Of a stretch of 64,000 nucleotides of DNA, positions 1 through 64,000 are shown piece after piece; positions within the stretch are counted from its first letter, which is position 1; each line of letters begins with the position of its first letter. The notes beneath the pieces are model-generated. The model saw only the letters and a list, made by a program, of their open reading frames with translations. It was not told the origin of the DNA and did not search any database. Source of the DNA: Liolophura sinensis (taxonomy: Eukaryota > Mollusca > Polyplacophora > Chitonida > Chitonidae). Made by a program: the position numbers and the translations under genes. The stretch lies in the NCBI RefSeq assembly GCF_032854445.1, contig NC_088301.1, positions 11,280,281 through 11,344,280 of the forward strand, given 5' to 3'.

Positions 1-484
1 CATATTGTAAAGAATTATGAACAAGGCCTAACCATTTGTGTACCCGTATCATATTGTAAAGAATTATGAACAAGGCCTAACCATCTGTGTACCCGTATCA
101 TATTGAAAAGAATTATGAACAAGATCTAACTATTTGTGTACCCGTATCATATTGTAAAGAATTATGAACAAGGCCTAACCATTTGTGTACCCGTATCATA
201 TTGAAAAGAATTATGAACAAGACCTAACTATTTGTGTGCCCGTATCATATTGTAAAGAATTATGAACAAGGCCTAACAATTTGTGTACACGTATCATATT
301 GTAAAGAATTATGAACAAGGCCTAACCATCTGTGTACCCGTATCATATTGAAAAGAATTATGAACAAGACCTAACTATTTGTGTACCCGTATCATATTGT
401 AAAGAATTATGAACAAGGCCTAACCATTTGTGTACCCGTATCATATTGTAAAGAATTATGAGCAAGACCTAACCATTTATTATG
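1..484. repeat. 49-bp satellite, subfamily A
   Basis: About ten head-to-tail copies of a 49-bp unit, with phase starting exactly at base 1, so the array continues beyond the left edge. Units carry the core ATTATGAACAAGGCCTAACC and end in GTGTACCCGTAT. Alternate copies read TTGTAAAG or TTGAAAAG and GGCCTAACC or GACCTAACT, which suggests amplification of a two-unit block. No coding capacity is visible. A short non-repeat stretch around 478-505 separates it from subfamily B. Confidence 0.95.
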
Positions 485-505
485 TTGTTGTTCTTTCGTA
501 TTCAC

Positions 506-2806
506 GTATCATATGAAGAATCATTCATAGGCTTAACCATTTTTGTACCCGTATCATACTGTGAACATGCATGAACGGGATCTAACCATTTGCGTACTCG
601 TATCATACTGTCAACAAGCATGAAGGGGGATCTAACCATTTGTGTACTCGTATCATACTGTCAACAAGCATGAAGGGGGATCTAACCAGTTGCGTACTCG
701 TATCATACTGCGAACAAGCATGAACGGGATATAACCACTGATGTACCCGTATTATACTGTGCACAAGCATGAAGGGGATCTAATCATTTTCGTGCCCGTA
801 TCATACTGTGAACATGCATGAAGGGGATCTAACCATTTGTACACCCGTATCATACTGTGAACAAGCATTAAGGGGATCTAGCCATTTGTGTACTCGTATC
901 ATACTGTGAAAATGCATGAACGGGATCTAGCCATTTGGGTACCCATATCATACTGTGAACATGCATGAAGGGGATCTAACCATTTGTATACTCGTATCAT
1001 ACTGTGAACAAGCATGAGCGGGATCTAACCATTTGCGTGCCTGTATCATACTGTGAACAAGCATGAAGGGGATCTAACCATTTGTGTACTCGTATCATAC
1101 TGTGAAAATGCATGAACGGGATCTAGCCATTTGGGTACCCATATCATACTGTGAACATGCATGAAGGGGATCTAACCATTTGTATACCCGTATCATACTG
1201 TGAACAAGCATGAAGGGGATCTAACCATCTGTGTACTCGTATGATTCTGTGAAAATGCGTGAACGGGATCTAGTCATTTGGGTACCCATATCATACTGTG
1301 AACATGCATGAAGGGGATCTAACCATTTGTATACCCGTATCATACTGTGAACAAGCATGAACGGGATCTAGCCATTTGGGTACCAGTATCATACTGTGAA
1401 CAAGCATGGACGAGATCTAACCATTTTCGTGTGCGTATTATACTGTGAACAAGCATGGACGGGATCTAACCAATTGCGTGCCCGTATCATACTGTGAACA
1501 AGCATGAACGGGATCTAACCATTTGTGTACCCGTATCATACTGTGAACAAGCATGAAAGGGATCTTACCATTTTCGTGCCCGTATCATACTGTGAACAAG
1601 CATGAACGGGATCTAACCATTTTCGTGCCCGTATCATACTGTGAACAGGCATGAAGGGGATCTAACTATTTGTGTACCCGTATCATACTGTGAACATACA
1701 GGATCGGGATATAGCCACTGGTGTACCCGTATCATACTGTGAACATGCATGAAGGGGATCTAACCATTTGTATACTCATATCATACTGTGAACAAGCATG
1801 AAGGGGATCTAACCATTTTCATGCCCATATCATACTGTGCACAAGCATGAACGGGATATAACCAATTGCGTATCCGTATCATACTGTGAACATGTATGAA
1901 GGGGATCTAACCATTTGTATACCCATATCATACTGTGAATAATGCATGAAGGGGATCTAACCATTTGCGTGCCTGTATCATACTGTGAACAAGCATGAAC
2001 GGGATCTAACCATTTGTGTACTCGTATCATACTGTGAAAATGCATGAACGGGATCTAGTCATTTGGGTACCCATATCATACTGTGAACATGCATGAAGGG
2101 GATCTAACCATTTGTGTGCCCGTATCATACTGTGAACAAGCATGAACGGGATATAACCATTTGGGTACCCGTATCATACTGTCAACAAGCATGGACGGGA
2201 TCTAACAATTTGCGTGCCCGTATCATACTGTGAACAAGCATGAATGGGACATAACCATTTGTGTACCCGTATCATACTGTGAACAAGCATGAAGGGGATC
2301 TAACCATTTGTGTACCCGTATCATACTGTGAACAAGCATGAACGGGATCTAACCATTTTCGTGCCCGTATCATACTGTGAACAAGCATGAACGGGATATA
2401 ACAATTTGCGTGCCCGTGTCATAGTGAACAAGCATGAACGGGATCTAACCATTTTCGTGCCCGTATCATACTGTGAACAAGCATGGAAGGGATATAACCA
2501 TTTGCGTGCCTGTATCATACTGTGAACAAGCATGAACGGGATATAACCATTTGTGTACCCGTATCATAGTGTGAACAAGCATGAACGGGATCTAACCATT
2601 TGCGTGCCCATATCATACTGTGAACAAGCATGAACGGGATCTAACCATTTTCGTGCCCGTATCATACTGTGAACAGGCATGAAGGGGATCTAACTATTTG
2701 CGTACCCGTATCATACTGTGAACATACAGGATCGGGATATAGCCACTGGTGTACCCGTATCATACTGTGAACAAGTATGAACGGGATCTAACCATGTGTG
2801 TACATG
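506..2806. repeat. 49-bp satellite, subfamily B
   Basis: About 46 copies of a unit of the same length and alignable along its whole length with subfamily A, but with CATACTGTGAACAAGCATGA in place of the A-type left half. The right half (GATCTAACCATTTGTGTACC) is shared. Copies differ by scattered substitutions and 1-2 bp indels. The last copies decay at about 2790-2806 into unique sequence. Short open frames across it on the - strand come from the unit length (49 = 3n+1) and are not genes. Confidence 0.95.
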
Positions 2807-3117
2807 TATTGTTATTTTGTGAAATGTGTACCGTTATCACGTTATAAAGGAGCTTATGTCACATAACACAAAGGATCTAACACTATGACGCCATGTGCAG
2901 GACCCTTCGGTATATTGCTATCCAAGTACACGTGTTGTTCACAATATGTCAAGATTGAAACTCTCCGCCATATAGTAAAGGCAGAGTGACGGGAAATCAT
3001 TGTTATCTGTGTAGAAGTTCCGTTAAGATGTACCGTCCGCGTGGAGAGTCTGTAGATTCCTTGAAATCCCGCGAAGGTGGATATATATCTTTCAAAGCCT
3101 TTGCTAGGCGCATTTTT

Positions 3118-3290
3118 AAAGCTAGCATATCAGGCTGGCTTCCTCTCCGGCCGTACGTGGGAAGGTCATTCAGCAACCTGCAGATGGTCGTGAGTTTTCA
3201 TGGGGCTCTTCCCGGTTTCCTCCCACCATAATACTGGTCGTCGTCGTATAAGTGAAATATTCATGAGTACGGCGTAAAACACCAATCAAA

Positions 3291-3321
<31 letters not shown>

Positions 3322-3333
3322 AGCTAGCATATC
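3118..3333 (+). mobile_element. SINE type A, 5'-truncated, with target site duplication
   Basis: The element starts inside the SINE body at the motif GGCTGGCTTCCTCTCCGG (3132) and runs to its (AAAT)n tail at 3319. It is flanked by a perfect 14-bp direct repeat, AAAGCTAGCATATC (3118-3131 and 3320-3333), the mark of target-primed retrotransposition. The low divergence from the other copies and the intact flanking repeat indicate a fairly recent insertion. Confidence 0.93.
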
Positions 3334-3602
3334 GTCAATATACCGTTTAATTAATGAGGAAGATCGAGCTTGATAAAGATTAATCTTTGATAATTTTTAT
3401 ATGCATATAATCGTATTCATACGAGAACAGTTATAGATCTGCCTAATGGAGATGCTCTCTTCACGATATGACTGTAATATTGCCAAAGTGGCACTAAGCC
3501 ATATTCATTCATTCTAACTAGAGTCAGACCACGAGTTTCTCACAGCCTGTAAAGTCAAGTATGTCTGGTGGTCGCAGTGAAGTAAAGTGATTATTTTAAG
3601 TT

Positions 3603-3735
3603 TAATTTGATTTCATAAATTGGTGTTAAACGTCACACTCAAGAATATTTCACTCATACGACAGAGGCCAGCATTATGAGGAAACCTGAAGAACCCTGCT
3701 ACGGGGTAACCCCAACCATCCGCAGATTGTGGATT
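3603..3735 (-). mobile_element. SINE type A fragment
   Basis: Reverse-oriented 3' part: AATTGGTGTTAAACGTCAC, then AAGAATATTTCACTCATACG, then AACCATCCGCAG. The tRNA-like head is missing. Confidence 0.8.
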
Positions 3736-3999
3736 GTAAAGAGTATTATGAAAAAATGCATGCATAAAAAGTACTTAATGCGTATACACTGGATATACAA
3801 GATATCAAAGATTTTGACTTGTCTGGATAAACATCTGGTAGATTCACCTGAGATTGTGAATCCTTGGATGGTATTTACGATCAGTGTAAACGTTATGACT
3901 GGTAAGCTTAATAAAGTCCTCCTCAAGTTGTAAAAGTCATAATCGTCGAAATCTGTTTATGAGGTATAGAAGAGACAAGAAACTGAGATATGAAACCCA

Positions 4000-4228
4000 G
4001 GGGCCTCCGTGGCCGCGGTGGTTAGCGTGGCACAATGACCCACCAATGAGGTCGCTGTGCTGGTTTCCTATCCTGCCGTACATGCGAAGGTCTTCCAGCA
4101 ACCAGCGGATGGTCGTGGGTTTCCCCGCTAACTCTGCCCAGTGTCCTCCCGCAGTATAATGCGGGCTGCAATCGTATAAGTGAAATATTCTTGAGTACGG
4201 CGTAAAACACCAATCAAATATATGAATA
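4000..4228 (+). mobile_element. SINE type A, near full length
   Basis: Begins with the tRNA-like head GGGGCCTCCGTGGCCGCGG and GTTAGCGTGG (degenerate A box), passes through GGATGGTCGTGGGTTTCC and ends in CACCAATCAAATATATG. An internal deletion of the head removes the region of the B box. Confidence 0.9.
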
Positions 4229-4556
4229 CATGAAAGGCAATTTAAGAACCGTCATGAGAATGCTCTTCCAGAAGCGAAACGAGATATGAAGGAAACTATC
4301 ATGGAAAAGAAACGTACTGAATTTCTCAAGCTGTTCCTGCGTATATTCTTACTTGTCATATACATACAAATGTTAGTGTAAGGGCTGCAGAGGACTGTAC
4401 GGAGTATAAAAGACTACGTCGTAAAGAGAAATGCAGCGACGACAATGTGACAGCTGGCAAATGGTCACACGTAAGCGGTGAAATCTGGTCTCTTGTAAAT
4501 TGACCTCAGTTAGGGTTTTACTCCGACTGGTCATTGACAAGCAGGAACTTATTCGA

Positions 4557-4584
4557 CCCCCCCCCCCCCCCCGCCCCCGCCCGC
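4557..4584. repeat. Poly-C tract
   Basis: An almost pure run of C with three G interruptions. The opposite strand is a G-run able to form a quadruplex, and the tract is a likely site of length error in the assembly. Confidence 0.85.
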
Positions 4585-6267
4585 AAGCATCGAGGTTTAA
4601 GGAGAGTTAGGCTCGTACAATAAACATTCATATGAAAACAATGCAAAGGGACTAAGAATAAAAATTGACAATTTTAGATCTGAGCATGCATGCATTAAGT
4701 TTTAATTGGTAGTAATGTAATGTGGGCCTATTTCCTAAATAGGCCAATTGGTATCGTGCATTTATGAAGGCATACAATCAAGTGCGATGGACATCAGTGC
4801 CTATTTTTAGGTCCGCCAAATGTTAATACTAGCTGTATTTAGGCATGTAATAGTTAGAGGCTTCGGCCCCACTGAAGAGAACTAACCATTTTAAATGGTT
4901 TAAAGTTTTCAATGGCGTATTTTTCGTCATACTCAAGACAGCTTCCCTATTTCACTGAGACGACCAGGTGTGAGATGTAGCCTATGTTTGGCCGAGAGAC
5001 CTTGAGGAAATCGGTTTGACGCGGAATGAGAAACAACTGCACTTCGTGTTCAGACCCAATATGATACATGACAATTCACCTGACGTTAACCATTCACAAA
5101 CTCAAACGCACAGCCTCCTTGGCACAGGCTTGCGCTGTTCACCGATAGAGAAACTTTGGTCATGGAGGTGTACACAAATATACCATGGGTCAACGATCCC
5201 CCTACCTAACAACGACACACACTTTTACACACATCTGAATCCTGGCCTTCCTCATCTTTGTGGCACAAAATCTGAATTTTGATAATGTCAAGTTTAACAT
5301 GCATATTTGACTTAATACACAAAATCGATCCAGTGAACATATGTATGTATACTATACACACTGCATCGTACGGGTAGGTGCATTTTCACAGGTAAGACAG
5401 GCAAGGGAGGCAATCGAGACAGGTAAAAAAATAGACTCGTCCATGTGACAGTCTTAACAGTGTAATTGATTTCGATGCATACTTATTCTTTTGAAGTTTG
5501 TTTTACTATCTGTTAGATTTTAATGATGTAAGAAATGCTTATGTTCTTTATACCTGAATTTACCTGACAAATAAGTGATCACGAATTCTGTTAATCGGCT
5601 GTTACACGACTCCGCCGCCACCAGGTAGGAAAATCAACTCACCCGAACGCAGTGGTATTGTCGACCTGCACATGCGTAGAAGTGTATGTTATGATTTTGA
5701 CGGTTTTGTACCTACCTTGTTGATCCCGTTAGTAAATATCAGGTGATAGGATTATAGGCAGGTAGCCTACACCTGGGAAGAACAACGATGAGCGGCCTGG
5801 TCAAGTGACGTTTGATCTGCAAACAATTAATTCCAGTCCACAAAGATCTGCGCTCTTTTACGGAAGCCAGCGTTAGTTTGAATCCTCACCAGATCACACC
5901 AAGTACGTATAAATCGTGGGTCATATATAAGCTGCGTATATTGGTATCGATCGTTAGTAACAAATGCCGCCATTATCGACGGTCTGTTACAGAGTAGTGC
6001 CCAGAGGCCTTTGACACTATATCGGTACCTCGGGGTTAAGATAAGCGAAGGTAGATTTTTATCCTGAAACTAATGGAACGCTATGTACTATTCAGTTGTC
6101 ACAGTAATCCTGTATAATAATTGATATGGCTCATTCTGCATTTTTGTATTATTGTTTTGTCAAGTGAAAACTATAAAAAAGACATATAGGACAATAATAA
6201 TACTGTGTGGGGCCTATATATGTATTACCTCTGGCTCTGTATGAAAACAAACTGTAGGTTGTCTGGC

Positions 6268-6380
6268 TCTAGTGATTTATTTGATCGCATGGTGTTTAAC
6301 ACTATTGCAACAGGCACCCAAGAATATTTCATGTACATACATGTATGACGGAAATCAAATGTATGGGTTGGGGGAACTCT
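6268..6380 (-). mobile_element. Old SINE tail fragment
   Basis: Degenerate tail in reverse orientation: ATGGTGTTTAACACTATTGC followed by CAAGAATATTTCATGTACAT. Heavily diverged and without a head. Confidence 0.55.
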
Positions 6381-7598
6381 ATACAGCTTGACCTGAAGGA
6401 AACAGTTAACTGCTCCTTGCCAGGTATCTGATATACCTCTTCATGTAGATTCACAGTCAGCGCAGCAGGAGTTGGGTTGAATCCTGCTTCTGTAATGATC
6501 CAGGGTTGGGGAACTTTTAACACAATAGTCAGCATAAGCAATAATCCCCTCCTCCAGGATGGGACCTTGTAGTGTTAGTCAATAGTTTACAGTGTAAATG
6601 TCATTTCAACTTATATTATATTTCATATCTCGTAATAATAGCTATTTCGATAGAAATGTAAAAAATACATTCAATATTTATTTATTCATTTACTGTTTTA
6701 TTATAGTTAATATACCCCACCCTCACCACAAACCCCTCACTGATAGTAAACATAAGTCATTTAAGTTAAATGGAAACAACAGATTTAAAGTAATAAGTAG
6801 AAAGGTACGTACTACACACCTTTCCAATGGTTTAAACAGAAATTGTTTGACAAAAAACAACAAAAGTAACAAACTGCTGAAATCATCCTACATCCATACA
6901 GGTATATCCATGATTTAGAGAACAATAATTATGCTGAATAAAGTTTCAGTGTTTTTTTTTTCAATTTTGGAAATAATGCATTACTGTATGTGGTATGCTC
7001 AACATTTTCCCTTATCAAAATTAATTTGGATTTTTATGTTATATACAAAAGTTTCATGCACATGTGAAGCAATGAGAGCAATCATGTTGATTATAGTCTC
7101 TATAGTATTAGATATGTAGGTCAGAGGTAAGAGCCTTAGGGTCAAGGGGAAACACAATATGCCACAGACTAAGAAAGCCAGTCTGTTTTCCCTCTGTACA
7201 CAGAAATCAAATAAATGATGCACCCATAGTCGATGACGCGAGAAAATCTGTTTTCTCAAATTCTTTTCTTCATGATGCTCCCCATTTTTAAATGATGCTG
7301 TTGTGTATAAAGCTATCTTGGCTTGATTTAGTCTGCTGATCATACTGAAAAATCAACTCAGTCATATCTCCATAACTTTTGTTCTTACACGTATTTGCAA
7401 ATTCCATCCTTTTTCTTCCAATTTTTTCACCTCACTGTCATTATTTCTCCTTAAGCAATAACAAACAGAATTGTCCTTAGTGGAGCAGCTAGCTCTGCCT
7501 CAGGCTCTGATCTTGCTTACAGATACGTCCAGTGATTGACCAGTCTTAACTCTTGACATGCACATAGATCAGTATCTTCACAGTGTGAAAGCTGGCGG

Positions 7599-7788
7599 AG
7601 TGGTTAATGTGCATGTGTAAACTAATGACTCAGGAGCACGTCACCAATATGGGCACTATGAATTTTAGTCCTGACTGCCTAGTCTGTGGTCATACGGTAC
7701 GTGGAAAAATCTGCTAGCAACCTGCAGATGAACATGGCTTTTTCCCATTCCTCCCACCATAAATGCTGGCTGTGGTGCGTTAGGGGAC
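7599..7788 (+). mobile_element. SINE type A, diverged copy
   Basis: A head-like segment (CGGAGTGGTTAATGTGC), then ACTCAGGAGCACGTCACC, then AGCAACCTGCAGATG and TTCCTCCCACCATAAATGC. It ends where the oppositely oriented copy at 7790 begins. Confidence 0.75.
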
Positions 7789-7789
7789 C

Positions 7790-8060
7790 TATATATTTAT
7801 TTATTTATTTGACTGGTGTTTTATGGCCTACTCAAAAGTATTTCACTTATACAGCGGCGGCCAGGATTTTAGTGAGAGGAAACCGGGCAAAGCTCTGTGG
7901 AAACCATCGACCAACCGCAGGCTGCTGGCAGAAATTCCCACATATGACTGGAGAGGAAGCCAGCATGAGCTGGACGAACTCACAGCCACTGCATTGGTGA
8001 GAGGCTCCTGAGTCATTACGCTGTACTAGCACGCTAACCAACTGAGCCACAGAGGCCCCC
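7790..8060 (-). mobile_element. SINE type A, full length
   Basis: Reverse orientation. The tail (TTTATTTATTTATTTGACTGG) is at 7795, the body passes GAGGAAACCGGGC, and the tRNA-like head ends as ACCAACTGAGCCACAGAGGC at about 8055. On the - strand the head reads GCCTCTGTGGCTCAGTTGG, matching a tRNA A-box region. It lies tail to tail with the copy at 7599. Confidence 0.92.
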
Positions 8061-8107
8061 AAGGACATATATAATGACTATTTAGAGAAGAATAGGAGAG
8101 GCATAGG

Positions 8108-8456
8108 ATATGGCTTCGGTAGTGGTGGTGGTGATTTTGGGTGGGTAGGTGTATGGCCGAGGTGGTGTTGGTGATTTTGGGTGGGTAGGTGTATGGCCCA
8201 TGTGATTTTGGGTGGGTAGGTGTATGGCCCAGGTAGTGGTGGTAGTGGTGATTTTGTGTGGATAGGTGTATTGCCCATGTGGTAGTGGTGATTTTGGGTG
8301 GGTAGGTGTATGTCTCAGGTGGTGGTGGTTTTGGGTGAGTAGATGTATGGCCCAGGTGGTGGTGACTTTGGGTGGGTAGGTGTATGGCTCAGGTGGTGGT
8401 GGTTTGGGGTGAGTAGGTGTATGGCCCAGGTGGTGTTTGTGGTGGGTGGGTGGACT
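8108..8456 (+). repeat. G-rich minisatellite, about 9 imperfect copies
   Basis: Units of about 33-48 bp combine GGGTGGGTAGGTGTATGGCC with a variable number of GGT triplets (GGTGGTGGTGATTTT). The + strand has many G3 runs close together, so G-quadruplexes are plausible. No known gene overlaps it. Confidence 0.9.
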
Positions 8457-8732
8457 GAGTCAGTTACTACTGTGCTGTTACAAGGCTATATCCATGGTGA
8501 GCTCCTCTGGGCTCTATTTTGTTATTTAGCAGTGTACTAAATGTTCTATTTATGACACCTAGACATAATGACATTGAACATACATAATGCATAGTATAGA
8601 CACACAGACAGAACCAGTTGGCTGCGTTATGTAGACTGGTATAGGTATTCATCTAAAACCCTGCAAACAAGTCAGCTGATTTAAATAAACCCATCAGTAA
8701 ATAAGATACTGTCAATTCTGTCTGATTATCTG

Positions 8733-8840
8733 GTTTTATTGATTGATGTTTAATATGATATTACAAAAGAATTTCCCTGTGCAAAGGTTGTCATGGTTAC
8801 AGGCCCGGTGACAGAAACTGGGTGGAACCTAGAGGCAAAC
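8733..8840 (-). mobile_element. Old SINE tail fragment
   Basis: Reverse tail, TTTTATTGATTGATGTTTAA, followed by a degenerate body with GAAACTGGGTGGAACC. Short and diverged. Confidence 0.5.
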
Positions 8841-8943
8841 AGCAGCACTTTGTCAGGTAATTTTTGACAAAACCTCCTGACTTGGTGCATACATCATGCA
8901 TTTAAGGCCTTAATACACTGAAATTCGTCTGCTGCAGCTGTAA

Positions 8944-9098
8944 GTCATGAGATTTGTCAGGTACTATGTGGCGTATGTAGGTTGGTCGTTTACTCCGCGC
9001 AGTCTTAGTTTCTTTAAACCCATAAACCGGAACATTGTCAAATAAGTGGAAAATTCTTTAGATTAGCATTTAACACCAATCAGCCAAATCAAATGGCG
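8944..9098 (+). mobile_element. SINE 3' part, probably type B
   Basis: The body contains TTTAAACCCATAAACCGG and GTGGAAAATTCTTTAG and ends in TTAACACCAATCAGCC. It resembles the type B copies at 13085 and 23707 more than type A. Confidence 0.55.
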
Positions 9099-9379
9099 TT
9101 CTGAAAATGAGCTGGGAACTTGGGGATGGGGTTGGGGGAAGGTACTAAGGGAAAAACAGCTGAATGAGACTGGAGTATAGACCAGGAAGAACTGATTAAC
9201 TTTGTAAATAACCACATTGATCCGACAGAGGTTGGCTGGCTGTGGTGAGAGTTAAGTGCTTTAGCCATAAAAACCAGTGTGGAACTTGATTATTGTAAAA
9301 TTATATATCTGGTAAATAATTCAATACATGTACATAAGCTTTGTTTTAAAACATATTTATTTTGTTTTGCTCACACATT

Positions 9380-9492
9380 AAGGGATATTCCACCAGGGGC
9401 TGACCTGGTTTCCTTCAACCTTAACCGTGGCCGCTGTTGTACCAATGAAATGTTAAAACACCAGTGAAATAAATAAATAAATAAATAAATAG
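9380..9492 (+). mobile_element. SINE type A tail
   Basis: A 3' part only: GACCTGGTTTCCTTCAACC, then CCGCTGTTGTACCAATGAAA, ending in six AAAT repeats. Confidence 0.75.
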
Positions 9493-9839
9493 TCAACATT
9501 AAGTGATATACCTTATGAAAATAAATTAAACCTAGCAAAGATCATGAGTTTACATCAAGCTTTCTGGTATCCTTCACCCATAAACTTTATTGCTGTCATA
9601 TATGTGTACGTGAACATTTTTGAGCATTGTATTAAACACTAAACAGATAGGTAAACATTATATATTCAGCTATGCTGCTTTAACAAATGCGACTATAGCT
9701 AGAAATGGGGGCTTTAAGCGCTAATGTCTGGTTACGTGTTTTATTACATGGTTCCCAGGTTGTGATGTGACAGTGAGGAAAGATCAAGAGGTTTTCATAC
9801 TGGAGGGACCTGAAGAGCCAGAGATAGAGATACAGAAAC

Positions 9840-12800
9840 ATGGCTAACCCATTGTTTTCCCATCCGCCCAATACCTCCAGCACAGTCCAGTGCTTGAAAT
9901 ATGTTCTGTATTCCATGTTCCTCTTGATCCTGGTGAGTATGGGTTGCCTTTCCTGCATAATGGTGGCTCAGGTCCAAGCTGGATTAACCATTGGGCTCTT
10001 GTTATACATGAATAAGTCTTCTGTCAGGGATGGACACAAGATCTCATTGAGTCTGTCAGAAGTTTTCTAGAAAATCAAATGTGCAAAAAGTTGAAAAAAA
10101 AAATTTCTGTCTAAAACATATATTATTAAATTTTTACTTAAAATTTAAGATCTCACTGGTACATTCATTTAATAGCAAGCACTTAGAAATATCTAGACTA
10201 AAATCAGTCAAATGGGGGGCGTGTTTTCGATAAATACATGCACTTAGATTTATGTTGTTTATGTTGTTGGACTAACTCCCCATTAGATGTCACTGATACA
10301 CATTTTATATTATCCATAGAAATACCTTAAAATGGCTGGAAATGCATTTCCAAGCACACACAAAATCTGTGGCCTTCAGATCCCTGGCTATTTTGGTCTG
10401 TTTTGCCCTTACTTTGCGATGGACGAAATTTTTTCCAAAAATTCAAACAACTTAAAATTTTTTAAAGTTTTACATCACTTAAGTTTGCCAGAGTTCACTG
10501 TGGGCCTGTCATGTTTGTCGGTAAACTGTTTCCGCAAACCATTAAACTGTCATCCTATGAAAGTTAAATACATGTAAGCAATCAAATAAATAAACACATA
10601 ACTGTGAGAATCATTTCACAAAATTTAAATGTAGTTGGGGAAGGGCATTACATAAATTGATGTAAATTATTGAAATTTTGTGAGTACATAATAAATATGC
10701 AACTGGACCAACCAGTTTCTTGCATAGTTGGAAGACTTTTTTGAAGAATGTGTTGCATTCTTAGACACTGAAAACGAAAAAAAGGAGATCTTAAAAGCAA
10801 CAGCTATTTATTCACGAAGCATCCCATAGTTGCCTGAAACATTTGATATTCACACAGCCACAGAATATTTTTAAGGCAGTGGTACATTTAGAAAATGAAG
10901 TGATAGTAGCCAATCACCACACCAATCAAATAAATAAATAAAATGTGCCATAAAATGTGTGTAATCGCTGAATGTTTCAGGTGGGTGGGTTTGCTGTGCT
11001 GGGGATTGGGATCTGGACCCAGACCACAGAGTACGGGGGGAGACAACTCTCTAACCTGATTGGGGCCCACCTTTACCTGATTGACTCCTACTTGTTCATC
11101 ATTTGTGGCTGTACCATCCTCCTGATCACTGTACTGGGCTTCTGTGGGACCTTCCATGAGAACAAGTGTATGCTGGAACTGGTGAGTGATGTGAGCAAGC
11201 GTATGCTGGAACTCTTGAGTGATGTGAGCAAGTGTATGCTGGAACTGGTGAGTGATGTGAGCAAGTGTGTGCTGGAACTGGTGAGTGATTGGAGCAAGTA
11301 TATCTTGGAGCTGGTGCATGATTGGAGCAAGTGTATGATGGAACTGGTGAGTGATGACAGCAGGTGTATGCTGGAGCTGGTGAGTGATGGCAACAGGTGT
11401 ATGCTGGAGCTGGTGAGTGATGTGAGCAAAAGTATGCTGGAACTGGTGAGTGATGTGAGCAAAAGTATGCTGGAACTGGTGAGTGATGTGAGCAAAAGTA
11501 TGCTGGAGCTGGTGAGTGATGTGAGCAAAGGTATGCTGGAGCTGGTGAGTGATGAGAGCAAGTGTATGCTGGAACTCGTAAGGGATTGGAGCAAGTGTAT
11601 GCTGGAACTGGTGAGTGATGAGAGCAAGTGTATGTTGGGACTGGTGAGTGATGTGAACAAGTGTATGCTGGAATTGGTGAGTGAGGAGATGAGGTGTATG
11701 GTTTACTTTACAATTAACTGGTACTGGTATAAACTGGTGAATGGAGATTTAAGTTAACCAAATTCAAACACACAAATCTCCAACTGTCATACATTACCTT
11801 ATCTTGTTATCATTGTTAAAACAGTAAAAGAGTGGTAAGACAGTAAAATTTTATCCTCAACTGGGACATTTGTGGCAGCATTTTGGGAAACAGATCGTTA
11901 AGGAAAATATTGACCCTTGGAGCATAGGTAGATCGTGAATAGCTGAAGCTGAGTTGATGTATTGTTTTCTTTTGCTTGACAGCACCTGTGTATTATGGCA
12001 TTCTTGTCTATAACGCTCGTGGTTGGAGGAGGCCTGGGATTTGCTTTCAGAGATGAGGTAAGTCACTGAAGATAAGGAGATAACCATTGTTTGCGGATTC
12101 AATCTTTGAGCCGAGTGCAGTTTTATTTAAGACTGACTCTCTGCAGGTCTGTTTTTAATTATACAGCACAGAAAAAGTTCTCCATGCATCTCCTCCCAAA
12201 CTGCTGCATCGATTTTTTTGGAACTTGCCATTTATCTTGCCCATCATGTGAACTCATCTGAAAGTTTAATGGAAATCTCATCATTATTTAGCAACTATTC
12301 CTAAAGTACTGAACCTATTTTCATAAACTTTGGATCTAATTTTGTGCACTCTTAGGTCTAATTACATGCTTAATAATATTGAGAGTCTGATTAATATTTT
12401 ATTTTCTTTCTGTCAATTCTTGGAAATCTTAGCGGATGAGAGAGGAGTATTTTGGATATCCGGATTCTATAATGTAGTTAAAGAGATGGTTTAATTGTGA
12501 AAATAAATAAATAAAAACTGTCAAAGAAAATATTTTCTTCTGCAGTTTAGAAATATGGAGCCTAGGCACCCTTATTCTTATTACCTATTAACTTACCTTG
12601 TTCTGCTTTTATCTGAAGTCTAAACTAATATGTCTATGCTAAACGGACTATTTATGGGAGTTCCAAGCCAGGAAATAATGGTATTCCTTGATATTAATCT
12701 GTATTTTTTGCTGATAAGTACTTGTATGTTGGACAGTTGGAGGTTGGAGTGAGAGAGAAGCTGGTTAATAGCTTAATAGAGGGCTACGGAGTGGACGTTC

Positions 12801-15800
12801 ATTCAAACCCCAGCAACGCTGAGGTCACTAAAACATGGAATGCTGTTCAAAGATCAGTAAGACACCCTCATGTATATATTCTCGTTAATGCATGTGAAAA
12901 TTAATAGCTGTGGTGCATGGTTATTAATAAGTGAAGCAGGTATGTGATGGATGTTTCTCTGCTAAATTACGTGGATTTACAGCAATTTTTAGTTTGCAGG
13001 TTTGACACTGACTCTTGTCAAATAGTCAGTTACTCCAAACGTATGGGTAGAGAGGGTCACTGGTCAAACTGTCTGAAGTGTTTGGAGGCAGAATAATGTG
13101 ACTCACTGGTGCGTAGACACCGGGCGCAGGTTCAGTCCCAGTCGAGGGCAGGGAAGTTTTGCCAATCACCACTCTGATTGTAATGTTAGCTGATCTGTTT
13201 TAACAATAATTGGTGGTCTGGGCTCATTGACCATTTTATGCTGTTTTACATTAGCTGAAGGTCTTCTTCCAATAGGGCATGCAAGCCTGTAGGACACGTG
13301 GCAAAGTTTGTTAATAACTTGCCAGAGGTTGGTGGTTTCCTCCAGGTATTGTGGTTTCCTGAATCCATGAAACTGACAACCAGTGTCAGACATTCTCAGG
13401 TATAGCATTAAACAACAGTGAAATAAATAATTAAAGTATGGTAATATTTTTGAGTATTACCAAGTCTGATGTAATATCTGACTATTTGGCTGTCATTTCA
13501 GTTTAAATGTTGTGGGGCACATGGTGATGTTAACTCAACAACATCCTGGGCTCTCTACAAGACTCAGAGCCACTGGTACACAGAGGGAAATAATATAAGT
13601 AAGTAAAACTACATGTATATATGCCCAGACTGGATGACTTTTTTCCCAGCCAAAGAATTTTGTAGACTGATGTATAGTGGTGGGCCATATTTGTACAGTT
13701 TGTACTATCAAGTATTCTACACTCCATATTTGGCACTGAAATCTTCAAATGTCCTCAAGTGCCTTTTTTTTTCAGATCACCATATCATGATGTAAAAGTT
13801 TAGACCAATCTCTATTATCAAGCTTTGTTCAGCATTCATTAAACTTCTTCTTTTAAACCATCTAACAATGACCAGCCATCAAGTCTTTTTTTCTCACCAA
13901 GCACTGCTCAATTTCTGTAATCCCTCAGCTTTCTTTATGCATTGCTCACTTTTAAGGTAGCGTTGTTCAGTTTGAAAAACCTTGATATTCAGTTGGAACA
14001 ACTTTGAACCTTGTTCAGTTCCCACAAAACATGGCTGACTCCTAAACTATGCGTGTTGCTCTTTATTTTGATCAGACTTTGATTCATTTGATAATCCTGT
14101 TTATAACTCTCTGAGTCCTACTCAGTTGTCCAGTGTTTTTCCGATTAAATTGTATCAAATAAATGAGTAAACAAATATGACCATACTGCAAAAACAGCAT
14201 TACAAGTGCTCCTAGCTCAGACTCTTCTCCAACAATCAAGCTAGCTATTATTCTGTTCGATTATAAGCTTGAATGGTTCCTTGTCTCCCACAGATAACAG
14301 TTATGTGCCCAGAAGCTGCTGTAAGAGCAATACTAACATCAGTGTCTGTGTGGGGATGATTAGCAATGATACTCCACCTAGTGTGGGGCCACCTGTCATG
14401 CAGAAACAGGCTCTCAACCTCAATCTGTACACTGTGGTGAGTCATATCCATCAAGTTTACCACCGTGTTTCTGTTTTCAACGACCCCTTTATGTCTACGA
14501 ACTCCCTGAACAAGGCTGGGCCTGGATTTGAAATATTTATTTGATTAGTGTTTTATGCAATACTCAAGAATAGTTCACTTGTACAATGAAGGCCAGCATT
14601 ATTGTGGGAGGAAACCGGTTCAGAGCCTGGGTGAAACCCACAACCATCCGCAGGTTGTTGCCAGACCTTCCCACACACGGCCGCAGAGGAAGCCAGCATG
14701 AGGGCTGGGCTTGGAGCTACACCTTGTGTGTCTAGTGCTTGAAAGGCCAGCACCTTGACCACTCAGCCACTGTCCGCTCCAACCTGAGTAATAACTAACA
14801 TGATACATGTACATTATTAGCGTGTAATTTCAGAGTTACATTGGCTTCAGTTCTAATGATCTGCAAAGGAGCTTAAGTATTAGACCAGACTGGGTAAGCA
14901 CTGCAAGATGACTACTCTGGTAAAGCGCCCCGTCACGCTCTGTCGTACCGCCAGGAACATGCCACTGCATGAACTTCATGTTCCACTGCATGAACTTCAT
15001 GTTCCACTGCATGAACTTCATGTTCCACTGCATGTTCCCTGAAAAGCGTGTATGACATTAAGTTTGTTATACTCCCATGTGAAGACCTGTACTGTGTTAT
15101 AAGCGTTCCGATTGATTCCTGTGTCTGCACATTTATGAACAAAGTACCCCTGTGTTAGATGAGTTCATACAACATCGTTGATGTATGCATTGGGCATGAC
15201 AGGGGCCTCTGTGGCTGAGTGGTTGGTACGCTAGCACAGCACAGTGACCATCCTCTCACTAATACGATTGTCAGTTCAAGTCTTATGTCGTATGCGAGAA
15301 GGTTTGCAGCAACCTGCGGTTGGTCATGGTTTCCTCTGGGCTCTTTCCTAATTCCTCAACCTTTTCGCTTATGAAAGAGCAACTCTCATGGCAGTTTATA
15401 CATATTTTTAATTTGACTTTAGAGTCAAAACTACAATAGTTGTATTGGCCAATTTCAGTCCATCAGAAAAAGTTAAATTTTATCAGTCTGCACAGAATAA
15501 TGTCTTGAGAATATGTCTGAATAAACAGGCCCTGGTTTTATAAAGTTCACTTTTAATAGCTAAGTAAGCCTTTGACTACCAAGTCCACTTAGCTAAGGTT
15601 CACCAAGTCCTGTAAGTAGGCTTCATGAAACCGGGGCCATTCCATGTTCATTAGGCCTGTCTTATTTACTCTTTACTACAATCAGAATTTCACAAGCCAG
15701 AATTATCAGAGAGCTATGTCAGTTTTAAACATATCCAAAGTCCATGTAGTTTCTGTGCTTATCCAATGCCATTGGATTTTTAGCTAGCTGTTACCAGCGT

Positions 15801-17744
15801 TTTCAACATGAATCTGCTGTGTCTACCTTACAGGGCTGCTATGACAGGATGGTGGAAACTCTCGAAGCAAATGGTCTGGTCATTGGTGTGACAGCCATCA
15901 CCGTGGCAACATTCATGGTAAATATTCCAAACAAGAAAGCACTAGTTTTTCAGTCATGTGACAATACCTGTTGTCAGTACTGGTATCAATATTAAAAGAA
16001 AACACTGACACAAAGATTACTGAAATTTGAAGTGGTTAAATTTGGGATATACAGGCCTAGTACTAATTGTTATTATTATTTATATCACAGCGATACAATG
16101 TTTATGTATATCTTCAGTTAGACACAGAATCATTGCTCATTGGTTGAATGGTCGGAGCTGAACTGTAGGTCTACTTTTGAGAGTTCTGTTTATTTTTGAA
16201 GGGTATTTTAAGATTTATTTTGAAGGTTCCAACAATGAAAGTAATGTTTTAGGACATTTTATTTGCTTCTAAAAGTGCACTTTTTTGGTGAAGGCTTAGT
16301 TCATTTACTGTGTCCCAGGAACCACTCACTTTTACATCAGCAGTTTTAAGTCAAAATTATCTTGCACAAGCAAAGAACAACTGTCATCATTCATTAGTGT
16401 ATATGCATTAATTTGTAAAACACACTAATGTAATTCTTCAACCTTTTTCCGTGTTCGCAAGTTGTCTATTCAAGCAGATTCTGAAGGCATTACTCTGTGT
16501 TGATTGATAAAATTATACCTTTAAACTGGTCAATCTAATCAATGAAATTTAGTCTCCAAAATCAAGTTAAAAATCGCACTGAAAGTTGCTTATGAGGAAT
16601 TAGGGCACATTAAAACCCTTCAATAGAGGAAGTACAGTGCTTTTTACACATGTCTCAACTGTGATTCAGGCACCTAAATTAGTTGAGCAGAAGTTAAGAG
16701 GAAAGAAGTATTTTCAGCATAATAATGTTTTTTTAATTTGTACTGTGTTTTGTTTGACTTGTCAGTATCAAAATATGTCAGATTTTTTTGTTCTTCTCTT
16801 TGAGGGTGATTTTATGACTACCTGTCATAGAGCAGAGCATGTTTAGGTACATGTTTAGCCAATCAGCATCAATTCTGTATCGACCGCTTTGGTGGCCTAA
16901 TGGTGAGAGCATCCACCTCGAAGTCCAAGAGCCAGGATCAAACCTGGGTTAGGTCACACCAAAGGCTTTAAAAATGGTACTTGTTGCAGCCTCGCTTGGC
17001 ACTCCTTGAAAGATTAGAGCACGGAAAACAGGGTTGGTTGACCTGGTGTCTGTATATTGTGACTGGGTGGGGTGTCATGTCAGATGTCTTCAGCATGATA
17101 CTTCAGTGGCGGCAGCACTTTGGCGGCATGGACTCGCTCTGTCACAAAAAAGACACAGTGTATGTGCACACACCTAATGACATCTCATCATCACATAACT
17201 GAAAAAGTGTTAAGAACCAGGTTAAAGCTCCAGCATTCATTCATTCACTCGATTCTGTATCCCTGTAGAGTGATGGGCCTGCGTGGTACAACGCTTAGCC
17301 CAGCACTTAACCCAGGAGCCTCTCAGCAAGGCAGATGTTGTGACTTCCAAGTCCAGCTCATGCTGACTTTCTCTTTGGTTGAACATGTGTGTGAAATTGT
17401 CTCCATCAACCTAGTTTCCTCCCACCATAAGGCTGGTCACCGTTGTATAAGTTCAATATTCTTGATTGCAATGTAAAACACCAGTCAAATAAATAATATA
17501 ACTTTATGATCAGGTTTTGAGTCTCAGCCATAGTTATTGTTATGTTAGGACTACAATGCACCTTTAACTTGCTAACACACCTGTGTATCAATAACACTTG
17601 CAGTTTGTGGAGCTTGTGGTGTGCATCTGCCTGTACCGACACCTGCATTATGGCCGCAGGCGTGCCCTGAGTCAATTCTTCAAGTGGACTCGCAGTGAGA
17701 GCATGCCGGCCTCTGACTCCTGGAGTCCCAACCCGATCACGTGA
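9840..17744 (+). CDS. Tetraspanin, complete, 8 coding exons
   Basis: Coding exons: 9840-9932, 10981-11181, 11983-12057, 12737-12856, 13502-13598, 14294-14436, 15834-15917, 17604-17744 (stop TGA). All have GT/AG borders and phases agree, giving 317 residues. Tetraspanins are four-pass membrane proteins that organise receptors and integrins into membrane microdomains. Seen here: TM1 about residues 20-43 (GIGIW end), TM2 about 64-86 (LGFCGTFHE then NKCML), TM3 about 99-119, a large extracellular loop, and TM4 about 257-283. The loop has the family signature CCG (166-168), a PxSCC motif (201-205) and GCYD (244-247): six cysteines in all (166, 167, 204, 205, 214, 245). An N-glycosylation site (NST) lies at 174. 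The loop is longer than usual, which explains a length above the common 230-280. The start ATG is the first in frame before TM1; a possible 3' splice site at 9757-9758 suggests a 5' UTR exon upstream. The subfamily is not resolved. The 5' splice site of exon 2 is duplicated many times in the following intron. Confidence 0.93.
10911..10943 (+). mobile_element. SINE tail beside a splice acceptor
   Basis: CACACCAATCAAATAAATAA, the 3' end of a type A SINE. It ends only about 37 bp before the first base of tetraspanin exon 2, so it occupies the branch-point zone of that intron. Confidence 0.7.
11168..11697 (+). repeat. 33-bp minisatellite made of exon 2 end plus 5' splice site
   Basis: About 16 tandem copies of a 33-bp unit. 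The first copy straddles the exon 2/intron 2 border of the tetraspanin. Each unit has 15 nt matching the exon end (TGTATGCTGGAACTG, CMLEL) followed by 18 nt of intron starting GTGAGTGATGTGAGCAAG. Most copies keep CTG|GTGAGT. Copies at about 11215 (TTGAGT), 11317 (GTGCAT) and 11580 (GTAAGG) are altered. Because 33 is a multiple of 3, the reading frame stays open from exon 2 through the array to a stop at 11755, so use of any downstream donor would add 11-residue units between TM2 and TM3. Whether that happens is unknown. Confidence 0.95.
13085..13432 (+). mobile_element. SINE type B (different tRNA-like head)
   Basis: The head has a B-box-like GGTTCAGTCCC at about 13130. The body includes GCAAAGTTTGTTAATAACTT and GCCAGAGGTTGGTGGTTTCC, and the tail is TAGCATTAAACAACAGTG followed by AAATAAATAA. 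Body and tail align with the copy at 23707. It lies in intron 4 of the tetraspanin. Confidence 0.7.
14534..14782 (-). mobile_element. SINE type A in tetraspanin intron 6
   Basis: Reverse copy from tail (TATTTGATTAGTGTTTTATG) to a diverged head (ACCACTCAGCCACTGTCCGC). The body has GGAGGAAACCGGTTCAGAGC. Confidence 0.9.
14955..15032. repeat. 21-bp tandem repeat, about 3.5 copies
   Basis: Near-perfect copies of GTTCCACTGCATGAACTTCA in tetraspanin intron 6. The near identity suggests recent slippage. Confidence 0.9.
15203..15352 (+). mobile_element. SINE type A, 3'-interrupted
   Basis: Good tRNA-like head, GGGGCCTCTGTGGCTGAGTG, then GGTTGGTACGCTAGCACAGC. The body stops at TTCCTAATTCCTC, where a different inverted-repeat element begins (15352). 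Confidence 0.85.
15352..15527 (-). mobile_element. MITE family M2, reverse copy
   Basis: Starts TTCCTCAACCTTTTCGC, passes CATATTTTTAATTTGACTTT and ends near TATGTCTGAATAAACAGG. It matches the reverse complement of the copy at 39487 over most of its length. Its second inverted end is missing because the next element abuts it. Confidence 0.75.
15528..15638. mobile_element. Small MITE with terminal inverted repeats
   Basis: The left end, GGCCCTGGTTTTATAAAG, and the right end, CTTCATGAAACCGGGGCC, are inverted copies, and the inner parts (AGCTAAGTAAG and CTTAGCTAAGG) are also inverted. At about 111 bp it is a nonautonomous element. It resembles the ends of the element at 44426. Confidence 0.8.
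16433..16625 (+). mobile_element. MITE family M2, forward copy
   Basis: TAATTCTTCAACCTTTTTCC at the left, AAAATTATACCTTTAAACTGG and CCAAAATCAAGTTAAAAATC internally. It aligns with 39487-39696 and, inverted, with 15352-15527. It lies in intron 7 of the tetraspanin. Confidence 0.75.
16887..17235 (+). mobile_element. SINE type C, near full length
   Basis: The tRNA-like head has TGGTGGCCTAATGGTGAGAG (A box) and GGATCAAACCTGGG (B box), followed by GGTACTTGTTGCAGCCTCGC and the core GACTGGGTGGGGTGTCATGT. It ends near a short CATTCATTCATTCA tail. This is a family distinct from type A, with a second copy at 38530. Confidence 0.85.
17268..17508 (+). mobile_element. SINE type A in tetraspanin intron 7
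   Basis: GGGCCTGCGTGGTACAACGC head (diverged), CAGGAGCCTCTCAGC, CAAGTCCAGCTCATGCTGAC, TTTCCTCCCACCATAAGGC, tail CACCAGTCAAATAAATAA. It inserted directly after the type C copy and ends about 95 bp before exon 8. Confidence 0.9.
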
Positions 17745-18003
17745 GGAAATGTAGGACTACGAGTTCGGAGTCACCTTTGTATTGAGATTATCGCACTGTT
17801 CATGTTTTTAATGACTTTATTCCGTCCTTTCTGGAGACTTATTTTTACCAGATCCTGGAAGTATCTGTGTTACACTAAGGTTAAATTAAGTGCATATGTA
17901 CATGTATACATGTATATGATGTACACGTACATGTAGCTGTATTCTTTCTTTGTGACTAATGTGTGTGCCATTCTGACATCCATTACAATTGATAAACAAT
18001 GGT

Positions 18004-18009
18004 AATAAA
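18004..18009 (+). terminator. Candidate polyadenylation signal of the tetraspanin
   Basis: AATAAA 260 bp after the stop codon. A later one exists at about 18688. Chosen only by motif and position. Confidence 0.4.
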
Positions 18010-19359
18010 TGTATTGTAAAGTTGTATAGCCAGTTATATTACAGTATGTACAGCTTACTACTTAGTATCAAATATTGTCTCAGGCAACAACAGTCTCAAG
18101 CTAAATCTTGATAAATCAGACTCAGACTAAAATAATTTGTTTTCCTCACAGATTTTACTACAGGGATGAAGACAAATTTACAAGGGCTGATAAACTGTCA
18201 AGGATAAATGTTTGTTTGTAGATCAGGCATCAGTATTTCAGTTGCAATTAACTCACTCATGATGGACATGCAACTCTATTTCTGATTTTATAATAGAAAT
18301 ATTAGTGGCCAGTGAATACAAAATTTTGTACACAGTTGGTGGAAGTTTAATTTTGTATGTGGGAACTTGGGTAATCTTCATTGGATATTTCATTCCATAC
18401 AGTGGATGCTCAATATTTCAGTGGGTTTATGTTGAATCGACTATCATTATACATTTGACTCAATCATGCAAACTGGATGTAACTCTACTGTGTACATCTG
18501 AATTTGGGAAAAAAGTATTTGTGAACACAAAATTGCTACATTTGGTAGAGACTTTAGCATGCGTGTGGGGTTTATTAATTTCATGTTATATCTCTTCTTC
18601 GTTCCACTATGTGCATGTATTTGACATGTTTGACTTGCAATGTGATTAATTTGTGAGTTCTGCAATTTTTACGTACAGCTGAGTCAACAAATAAAAAGAT
18701 TGTGTCAAGAAGTTGTGTATATATGAAAATAACTGTGTATCCGAGCTGCTGTAAATTTTCAACCCTTCCAACCACTAAAGCACTTGTGTGGAATGCATAC
18801 AGTTATTATGAAAATGAAATTACAAATTATTTGTTTGTCATTAATGAGGGAAGCTTCATAAAACATTGCGAATGATTTCTCTACATCCTATAATTCTCTC
18901 AGAATGTTTCAAAATATATCATTGCAGAAGCAGTTGGAAAGGTTGAAGAGTTATGGTGTCAACCTTCTATAGTACATGTATTCTAGCTTCAATCCCACAA
19001 TGCAAAGCATCAGTAGCTTGTCAGAGAGCAGTAGTGCCATTATGGATAGGTATTTTGTCAGGTGATTGTACATTTCTTATCAGAAATGCATTCCCTTAAC
19101 TGTAATATAAAATCGGCTACACAGAGTGAGCTTTATAAAATTTGATTTTAGGGGAACCAGCTTTACAGAAAGAAATGGTCAGTATGTAAATTTATCGATG
19201 CACACATTGTTCGAGTCACTGCAGGTTTCAGCTGATGATGTGGCATATATGTTTGTATCTATTCTGAGTACAAAGACAAACGAATTCCCTGACAGTGATT
19301 AGTGACAACAGGATACAAGATTTATGATAAGGGATCAAAGACACACAAGATCAGCTGGT

Positions 19360-19850
19360 TGTGTTACTGGATGTATTGATGGTTTTGTGGATGGTTGTGT
19401 AGATCGTTGTATAGAAGGTTGTGTGGATGGAGGTATAGAAGGTTGTGTGGATGGAGGTATAGAAGGTTGTGTAGATGCTTGTACAGTAGGTTGTATAGAT
19501 GCTCGTACAGAAGGTTGTATGGATGGTGGTATAGATGGTTATGTAGAATGTTTGTATAGAAGGTTGTGTAAATGCTTGTAAAGAAGGTTGCATAAATGGT
19601 CATGTAGAATGTTGTATAGATTGTTGTATAGAAGGCTGTATGGATGCTTGTACCGAAGGTTGTGTAGATGGCTGTATAGATGGTTACGTAGGTTGTTGTA
19701 TAGATGGTTACGTATATTGTTGTAGAGAAGGTTGTGTAGATAGTTGTACCGGAGGTTGTGTAGGTGGCTGTATAGATGGTTACGTAGATTGTTGTATCGA
19801 AAGTTGTGTAGGTAGTTGTACAGAAGATTTGCATAGATGGTTAGATCACA
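19360..19850 (+). repeat. 12/24-bp GTT-rich minisatellite
   Basis: About 40 imperfect 12-bp units alternating GGTTGTGTAGAT and GGTTGTATAGAA types. Both strands stay open over long stretches (Cys-Val-Asp-Gly on +, Thr-Ile-Tyr-Thr on -) simply because the unit is a multiple of 3. There is no start, splice or domain evidence for a protein. Confidence 0.9.
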
Positions 19851-20893
19851 GTGGATCTAATAGTTTTTGCACAGAGCATACGCACATGTATTAAAACCGC
19901 AAGCCTCTTAATAATGTCTTGTTCTGATGATTCAGTGAGAAATATTCCTGCTCTTCTCATCATTGCAAGGAACACTCCACAAAATTTAAAAAAAAAAAAC
20001 ATGACTGCTGAAAGGGGCATTCCTTTCTTCAACCTTTTTTGTACGGTAAACGGGTGCTTTTTAATTATACCTTAGAGAGCATTGTTTTATCAGGCCTGTA
20101 CTGATTATATCTCAATGTTTGCTGACCCTGCCTATCTCAGTTTCTAGGCCCATGCATAACTAAAGTATTAACATGTATAAATTATATTTTAAAGTTGCTG
20201 ATTAATCTGCGCTAACATTATTTAAGGAGATAAAGTAGGCACTATCAGTGGTAGTAGATTAACCTGCCATATGATTCTGGTTTACTCATGCAATGTCACA
20301 TGTTTTTCTGCATGATATGTAGCTCAATTGGCAAAACAACTGTGTACATTGTGAAAATGTTACATATAATATTTTGGGTATGGTTGACCCACCATCCTAA
20401 ATTTTAAATTTTTGTTTTAAAGGTTTACTTAAATGAATATCCGTTCAAGGTTACGGTCTCAATTTGTCTTTTTCCATACATTTTTTCCCATTGTTTTATT
20501 TCCATGTTTTATGGGCTTTTAACATTGTGCTGCTAAACATTTATCTTGACAGTTTTACTTGAGTTTTGTTCCTAAATTTCAGACTGTTTTGCTGTGCCGT
20601 TTATTCTTAAAGGAACATTACCCAGTGTGCAAATGTAAAGATCTTGTAATAAAAACAATAAAAAAAGGAGTGTACACAAAGTCACAAGTCATTCTTTGTT
20701 TCATCTTTGATCATCTTTATTTACATCACCAAATCTTTCGAACAACTAAAAAAATATATGGTCCCAATCCATCATGATTATTCCTTCTTGAAGAAAATGT
20801 TATTATTCAAGGAGTCATGACCACATGGTTATACAGCAGTTGGCCCTTTTCCGGTTGTTCTTATGATCACATTTTTTTTTTTTGCATGTTACG

Positions 20894-20952
20894 GGTGAGC
20901 TGACATTACAAAATCCAATAATGGTGAGCTGACATTACAAAATCCAATAATG
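20894..20952. repeat. 30-bp perfect tandem duplication
   Basis: Two adjacent copies beginning GTGAGCTGACATTACAAAAT, apparently identical. Confidence 0.9.
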
Positions 20953-21591
20953 GAACAGAAATATCGAAAATCCACCTTGAGCTTTTTATGAATTTCCTGG
21001 TTTTCAGATCATGTAAATATGTCTTCAACAGAAAAACTTGCTGGGATAGTCCAAATATTTCACAAATTAGAAGATTTTCAAGTTTTATTTTTATACCTTC
21101 CTTCGACATTGAAAAAAGATGGTTCCTACCTATAAAACAACAACATATATAGTTGTGACCGGACTTCTGATAGAAGACCTCTCAGCCTTGACCAATATTA
21201 TCATTTCATTTCATCTGGTATTTGGCGAGATGCAGTTCTTTACTTTGCTCACAAACCTTACCACTCTGACATAATTGGAGTTATGAGCGGGATTGGCTTT
21301 TCATGCATTAACACGTGAGATCTGTAATATTCCAACGTGTACTATGAACAAGAATTTCTGAGTCATGTCATCTGGCCAAGAAAAGCAAACAGTGCACCCC
21401 AATGGATATTTGCAGTCCAGAAGAATTGACTAGAGAAAGAAGAACATACCCAAAAATATACATAATTCTGATTAACACAGCACTTGACGGGTAAGATTAC
21501 CGTGGTGTAATCTTGACAGTGAAACCCCATGTGTATCGTGATTAGCCTGGCTTACAATATGCTTGAGTATAATGTACTTCACATACACTGG

Positions 21592-21812
21592 CTCTTCAAC
21601 CCTTTCAACCACTTCTGAAACTACTATATTGAATCATTCGGAGAGAACTATGGCGTGTGAAGAAATAACTTTATGAGTTATGAATTTGATGAAGACTGCA
21701 TCTTTGGTGACACAATCATTTCAGTGGCATTTTTGCAATAATTCTATACAGGAATTTCACAGAAAAAAGTGCTTAAGAGGTCGGAAAGCTTAAAGATTTA
21801 CAGTAGCCTCTC
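21592..21812. mobile_element. MITE family M3
   Basis: The left end (CTCTTCAACCCTTTCAACC) and the right end (GGAAAGCTTAAAGATTTACA) are diverged inverted copies. The inside (CATTTCAGTGGCATTTTTGC; AAAAAGTGCTTAAGAGG) aligns with the copy at 37345. Confidence 0.6.
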
Positions 21813-22391
21813 TTTCATTTCTGTAGCATTCATAGAAAAAAAAAATGCAAATTGCTTCATACATTTACCATTACATTACAATTAAACTTACACAGGTGTG
21901 GGGCTGGGAAAATATAGTACACAAAATACAGTATTATGTATCTGACCTCTCCAATAATAGCACCATAGATAATGTTTAGAGATATTCAGTTCATTCTGAA
22001 CCTAGTATTAAACCCTCAAGAACTTCTTTCCCTTAGAAACTAACATAGGATAAGTTTATATACCAAACATGCCAGATATTAATTTCCCAGTATGCTTTGG
22101 AAAGATACTAATAACAATATTTCCTGTATCCATACAAAATAATTGCCAGTAAGACAATAGTAAGGGTTTAACAATAGTGTGGTGATTTCTTTTTGCAGTG
22201 GGATTTTTTTTGCCACCAAATTTAGGAAATTCAAAATCTTGCATATCTGGTATCATCAAACATCCTATTCACTACGATCAGGGAATTGCGCATTCATTGG
22301 TCAGGACAGTTGAGGATTCCTCCAGTTAAAAGTTTTTTAATAATTAAGACAATACCATCCAGAAAATCATGATCCGACCAAAAGTATGTTT

Positions 22392-22397
22392 TTTATT
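22392..22397 (-). terminator. Candidate polyadenylation signal of PEX3
   Basis: AATAAA on the - strand, about 300 bp past the PEX3 stop codon. Confidence 0.4.
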
Positions 22398-22472
22398 GGA
22401 CCTCTGTTCCATTGGTCCATTCAAATAAAATACAACAAAATCTAACATGTACCTGCATACTGGATGTGTTGC

Positions 22473-22652
22473 TACAGCACCAATCAAATCTGTTGTCACA
22501 TTAGAAGATTTCTCCAATCAGATGTAACATTCAAAATGTCTTGTTATAACAGCAATTCTCCAATCATGTGTTGTATAAGTAAATGCCACAGTGCCAATCA
22601 AATCTGTTGTTATAGTAGCGGATTTCCCCAATAAGATGTAATAAAATATTTC
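22473..22652. repeat. Diverged tandem duplication in the PEX3 3' UTR
   Basis: Two related segments begin CCAATCAAATCTGTTGT (about 22482 and 22596), each followed by an A/T-rich block with ATTTCTCCAATCAGATGTAA or its variant. If the signal at 22392 is used, both fall in the PEX3 3' UTR. Confidence 0.65.
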
Positions 22653-22696
22653 TCAGCTCCATTTACATGTGTTGTCACGACAACAGATTGATCAAA

Positions 22697-25600
22697 TCAG
22701 CGAGTGAGTCCCAGCCTGTGACAACTCTCATCCTGTTGACTGAAAGCTTCGTAGACATTGGCTGCCAGGTCCCTTAGTGGCTCCATTACCAGCAACTCCT
22801 GTCAAAAACCAGACTGGATTTGGTTTCTTCACATTCATGGTTAGGCTGCACTTATTTATTTTTTTTTATTTGCGTTTTGTGCCAAACTTTAGAATATGTC
22901 GCTTTAATGCGTTGTGCTGGAAGACATTCAAAAGGTACATTTAAGGTACACCATGTTAATTTTACATAGAGGTACACTGCTCCAAATGGCATCAATGTTG
23001 AATCTGTTATGGTAAGTTATTTAACAATGCCTTATTTAAAATTTCTGAGACAAGATATACATGGAAAAATTTCTCTTGGATTTATGGATTTGATTGGTGT
23101 ATTATGCAAAAGAACTTTCCACTGATATGTACGCAAGATGATGGAGGAAACCAGAGTACATGAAGAACTGCACCTGACTGTAAACTTGTAGTTTGTTAGC
23201 ATTACTTGGTATTTACACAGATCAAAATTTACTTCTGTCATATAATGACAGTTTTTCTATGTAGAGGGCAGGTTTCACTGTCGACAAATTCATAGTGCTG
23301 TCTCACTAGGACAACCAGTCAAAGACAAGACAAAAGTAGACAAGACAAAGGTAGACAAGACAAGATGCCTCACTTCATCACAGCTGTACAGGTACAGAAC
23401 TGACCAGTATGTGGCTACACATCTTATTCTCAGCACAGAGCAAAAAAGGAAAATCAGGATTACTGACTTTAAGGATGCCCCAGCACAGGATTGAACTCAG
23501 GGACTCCTGCTTACATGATGACATAACCATGGCCTTGTTGTGAGTCTCACCTGTATGAATGGATTAGGGGAATCCCCACACAGCCTGACCATTATCCCAT
23601 TGACCACGGGGATCAGCTTAGCCAAGGGAACTTTGTTGTCGTGGATACTGAGGGAGGAATACACAGATACATACATGTATATTGTTATATAAACATGGTC
23701 ACACAGCAGGATATGGTGTAGGGCGTGGCCGAGTGGATAAAGGACGACTCTGTCTGTCAATCACAAGGATACATGAGGTAAGGCTTTAATCCTTGCCTTA
23801 GGCAGGGAATTCTAAGGCTTTGGTGACAATAATAGATTGATGACCCTTGTATGGCCATATTCACAATCCAACGTTGTCTCCCAACAGGATATCCGTGAGC
23901 CACATGTGGGAAAGTTTGTCATTAACTTGCCAGTGGCCGGGGGTTTTACACCAGGGACTCCATATTCTTCGTCATAAAACTGCGGACCATCATATAGGTG
24001 AAAAATTCTTGAGTAAACCATTAAGACATAGCAGGACATATCCACTCTAATCCCGGTTAACGTCATTCGGGTAAGAATGGGCAGAATACAAAGGGACTTG
24101 CTGGTACCTGGTTGTGATTTGGAAGTACTATGTGCTATACAGTTAACTGTTACATAACATAACTCACATAACTTAAATGAAAACTTGTTATTGCACACTT
24201 AAGTTGACGAAAATCACACACACACACAAATGTTCAGTTCTCATATTAAACCGTTCCCCCCAACCACAGATAATCGTTCAAACAATAAAAGAGCGAGGTG
24301 CACATCTGAAAAGTGTAAATACTGGTTGAGAAGCAGACACAAAGGTAGGATTATACCCTGCATTCACAAGATTTCTTTACCTTTTGGACCCTGATGCTTC
24401 TCCAGTGACTGTGGACAGAAACGCTCGATAGCCCTCCATTAGAAAGTCCATGAAACGAGCAAAGGCCTTGTTCACGCACACTTGTAACACTGAATGGAAA
24501 TCTTCACTACAATGAGACATAATTTGTTAACAAGACTTATTTTTCTTCATTGGTGTTTTGTGCCATACTGAAGAATATTTCACTTACACGACGGTGGTCA
24601 GCATGAAGGCAGGAGGAAACTGGGCAGAGCCCAGTGAAACTCAGACCATCTGCAGGTTGATCGGAGAGGAAGCTAGTTATGAGCTGGACTTGAACTCATG
24701 CCAACTGCACTGTTGAGAGGCTCCTGGTTCACTGTGCAGCACTAGAACGCTGACCAATAGGCTACGGAGGTCCATGTCAATAAAAGCAGCCAGTCCTAAT
24801 TTTATTCATTCTTCCATTCTAGTCTGTGAAGCCTATTTCTGCAAAGTTATACCTGTTTTTTCGATGTTGTTTACCTGGTGAGTTTATTTAGGGTTTACAA
24901 TTATTTTCAACATTATTTTGCTTGTATCATGATTGTATCAAAAAGGGCATAAAAAAAAACAAATAAATTTTCACAACCATGGAATGCACCCGCTTGAAGT
25001 CACCCGCTTGAGTTGTGAAGTCACTCAATCCCTATCTTGCCTTTTCGCTGCACACACTGAATGAGCAAAGCATAAGTGAAGAGACGTCTGACATGTTTCT
25101 AGTTTCTTTTATATGGCATACCCCACGGCCTTTAAAGAATTCCACATTAAAAACTGGCTTATAGAAATACCATGCATGTCAGAAAAAATGGTTGTGGTCG
25201 TTCAGGTCATTTGAATTGTTTGCTTTCTTTTTTTATATACAACAATTTATGTTTGATGATCATTTACAAAGCGCCTGTAGTATTGGTTGAGAGTGAAGTG
25301 GGTCCAGTCTAACATAAACTTTACACAGAGAAAACCTCCAGTCACTACCACACCTGTAGTATTGATTGAGAGTGAAGTGGGTCCAGTCTAACATAAACTT
25401 TACACAGAGAAAACCTCCAGTCACTGCCACACCTGTAGTATTGATTGAGAGTGAAGTGGGTCCAGTCTGACATAAACTTTACACAGAGAAAACCTCCAGT
25501 CACTGCCACACCTGTAGTATTGACTGAGAGAAAAGTGGGTCCAGTCTAACATAAACTTTACACAGAGAAAACCTCCAGTCACTGCCACACCTGTAGTATT

Positions 25601-28600
25601 GACTGAAAGTGAAGTGGGTCCAGCCTAACATAAACTTTATACAGAGAAAACCTCCAGACACTACCACACCTGTAGTATTGATTGAGAGAGAAGTGGGTCC
25701 AGTCTAACATAAACTTTACACAGAGAAAACCTCCAGTCACTGCCACACTGGTAGTAGTGATTGAGAGAGAAGTGGGTCCAGTCTAACATAAACTTTACAC
25801 AGAGAAAACCCCCAGTCACTGCCACACCTGTAGAATTGATTGAGAGAGAAGTGGGTCCAGTCTAACACAAACTTTACACAGAGAAAACCTCCAGTCACTG
25901 CCACAAGACCACCAAAGACTGATGGCCGACTACTAGAATGAGTCACTGTGTTGTGCAAACTGACCTGTCAATCATATCCCTGGTCTGTGCTAACAGTTCT
26001 TCATACACAACTTCTTCTGGCAGGCTGTCTGCACTCTGGGTATAGAAACACAAGCATGAGTCACAGTAAATTGTTCATTGTATGTCTTTGGGTAAAACAT
26101 ACAGTTAACATCATGTTATAAAGATTAATTGTCCTTAACTGAGAGACTGACTAGTGCAAAATTCATGACTATTTTACTAATATGATAGTTGTCAATGTCA
26201 TGGCTGGAAAATTCCTTGCCTCAGGCTGGGATTGAACTCATGCCTAATATGTTTGAGCGACAAAGTCCTGTACCCGCTCTGGAGGGATCATTAAGTTGGG
26301 AGGTAAGAATGGTACCGAGTTGTTTGAGGGCTGACTTACACAATCCTGTACTTGCTCTGGAGGCAGCATAAAGCGATAAAGTGGGCAGGTGGGGATGTTA
26401 CCGAGTTGTCTGAGGGATGACTTACAAAGTCCTGTACTTGTTCTGGGGGCAGCATGAAGTGACAAAGTGGGCAGGTGGGGATGGTACTGAGTTGTCTGAG
26501 GGATGACTTACAAAGTCCTGTAATTGCTCTGGGGGCAGCATGAAGTGACAAAGTGGGCAGAGGGGGATGTTACTGAGTTGTCTGAGGGATGACTTACAAA
26601 GTCCTGTACTTGCTCTGGGGGCAGCATGAAGTGACAAAGTGGGCAGGTGGGGATGTTACTGAGTTGTCTGAGGGCTGACTTACAAAGTCCTGTACTTGTT
26701 CTGGGGGCAGCATGAAGTGACAAAGTGGGCAGGTGGGGATGTTACTGAGTTGTCTGAGGGATGACTTACAAAGTCCTGTACTTGCTCTAGGGGCAGCATG
26801 AAGTAACAAAGTCGGGAGGTAAGAATGGTACTGAGTTTGTTTGAGGGATGACTTACAAAGTCCTGTACTTGTTCTGGGGGCAGAATGAATTCACAAAGTG
26901 GGCAGGAGGGGATGTTACTGAGTTGTCTGAGGGATGACTTACAAACTCCTGTACTTGCTCTGGGGGCAGCATGAAGTGACAAAGTGGGCAGGTGGGGATG
27001 GTACTGAGTTGTCTGAGGGCTGACTTACAAAGTCCTGTACTTGTTCTAGGGGCAGCATGAAGTGACAAAGTGGGCAGGTGGGGATGTTACTGAGTTGTTT
27101 GAGGGATGACTTACAAAGTCCTGTACTGCTCTGGGGGCAGCATGAAGTGACAAAGTGGGCAGGTGGGGATGGTACTGAGTTGTCTGAGGGATGACTTACA
27201 AAGTCCTGTACTTGTTCTGGGGGCAGCATGAAGTGACAAAGTGGGCAGGTGGGGATGTTACTGAGTTGTTTGAGGGCTGACTTACAAACTCCTGTACTTG
27301 TTCTGGGGGCAGCATGAAGTGACAAAGTGGGCAGGTGGGGATGGTACTGAGTTGTCTGAGGGATGACTTACGAAGTCCTGTACTTGCTCTGGGGGCAGCA
27401 TGAAGTGACAAAGTGGGGAGGTGGGGATGGTACTGAGTTGTCTGAGGGATGACTTACAAAGTCCTGTACTTGTTCTGGGGGGCAGCATGAAGTGACAAAG
27501 TGGGCAGGTGGGGATGGTACTGAGTTGTCTGAGGGATGACTTACAAAGTCCTGTACTTGTTCTGGGGGCAGCATGAAGTGACAAAGTGGGCAGGTGGGGA
27601 TGGTACTGAGTTGTCTGAGGGATGATTTACAAAGTCCTGTACTTGTTCTGGGGGGCAGCATGAAGTGACAAAGTGGGCAGGTGGGGATGGTACTGAGTAT
27701 TTTGAGGGCTGACTCACAAAGTCCTGTACTTGCTCTGGGGGCAGCATGAAGTGACAAAGTGGGCAGGTGGGGATGGTACTGAGTTGTCTGAGGGATGACT
27801 TACAAAGTCCTGTACTTGTTCTGGGGGCAGCATGAAGTGACAAAGTGGGCAGGTGGGGATGTTACTGAGTTGTTTGAGGGATGACTTACAAACTCCTGTA
27901 CTTGCTCTGGGGGAAGCATGAAGTGACAAAGTGGGCAGGTGGGGATGTTACTGAGTTGTCTGAGGGATGACTTACAAACTCCTGTACTTGTTCTGGGGGC
28001 AGCATGAAGTGACAAAGTGGGCAGGTGGGGATGGTACTGAGTTGTCTGAGGGATGACTTACAAAGTCCTGTACTTGCTCTGGGGGCAGCATGAAGTGACA
28101 AAGTCGGGAGGTAAGAATGGTACTGAGTTTGTTTGAGGGATGACTTACAAAGTCCTGTACTTGTTCTGGGGGCAGAATGAATTCACAAAGTGGGCAGGTG
28201 GGGATGTTACTGAGTTGTCTGAGGGATGACTTACAAACTCCTGTACTTGCTCTGGGGGAAGCATGAAGTGACAAAGTGGGCAGGTGGGGATGTTACTGAG
28301 TTGTCTGAGGGATGACTTACAAAGTCCTGTACTTGTTCTGGGGGCAGCATGAAGTGACAAAGTGGGCAGGTGGGGATGGTACTGAGTTGTCTGAGGGATG
28401 ACTTACAAAGTCCTGTACTTGCTCTGGGGGCAGCATGAAGTAACAAAGTGGGCAGGTGGGGATGGTACTGAGTTGTCTGAGGGATGACTTACAAAGTCCT
28501 GTACTTGTTCTGGGGGCAGCATGAAGTGACAAAGTGGGGAGGTGGGGATGTTACTGAGTTGTTTGAGGGCTGACTTACAAAGTCCTGTACTTGTTCTGGG

Positions 28601-31600
28601 GGCAGCATGAAGTGACAAAGTGGGCAGGTGGGGATGGTACTGAGTTGTCTGAGGGATGACTTACAAAGTCCTGTACTTGCTCTGGGGGCAGCATGAAGTG
28701 ACAAAGTGGGGAGGTGGGGATGGTACTGAGTTGTCTGAGGGATGACTTACAAAGTCCTGTACTTGTTCTGGGGGGCAGCATGAAGTGACAAAGTGGGCAG
28801 GTGGGGATGGTACTGAGTTGTCTGAGGGATGACTTACAAAGTCCTGTACTTGTTCTGGGGGCAGCATGAAGTGACAAAGTGGGCAGGTGGGGATGGTACT
28901 GAGTATTTTGAGGGCTGACTCACAAAGTCCTGTACTTGCTCTGGGGGCAGCATGAAGTGACAAAGTGGGGAGGTGGGGATGGTACTGAGTTGTCTGAGGG
29001 CTGACTTACAAAGTCCTGTACTTGTTCTGGGGGAAGCATGAAGTGACAAAGTGGGGAGGTGGGGATGTTACTGAGTTGTTTGAGGGCTGACTTACGAACT
29101 CCTGTACTTGCTCTGGGGGAAGCATGAAGTGACAAAGTGGGCAGGTGGGGATGTTACTGAGTTGTCTGAGGGATGACTTACAAAGTCCTGTACTTGCTCT
29201 GGGGGCAGCATGAAGTGACAAAGTGGGGAGGTGGGGATGGTACTGAGTTGTCTGAGGGATGACTTACAAAGTCCTGTACTTGTTCTGGGGGGCAGCATGA
29301 AGTGACAAAGTGGGCAGGTGGGGATGGTACTGAGTTGTCTGAGGGATGACTTACAAAGTCCTGTACTTGTTCTGGGGGCAGCATGAAGTGACAAAGTGGG
29401 CAGGTGGGGATGGTACTGAGTATTTTGAGGGCTGACTCACAAAGTCCTGTACTTGCTCTGGGGGCAGCATGAAGTGACAAAGTGGGGAGGTGGGGATGGT
29501 ACTGAGTTGTCTGAGGGCTGACTTACAAAGTCCTGTACTTGTTCTGGGGGAAGCATGAAGTGACAAAGTGGGGAGGTGGGGATGTTACTGAGTTGTTTGA
29601 GGGCTGACTTACGAACTCCTGTACTTGCTCTGGGGGAAGCATGAAGTGACAAAGTGGGCAGGTGGGGATGTTACTGAGTTGTCTGAGGGATGACTTACAA
29701 AGTCCTGTACTTGTTCTGGGGGCAGAATGAATTCACAAAGTGGGCAGGTGGGGATGTTACTGAGTTGTCTGAGGGATGACTTACAAAGTCCTGTACTTGT
29801 TCTGGGGGCAGAATGAATTCACAAAGTGGGCAGGTGGGGATGTTACTGAGTTGTCTGAGGGATGACTTACAAAGTCCTGTACTTGCTCTGGGGGCAGCAT
29901 GAAGTGACAAAGTGGGCAGGTGGGGATGGTACTGAGTTGTCTGAGGGATGACTTACAAAGTCCTGTACTTGTTCTGGGGGGCAGCATGAAGTGACAAATT
30001 GGGCAGGTGGGGATGGTACTGAGTATTTTGAGGGCTGACTCACAAAGTCCTGTACTTGTTCTGGGGGCAGCATGAAGTGACAAAGTGGGCAGGTGGAGAT
30101 GGTACTGAGTTGTCTGAGGGATGACTTACAAAGTCCTGTACTTGTTCTGGGGGCAGCATGAAGTGACAAAGTGGGGAGGTGGGGATGGTACTTGAACCCT
30201 GAACAACACCACACTCCAGTTTCATTCGAATTTTCTCTAAGTAGTTTTGGACATCACCCAGGGAAAGTTTCTCCTTCAGAGACACGCTGAAAAGAGAAAT
30301 ACAATATTTAGCACTGTATCTCGTGACTGCTTGCGCACATTTATCATAAGCGTAAGTGATTTGTAAATCACTAGGATCACGATCGTAGCATTAGCTAACA
30401 ATCGACACCCCCTTTCAAACGGCGTAATGTATTTTTACAATCAATTGTAAACTCTAGTTGTAGGCTCTACAGTTGACTGTAGCTACAATCTTTGTGCCTT
30501 CGGGCCCCGATATCTGACAAATAAGTATATTTACAATGGCCACAACATTTTGAGCTACCAAATTTGTAACACATTAAACAAGAGACATGAAATTATCTAA
30601 ATGATGACAAATTACTATTTTATTACTTCCCAATCTACAGCTCCTTTCTTCTGTCTATTTCCTAATACTGGGGTATATTTTCACGGTATGATTTCGTTGC
30701 ATATACACAACTAGCTTTAAGGGGTACAGAATCGACTCTGATTGGCTGGTGCGAGAGATTGGCAAGTCCATGCTATGCACTGCCTAAGCTGAATTTTAGG
30801 TATGGTGCATTTATTCAGGCGTGAACAAGGCTGCAAGATTTAACCCAGGAAACCCTGTCTACACTGTCAGCCAATATGTGTGAATTCTGTATCCCTTAAA
30901 TGTTCTCTTTTTGTTGTTTTTTTCAATGTTTTTTCATGTTTTAATGTCAATGTGATATGTATTACCTGCCAACTGTAGACTTGACCGCAGCATGCACGGC
31001 CATACTGAGTTCATCCACACCTTAGAAAAATTGCAAAGCAACCAACATGAATAGACAGGAAAATCATGATTTGATGAACAATATGAAGTCTAAAAAGTAC
31101 TCAACGTTAAAATGATATAATTTCATCATATTTCATAGAAGAGCTAGGTGTTTATTTTCTGAAGTAAAGAGAGAACGGAGTCAGAAATGTTGATGTTGTC
31201 TATATTTCTGGTATTGCTGTACCTTTTGTGATGAAGAACTGTATCAGAGACAGGTATTTCTCCTGTGTGATGGAGGGTATTAACACGCGGACATCTGACT
31301 CCACCTGCGTAAGTACAAGAGTACAACAATATACACATATAGAAGAAGTTTCTTTATAAAAAACAATATAGCCTATCACACTAAAATTCCGCAACAATAA
31401 ATATCACTTCATACATATACGGTGTTGATCAGATCCCTGCCAAATTACCTCCCTTGAGGCCACTCTCCCTCATGAATAGAATGTTTTAAGGACCTATAAA
31501 ACAAGGCATTTAGATAATACTGGTAGCTTGCCTAATTGAGGAGTTTGCAAAATTGAATAATGTTCAAATCATATGATACATTCAAATATTAACCTCTGAA

Positions 31601-34600
31601 ACAAAATAAAGCAGAATGATTGACACTGTCATACACAGATATTATTCTCTTATCATGCCAGTAACTCAACAAAAAAGACCAAAATTATTATACTGTCACA
31701 ACTATCACTGTTTAATGTATGTGTAAGAATTGCAGAGCAGTGACTTTACATGTTCTGGAGTTGTAAATTATTGTGGTGGTAATAGACACTGTGGGGAGTT
31801 AGTGCACAAATTTACCACAAAGGTCTTTGATACGCAAATCCCGCACTACATTTGGCAATCCATGTACTATGGGAGGGAACTGCAACCCTGTGAATAGCTA
31901 AGCAAAATGTTGAGCTATGAGGTACCGGCCCTGATGGGAGTGTCTGCTTTTGGGCAGTAGATCCAGAATCAATCCTGGTTTTTTTGCTTGGCGTTCAGCA
32001 AAAAAGCCTGAATGTGCAAAATAACCGACAGTTTAGACCAAATCTATCAAATCATACATTATATGAGAGCCAAAAGTAAAACATCACCTTCATCGCAGCT
32101 CTCTTTTTTTGTGTTGAGTAATAGCCTACAGACTGTATGTCAGATGAGGTTTCACTTCTCACAGTTCTATGTATCAAAACAAATCTCACGATTTCTCAAC
32201 AGCCATTGTTGATTGACAAGGAAGACAATATATATATATTGTATAGACTTATTGAACACAATGTTTTGTACTCCATTTGTACTCTCTTACCTGGTCAACT
32301 CTGTGTAGAAAGTTATCCAGGTACAAGTAGCCTCCCATGATGTTGAGCTGGACTCGTAACAATACAACCAGAATGGAGGAGCTGTACGCAGCTGTAATAC
32401 TGCGGGAAAATGCTACCACCAGAGATTAGAGAGTTACACTAAACAAACAGTTCCCATCACTGAAAGACGATGCTTTTTAAAGTACAATCACAGATCTATC
32501 CTATGTTTTACAGCAGTTTGAAGTATCATTAACTTTAAATACAAAGTTTTATGTGGAGATTGATGGCTACTATTTCAGTGGCTTTATATTTATTTGCTCT
32601 TCAGGAACTTAATGGAAAATGATAATTAAATTTAAAAAAAAAAAAAATATCAAGAACTTTATGCATCAGAAAACAAAATCTTTTTGAACTACTTTCAAGG
32701 TTTTCAACCTTTCAACAAAATTCCAGGACTATGAAGGATTTCAATGTCCAGTTGAATCCCGTAGACAGCTCGTCAGCCAGACAGGAGGAATTTTTCTATG
32801 TTGACAAGTACAGTATGTGTCAGTTACATGTATAAAATTAGTACCCGTCATACACAATTAAGCTTTCCTTGTAACATTTAATGACATGCTTACACATGAC
32901 TTTGAGTTCCTCCCACAGATCCAACTTATTACCCGTCCTGGAAACAAGTAAGTAATTAAACTATATCATGGTTAATCATTAATACAGTCTTGTTGATATA
33001 CACAGTTTGAGCTTTTTGTATTCACATGACTCTATATTACTAGAAATATGGCCTTTCTTACAATACATTGCTGTAATTTTCAGTTTCAGTTTAAACACAT
33101 GTGCTACTTGTATTATCTGTACACTGTTGAATATTTCTTTAAAATAGCCTCAGCACTGTATTTCAATCATTACTTTGCACATGAATTTTCAATTTAAAAT
33201 TATCGACAGTACCAAAATTGTAAATTAAAAAAGAAATGCCTGTGGCTTTGGTTCCTGTAATTCTAATTGGGCTATATGAAATATCCTGTTAATCATACAA
33301 ATTGTTATGTACTTTATGTTATTTACATTTATTTAATTAATTAGTGTTTGATGCAGTACTGAAGAGTATTTCACTTATATGGTAGCCATATTATGGTTCG
33401 GAGGAAACCGGGCCAAGTCCGGAGGAAACCCACGACCATCTGCAGGTTGCTGGCAGACAATCCCTTCTATTACCGGAAAGGAAGCCAGCAACTGTATTGG
33501 TGAGAGGCTCCTGGTCATTGTGTTGTGCTCGCATGCTAACCACTGGCCATGAAGGCCATTAATGAAACTTAACAATCTGGATTAATGACCATGGTATTCC
33601 AAGCAAAACTGTTATGACGTATTTTCATTTGAACACTCACTGTGATTCTATGCTGGCCTTGATCTTTTCTGTATCCATGGAGCGTCTCAGAGACTCTCGT
33701 AGATTTGGCAACATTGACAGCACTATAATTACATGAAAATGAATATCACTTATCATAAAATCATAAAAATCTTGTGAATCTATAATTCTGGGCTTATTTG
33801 TGGAACTGTTTAAATTGATAAACGCGTGAAATTAATACCCTGATACTTACCAGTCATATTGCACGTTCTCTGATTGCTGTCAAAATGATGCTGGCGCCTG
33901 TAACAGATACGAGATAAATGACAGCTAAGTTCATGACAATGTACAATGATAAATTACAAATCAAAAGTGCACTTTGTGCAGCGCAACAGTGTCTTCTGCA
34001 TGAATATGTGTGTGACTAACACTGATTCAGTTTTGTAGGTAAGCTGAGTTGGTAATATGCTGATACAAACTTGTAATTCTGACTAGAGCGTCACAACAGC
34101 AAGAGCTACAATACTTTGATGTAGTAGTTCGTATTCCCAGCAGAAGGATATTTTGTGTATGATTTGTCCAAATAAAAGCTATGCCCTTCATTCCCAACTC
34201 ATCACTGGTGGTTATAGATTGCACTGGAGTACTTGTCGCTAAGAAAAATCGAACCCAGAGACTTGCATTTTCACCTTATTGCCTGATCCCGAGACCATCT
34301 GGATGATATTCTGAGATTGCTTTGATGTTTAATGGATTTGGCAGAATTTTGTTCATCCGGGTATGGTTCCAAACCAGCTGTGATAAACTGACAGACCAAA
34401 AGATAACAAACATATGTGTCTGCAAACTTAAAGACGTATTTGATAAGTAACTTTTTACTCAAACACAAACAAACTGCCACACCAACTGCATCAGGTTTCT
34501 AAATGGAGTGGGCTGTGAAGTTGGTATGGGGCTAGTTCAATCAAATTAAACTTTGAAGTCTATTTAAATGTTGAGGTAGGTAAATATCAGAAACATTTAA

Positions 34601-35266
34601 TTTAATTGAACTATTATGGGGCTATCCTTTCCGAGCCTAAGTGAACAACGTTTAATATACTACTTCCAGATTTTATATTTTTGACATTCATTCAGTCTGT
34701 CGACCAATAAGGTAAATGCCAGAATGTAAAACTAGGAGGGAGATCATTTAGCTTGATGAATTGGCCTGAACCAAACGCCAGAGCAATCTCGGACTATCTA
34801 GATGAGTCTGATATTTAAAATTCTAACAGTCAGTGTTAAAATGAATGTGCATCTAGATGGACTACCTGATCCCCTGCTAAATCACAAAGCTCTCACTTGG
34901 TCTCACCTCGCCAGATCGATGCACTCTGCTGCTTCCTTCTCCTGGAACTCATGGAGCTTCTTCTTGAAATACTGGAAAGTCAGGTAGGTGCCTATGGAGT
35001 AAAAACAAAATTCCTTGCAAGGCATATTAAAGCCATGTTTAGGCTAAGTGCAAGTTTACACTGAGGGGACTGATGAGACACTGGTGTGTCATGGAAACAG
35101 TGAATCTAGCAGACTAAACTAAAGTTACGAAAACTGGACACTTTATGAAGTCCTATAGCTTACAGACAGAGCATTAAGTTTTTGCTTTACCTCCGATCAG
35201 TACCCCGCTATAGAGGATTTTCCTCCTGTGACGTTTAAAGAAGTTCCAAAGTCTTTCAAATGGCAT
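22697..35266 (-). CDS. PEX3: PEX3, peroxisomal biogenesis factor 3, complete
   Basis: Thirteen coding exons, in order: 35191-35266, 34907-34991, 33851-33897, 33641-33722, 32894-32937, 32291-32412, 31223-31304, 30966-31020, 30130-30286, 25965-26035, 24381-24506, 23551-23647, 22697-22798 (stop TGA). All junctions are GT/AG with matching phases, giving 381 residues (human 373). PEX3 is the peroxisomal membrane anchor that docks PEX19 with its membrane-protein cargo. Diagnostic matches: the N-terminal basic stretch [11 protein letters not shown] followed by a membrane segment (about 15-33), [36 protein letters not shown], whose Trp105 corresponds to the tryptophan known to contact PEX19, [10 protein letters not shown], and C-terminal [12 protein letters not shown] and [10 protein letters not shown]. 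Exon 9 ends with PPEQVQDF, and its end plus donor site is tandemly amplified in intron 9. Intron 9 (about 4.1 kb) is almost all satellite. The gene converges with the tetraspanin and lies downstream of RIOK1 on the same strand. No stops or frameshifts interrupt it, so it is probably functional. Confidence 0.97.
23078..23215 (-). mobile_element. SINE type A fragment in PEX3 intron 12
   Basis: Reverse tail, TTTGATTGGTGTATTATGC, then GATGGAGGAAACCAGAGTAC. The head is absent. Confidence 0.65.
23707..24036 (+). mobile_element. SINE type B, near full length
   Basis: The head, GGGCGTGGCCGAGTGGATAA, resembles the A-box region of a leucine or serine tRNA. The body includes GGGAAAGTTTGTCATTAACT and GCCAGTGGCCGGGGGTTTTA. 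The tail is GGTGAAAAATTCTTGAGTAA. It is antisense to PEX3 in intron 11 and reaches close to exon 12. Confidence 0.75.
24540..24773 (-). mobile_element. SINE type A upstream of PEX3 exon 11
   Basis: Reverse copy: TTGGTGTTTTGTGCCATACT, GGAGGAAACTGGGCAGAGCC, then CTGACCAATAGGCTACGGAG for the head. It starts about 30 bp outside exon 11, on its intron 10 side. A short internal deletion follows CTGCAGGTTG. Confidence 0.85.
25274..25905. repeat. 79-bp minisatellite, 8 copies, PEX3 intron 10
   Basis: Copies start at about 25274, 25353, 25432, 25511, 25590, 25669, 25748 and 25827 with CCTGTAGTATTGATTGAGAG and continue through GTGGGTCCAGTCTAACATAA. Divergence is only a few percent. It begins about 60 bp after the exon 10 donor (- strand) but shows no exon-derived sequence. 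Confidence 0.95.
26250..30189 (-). repeat. 86-bp minisatellite made of PEX3 exon 9 end plus 5' splice site, about 46 copies
   Basis: Read on the - strand, each unit is 60 nt equal to the last 20 codons of PEX3 exon 9 (starting ACCATCCCCACC and ending GTACAGGACTTT), the donor GTAAGTCATC, and 16 further intronic nt ending CAACTCAGT. The first copy (30189 downward) belongs to the genuine exon, since only there is the upstream unique exon sequence present. The rest fill intron 9. Most copies keep TTT|GTAAGT or TTT|GTGAGT. Units vary between 85 and 87 bp (a G-run of 5 or 6; TGCTCT or TTGTTCT). The left end, near 26250, is the most diverged. With 86 = 3n+2 the frame is not kept between units, so the array is not coding as a whole. 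Confidence 0.97.
33330..33560 (-). mobile_element. SINE type A in PEX3 intron 4
   Basis: ATTAATTAGTGTTTGATGC tail, CGGAGGAAACCGGGCCAAG, ACGACCATCTGCAGGTTGC, and GCATGCTAACCACTGGCC for the head. A deletion removes the middle of the head. Confidence 0.85.
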
Positions 35267-35369
35267 TCTGTTTTATACGGACAGAACTTTATCGTGAAGA
35301 TAAAGATTAAAGCTCGCGGCACGTTTCACCGATATCCTGAGGCAGGAACGCAGGAGACTTCGTACAAGG

Positions 35370-35885
35370 GACACAATTCTCGAATGTAGGCCAGTCCCCC
35401 CTCCCCCACCCCCACTGGACATTTTCTCCTCTGGACATTTTCCCCTCCTGGACATTTTCCCCTCCCTATATATCTACATGTATATATGATCAGTGGGAAA
35501 CATAAATATGATCTTCTAAGTGAGGTGTCTTGTAATGAATAGTCCAGGGGGTCAAAATAAGCAATTTTTGTTTTTACATATCCACAAAATTCAGGTACCG
35601 GTATTTGTATTCATATGGTGAAGATTTTAAGGCCTCTGTAGCCTGTCAGTGGGGGGTCAGAAAAGTCGTTTTTTTTTAAATTTTTTTATATATTCACAAA
35701 ATACAGGAAGTTCATATGATAAATTCTTATTATTGAATATAATATGAAACAAGATCCACTCTGGCTCGTGATAATGGAGGACGGACCACAGAAGATTTTA
35801 TCCAATGAATTCACATATAGGGAGCGGAAAATGTCCAGAGGGAAATATGTCGGGGGGGGGGGGGGGATGTCTGTACCCCTAATTC
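35370..35885. repeat. Inverted-repeat structure upstream of PEX3
   Basis: The left arm (about 35385-35478) has three copies of CTGGACATTTTCCCCTCC followed by CTATATATC. The right arm (about 35812-35872) is its inverted partner (ATAGGGAGCGGAAAATGTCC and a poly-G run matching the C-rich left flank). Between the arms lie two similar direct copies with ATCCACAAAATTCAGG (35580) and ATTCACAAAATACAGG (35693). It may be a small inverted-repeat element. The left arm begins only about 110 bp upstream of the PEX3 ATG. Confidence 0.6.
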
Positions 35886-36508
35886 TCATGGATTCAATAT
35901 CAATCTTCATTCACTGTCCACTTCTCTGAGAAGAATGCCCGATTTTAAAACAAAATAATTTTCCTTGACCTATTTTACTTTCCTGCTTACAGTAAATATA
36001 TGGTGTACGAAAAAAAAATAAAAAATAAAAAATAAAATAAAAGTGAACAGCTTCAGGGCTACTTTCTTAAAAGCAGTGTGAATAAATGAAAAGGTTTTGT
36101 GATATTCAGAGCTTTCCAAAATTGCAAAGGAACTTTGAAACTGCTGTTGTAATTTGCAAAGAAAAATATGGAAACAAAAGTGATCTGTCATTTTCTGTTT
36201 CACTTAGTGTGACTTCATTCAAGCACAAAAGGTACCACCTATCAGGCCATATTTTCTACACTTGTACATCATTCCAGCATAAATGACTTATCCCAACATC
36301 AAAAACCCCTACCAGTATCCAGTTTAAGTACAGCCCTGTGTTTAATAGCAGAAATACTTGACAAGTTTCTTTCAGCTTAAGCCGCAGTTGATCCAGCGAG
36401 AGCTACAAGCAAGCCTGTGACCTAAATTATTGTGTGGCCAGAGACTGATTGGCTGTAGCAATACCAGCGTGTTACTCCACTGACCTTACATGGGCCCATC
36501 ATACAACG

Positions 36509-36760
36509 ATCTATTTATTTATTTATTTGATTGGTGTTTTACGCCGTACTCAAAAATATTTCACTTGTGCGAGGACAGCCAGCATTATGGTGGGTGGAAA
36601 CCGGGCAGAGCCCCGTGGCAAACCTATGACCATTCACAGGTTGCTGGCAGACCTTCCCACGTATGATCCGAGAGGAATCCAGCATGAGCTGGACTTGAAC
36701 TCACAGCAACCACATTGGTGCCAGACTCTTGGGTCATTATGCTGCGCTGTTCAGTGGCAC
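36509..36760 (-). mobile_element. SINE type A, near full length
   Basis: (TTTA)n then TTTGATTGGTGTTTTACGCC, GGGTGGAAACCGGGCAGAGC, and GTCATTATGCTGCGCTG toward the head. Close to the other young copies. The outermost head is lost. Confidence 0.9.
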
Positions 36761-37049
36761 CTGTGAGAAAGCGAACTTCGTCAATTTTCTTAAATAGAAA
36801 TATTACAGTGACTGGCATATGGCGGAAGCCGTTTGACAAACAAAATAAGTTTCGCAGCTACATGATACATGCACTGAACACAACTTCAGAACGCAGAAAG
36901 AACCCATCATATTTTCAGCTACCTTGGGTAAATCAGCGAACTCTAATACCATGAAGAGAACAAGACCTTCACATTGCCTCTAGGACACCTCACATTAGGC
37001 TCCTAAACAACAGGTTTTGTGTAAACTTTAAATGTATAGGATACTCTTG

Positions 37050-37175
37050 ATTTATTTATTTATTTATTTATTTGATTGGTGTTTTAAGCCGTACTCAAAA
37101 ATATTTCACTTATACGATGGTGGGAGGAAACTGGGCCAAGGCCTGGAGAAACCCACAACCATCCACAGGATGCTA
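37050..37175 (-). mobile_element. SINE type A 3' half
   Basis: TTTATTTGATTGGTGTTTTAAGC, GGTGGGAGGAAACTGGGCC, ends after ACCATCCACAGGATGC. Confidence 0.85.
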
Positions 37176-37344
37176 TGCTCTTGATGATTTGTAATGGCTG
37201 AAATAAAATATGAAAGGCTTACAGTATAGAGACTAAAAGCAGAACATGATGAATATGTGATAGTTGCCAGATGGTCACATGTAACAAGTGAAATATAACC
37301 TCGTCAATTTATGGTCGATTTATCTCAGTTAGGGATTAATCTAA

Positions 37345-37560
37345 AACTCTTCAAAAGTTTCAGCATGCTCTGCGAACATTTTGAAATGTTCTGAGAAAAC
37401 TCTGCATGGGGTTTAAAGAAATAATTTACACAGTTTGATGAAATTTGCATGTTAATTGGTACAATCAAATCATTTCAGCATCATTTTCATAATAATTGTA
37501 TGCAAAAATTCCACTGATAAAAGTGCTTCAGATTTCGAAATGGTTGAAGATTTACAGTAG
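37345..37560. mobile_element. MITE family M3, second copy
   Basis: CTCTTCAAAAGTTTCAGC at the left and GAAATGGTTGAAGATTTACA at the right. The interior, CAAATCATTTCAGCATC and AAAAGTGCTTCAGATTTCG, aligns with 21592-21812. Confidence 0.6.
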
Positions 37561-37682
37561 TTCCAGTAAATCCACACAGAAACAACATGGTGGATAGGGA
37601 ATTATATGAGTTTAAACAACTAAGTCTACGTTAAATGAAACATTTGTCAAAACAAATCAACACAAATGTAACGAGGTACGGT

Positions 37683-37688
37683 TTTATT
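37683..37688 (-). terminator. Candidate polyadenylation signal of RIOK1
   Basis: AATAAA on the - strand, about 320 bp after the RIOK1 stop codon. Assigned by position only. Confidence 0.35.
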
Positions 37689-38008
37689 GTTACACATCTT
37701 TTATAGAAGTCCACATGGTAGGTAAAATTACCACATTGATGTATTGTATCCAAATGAAACAGAAATTCTGCAATAGCATACCAGCCAACAGTACTAACAG
37801 AGTCCTGAGTCATGTCCATGATAAATTTTGTTTTGTATCACAAAATAAAGCATCAATATATGTGAAATAAATCATGTCTCTCGGTGACTCTCTCAGAAAT
37901 GCACAACTCATTCGGACACCATATTTATGTACATCTGCTCTGTCCATGGATCATTTAACACGTCTTCCAATACCAAGCTGCAACAGCCTATCAGGCACTG
38001 TCAAACTA

Positions 38009-41000
38009 TCAGCGTTTGGGTTTTAAACTCTGTTTGCCAAGTTTTTCCTTGCGCTTTTTCACATGCTTTGGAATTTTCTGTTTTCGTTTTTCCTTCTGAG
38101 CCTCCTTAACAGCCTTCTTTCTATCCTGTACAAAAGAAAAAGAATTTATTTATCAGAATGATTTTATTATTATGTTGTTGCTTGCAAGATGTGGTAAGCA
38201 TAAAGCGTAACATTGCATTCCTGAAGATGGCTACATACAATGTAGTTACAGAAATATAAACTAACAAATATGTGGACTTCAATATTGAGAGTTTCTCTCA
38301 TTTTGTGTAGCTTTATGTGAATTCTTCGAGTTGTTTTGAAACGATTTTCATCAAAAAGCTCCTATTCAATTCAGAGTTACTATGGTAGTTTGCCTTTTTC
38401 AGGTCAAAATACCTGAGACAAAGTTTGACATGAGTTTGGGTAATTCTTGACTAGTTTATGTCCTTTCCTACAACATGTTAAATGTGCTCAAACAAAAGCC
38501 TCTAATAAGCAATCTGCAGAAAGCTGCCACCCTTTACACCAGTTGGCCCAGGTCAGGTCATACAGGTTAGACTTAAGAAATGGCATTTACTGCTGTCTTG
38601 CTTAGCCTTCAGCAATGAGAAGTTAGATCAAGGAAACAGGACTGGTTGGCTCAGTGCCAGTATAACGTGATTAGGTGGGGTGTCTTTGGCAGCTTGGGTT
38701 TGCCCTGCCACAAGAAGACACAATATACGTACACACACCCAATGAGTCCTAAATGTCATACGACTGAAAAATTGATAAGTATGATGTTAAACTCCAAGCA
38801 TGCTTACATACTCAAATTGGCCAAAGGAAATAGTGAAGCACTCTTCGTTTTTGGTTTAAAAACTAAATATCAATTTACCTTTTTACTCGAAGGGGACTCA
38901 TCCCTTGGCCTCCCAGTGTCTACCTTTGACCCACTCTCCTGATTGCAATTGTTCCTATCCTCTCCATCACTCCCATCCTCCTCATCTGATGTACTGTCAT
39001 CATGCTTGTTTTCCTCTTCAGACTTGGGTTCTTCAACAAGTTCTGCTGTCTCTGACGCATTAAGAAGCTGTGGTTTCTAGAATGCAATGGAACAGAAAAA
39101 AATACACAGTGTCTGCGTACAACTTCTCTGTCAACTCTCAAAAATATGGCACATTTTACCTGCTAGAATACGAAGTTAGATATTATGTTTTGTGAAAGTT
39201 TTTACCACAATAGACGTATTCATATATAATTCAGTTTCTGACCAAACCTAAATGCTACAGGTTATGGGGAACTTCCATATTTTGATCATGCCTCCTCACA
39301 TTATTAAATGAAGCAAATGTGACCGCATTCATCAAGTTTGCTGATAAAGTTGTTGACCAACCTCTTGGGCTCCTGAAAGATCCGACTTTAGTCCTGTCAC
39401 AGTCTGGTATAGAATCTGTAACACAAAAATTCTGTCACTCAATTACATAACACGAGTTACTACCTGTAAATGAAAACACATTACTGTAATTCTTCAACCT
39501 TTTCACAAGTTCGCAAGCTGTTTATTCAAACATATTCTGACACTATTCTTCTCCATTGACAGATAAAATTATACTTTCGTAGAGCCATGAAACTGGTCAA
39601 TCCAACCAATGTAGTTTTGTCTTCAAAATCAAATTAAAAATGTGCATAAACTGCACTGGAAATTGGCCTTTCATATGTGAAATGGTTGAGGAACGTCGTT
39701 CAAAAATAGGCAGACAGTTATTTTTTGGAAAGGACTACCTCATTTTAAAGCAAGAACCTAATTCAGACAGCCATTTTGCATTTTGAAAGAATAGACAACA
39801 AATAATGTAACCTTAATTATTTCAGGCAAGAGCTGGAAACATATCTAAATTACCACAGACATATTTTTCTGACCATATAAATCAAAATTTTATCTGGAAT
39901 TCATGAGGCCATAGAATACGCCATATTAGAGAAACCAGAATCAAGATGTCATGTCACTCATCGGTTTGCTCAATCAGTCTGTATGACGAAGAAGGCAAAA
40001 CAGTGTTCCCATGACAACAGGTGTAGTCTCTGGTATTCGCAAAAAAAAAAAAAAAAATTCTCACTGGTTAAGAATGATAGCATGGCAGCATTTTTAGTTG
40101 ATGTGAGCCATATTGCTTTATGCTCTGAATTGTGGTATCTTGTGGCAAATAAAAAGTCGTGCTTTTCAAATTTTGTGTTGGATGCTCTTTTGATACGTAT
40201 ATACATTTGGTCTAATGTTGTCTTTTCTTACAAAAGATAGTCAAACCTATCTATCTTGCAGTGCTTGAAGCTGACCATGCGGTATTTTCAGGCAGATAAT
40301 CAAACTTTTAATTACTAAGAGGAATTTGTGAGTTCTGATGCACTGATGATAATTACCCATGGACAACATGTCTCCCACAATGACCTTCCAAAACAATGAG
40401 TATCATATCACATTTCTTGCTGATATATTTATTTATTTATTCATTTGATTGGTGTTTTACGTCGTACTCAAGAATATTTCACTTATATGATGGCGGCCAG
40501 CATTATGGTGGGAGGAAACCAGCCAGAGCCCGGGGGAAACCCATTATCATCTGCAGGTTGCTGCAAGACCTTCCCACATACGGCTGGAGAGGAAGCCAGC
40601 ATGAGCTGGACTTGGGCTCACATTGGTGAGAGACTCTTGGGTCATTACGCTGCACTAGCGCGCTAACCAACTGAGCCACAGAGGCCCCCTTTTCTTGCTA
40701 ATGTATTGGGTTGAAATTGAAAACATCTTGTGTTTAAAGGCCTGCCGTCAGGGAATTAAACTGTGCATAGGCTTTTATTTGTGCACAGTTTGCAGTAGTT
40801 TTGCATATTTTGTTATTCAAATTTAAATTATTACTATCCTGCACATAGCTACTTTTGTACGATGTTGTTGTGTGGAACATCAAAAACACAAGCTGCCTAA
40901 AAATGCAGCCTGACCTGTTGTACATCTCCTCTCCGAGCTTTATCATAATCTTTCTCAAAGTTCAGGACCTCGTCCAGGGTGCGTGGAATATAGGCATTTC

Positions 41001-44000
41001 GAAACACTCCCTCGTCAACCTTGTCTTGCTCTGTCACATCTTCTATCGTACGTGTTGACGTTATCAACATTGCCTTCTCCAGATAATCATCCATGTTTTC
41101 TGCTGTGACTGTCACATCCGTCACAAAGTCAAACAGTTCTTTCATCGTAAGTGTGCATACACCTTTTTTTCGGAAAAAGTCTGCAGAGGAAAAATATTAC
41201 AATCAGCTTGGCCATTTTGTTCTCATATCAAGTAAAGATTTACTGGTGTTTTATGGTTCATTGTGATTTAATTCCATTTTCCTTTCGATTATTTATTAGT
41301 AATTTATATAATGGATTGGAGTTTTACACCGTACTTCAAAAAAATACTTCATTCATACTACAGCAGCAGGCAATATGGTGAGAGGAAACCAGGTAGAGCC
41401 CGGCAGAAACCTATGACCATCTGCAAGCTGCTAGAAGACCTTTCCATGTAAGACTGTAGAGGAAGCCAGCATTAGCTGGACTTGAATTCATAGTGACTGA
41501 ATTAGTGAAACGCTCCTGGGTCATTGTGATGTGCTAGTAAACTAACCACTCAGCCACAAAGTTCCATTTTCCTCAATGGAGCTTGGGCATTTTTTCTCTC
41601 GGCACTCTTCGAGAGATTTGTAATTTGCTTTAATGATTTTCTGTTTTCTGTTTTTCAATGACTGGAATTCATGGGAGACTAATACATTTCACTTTTTCCC
41701 TTCATAAGCTTGGAAAAACCAAAGGTTAATACAATGTGGTATCTTACCTGTAACATTGCTGCAGTCTTTGCGTAAAAACTCCAGAGAGTGAGGATGATCG
41801 TGTTCTACTGACTGAGAGACATCAATGATGAAAATCTTCCCCTGGTGGAATCTGCAACATCAAAAATATTTTACCAAGAAATAACAACCAAAATCAGCAC
41901 CCATTACAGCAAAGTGGTTTGTAAAATTACCCTATATGTACCTAGTCCTAATTCAATGCCACTGTTAGAGAAAGTCAAACTGAGCCATGTGACATTTCCT
42001 GATGCCATGTGATGTTCTTTTGTGATTTACTGCAAACCATGACTTTTCTCACTTAGGGAATGTCATCAGTTGAGAAAAAACTGATAAAATTTCTATTTTA
42101 GAACATCCAAATCTACTCAGGCACAATATGAAACCCAATAGCTGAATACTATAAATCAACAATAATTAATTTCACTTGGAATTTTTCACCGACTTTGTTT
42201 TTGGACCTGTCTGTACTGTATGAACTGTTGTACAAAAGGGTGATTCATTGGTAAACAATCATGTAAAGTTATACATATTTACAGAAAGTCATATTTCTTT
42301 TGATTTTTCACCAACTGAGTACACCAGGTTGTTTAAAAAATCTATGAAATTATAGGTGATTTATACTATATGCAACCTCTTGGCCCACATCTTATTAAAC
42401 TGTCTGTATTTGCTCACCACAAATTCACACCAAAAAGACTGTGACTATTTGGGGACATTCAGTGCTGATTAACTTATAGTTGAGAAAGGAGATTATGAGT
42501 TAATGCACCTGATCTTAATTCAACTTGAGAACACATCAAAGAGATCTGAGCTTGTCCAACCTAAAACTCAACTTTGTCCAGGTATGGCTACATCATACAG
42601 CCGCCTAGCTATCATTAAGGATTTCCAACAAATGATGAAGATTTTTCCTTTGCTCTTTTCTTTAAACACTGGTAAATGCGGAGGAACTCACAACATGTTG
42701 AACTCGCTGAGGTCTGCATGGACGAGGCGACATTCCTGGTAGAGCGTCCTTACAATGTGGATACACTGGAGGTACAGCTCTCGTGCCTTTCCCTCGGACA
42801 AGCTCACATCCTTGAGCAGGGGAGCAGGCCTGTAGTAAACACAGTCATTAATGGACACGAAGATTCAGTTTACATAATTATTTGATTCTTGTCCAACGCC
42901 ACACAGAAGAACTTTTCAGTCATATGATGGCAATCGGTTTTACCGGTGTAGTGCCTGGCTTAAACCATCGCCCTTTGGCAAGTTACTAGCTGACTAACTT
43001 TCCCACAGTTGATGGTAGACAAGTGGTACTCAACAATTGTCAGATTGTGCAAAAATGGTTGTACGTGCATTGGTAACTGCTTGTTCTCATAAACACTGAG
43101 ATTTGAGGAATGTACAGTTGAAAGACATGCACCATTAAGTATGGCCATGATCCACTCCACAAGGGGACTCCAATACACTGATGCAATTCCACTCAAAATG
43201 ACGCATTTATATAAATCACATGCAATGGAAAATCAATACAGGAGTTTTGAGTTCTCACAAATTTAACACAACAGAAGAACTAGAAGAATACATGCTGAAG
43301 AAAACATCAGATAACATGTGTGGTATGAAATGTTAGCCGCTAACCATCCTTCTGTACCCAGGAACTCCATCACCAACACATGACTCCGCAGCATGATTGG
43401 CTCGGGACAGGGCACTCCTGATTGGTGGATTCTGCAAGTCAAAGGTCAATATAAGGCATTTAAGATGATGGCTTCACGTACAGATTGTCCTCTTACACAC
43501 ACACTCAGCAATTCTGTACTATTTGTCAGTGGTGAGAAATAATTAAAAATGATTTAAAAATAATCGAATTTCTAGATTTTCTCAACCTTAATCAGCACTA
43601 AAATTTAGTGAATTGGTCCTTAGCCCAATGTATGTCCGTGAAGAAAATTTCATCTAAATTCCTGTCAGACAGACAGACAACTAAATGCTTGTAGGAATGT
43701 AACCTCCTTGTCAGAAGTATGGTAAATGACCTCATGTTCCTGGGACTCGGAAAGTGTATCCCAGGATTCACTGCGTTGATTGTGCTTCCTACTGACTGGG
43801 CGCCACTGGAGAGCATCGGCAGTGGTCAGGGGATAATATGGACAGTTCCCGAATGTAATAAACAAGTCCACGCTTCACTGTGTAGTCAGTGTATGCTCCT
43901 GCCACCAACAGTTCATGTTTTCCTCAGTTTTAATCATAATGAATTTAGAAAATAACAGTTTACTTCACAAAATCACTCTCTTCTGCCATCTTGCCGCCAA

Positions 44001-47000
44001 CTCAGATCGTGCGAAAGTAAACAACAGTAACAACAGTAACTCCGAGTCGAAACTTCGGGTCATTTACCACACTTAATTAATATCTCTAAGGTAATACATG
44101 TAACTACAATGGAGATTTAATACTTTGTATAAAATTTTGAGTTTGATACCTAATGTAACTAATGTTGTTGATATACTGAGACCCACCAGGTACACTCACC
44201 CACAAATGTAGCGCTCACCTGATAAGGTTCCTCATCTCCTTCTCCGCCCATGTCTTTACCATTTTACGGGGGTTGTGTTTGCAGTAACCATGCCTGAACC
44301 TGTGTGACGAAACATGAAAACGGGGTATAAAACACATGAAACAACACAAAAGGATGTGCAAATGCTGCATAATACTTATTTAGTACTTAAACAAATACCT
44401 TAAAAAGAAGAATATTTCACCGTCTAGGGCCAGTTCTACAAAGCAGTCACAAACTGCATCTGGCGCAATTTCCATGACAACATACAGTGAAGGGAGGTAC
44501 ATTACCATGGTAAATGCGCTTGATGCAGTGTTGCGGCAGCTTTGTAAAATGGGCCTCTTCTACCTGAACTTGAACCGCTTTCCTAGTGAATGCGTTTTCT
44601 CAATGAATTTGACATCATCACCTGACATGATCAATATCATATCAAAAGAGAAGCATTAACTACATGTGCACACAGGCATTTTTGATGGTGTAATACACCC
44701 AGAATGATCTTTAGTTACGTTGCTTGCAAAACTCACCTGAACTCTCCTGACACATATTTGTCTCGATCTTTGAAAACCAAAATAGAAGTCTTGTACACCT
44801 GAAAAACACATCATCAAAGCAACTTCACCTCAGCCGCACAAAAATCATGTTACATGTCCTAACTATGGTAAATGGCCTCAAATTACCCGGGAAAAACTGA
44901 ATGTAGTAAAATGATTCAAAATGCTTTTTGGTGCCGAAATTAAAACACCAAACCAGAATATGCTACTAGGCCAAACCTATAATGCAGTATAATTATAACA
45001 CTAAATGCATCAAACATGTACACCATACATCAGGCCAAGTCTACAATACACAACACTCAAAGCCCGTGAATTTGATCAGAAGATATCCCACATGGCAATG
45101 AGTGAATGCGGATTTCAGCAGAGCTCACATCGCCTGATCTACATGTGGAACCCACCTTTATAGCTCTCTCCAAACCGATCTTTGTGTGCGCATGGTAGAC
45201 ATTGGCCTCCTTGCCCGTGCTGATACAGCCGCTGATCTCAGCAATGACCCCACGGTTCAGCATCTTGAAGAGAATCATGCGGGTACGAGGGTCCATCACC
45301 TGTTCAGCTGTGGCTCTGTCAGCCTTGTCCTTACCCCGATATCTGGGGAGATGAGCACCAGTAACAGCATAAGTCTCTCTTTTTATTTATCTGATTGGTG
45401 TCTTGTGCCATTTTTCATATCATGTCATTCAAGTTTGTGGTTAGAGTTTACTTTGCAAATTCAGGGAAACCAGACAGAGCCCAGTTTGTGGTTAGAGCTT
45501 ACTTGGCAAATCCAGGGAAACCAGACAGAGCCCAGCTTGGGGTTAGAGATTACTTGGCAAATCCAGGGAAACCAGACAGAGCCAGATATACCAAGCTCTG
45601 CTTTGAGGACACACATGATAAAACCCACATGAAACCAGAATGAGTCCAGAGGAAACCAAACACAGCATAAAGGAAATCAATTCAGAGGCCTAAAACAAAT
45701 GATACAAACCACAAGAAACTGGACCCAAAGCTCAAATGAAATCACACAAAGTCCAGAGGTAAGCAGACAATACAGAGCAAACCAGACAGATCATACAGGC
45801 AACTGGACTAAGCCGAATAAATTATCAAAGCAAAAGCCAAAAGAAACCAGATAAACCAGAGGAACCACGGTCCTGGGGTGACAGGGCTTATCAGCTGGGG
45901 ATATGAACCAATGGTCTCTGGGTTTGGAGTCCACACTTCTACCACTAGAATAAAGGGAAAATCCCTACAGCCTGGAGGTATATATCAGCCTGTTACATAA
46001 GCGCTCTGTGGAGGTAGAAATCAAAGAAAGCAAGATGGAAATCAGAATAAACCAGCCAGAGCAAAAAGGAAACCATACAAAAATCAGATGACTAGAGCTG
46101 AGAGTCTGAAACCAGGTTCTGCACACAGGGAAATCCAGTTCTGCACAAGGCAAACCAGAACTAAGACATAGGACAGAGCCTTGGGGAAACCAGCGTTCAG
46201 TATCCCAAGTTGATTACAGATGAAACCAGACAAAGCCCAGATAAAACCAGGCAGAGACCAGAGGAAACCTAAGAGATCATTAAGGAAACCAGATCAGGAG
46301 AAAACCAGAAAGAGCCCACAGGAAACCAAGCAGAGCCAAAAAGAATTTTAAGGTCTGAGCCATGTTATTGAAAAAGTGTTCTAAATTAGGCACATGAAAT
46401 AGGCACTAAATATAGGATTCCATGACTCCTATGGATCAGCTACATTGTATGAACCACCTACATGTATGCTCATACATGACTGACCGGTTACACGTATGGA
46501 CCAGCTACACGTGTGGACCAGTTACACGTATGGACCAGTTACACGTATGGACCAGCTACACGTGTGGACCAGTTACACGTATGGACCAGTTACACGTATG
46601 GACCAGCTACACGTGTGGACCAGTTACACGTATGGACCAGCTACATGTATGGACCAGCTACACATGTGGACCAGTTACATGTATGGGCCAGTTACACGTA
46701 TGGACCATCTACACGTATGGACCAGCTACACGTATGGACCAGCCACACGTATGGACCAGCCACACGTATGGACCAGCTACATGTATGGACCAGTTACATG
46801 TATGGACCAGCTACACGTATGGACCAGTTACATGTATGGACCACCTACATGTATGGACCAGCTACACGTATGGACCAGCCACACGTATGGACCAGCCACA
46901 CGTATGGACCAGTTACACGTATGGACCAGCCACATGTATGGACCAGTTACACGTATGGACCAGCTACACGTGTGGACCAGATACACGTGTGGACCAGTTA

Positions 47001-50000
47001 CATGTATGGACCATCTACACGTATGGACCAGATACATGTATGGACCAGCCACACGTATGGACCAGCCACAAATATGGACCAGCTACATGTATGAACCAGT
47101 TACACGTATGGACCAGCTAAATGTATGGACCAGTTACATGTATGGACCAGCCACACGTATGGACCAGCCACACATATGGACCAGCTACATGTATGGACCA
47201 GTTACATGTATGGACCAGTTACACGTATGAACCAGTTACAAGTATGGACCAGCTACATGTATGGACCAGCTACATGTATGGACCAGCCACACATATGGAC
47301 CAGTTACACGTATGGACCAGCTACATGTATGGACCAGTTACATTTATGGACCAGCTACATGTATGGACCAGTTACATGTATGGACCAGTTCCATGTATGG
47401 ACCACTTACACGTATGAACCAGCTACATGTATGGACCAGCTACACTGTATGGGCAGGCTACATGTATGGACCAGCTACATTGTATGGACCAGCTACAAGT
47501 ATGGACCAGCTACACATATGGACCAGCTACATTGTATGAATCAGCTACATTGTATGGACCAGCTACACGTATGGACCAGCTACATTGTATGGACCAGCTA
47601 CAAGTATGGACCAGCTATACGTATGGACCAGCTACACGTATGGACCAGCTACACGTATGGACCAGCTACATCATATGAATGAGCTACATTGTATGGACCA
47701 GCTACATGTATTGACCAGCTACATGTATGGACCAGTTACACATATGGACCAGTTACATGTATGGACCAGCTACACGTATGGACCAGCTTCAAGTATGGAC
47801 CAGCTACATTGTATGAATGAGCTACATTGTATGGACCAGCTACATGTATGAACTTTACGTCAAGAGATGGCTGTATGTGTGAACGTCTGGCAGCTACCTG
47901 CGGATGGTCGCGTTTTCCGCCTGGGCTTTGCTCGGTTTCTTCCCACCATAATGCTCACTGCCATCATATAAGTGAAATGTTCTTGAGTACGGCATGAAAC
48001 ACCAATCAAATATATATATAAATAAATATCACAATAGACATGTACCCTTTCTGCCTGGTAGACCCATGCATGAAAATGTTGTCATCTGACTGACAGACAG
48101 ACAGACGTAGCAACTTACAGAGCTGTTTGTCAGAGCTAAATCTAGCTTTGGAGTAACTTTCATCTACCTGAATGAAATGAATGAATACTAAGAGTTCTAA
48201 CATGGATATATTAAGCCTTCAAATATACAAACAAGCATCAATTTGCTGTCACTGCGACATCTTGCAAGAAGTAAATGCCATCTTACACTTCAGTCTCTCA
48301 TTAAAGTGAATGGTCTGTGTTAAAAAATGAGAATGTTAAGTCTGACCAACAGACTGACACAGACAGATGGAGAAAGGTTCCTGATGCAGCTGAAAAGGGT
48401 CAAGGACTTCAGAGTGACAATCCCTTACCTCTCAGCCTCCATGCGCTTGCCCTTCTCGGCCAGAGCTGACCCAGCTGAATTGGGTAGCCTTGGACCTTCA
48501 TACTTTTCTGAAAATAGAAAACCGTGTAAACTTTGTTACCTATGATTTGCTGGATGTCCTTTATTAGTTAAACACATAGACAAAAAAAAAACTGTATATT
48601 CATTGTGTCAAGATATAATTTCCAGATGCAAAAGTGTTCGACACACCATGATAAACAAGTCTGGCACAGATCTATAACGAGGAAAAGGAACAGTAAGTCA
48701 GAGATTTTAAAAAAAGGAAAGTGTGGAGAAAATTTCAACATTATACCATATTTTTCCTCATAAGACACAAATAGCTTCTTTTTAAGTACATTGTACATGT
48801 AACTTGAAATTCCAAAATACCCCTCATCCTATCTCAGTTAACGCACTACTGGAGATTTTACACATAACTTGATGAAATTTTAGCACCCAACTTTCTGACA
48901 GAAGTATTTAGACTGAGCAATTACATGTTTGAGCAATTTCTCTCCAATTCTGCATTCTTACCAACATTAATCTTGTGTGAGAATTTCTTGAAAGCCTTGT
49001 CAGACGGTTGATAATGGTTGCTATGCTTCTGGGACGTCTGTGGATTGGCCTGACCTCCATGACCCTAGTGAAGAGAACCAATCAACATTTTTTTTCCCCA
49101 CAACATTTTTTTGAATTGAATGCTTGTATTGTGTAAGGTTTAGATCATGGATGGCATTGATAGAATACAGGTGTTTAAAGTTCGAACTCTTTTATCTCTA
49201 AAGGTAAAAACAGTCACATTGTACCATGTGACCTGTCTGAAATGTTAAGCATCTGCACGCGTTTACCGCAACATGGGCCTCTGAAAATAGTTTCACAAGA
49301 ACTGTTTACAGTAGCCGAACGATGGAGAAAACTGAGGAGATGAGCATTTGTTAAAGAGGTGTCACTTGTGCCTTTGGGAACATGGCTAATTTACAGATGA
49401 TTTGTAAAATTGATTTCAACAAAATGTTTGAAAAAGTCACGATTCAGTAGAACATTTTTTATCATTAACAACAAAGGAGTTCTATCTCAAAATTCCCCTG
49501 TTGGACTGCAGCAAGGTCATAAGAATTTCTCTTTCACGATGAAGCACGTACTGATTATCACTGAGAATAGCTCCCTTCATGTGCAGATTTTGTCTGTAGC
49601 TCAATATAAAGGTAAAAACAAAAAAAAAATAAAGGTAAAACTCTGTAGGATTCCAAATCTGACTAACCTGAAGGATTCGGCTTTGTGAAGCTTTATACTT
49701 CTTTGTGAAATCTGAAAGTAAAATGGACATTAATAACATGTAAAGCATCCAATTGTAGCAGCTTATCATGCCACTCCAGTGGAGCTAAAACATTATTTAA
49801 TGCCTGTCTTCAACATAATATTGAACTATCACCACATTATATATTATTAACATTTTATAAAATATCTTATTCCTTAGCTCTAAGACAAATACATTTGTGG
49901 TTATATGACAATTATTGAGCAATGTATTTCTGACTGATTTGTGAGAAAATACAAATGTACAATAAACTGTGACATCCTGTCAAAAGCTGATGTTGTCTCT

Positions 50001-53000
50001 CAAGTCCCTTATTAAAGAATTAGTGTTCAGATTTATCTCCTGGTCCTAATTATAAAGACTATAACCTGTTTAGACAGTGTGTTAGCGGGAGGGCTTCTAA
50101 GAAATGTAATGATGACCTTGAATGCACCAAAAACAATAGATTTACTGCTGTAGTCGATACCCAGTCGACCACCCAGTACGGCTCAGTGGGTGACATCATA
50201 GATGACCAACCCAAGCCTACCTGGCCTGAATAACCTGGAAATTCGTATTAAAAACGATGTCATTTTTGAGATGGATTCTGCTACACAGAAGCAAGTATAC
50301 TACTGTATTTGAACTCACAGTGGATAACAATGAAGTTCCGATTTATGACACTGACGTTTCTGGCCAGACTTCAGATTACGATTTTTTAGATGCTGAATTT
50401 GATCTTTGCCCAGGTATTTCCAGCCTCACTAGCAATAAGGACTGGTAAGCTATAGCTTTATCATGGGTGACAATGTACATCTTGTGTATTTATCCTGTGT
50501 GGCAATGTACATCTCGTGTATTTATCCTGTGTGACACTGTACATCTCGTGAGTTTATCCTGTGTGACACTGTACATCTCGTGTGTTTATCCTGTGTGACA
50601 CTGTACATCTCGTGTGTTTATCCTGTGTGACACTGTACATCTCGTGTGTTTATCCTGTGTGACACTGTACATCTCGTGTGTTTATCCTGTGTGGCACTGT
50701 ACATCTCGTGTGTTTATCCTGTGTGGCACTGTACATCTCGTGTGTTTATCCTGTGTGACACTGTACATCTCGTGTGTTTATCCTGTGTGGCACTGTACAT
50801 CTCGTGTGTTTATCCTGTGTGGCACTGTACATCTCGTGTGTTTATCCTAAGATTTAATACTTATTTACTATTCCTTCCCTCTGTCAACTTCACAATGATT
50901 ATAATTCTGTCCCTAGAAGAATTCTAAATACATACCTATATCCTATAGTCTTTTACAAATATAAATTCATACACATAAGATGTGAACGTCAGTGTACACA
51001 CATTTACTATCTATCAGTTTTCAATTCAGTTAATAGTATTTTATAACTACAGCGTTAGGAAATTCAACACTATTCCTCTTGTAGCTTTGATTTATTTAGT
51101 TATTTGACTGGTGTTTTACACTGTACTCAAGAATATTTCACTCATATGATGGCGAACAGCATTATGGTGGGAGGAAACGGGGCAAAGCCCGCTGAAAACC
51201 CACAACCATCTGTAGGTTGCTGGCAGACCTGCCCATGTACAGCCAGCGTGGAAGCCAACCTGAGCTGGATTTGAACTCACAGCAACCACGTATATGAGAG
51301 GCTCCTGGGTCATTATGCTGCACTACCGCGCTAACCAACTGAGCCAAGGAGGCCCCCGCTTTCAGCTGTAAAATGGCTAGAGCAGATATGGCTGTTTTTG
51401 TGGTGTTCATAAACCTTCCATATTATGCCGTAAATCAACACTTCCTGAGGGTCAAACTGTCTGGAAACTTGGAAAAAACTAACCCCACGATTCTTCGACG
51501 ATTAGTTATGTAGAACAGCAAACCAATTTGTGAAGATATTCGATAACATAAGAGTGCATCTTGTCACTCTTGCAGCCTTTTTTCCAGTGAACTAAATGGT
51601 GAAGCTCTAACAGCTCATAAAGGTTTGAGTTGTGGGACGTAACTCTGCAGAGACTACCAAGTGTTGGATGAAATGCAAAAAATCAGCCTCATTATCTAGT
51701 TATTTTAAGTGCTCATATCAATTTACACTTTTTCAACATTTTTTACTCTCAATTTAACGATATATACAGAGGTAGTGAATTCTGAACAAGTAAGAAATCT
51801 GGACACTAATCCTTTAAGAGAATTGCCCATGTTAAAAAGAACGAAAATTTAATGTATGGCACCATATGAAAGACAAAGCAACATTCAACCAGAGCTGCTT
51901 AATCCAGCTTAAAATTAGAGCTCTGAAACTTCGTAGCTTTACCTTTTGTCTCATCCTCCCAGTCAAAGTCTTCCTCTTCTTCATCCTCATTTTCTTCTTC
52001 ACCCTGAGAATTCTGGCTATCTCCTTCAGATGACAAGTCATCTTCATTTTCTGTTCATTTACATCAACATTCAACAAGTTCAATAAAATAAAATGAGAAC
52101 ATACATGTACATAATCAACTGATCAAACCATCTCCTCAAAATTTAAAAAAGTTATTATTAACGTGTCCTTTGGAAACAGACAATCACAATCTCTTCAACA
52201 GCTCATTTATGTCCTTAAATAACACGTCATAGAGTGCTTTACTGTTGTAGCCATATTTTACCATTCTACATGAAAATCAATAAAATAAAAAGCCAGTACA
52301 ATGCTGATCAATGAAACTATTCACTATATAGGAAAATGCATTTTACATAATTTTAGGTAAGACTTAAATATCCTTTACAGACATCGTTTTCTATTTAGTA
52401 GTGATATTTACCTGTAGTTAAAGTAGACAAGGTGTCTACAACAGTTGACATTTGATCATTTGATCTGGAATTGAAATGACATTTGATCATTTGATCTGGA
52501 ATAGAAAACAAACTCATAAAGCCTCGTCTTTGTTTTTTTTTTCAGCTTAAATTATCTAGGCTTGTAACATGTCCCGTAATGTCACCTTATAGACATGATA
52601 GAGGGGTTAGTAAAAAATGACTCACACATTTGACAGGTCAACAATGTCCAACAAACTGCATTTATGAAATGATTGTCACAACACCTGTAAAATTTGCCAA
52701 ATTCTGTCACAGCATGTACAAGATTATCCTGCTGCAAGAAAAGTTCATCCTCTGCTGTAGCTTAGTAGATGATGTTGAACATCCAAAACCTAACTGACCA
52801 TATACATGTTATTTAATAAATTTTTAAAAAGGACAAATTAAGATTTCTGTGCTCAACTTGTTTTTGTCAGAGTATGGCTGAAATTGTTGCACTTTGTCAC
52901 ATTTACTCTGATCCTGTAAGTGACATATCTGTCTTTGATTTATTTCTTTTACTGTTCTTAAATGACGCACTCTAGAATTCTTTACTTGCAAGTTAGTGAT

Positions 53001-55103
53001 GCAGTCCTATGCAGGGATTGCCTCAATTGCCTCAACAATTTGGAAAGTATACCCAAATACCAATTTTAAGATGACGTGGGCGCATATGCTGTTGTTATTG
53101 AGATGTAGGTAGGTAGGCAGTTTTTGCCAGGATATAAAAGACCTGGAGATAGGACCAATTCTGCGAACAACAACTTCACTGTAAGTGATGTACGTTTTTA
53201 TATATTTATTTGATTGGTGTTTTATGCCATACTTATATGACAGCGGCCAGCATTATGGTGGGAGGTATAAACCAGGTAGAGTCCAGGGAAAGCCCACAAC
53301 TATCCGCAAGATGCTGCCAGATTTCCCACATACTGGCGGAGAGGAAGCCAGCACGAGCTGGACTTTGTAACTCACAAGGACCACACTGGTGAGAGGCTCC
53401 TGTGTCCTATAAATGCCTCTGCCACAGAGCTCCAATGTACCTTTTAAGCACTGGTACAATACATAAGGCCTGAATTCCTCTGAGGTTTTCTCATGATCAA
53501 CTGCATGCACTATCATTAGTCTCTGAGTGGTGCCTTTGTCTTTTTTTCCTAATCAATTGATAGGGGCCAAAATACAAGGACTAATATGAAATGAAAAGCT
53601 ATGTTCACAAAGAAACATCCTATAGCATCATGCCATATCAGCAGAAGCCTGTGAAAAGGTTTTACACAAGTTAAAGGATTTGCATACAGTCAAACCTATG
53701 GCCACCTGTAATCAGCGTCCATCTGCCGTAAGCGACCACTCTCTGCCGTGACCAAACAATTTTCCATGTTAAACGACCTGTAATATGCGGGCACCTGTCC
53801 AACGCGTCCCGCGGCCAATATATTTTGCCACCAAATTCTATATCAGCCTGTCCTGAGCGGCCGAGACTTTCAACAGTAATGATGATTGCTGCATCAGACA
53901 TTCAAAAATTTCAAAATGGCGACCATCCAACTTCAATAGTTTTTGTAGTGATTGAAAGTTACAGCCTGCCACTTTGTGATGACAAGTGAAGTGTGAACAT
54001 TATTGGTTAATAGCAGTGAAATCTATTGTTTTTTAATCAGGCCTAGCTGGTTATTGTCTGGACACCCCTCCACTGCGGCAGTGGATTAGCTCCATGTTGA
54101 GGTCTTGGCTTATCTTTGCAGGCCAATGGTGCTGTGTTTTCATTTCGCGTGGCCAAAATATTGCCTGTACCGAACACATGGAGAAATTGATCTTTCTTCA
54201 CTTGTACATGTTGTTGTTGTTGTTTCACCGTTAATGGCAAATATGATTGAACATCTGAGCAGTCTTCCATTTACAGTCCAAAACTTTGTTAGAATAGTCA
54301 TTTATAGCTACGTAGGCCAAACTAGCACATGGCTTTTTAGGGCCTGACAATGACGGGAAGAAAGTCCTCCTGTCATCCGTGCCCTCACCTGAAACTCTTT
54401 CTGTGATTGGCTGTTAAATGCGTGAAATCCATAGGTCTACCCCACAAAACTTTAAATTATTGAGCTATTTTTTTACTACAATTGTTATATTTCTATGAAA
54501 TTTATGTAGCTGACTAGATTAGTGCTTTAACAATTATGTATAAGATTATTATGTAGGCCTACATGTGTAGATTTCCTGAAACCTAATTCACTTGTGACTT
54601 GGCTTGGTCTTCACAACCTTTCTTATGTGGCCAACTGTAGTATGCGGCCACTTTTTACGTGTCCCTTCACTGGCCGCATACAACTCTGTTACCTTTACAG
54701 GCTATTGTAAAGACTAGGGTGGTGTCTACTGTTAGTTTTTATTTATTTATTTGATTGGTGTTTTACACCGTACTTAAGAATATTTCACTTATACGACGGC
54801 GGCCAGCATTATGGTGGGTGGAAACCGGGCAGAGCCCGGGGGAAACCCACGACCATCCGCAGGTTGCTGGCAGACCTTCCCACTTACGGCCGTCTACTGT
54901 TAGTCGTTGGCCTCCTTTTCAGATGTGCATTATAAAAAGCAGCTTCTTCAATGAACTGACGTCAAACAGCGCCCCAACCATAACAGATCCCCCTTTATAT
55001 CTTGACATGACAAAACCACTCACCTGTTAGTGTTCGGAAGAGTACTTTCTGGGTGAGCATCTTCAAACTGACCACCACAAAAATCCGCTACACATTCACT
55101 CAT
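38009..55103 (-). CDS. RIOK1: RIOK1, atypical serine kinase RIO1, complete
   Basis: Sixteen coding exons in order: 55024-55103, 52412-52464, 51943-52050, 49668-49711, 48962-49064, 48429-48507, 45156-45342, 44737-44798, 44219-44299, 43345-43431, 42692-42829, 41748-41851, 40915-41180, 39362-39415, 38879-39076, 38009-38125 (stop TGA). Phases agree, giving 586 residues (human 568). RIOK1 acts in late cytoplasmic 40S maturation. Seen: GQFEDA near the N-terminus (human GQFDDA), an acidic stretch in exon 3, the RIO glycine loop [11 protein letters not shown] (197-207), catalytic Lys218 in [11 protein letters not shown] (332-339) with catalytic Asp334 and Asn339, and [13 protein letters not shown] with metal-binding Asp351. 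The exon for AYIPRTL follows, then an acidic linker and a Lys/Arg-rich tail ([12 protein letters not shown]), as in human. The exon 14 donor (GTTGGT) is weak but gives the right frame. Introns hold several minisatellites and SINEs. The gene starts about 1.8 kb from the divergent alpha-2/delta gene. Confidence 0.97.
38530..38800 (+). mobile_element. SINE type C, headless copy
   Basis: CAGGTCAGGTCATACAGG, TGGCATTTACTGCTGTCTTG, CAGGACTGGTTGGCTCAG, GTGATTAGGTGGGGTGTC, aligning with 16930-17200. It lies antisense in the last intron of RIOK1. Confidence 0.75.
39487..39696 (+). mobile_element. MITE family M2, best copy
   Basis: The left end, TTCTTCAACCTTTTCACAAG, and the right end, ATATGTGAAATGGTTGAGGA, are inverted copies over about 16 bp. 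The length is about 210 bp. It matches 16433-16625 and the inverted 15352-15527. Confidence 0.78.
40130..40240 (+). repeat. Unclassified dispersed repeat, copy 1
   Basis: GTGCTTTTCAAATTTTGTG, TATACATTTGGTCTAATG and TTGTCTTTTCTTACAAAAG align with 58176-58260. No ends or coding sequence could be defined. Confidence 0.55.
40426..40690 (-). mobile_element. SINE type A, full length
   Basis: (TTTA)n tail at 40426, TTGATTGGTGTTTTACGTCG, TGGGAGGAAACCAGCCAGAG, head ACCAACTGAGCCACAGAGGC. One of the most intact copies in the window. It lies in RIOK1 intron 13 in the gene's own orientation. Confidence 0.93.
41305..41566 (-). mobile_element. SINE type A in RIOK1 intron 12
   Basis: GGATTGGAGTTTTACACCGT, GAGAGGAAACCAGGTAGAGC, head AACCACTCAGCCACAAAG. 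Diverged but full length. Confidence 0.85.
42895..43035 (-). mobile_element. SINE fragment, probably type B
   Basis: CACACAGAAGAACTTTTCAG, then ACCATCGCCCTTTGGCAAG and TTACTAGCTGACTAACTTTC, matching the reverse of the type B body. Confidence 0.45.
44426..44556. mobile_element. MITE with long terminal inverted repeats
   Basis: The left arm, GGGCCAGTTCTACAAAGCAG with TCACAAACTGCATC, is inverted in the right arm, GATGCAGTGTTGCGGCAGC with TTTGTAAAATGGGCC. The arms cover about 40 bp each of a 131-bp element. The outer ends resemble the element at 15528. It lies in RIOK1 intron 8. Confidence 0.82.
45378..45600. repeat. Three 57-bp tandem copies arisen inside a SINE
   Basis: A reverse SINE tail (ATTTATCTGATTGGTGTCTT, 45385) leads into three copies starting AGTTTGTGGTTAGAG or AGCTTGGGGTTAGAG, each ending GGAAACCAGACAGAGCC. 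The latter motif is the SINE body segment GGAAACCGGGCAGAGCC. Confidence 0.8.
45600..46345. repeat. Irregular satellite of GAAACCAGA-type motifs
   Basis: About 25 scattered, imperfect repetitions of GGAAACCAGACAGAGCC-like words (for example 46215, 46240, 46262, 46291, 46320) with irregular spacing. It appears to be an older, degraded extension of the amplification at 45424. Confidence 0.6.
46480..47850. repeat. 17-bp minisatellite, about 80 copies, RIOK1 intron 6
   Basis: The unit is TACACGTATGGACCAGC with variants TACATGTA, TTACACGTA and CCACACGTA. The second half contains units enlarged by 1-2 bp (TACATTGTATGGACC). The length 17 (3n+2) leaves all three forward frames open because no phase of the unit contains a stop, producing long false open frames. 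The half-palindromic TACATGTA and TACACGTA cores occur in almost every unit. Confidence 0.97.
47885..48030 (+). mobile_element. SINE type A 3' part next to the 17-bp array
   Basis: GCAGCTACCTGCGGATGGTC, TTTCTTCCCACCATAATGC, CACCAATCAAATATATAT tail. Confidence 0.88.
50465..50850. repeat. 32-bp minisatellite, about 12 copies, RIOK1 intron 4
   Basis: Unit TTTATCCTGTGTGACACTGT followed by ACATCTCGTGTG, nearly invariant apart from GACACTG/GGCACTG and GGCAATG variants. The low divergence suggests recent expansion or homogenisation. Confidence 0.95.
51088..51357 (-). mobile_element. SINE type A, full length, RIOK1 intron 3
   Basis: TTTGACTGGTGTTTTACACTG, GGTGGGAGGAAACGGGGC, head CTAACCAACTGAGCCAAGGA. 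Confidence 0.92.
52441..52507 (-). repeat. 31-bp duplication over the RIOK1 exon 2 acceptor
   Basis: On the - strand, ATTCCAGATCAAATGATCAA followed by ATGTCA occurs twice in tandem, giving candidate acceptors before 52464 and before 52495. Only the inner one (52464) keeps the reading frame, since 31 is not a multiple of 3. Confidence 0.88.
53198..53440 (-). mobile_element. SINE type A, RIOK1 intron 1
   Basis: TTTGATTGGTGTTTTATGCC, a small deletion, then CAGCGGCCAGCATTATGGTG and GAGGAAGCCAGCACGAGC. The head is damaged after GGTGAGAGGCTCC. Confidence 0.88.
53687..54690. mobile_element. Nonautonomous DNA transposon, Tigger/pogo-like
   Basis: The left end is CAGTCAAACCTATGGCCACC with repeated subterminal words (GCGTCC, AAGCGACCACTC, GCGGGCACCTG). 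The right end contains the inverse (GTATGCGGCCACTTTTTACG, CACTGGCCGCATACAACTCTG). TA flanks the left end, and a TA lies 1-2 bp outside the right end. Repeated inverted subterminal CCGC-type words near both ends are typical of Tigger-like elements. No transposase is recognisable in the roughly 0.75 kb between. Confidence 0.65.
54736..54893 (-). mobile_element. SINE type A, young 3' half
   Basis: TTTGATTGGTGTTTTACACC, TATACGACGGCGGCCAGCAT, CGGGCAGAGCCCGGGGGAAA, ACGACCATCCGCAGGTTGC. It is the closest to the consensus of all the copies, cut off after CTTACGGCCG. Confidence 0.92.
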
Positions 55104-56862
55104 TTTTATAGCCTCAGCTCTGTTGTACACCGGCACAATAATTTAAATCCCTACACTTTACCTATACCAATATACAGTTATCTGGTAAACACATAGTAAT
55201 AACAACTGGAATTTGCACTCGAACAGTAATGAGAATAGAGCATGTGGGATATTATACGACTCGCAAATAATATAATCAATAACAACACTTTCCGCCCATT
55301 TGAGCCATAATTCTCTAGTGATCGATGTTAGAATAAATGAATTAATGTTGCCAAAGCTAAAATGTCCCTAATGTACAACTACACCTCGAAAAGTGTACAA
55401 CTTTTGGCTGTAACTCCTAAGCACGTGTCTTCTATTTCGTGTCAACACTCCTTGCAACGCGCATGGTCTCCAAATTTAAAACTTTACGATTTATCGGATA
55501 AACGGACTTTTAATGCAACATATTTACTTGCTCTAAACTGAATTTATCCCCTAAATATTCTTAAATATATATACTTTGAATAATAAATGTCTTTAAAACT
55601 GATTTAGCATAGTTGCCAGCACGCAATGAATAAAAAGGAATTTTACAACCTATGACGCTACTATTGTAGATGAAGCTTTTTTAGTTGTCCATGACGACCA
55701 ATAGGATTGTCGCTACTTTTGATGTTTTGGCATGTCCAGCTGTCAAAATCCGACTTCCGGTGGGAAACGACACATTCGTCTGCTTTACCATAAGAATTCT
55801 TGGTAATGCTTGGGTCTTTTACGGTGAGCGCGACCTGTGCAAAAATTAACTATTTTGTGGTCTAATTTAGAATCAGAAAACTGCCATATGCTACTCGCAA
55901 ATTTGTAATTTTGGAAGCTAGACATCGCAATTATCGATCAAACAGTGGCCGATGATCGATTTTTTCCCTGAAGCATTTCAGTTCGCATACAGCGTGAAAT
56001 TCATCATACACGAATTGTAAATTAGACTTGATACCGTGAGTTGTATGTCTGTCGCTATACTCCGGCTTTTGTGGAACTGACCGTGTTTTAGCTTGAAAAG
56101 TCTGAATTAATCAAGGTTCTCTGCTGGTAAATTATAACAATTAATATCCAGTGTATATTTTTATAAAATGTTAATTTCACATGATTCACCGTGACGTAGA
56201 TCCATCACGGACACATGGTGTCACGTAGCTTAAAATAGCCCTAAACAGTCCATGTTTCTCAGTTCCGTTATGATTTTCTGGGCATTTGTCATGGAAAGAT
56301 CAGTGTTAATGCATGGTTGCAAAACATACAGATATGTCTCAGCCTAGAGACTTACCATGTATTAAATGGATTTTGGTACTATGTATCATATATGCTGTCA
56401 AATTTTGCTGATATTCCTAAATACTGATATACTGTTATAATTATAATTGAGTGCATAATACACCTGAGCTAAGGAGGCAGTGGTCTTCACATATCAGTAA
56501 ATATAAACTGTCCTTACACTGGATGTTTGGGCAAATAAGAATGGCAGGTTTCATTCACATTAGGTTGTGGTCATGTAGTTTAGATACACATCCTTATCTT
56601 GGACTTGGAAGGTGTTACATCACAGGGAATTTTCGAGATTCCACTGTTTTTGGGCTTTGATGATGATATCGAACACTCAACATTTACTTGTAGGTGGTCG
56701 CACATGTAAAAGACATCAATCTTGCCACGGCACATTTGGGAGACATGCCATAGGCCGGTGGTTTACTTGAATCCTGAACCATAAACACAGATTGCAAATG
56801 GGCCAAGTAATAATTGTATTTAATAATGTTTAATAATTATTTGCATACTCCCCTTGTTTCAG
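55104..56862. promoter_or_regulatory. Shared 5' region of RIOK1 and the alpha-2/delta gene
   Basis: The two genes are divergent, with start codons 1.8 kb apart. A CCAAT box (55698-55702) and an ETS-type site, ACTTCCGG (55753-55760), lie close together, as in promoters of housekeeping genes such as RIOK1. The alpha-2/delta 5' UTR has a 3' splice site at 56861-56862 (TTGTTTCAG), so its first exon and start of transcription lie somewhere to the left. No TATA box is convincing. I see no coding exon in this interval. Confidence 0.5.
56690..56790 (+). mobile_element. SINE fragment, type B-like
   Basis: TGGTCGCACATGTAAAAGAC, TGCCATAGGCCGGTGGTTTA, CTGAACCATAAACAC. Weakly preserved. Confidence 0.45.
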
Positions 56863-56907
56863 ACGTTCTAATCATTAGCATGAGGTGAGGACGGCAGTTT
56901 GGAAAGG

Positions 56908-59900
56908 ATGAAGCCCTTCAGCTCTGGAGGTAGTCGGCCTGTCACAGAGGTGTTTCGCTGTGCCTGGCTTCTGCTGTCTGTGAATATGATCACGGCCTAC
57001 CCAGGCGAGGAAAAACATGACATTGGTACATTGGCTGGGGATGTACAGAACTGGGCCATTCTTATACAGAACTACATCCAACAGGTAGTATGCCGGAAAG
57101 ATGTTATCAGCGATGATATATTTATCTGATTGATGTTATATATATATATATAAATATCTGTGTGTGTGTGTGTATATGTATCATACCGAAAGGAAATGCA
57201 TTTCCTTAATGATGGCCAGGTATATGGTTGGTAGTGATGACACTCAGTGTTATTTGCAAATAAAAAGAATTTATTTCACTCCAGGTCCCAGGATCAGAAC
57301 TGTGTGTTGTGCTAAATTTGTGACTAACCAGTTGTACCTTGAACATGATGTAAACTGTCATAACACAGATGAAATTCAGTGTTTAAGTTAAAGTTTAATA
57401 TGAGGAATAAGGCCACAAATTAAGAACAAGTTTAAGACAGCCATATATACCCGATTTGATGTGTGTATTCCAGCTAAATCACCATTTTCATTATCTTTCT
57501 TAACATTTTTTTCTAGATTCTTTCACCATAATACTGACTGCCATCATGTAAGTGAAGACTTCCTGAGAATGGCATTAAACAAACATGAGATAAAATAAAC
57601 AAATGCTACAATACTTAATTTTTTTATTATCTTGTTGTAGTTAGCCAATGATGGTATTAAGAGAGATTACACCCAGAGCTACCTGGACCAGGCAAACTAT
57701 ACATATGAGAAAATTGATGGAGAGGAGATTGTTAAACAAGTGCGGGTAACTCTGTCAGACTATTTCCGAAAGAAGAAACATGCTGCTAAGGTATGCTTAT
57801 GTGCTGGCTTAAAGCCTTATGGATTTTAAGAGAAAAGACAGCCATTAATATATTCTGAGTTATTTGAGAAGAGGGGTTGATACAGACCTAAGCAAACCCA
57901 AGCATTATTTTCTGTGGTGCCTGGTAACTCCATAAATCAACTTTTGATCAGGTATTCGTAGGAGGCTATATGATATGCTATATTAGGGCAAGGAAAAACA
58001 TGATGTTGCGTCACTTGTACCTGACGTATACCTTGATAAGAGTTCTCTGGGTATAGAAATAAATTACGCCAGATTGGTCAAAATTGATAACATGTCGGGG
58101 GTTTTGATTGTCTGAGTGTACGCAGTTTTGTTTTCAATGAATTATGATATCTTCGTTGTGCAACATCAAAAAAATAGAAAGTTATGCTTTTCAAAATTCC
58201 TGTGGGATACATTATCGATGCATGTATATATTTGGTCTAGCGTTGTCTTTTCTTTTAAGGAAAATTATTGATGTACATGTAAGTGGTATTTTTAATTTTC
58301 CACATTCCACATATTAGATCCTGGTTATCCTAATAATTTTACATTGTTGGTTTTGGGCTGTTTATAAACCTGACATAAGGAAGAAAATGTATTAATAATG
58401 CGTTCAGATTGTTTAAAAACATTTCACTTAAAACATCGTAGGATAATATTAATGTTCGAACTGTGTAAATAATATATTTTCAGGCATTGGCTAAGAAAGT
58501 AAGAGAATTGTATGACAATTCTATCCGCTACAAGACCACAGAACACTTCAAAAGCTTATCAGACCTGAGTGATGATGTTTATAAAGATTCCGATATCACA
58601 TCTACTTTACCACATGATATGAAGTTTGACCCGTAAGTGAAATAATGTTGTATGTAGTAATTATTTAATTGTCACCCCTGACTAAAGTAGGTGAGGACAG
58701 CTATGGTGGCGTAGTGCTTTGGCCTATCCTGCTCAGTATCTTTGCATAGTCTGTGTTCTTTCTCAGGCTGTGTCAGATTAACATGTACATATATCTTCAT
58801 AGCTTAATCTATTTATGAACTAAAATGTAAAGTGTTGTATTTTTTTTTCTTTTGCATGGAGAATAGTATGTAAATAGTGATGTGAATATTAAGTTTGTTA
58901 TTCAGTTTAAGGTTTTTTGTTTATCACTTGTACCTATTTTAGGTTTTTGGGTCACATGTGAAAGGCAAAGAAAACACTAACACGAAGTACATGTCAGATG
59001 CAGGCCGATTAAAAACTGTCCACAAAAATAGGTCGATTTATTTTTATAGAATTTTTTAAACCCAGATAAATGCATTTGGAACTTGATATTCTAAGTATAT
59101 CTTATCAGATTATATTCTGACCAGTGACATGACATCAGGTTTTTGCCACTTAACACACAGCTTCTATTCATCGTTCTAAATGCATGTACATATAGATCTA
59201 TGAATGGACTTTGCCTGGTGGAAAAAATATGGATGTCATGTCACTGATACCCTCTTGGTCACAATAGACGGCTGTAGATTAAGATGTTTTAAAACCAGTT
59301 TACTTGTTTGTAAAAATTCTAGAAAAAAAAAAAACAAAACAAAAACTGAAATGTTTTCATGGACAGTGTTTAATGGTCTGTCGCCTGATATACACTTCAT
59401 TTTAGTGTTTTCTTCACCTTTTAAACAATTGATTTTTTTAAAAAAATAGAAGTGTTGTGGTCATGTTGATATTCATTTGAATTTTTTTTCTGCAAGCTCT
59501 ACAAACACCCTTGTAAATATAATAACTCAAGAAGATTTTCTTTCTTTTGAAAACAGCTTCCTGTACCAATCCAAACAAAGCTGTATTGTTTGGATAAAAT
59601 GATGTCACAACTCATTCTTGTTGGAAATGATTACATGTATCTGTGATCTTTGATGTATTCCTTGTATTGTCACCGTGCCAGTATATGACACTGTAAGCAT
59701 ATTACATGTATTACCATGTGTCTTCAACATTACAGGTACTTCAAGCAGAATGTGAGTCGAACCCACTCCACTGTGAAAATCTCTGATGAGGTGCCTCGGG
59801 ATGACCCGCGCACAATCCATGCTGTATACTACACTGCAGGCCTGGAGGATGTGTTCAAGGAAAACACCAAGAAGGACCCCATGGTCAGGTAAGTGAGTGG

Positions 59901-62900
59901 AGCACACTGGGGCACAAAACCTCATAATTCTTAGTCTTGTAACTGTTTTAGTAAATGTAGATATCTAGATTATTATGCCGTAAATATGATGCTCTTTACA
60001 AGAAAAGTTACAGAAAATGGATTTACAATGTTTTATGAAAGTGGGCCGTGCAAGTTTGATTTTAGTGTGATTTATTTACTTGATTGGTGTTTTATACAGC
60101 CTGGATATTTCTGCCCACTGTTCTCCAGTTGTTATAGCTTTAAGTCTTTTTTTTCATGAACAGAAAGTCAATATTTATCAGTGAGTTTTGAGAACATGCC
60201 TGGTTTCTACAACTGGTACATGTCATGTCGAGAAAAATGGAAGAAATTCGTACAGATAGGTTCCATCTTTTGCTGTATTTTTTTTAAGTTGTGATGATAT
60301 CATGATGAAATCAGCCCTACAAATTAATTCCAGTGTTATAGTGTCTATGTGACATTTCAAATTTGAGTTTGTCTTTGCTATTGGATGACCATTTTTCCCA
60401 CCAGAAATGCATATTTAGTTTTCACAAGTTTGTGCAGCTCACCAATGAGAGCAATGCTTCCATGGGAATTTGAATTTGGATTAGATTCCAACATTTGAAA
60501 TGTATTCGATTTTAATGAATCTGTTTTGGCCTCCTTCTGCTTCCAGATGGCAGTACTTTGGCTCCACTGCTGGTGTTATTAGAACATACCCGGGTCGAGA
60601 GGGTTCCATCAACTTTGCAGGATTTTACAATGACTATGACCCTAGAGCAAGACCTTGGTACATTGCTGCTACAAGTGGCCCTAAGGATGTAGTCATAATC
60701 CTAGATTGTAGGTAAGTAAGCAGGACTTGAATATGGTCAGCTGCCAACAGATGGAAATGCTTTAGAGAATAAGTTTAGCAATGTAATCACCAAAGTCTAT
60801 TATTTGAATTATGCCTCACTGGTGAAGAAAAACATCTAGATCCACTTGTATTTATTGCCAGTTTGTAGGGAAAGATTTCAAACAAGAAACTTTCAGCCAT
60901 TATCTCATCAACACTGTCTTGCGCTTGTAGAATAAAGGTGATTATTGAAACACTGTAAGCTTTTTTGTCAATGACAGGAACTTACGCTGATACAACTTGT
61001 GTCCTAAGGCAAAATGAAACAGTCCAATCTGACTCTTGTTATGGCTGACATTGATCGTTCTTGTGTATCCAAAAGCTGTTGGCCTACAATAATATTAGCA
61101 AACAGCCTCAGCAAAGCACCATCAGGAAATATAGATTTGAACATAGCATGGGTTCTGCCAATCCAAGACTTCTTTTGGTCTGTATTGAACATTGTCCATG
61201 GTGAGTGTAATGTTAATAAATTTAATTTATTAACATGGGGGTTAAAGAGATTTTCTAGGGGAGACAAGTTCAAGCGAGGCATCCTCATCTGCTGACCTTG
61301 GCACGCCTGTTGAGAGTCATATTATGCCAGGCTAACAGCAAAAGCTAAGGACACACACTTGTGAGTGGATTTGAAAGTGATTTACTCGTAAACTCTCCTG
61401 GTGACTAAATAATAAGTATATTGTGAAGGTGGTGAGTAATGTTTTTTATTTACTTACCAAATGGCTCCTGAATGTGAAACAAATTGTTGAGTACAAACTT
61501 TTTCGAGCACAAAATAGTACTAATGTTCTGTGGTGTGACAGTGTGTAACAGTCAGATGGAACTGATGTGAACCAACTCTGGCATTGGATGATACTACATG
61601 TAATGTGATGTCTTACTGTATGGAATGGTACAGATGCTGGCTGAATGATGTATGGGATTCTACGGATATGCTCTGGCACATGCAGTTTGGCCTGGATGCC
61701 ATAATGCCTTGGTGTTGGATGGAATTGGCATTGTCTGGTACTGTAACAACCTGGCAAAAGAGTGATGTGATCTGGCTACAGGGTGGTATACGGTGATACA
61801 GATGTGATGCAGCACTAGTACAGGATGATACAGATGTGATGCAGTACTAGTACAGGATGATACTGATGTGATCCAGCACTAATACAGGATGGTACAGATG
61901 TGATCCAGCACTAGTACAGGATGATACAGGTGTGATCCAGCACTAGTACAGGGTGATACAGATGTGATCCAGCATCGATACAGGATGATACAGATGTGAT
62001 CCAGCATCGATACTGGATGATACAGGTGTGATTCAGCACTAGTACAGGAATATACAGATGTGATCCAGCATCGATACAGGATGATACAGATGTGATCCAG
62101 CATCGATACAGGATGATACAGATGTGATCCAGCATCGATACAGGATGATACAGATGTGATCTAGCACTAGTACAGGAATATACAGATGTGATTCAGCACT
62201 AGTACAGGAATATACAGATGTGATCCAGCATCGATACAGGAATATACAGATGTGATCCAGCATTGATACTGGATGATACAGGTGTGATTCAGCATCGATA
62301 CATGATGATACAGATGTGATCCAGCATCGATACAGGATGATACAGATGTGATCCAGCATCGATACATGATGATACAGATGTGATCCAGCATCGATACAGG
62401 ATGATACAGATGTGATCCAGCATCGATACAGGATGATACAGATGTGATCCAGCACTAGTACAGGAATATACAGATGTGATTCAGCACTAGTACAGGAATA
62501 TACAGATGTGATCCAGCACTAGTACGGGGGTGATGCCCTATTCTGACATGAATTAATGGGACAAATAGGGAAAAATAGGAAAAAATTGAAAATAAGATGG
62601 CCTGAAATTCAAGTTCATCACTGATGTGATTCAGGGCTGGTAAAGGATGATAGTTCTGTGATTCGGGACTGCTACATGATGCTTCTGGCTTGATCCAGGA
62701 CTGGTGTTGGGTGAAGCTCTTGTCACATGGCACTTGTGTACAATGCTGCAGAGAACCCAACAACAGCTTTTTGATACTGCTGATACAATTTAACACTTGT
62801 GTTGGTGGTGTGGATGAAGTCCAACACTGGTATAGGATGGTGCTAGTGGGGTGAATGAACACTTCCACACATCAGACACCAGTGTCAGAAATGGTCACTA

Positions 62901-64000
62901 TTGTCTTGTGTATAATGGCGCCACTCTACAAAAGCTCCACACATACACTGCAAACGGGTAAAGTATTCTGAGTGAGCCATTCAATAGATGTGAAATGTTC
63001 CAAGAGCATGTCTCCATTTGAACGTACGCTTCATGTACCTGTGTGTTACTCCTTACTAATTCTTGGTGGTTGCAAGGCCTGCCCTCTGTCACACTGGCAT
63101 ACCATTGGTGCAAGATTTCCATAGTCCTTGTCACCAGTGATACACCAGGCCCAGAGATCAAGGGTCAGTTGTCCCGCCTGTCACTGAGGCAGAGTTCCTG
63201 TGGCTGCTCATGGGTGGTAGGATATCGTCTTGTTGCTCTTGAGTCCTTGTAAGTGTCTCTCGCCGGCATCTAGTCAGGCAGGTTTGCTGGCTCTGGATGG
63301 ACTGTGCTAGTTGACTGCTGTAGGAGTTGTGTTGTGAGGTGCAGAGAGTGAGACTTTATACCTGTGCTGGCCAGGCAGGCTGCAGCTTGCTGACCAGTGT
63401 TACAAACAGCCTTGTCTAGCTCATAGGTGGAAACAATAAGGTAATCAGGTAACCAGGGGCTGTGACCCAGGTGAGAGAGGATTAAGGTAATTGTCAGGTA
63501 ACCCAGCCAGGTCAGATTAGAGGGCTTAAGGAAATCTCTTACCTGGGCAGGTTTGGACCCCTGTCAGAAACTACCTAGGCAGCATTTGGTTGGTTGTAGC
63601 AACATTGCTATGAAATTTGGTGGAAAATAATTTTACTGATGCCTAATTTTGTCTCCACATTGAGAGTTGGTTATGCTTCCTTTGATTGAACACACAATTT
63701 GTACTCAAACAGGTACATTCAGTGTAAAATACATCTGTTTTCAGAAAATGCACTAGCAGATGGGCAATGTGTTTAGGTGTGGAAGAATAAGCCCCAGTTG
63801 ATCTTCTGTATGTACATGCAGTTATGTTACCCAAGAGAAAATCTATCACACCATATTCTCTTTATTTATTTACCACATGGTCATGTAGCATTTCCTACTC
63901 CAGGCATTTCCTCCACGCATAACCCTGACTTATGTGGTATAACTGAAAAATGGTATGACTTTAAACAGCAGTCAAATAAGTGAATAAATAAATACCTGTA
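56908..64000 (+). CDS. Voltage-gated calcium channel alpha-2/delta subunit, 5' part (partial)
   Basis: Coding exons 56908-57084, 57641-57790, 58484-58632, 59736-59888 and 60547-60711, with agreeing phases, give the first 264 residues. The next exon is not visible before the window ends. Alpha-2/delta proteins are extracellular, membrane-attached auxiliary subunits that raise surface levels of Cav channels. Seen: an N-terminal hydrophobic stretch (WLLLSVNMITA, about 20-30) as a likely signal peptide, a helical N-terminal region (about 35-140), then LEDVFKENTKKDP and WQYFGSTAGVIRTYPG, RARPWYIAATSGPKDVV and IILDC at the end, which is where the VWA domain begins. The MIDAS motif DxSGS would be completed by the next exon. 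The segment fits CACNA2D proteins better than the related CACHD1, which lacks PKDVVIILD. Which CACNA2D paralogue group is unresolved. The ATG at 56908 is the first giving a signal peptide; a two-codon upstream frame (ATG AGG TGA, 56880) precedes it. Confidence 0.9.
57135..57180. repeat. (AT)n and (GT)n microsatellite
   Basis: TATATATATATATATAAATA then TGTGTGTGTGTGTGTATATG, shortly after the first alpha-2/delta coding exon. Confidence 0.9.
57514..57605 (+). mobile_element. SINE type A tail fragment
   Basis: TTCTTTCACCATAATACTGA, GCCATCATGTAAGTGAAGAC, GGCATTAAACAAACATGAG. It ends about 35 bp before exon 2 of the alpha-2/delta gene. Confidence 0.65.
58176..58260 (+). repeat. Unclassified dispersed repeat, copy 2
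   Basis: GTTATGCTTTTCAAAATTCC, TATATATTTGGTCTAGCG and TTGTCTTTTCTTTTAAGG align with 40130-40240. Confidence 0.55.
60712..64000. other. Fifth intron of the alpha-2/delta gene, no exon found
   Basis: After the donor at 60712 no stretch encodes a VWA continuation (expected SGSM start, about 100-150 bp, acceptor before it). It contains a SINE-free left part, the 32-bp array and unique AT-rich sequence with an (AAAT)n end at 63980. Confidence 0.55.
61794..62526. repeat. 32-bp minisatellite, about 23 copies, alpha-2/delta intron 5
   Basis: Unit GATACAGATGTGATCCAGC followed by ATCGATACAGGAT or ACTAGTACAGGAT; some copies have AATATACAG. Two variant types (ATCGATAC and ACTAGTAC, both palindromic hexamer-containing) alternate in blocks. 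Confidence 0.95.

Follow-up and report, generated by a model that had tools for sequence, protein, structure and literature searches.

Tandem amplification of the PEX3 exon 9 5' splice site, and of other exon edges, in the chiton Liolophura sinensis

At the junction of exon 9 and intron 9, PEX3 of Liolophura sinensis carries an array of 46 in-register 86-bp units, each consisting of the last 61 nt of exon 9 followed by the donor and the start of the intron (25 nt); one unit is the exon's own and 45 are extra copies in the intron. This array is best explained, with a probability of about 0.65, as a minisatellite that grew across the splice site in the ordinary way and is tolerated because the copy joined to the exon would be the one used.

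Structure of the PEX3 gene and its array

The window (the whole 64,000-nucleotide stretch analysed) contains an intact PEX3 gene on the minus strand at 22697..35266, with 13 coding exons and 381 amino acids according to its splice sites and open frame. The spliced protein belongs to Pfam family PF04882 (196.5 bits, cut-off 27.6, E 1.2e-57) and matches the human PEX3 structure 3mk4 (3.6e-83), with an agreeing spliced length; searching the genome exon by exon with PF04882 gave no match, and the spliced protein decided the identity. All 38 matches of the PEX3 protein in the genome lie at this one locus.

PEX3 exon 1: 35266-35191, minus strand
PEX3 exon 2: 34991-34907, minus strand
PEX3 exon 3: 33897-33851, minus strand
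PEX3 exon 4: 33722-33641, minus strand
PEX3 exon 5: 32937-32894, minus strand
PEX3 exon 6: 32412-32291, minus strand
PEX3 exon 7: 31304-31223, minus strand
PEX3 exon 8: 31020-30966, minus strand
PEX3 exon 9: 30286-30130, minus strand; 157 nt, entered in phase 2 and ending in phase 0 at ...EQVQDF
PEX3 exon 10: 26035-25965, minus strand; acceptor TTTCTATACCCAG
PEX3 exon 11: 24506-24381, minus strand
PEX3 exon 12: 23647-23551, minus strand
PEX3 exon 13 (last exon): 22798-22697, minus strand
Tandem array: 26238..30190, minus strand; 46 in-register 86-bp units, the exon's own included (45 extra)
First unit (u00), which is still coding, exonic part of 61 nt: 30130..30190, minus strand; 1 nt from the array consensus
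First donor, GTAAGT: 30124..30129, minus strand; of 45 tested, the sole donor yielding PEX3 with exon 10

The initial annotation placed about 46 copies of the exon 9 end and its donor here, and both the in-register count and Tandem Repeats Finder (TRF; 26309-30192, period 86, 45.1 copies, 93% matches) bear it out, though its division of the unit into 60 and 26 nt is corrected to 61 exonic and 25 intronic nt. The homology that it claimed between the unit and the coding end of exon 9 was also upheld, as the joined exon 9 and 10 peptide aligns with LCHYMMPDEE of human PEX3 across the junction. The resemblance of EQVQDF to the C-terminal EQVKDF of human PEX3 had raised the possibility that the array derives from the last PEX3 exon; this origin was rejected because the last exon is present at 22798-22697 and collinear.

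The units share a mean identity of 93% and comprise 35 distinct sequences; a block of six is exactly duplicated (u06-u11 equal u12-u17), and the unit farthest from the exon, u45, differs much more than any other. In a genome search with the unit, which scored the best candidates and skipped very common words, every match fell inside the array. With its 86-bp units arranged head to tail at a single locus, the array fits the definition of a minisatellite or variable-number tandem repeat (VNTR; units of roughly 10-100 bp), and among those best candidates no unit copies lay elsewhere, as a transposable element or dispersed satellite would have. Locus specificity together with the exact multi-unit duplication points to local tandem growth, and the latter, seen in one assembly, makes copy-number polymorphism between individuals likely. 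RNA folding of the exon end and units was no better than that of shuffles (z +2.45, +0.94 and +1.65).

Donors, decoy acceptors and reading frame

The donors of the 46 units run from 30129 to 26261 and read GTAAGT in 40, GTGAGT in 4, GTAAAT in 1 and GTCGCT in 1 (the last, degenerate copy), in agreement with the earlier statement that nearly all copies keep an intact donor. The description of dozens of competing donors in a gene required for peroxisomes likewise stands. Joined to the acceptor before 26035, the first donor gives full-length, 381-aa PEX3; none of the 44 alternative donors (the last, GTCGCT, was excluded from the frame test) restores the frame, and all lead to premature stops 29 or 43 codons past exon 9. 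Splicing must accordingly either strongly favour the first donor or make premature-stop transcripts, as had been anticipated.

What would secure the first donor is less evident. The rating of the site as a good donor held on the intronic side and failed overall, TTT/GTAAGT ranking 11th of the 12 PEX3 donors in U1 pairing, the second weakest. Its U1 pairing is no better than that of the copies, and preferential accessibility was not seen, 31 other donors being equally or more accessible. This lack of a first-donor advantage, and the presence of a decoy acceptor in every unit, are points against use of the exon-joined site. In cis-competition experiments, the intron-proximal of two identical 5' splice sites is often favoured; such a preference would choose the wrong donor in the PEX3 array and thus counts against our explanation.

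The decoy acceptor, TGCCCCCAG, has a pyrimidine fraction of 0.77 (four units scored), compared with 0.55-0.73 at the 12 real PEX3 acceptors, and its AG lies 17 nt before the donor of each unit, which would allow 69-nt introns. A second acceptor-like site, CTCAG, is followed by a donor after 61 nt in 36 of 42 cases (62 nt in 5, 60 nt in 1), so the proposed 60-nt, phase-0 mini-exon is as a rule absent and the frame shifts; a 25-nt intron, moreover, would be too short for animals. With introns of at least 50 nt assumed before cassettes, PEX3 is preserved by 25 of 945 single cassettes using CTCAG and by 1 of 990 using a CCCAG acceptor.

It is possible, though doubtful, that downstream donors or array cassettes are sometimes used and the resulting premature-stop transcripts degraded, array length thereby setting the PEX3 level. 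The premature stops from 44 of 44 alternative donors, the rarity of PEX3-preserving single cassettes and the pyrimidine-rich decoy acceptors would suit such control. However, the donors show no excess conservation: 2 of their 6 sites vary among copies, and 60 of the 86 circular 6-nt blocks have as few variable sites as the donor block or fewer (45 units, u45 excluded). Put otherwise, these 60 blocks are as variable as the donor positions or less so. The variants in the exonic part comprise 19 nonsynonymous and 8 synonymous changes. The initial annotation suggested that isoforms from the array could set PEX3 level; donor conservation gives no sign that the array is retained for this, and the arrays described below also speak against it.

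Exon-edge arrays in other genes

A second array of this kind lies in the same window.

Tetraspanin exon: 10981..11181, plus strand; open frame, Pfam PF00335 3.4e-7, 30.6 bits (just below the cut-off of 32.1)
33-bp tetraspanin array: 11156..11684, plus strand; 16 in-register units, the exon's own included

Here the amplified piece comprises the last 18 nt of the exon, the donor GTGAGT and 9 further intron nt. A usable donor is present in 14 of the 16 units, and joining any of these 14 to the following exon (11983-12057) would preserve the frame, with 11 aa added per unit. GTRAG is kept in 13 of the 15 later copies; among the best candidates scored, a genome query with this tetraspanin matched its own locus alone.

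Outside the window, 71 exons of two gene families were surveyed. The survey made use of 27 ten-kb loci, 2 of which (L017 and L021) are off-centre, each with one listed exon near an end. Exon edges were taken as the edges of HMM matches, some of which contain in-frame stops, and the counts took in arrays with a period of at least 15 and at least 2.5 copies. The second sample (14 tetraspanin and 13 Ras exons) was hand-picked from match lists before the sequences were viewed, leaving out multi-stop tetraspanin matches such as C1:65030603, along with some weaker ones and the majority of the other Ras matches.

Exon ends were amplified with the donor region in 4 of the 71 exons: L030 (unit about 84 bp; spacings 84, 86, 81, 84 and 84; GTRAG in 3/5 later copies), L043 (34-35 bp; 3/4), L051 (95 bp; 4/4) and L002, which has 13 further exon-end core copies and, on inspection, no GTRAGT donor after any of them. 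In each of the six donor-side cases, the first copy has an intact donor. On the acceptor side there was one clear case (L029) and one marginal case (L042) in the 71 exons; L029 has upstream copies of TATAATTGCAG/ATCCTG..., a diverged acceptor-crossing array overlooked by TRF. By eye, no exon-derived unit was evident in the arrays of L015 and L018, nor in those of PEX3 intron 10 (79-bp unit) and near 45.5 kb (51-bp unit).

Exon tails were also compared with the downstream intron, and exon heads with the upstream one, by Smith-Waterman alignment, with 150 control segments for each comparison. In the first sample plus the window, z exceeded 2.5 downstream in 4/59 (PEX3 exon 9, the window tetraspanin, L002 and L017) and upstream in 1/58 (L011, z 5.9; L002 was lower at 4.8); in the second sample, it did so downstream in 3/27 (L030, L043 and L051) and upstream in 2/27 (L029, z 14.3; L038, z 2.6, matched by 4/150 controls). 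L011 and L017 have just one second copy each and were taken as chance or lone duplications.

Such arrays of unrelated sequence in other genes fit a general mutational process better than control specific to PEX3. One unit (33 bp) is divisible by 3 and that of L030 mostly so, which argues against a common regulatory logic.

TRF arrays reach into the 100 nt directly downstream in 9 of the 71 exons and into the 100 nt directly upstream in 1 (3 vs 0 within the second sample alone, p 0.25). The nine include L023, whose array by eye begins about 12 nt inside the intron and was therefore kept out of the 4/71. This asymmetry could mean that 5' splice sites are hot spots of tandem duplication and not merely places that tolerate arrays, which we regard as unlikely: arrays occupy 10.6% of these downstream stretches, equal to the background of 10.7% across the 27 ten-kb loci, which means no enrichment downstream of exons, and donor-like motifs are no commoner in array units than in base-shuffled ones (10 observed, 11.0 expected; 76 arrays, window included). 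Selection may lie behind the thinner cover upstream (1.4%). The L029 array led us to soften the view that arrays crossing acceptors are purged; the case for protected acceptors is weak, because L029 and the marginal L042 make the tally 4 donor versus 1-2 acceptor cases in 71, or about 5% and 1-3% of the exons sampled.

Origin of the arrays and implications

We propose the following scenario. A short piece of DNA across the exon 9 donor of PEX3, with 61 nt from the exon and 25 nt from the intron, may have been tandemly duplicated and then have grown as a minisatellite through slippage or unequal exchange. The first copy is still attached to the exon, so its donor would go on making the normal join of exon 9 to exon 10, and the remaining array would be removed as intron, its extra donors and decoy acceptors probably being neutral passengers free to decay. 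At other exon edges of this minisatellite-rich genome, a like process may have acted at donors and, in the exons sampled, more rarely at acceptors.

The reverse direction, in which an older intronic minisatellite supplied the exon end by exonization, is very unlikely. The exon copy differs from the array consensus at a single nt, as it does from each of seven other copies, suggesting that exon end and array were homogenised or diverged recently; yet the exon-derived part is collinear with human PEX3, the spliced length fits, and the tetraspanin and Ras cases likewise end in family sequence.

Even less probable is intron gain in progress, with units spliced singly as 69-nt introns between 17-nt micro-exons. 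The AG and pyrimidine tract 17 nt before each donor would permit it, and tandem duplication is a documented route of intron gain (PMC4974935, PMC3443670), but PEX3 is preserved by 0/44 chains of one micro-exon, 34/946 of two and 867/13,244 of three, and most chains contain a stop. In potato RdRp, the duplicated segment crosses an intron-exon boundary (PMC4974935), two introns gained in fission yeast consist of tandem repeats with proto-splice sites (PMC3629103), and Drosophila provides a further tandemly duplicated segment with splice signals (PMC2891723). The PEX3 array resembles these in the tandem duplication of a gene segment bearing splice signals. It differs in that amplification, up to 46-fold, affects the donor of an intron that already existed, a new intron is unneeded, use of the first donor would leave the protein as it was, and the unit consensus lacks AGGT, the proto-splice site of intron gain by this route.

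The 86-bp VNTR in intron 2 of human IL1RN is an intronic minisatellite. Like such repeats, the PEX3 array is locus-specific, is built of units some tens of bp long and contains an exact duplication of several units; unlike them, its unit holds coding sequence and a 5' splice site, and its first copy lies within the exon. As in tandem donors, donors compete at one exon end, but the overlapping alternative sites described in the available part of one report are pairs four nt apart (PMC2423196), whereas the donors of PEX3 number up to 46, are nearly identical and are spaced by about 86 nt. Donor-bearing minisatellites or VNTRs were not found in the open-licence literature, an absence that is weak evidence, as phrases with the prime sign are unsearchable.

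Least probable of all is a misassembled array or copy number: HiFi coverage is just 14x with a mean read of 8,347 bp (PMC11068029) and the exactly duplicated six-unit block could conceal a miscount, but by arithmetic about 7 reads should span the 3.95-kb array, its 35 distinct sequences make units distinguishable, and the pattern is present in five other genes.

How the spliceosome chooses among identical neighbouring 5' splice sites has been studied mostly with engineered duplications. The chiton arrays offer a natural counterpart: several genes of a single animal each carry between 5 and 46 near-identical donors, with both frame-keeping and frame-breaking units, and there is at least one acceptor array. 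Five transcriptome samples of L. sinensis are deposited (PMC11068029); if transcripts confirm use of the exon-joined copy, the genome would be a natural experiment on choosing among near-identical splice sites. The strong form of this view, in which several percent of exon edges are amplified with their splice sites into arrays of 5-46 near-identical sites, the exon-joined site strictly wins and the length of frame-breaking arrays, as in PEX3, acts as a heritable expression brake because some transcripts are spliced to downstream donors and then decay, seems to us rather unlikely. A genome-wide count of donor-crossing versus acceptor-crossing arrays would bear on the robustness of both intron ends to duplication. 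Should the exon-joined donor win every time, proximity to the acceptor would count for less than exon definition or 5'-to-3' order; if it does not, the arrays would be length-variable expression brakes in housekeeping genes.

The PEX3 array and its splice sites

The array lies in an intact gene, whose spliced product matches Pfam PF04882 (E = 1.2e-57) and human PEX3 (3.6e-83) and, in the genome, gives 38 matches, every one of them at this locus:

35266-22697, minus strand: PEX3, 13 exons, 381 aa

The genome searched comprised 609,464,459 bases in 632 contigs (GCA_032854445.1); its first publication names the species Liolophura japonica (PMC11068029), a name later corrected to L. sinensis (PMC12441733). 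Intron 9 measures 4,094 nt, and TRF placed an array at 26309-30192 (period 86, 45.1 copies, 93%). Cut in register, with the exon end itself counted as the first, the array yielded 46 units, bearing out the claim of the initial annotation that the end of exon 9 and its donor had been amplified about 46 times. The donor is, as also claimed, intact in nearly all copies (GTAAGT in 40, GTGAGT in 4, GTAAAT and GTCGCT in 1 each). Each unit comprises 61 nt of exonic sequence followed by GTAAGTCATCCCTCAGACAACTCAG, a 61 + 25 split rather than the 60 + 26 first described. The first 45 units share a mean pairwise identity of 93.4%, 35 of the 46 are distinct, and the exon-9 copy differs from the array consensus by 1 nt. 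The most diverged units are the distal u44 (11 differences, tied with u38) and u45 (39 differences), and the block u06-u11 is letter-for-letter identical to u12-u17. A search of the whole genome with the unit, scoring the best candidates, found no match outside its array; growth therefore appears to have been local and probably recent.

Three observations concern the surrounding introns. Positions 30324-30400 in intron 8 belong to a dispersed element with copies elsewhere in the genome at 78-93% identity. A 79-bp array of 8 copies (25274-25905) begins about 60 nt past the exon-10 donor; its unit contains CTACAG|GTGTGG, with no evident exon origin. Text resembling the B-box of a tRNA-derived SINE (GAGTTCAATCCCAGC / GAGTTCAAGTCCAGC) was seen by eye at the distal array edge (26180-26245) and in intron 10 (24600-24785).

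Each unit had been likened to a phase-0 mini-exon between a weak acceptor, CTCAG, and a good donor. Between CTCAG and the donor that follows lie 61 nt in 36/42 cases, 62 nt in five and 60 nt in one, so that such an exon would usually not be of phase 0, and the intron beside CTCAG would measure 25 nt. A better decoy acceptor, TGCCCCCAG, lies inside the exonic part, with a pyrimidine fraction of 0.77 (four units scored) versus 0.55-0.73 at the 12 real PEX3 acceptors; its use would give a 17-nt exon and a 69-nt intron. The donor is perfect on its intronic side but has TTT on its exonic side, and its pairing with U1 (-5.4 kcal/mol) ranks 11th among the 12 PEX3 donors.

The expectation of premature stops held for the alternative donors, none of which (0/44) would preserve PEX3 when spliced to exon 10, the stop falling 29 or 43 codons past exon 9; retention of the intron would likewise lead to a stop. 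Single cassettes, that is, array-derived exons, would preserve PEX3 in 25/945 combinations through CTCAG and 1/990 through CCCAG, the other acceptor-like site; one cassette combined with any of the six foremost donors would do so in 123/3,186. For chains of one, two and three nearest-donor mini-exons, the counts are 1/42, 139/820 and 3,166/9,880 (CTCAG) and 0/44, 34/946 and 867/13,244 (CCCAG). Donor choice alone could therefore only lose protein, whereas some multi-exon chains might in principle insert sequence in frame. The observation made in the initial annotation is thus confirmed with corrections, and its interpretation is partly supported.

Selective constraint on the array was sought in donor variability, coding variants and folding, and none was seen, the copies being similar and the power small. 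Among 45 units, 2/6 donor hexamer sites vary, and 60 of the 86 circular 6-nt blocks are no more variable than this. In the exonic part, 8 variants are synonymous (on approximately 13 sites) and 19 are nonsynonymous (on approximately 47 sites), and the exon end and units fold no better than shuffled sequence.

Arrays at the edges of other exons

A second exon-end array is present in the window:

10981-11181, plus strand: tetraspanin exon (its open frame matches PF00335 at 3.4e-7, slightly under the family cut-off)
11156-11684, plus strand: 33-bp exon-end and donor array, 16 in-register units

The exon ends in ...AAGTGTATGCTGGAACTG|GTGAGTGATGTGAGC. A usable donor is present in 14 of the 16 units, and splicing from any of the 14 to the following exon at 11983-12057 (HLCIMAFLSITLVV...) would keep the reading frame and leave it open. 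The genome matches of this query were confined to its own locus.

Outside the window, two samples from the tetraspanin and Ras families were examined: 27 ten-kb stretches with 44 listed HMM exons among them (sample 1), and 27 further exons with 440-nt flanks (sample 2). Three exon ends in sample 2 (3/27) are amplified together with the donor:

L030: tetraspanin exon end and donor, unit about 84 bp, 6 copies
L043: Ras-family exon end and donor, unit 34-35 bp, 5 copies
L051: Ras-family exon end and donor, unit 95 bp including about 78 nt of exon, 5 donors within the stretch covered

A simple scan of sample 1 for a donor within the unit plus an open frame found no case. One of its 44 exon ends, from a tetraspanin (L002), is amplified with the donor region: its core AACACCTGCATGCTGG recurs 13 times downstream with at most 3 mismatches, the donors having decayed and the last copy sitting just past the TRF array, and the exon tail aligns locally to the downstream intron with z 4.8. 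On the acceptor side, a diverged array missed by TRF (L029, 1-470) has units of about 100 bp carrying an acceptor and tetraspanin exon start, with upstream copies reading TATAATTGCAG|ATCCTG... (local alignment z 14.3), and a 29-bp array at a Ras-family exon (L042, 1-445, minus-strand reading) reaches the acceptor and perhaps a few nucleotides beyond. Among the 71 exons there were thus 4 donor-side cases (4/71) against 1-2 acceptor-side cases. Exon-edge arrays are a class, and PEX3 is not alone in this genome.

Tandem arrays with 2.5 or more copies make up 10-11% of the sample-1 stretches and 17.9% of the window; the genome is rich in minisatellites. Other large arrays and one further exon in the window are as follows:

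28-2803: 49 bp, 56 copies
46489-47850: 17 bp, 80 copies, open in several frames
61794-62525: about 32 bp, 23 copies
60485-60712, plus strand: VWA_N-like exon (Pfam E 6.8e-4, under cut-off)

The last is perhaps from a calcium-channel alpha2delta-type gene. Exons at 45057-45386 and 40897-41196 (both minus strand) resemble RIO kinase 1; Pfam gave no match to the ORF at the former, and a 51-bp array of three copies lies just upstream of it.

Position of arrays relative to exons

Within 100 nt of the 71 exons, TRF arrays were downstream only in 8, upstream only in none and on both sides in 1 (two-sided sign p = 0.008), counts that depend on HMM-match edges in two families with related genes, the idea itself having come from sample 1. 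The corresponding counts were 12, 4 and 1 within 200 nt (p = 0.077) and 13, 4 and 2 within 400 nt (p = 0.049); sample 2 alone gave 3 downstream and 0 upstream (p = 0.25). Arrays occupy 10.6% of the adjoining 100 nt downstream and 1.4% upstream, against a background of 10.7%. They touch the donor region in 4/71 exons, namely the three amplified ends and L023 (2794-3046, minus-strand reading), where a 26-bp array begins about 12 nt into the intron after a Ras-family exon, and the acceptor region in 1/71 (binomial lower tails against the base rate, 0.11 and 0.003, respectively). Upstream depletion is a lead rather than a result, because L029, invisible to TRF, would add an upstream case.

Mechanism and relation to known systems

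On the simplest reading, a duplication that spans a donor would keep the first donor intact and attached to its exon; provided splicing uses this donor, all further copies would behave as mere intron. In several of these genes (units of 86, 34-35 and 95 bp), the extra donors would shift the frame, and their survival in itself suggests that splicing mostly takes the first donor. Counting against this reading are experiments in which, of two identical donors, the one nearer the acceptor is reportedly preferred. In acceptor arrays, the last copy would likewise remain joined to the exon; however, the copies upstream of it that have pyrimidine tracts would presumably be encountered first, which may make such arrays rarer.

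The nearest idea is the gain of introns through tandem duplication (PMC4974935, PMC3443670, PMC3629103, PMC2891723), which involves AGGT, absent from the PEX3 unit; a new intron in the chiton array would be hypothetical. The human tandem donors described in PMC2423196 are close pairs. The main text of the chiton genome paper (eLife 102542; PMC12005716) has no match for 'tandem repeat' or 'satellite', and no report of a donor-bearing minisatellite was found in the open-licence literature searched. The PEX3 array is most likely a minisatellite crossing a splice site, one of many in the genome, and tolerated rather than used. The interest of these arrays lies in the class of exon-edge arrays and in the ready test of splice-site choice that they offer.
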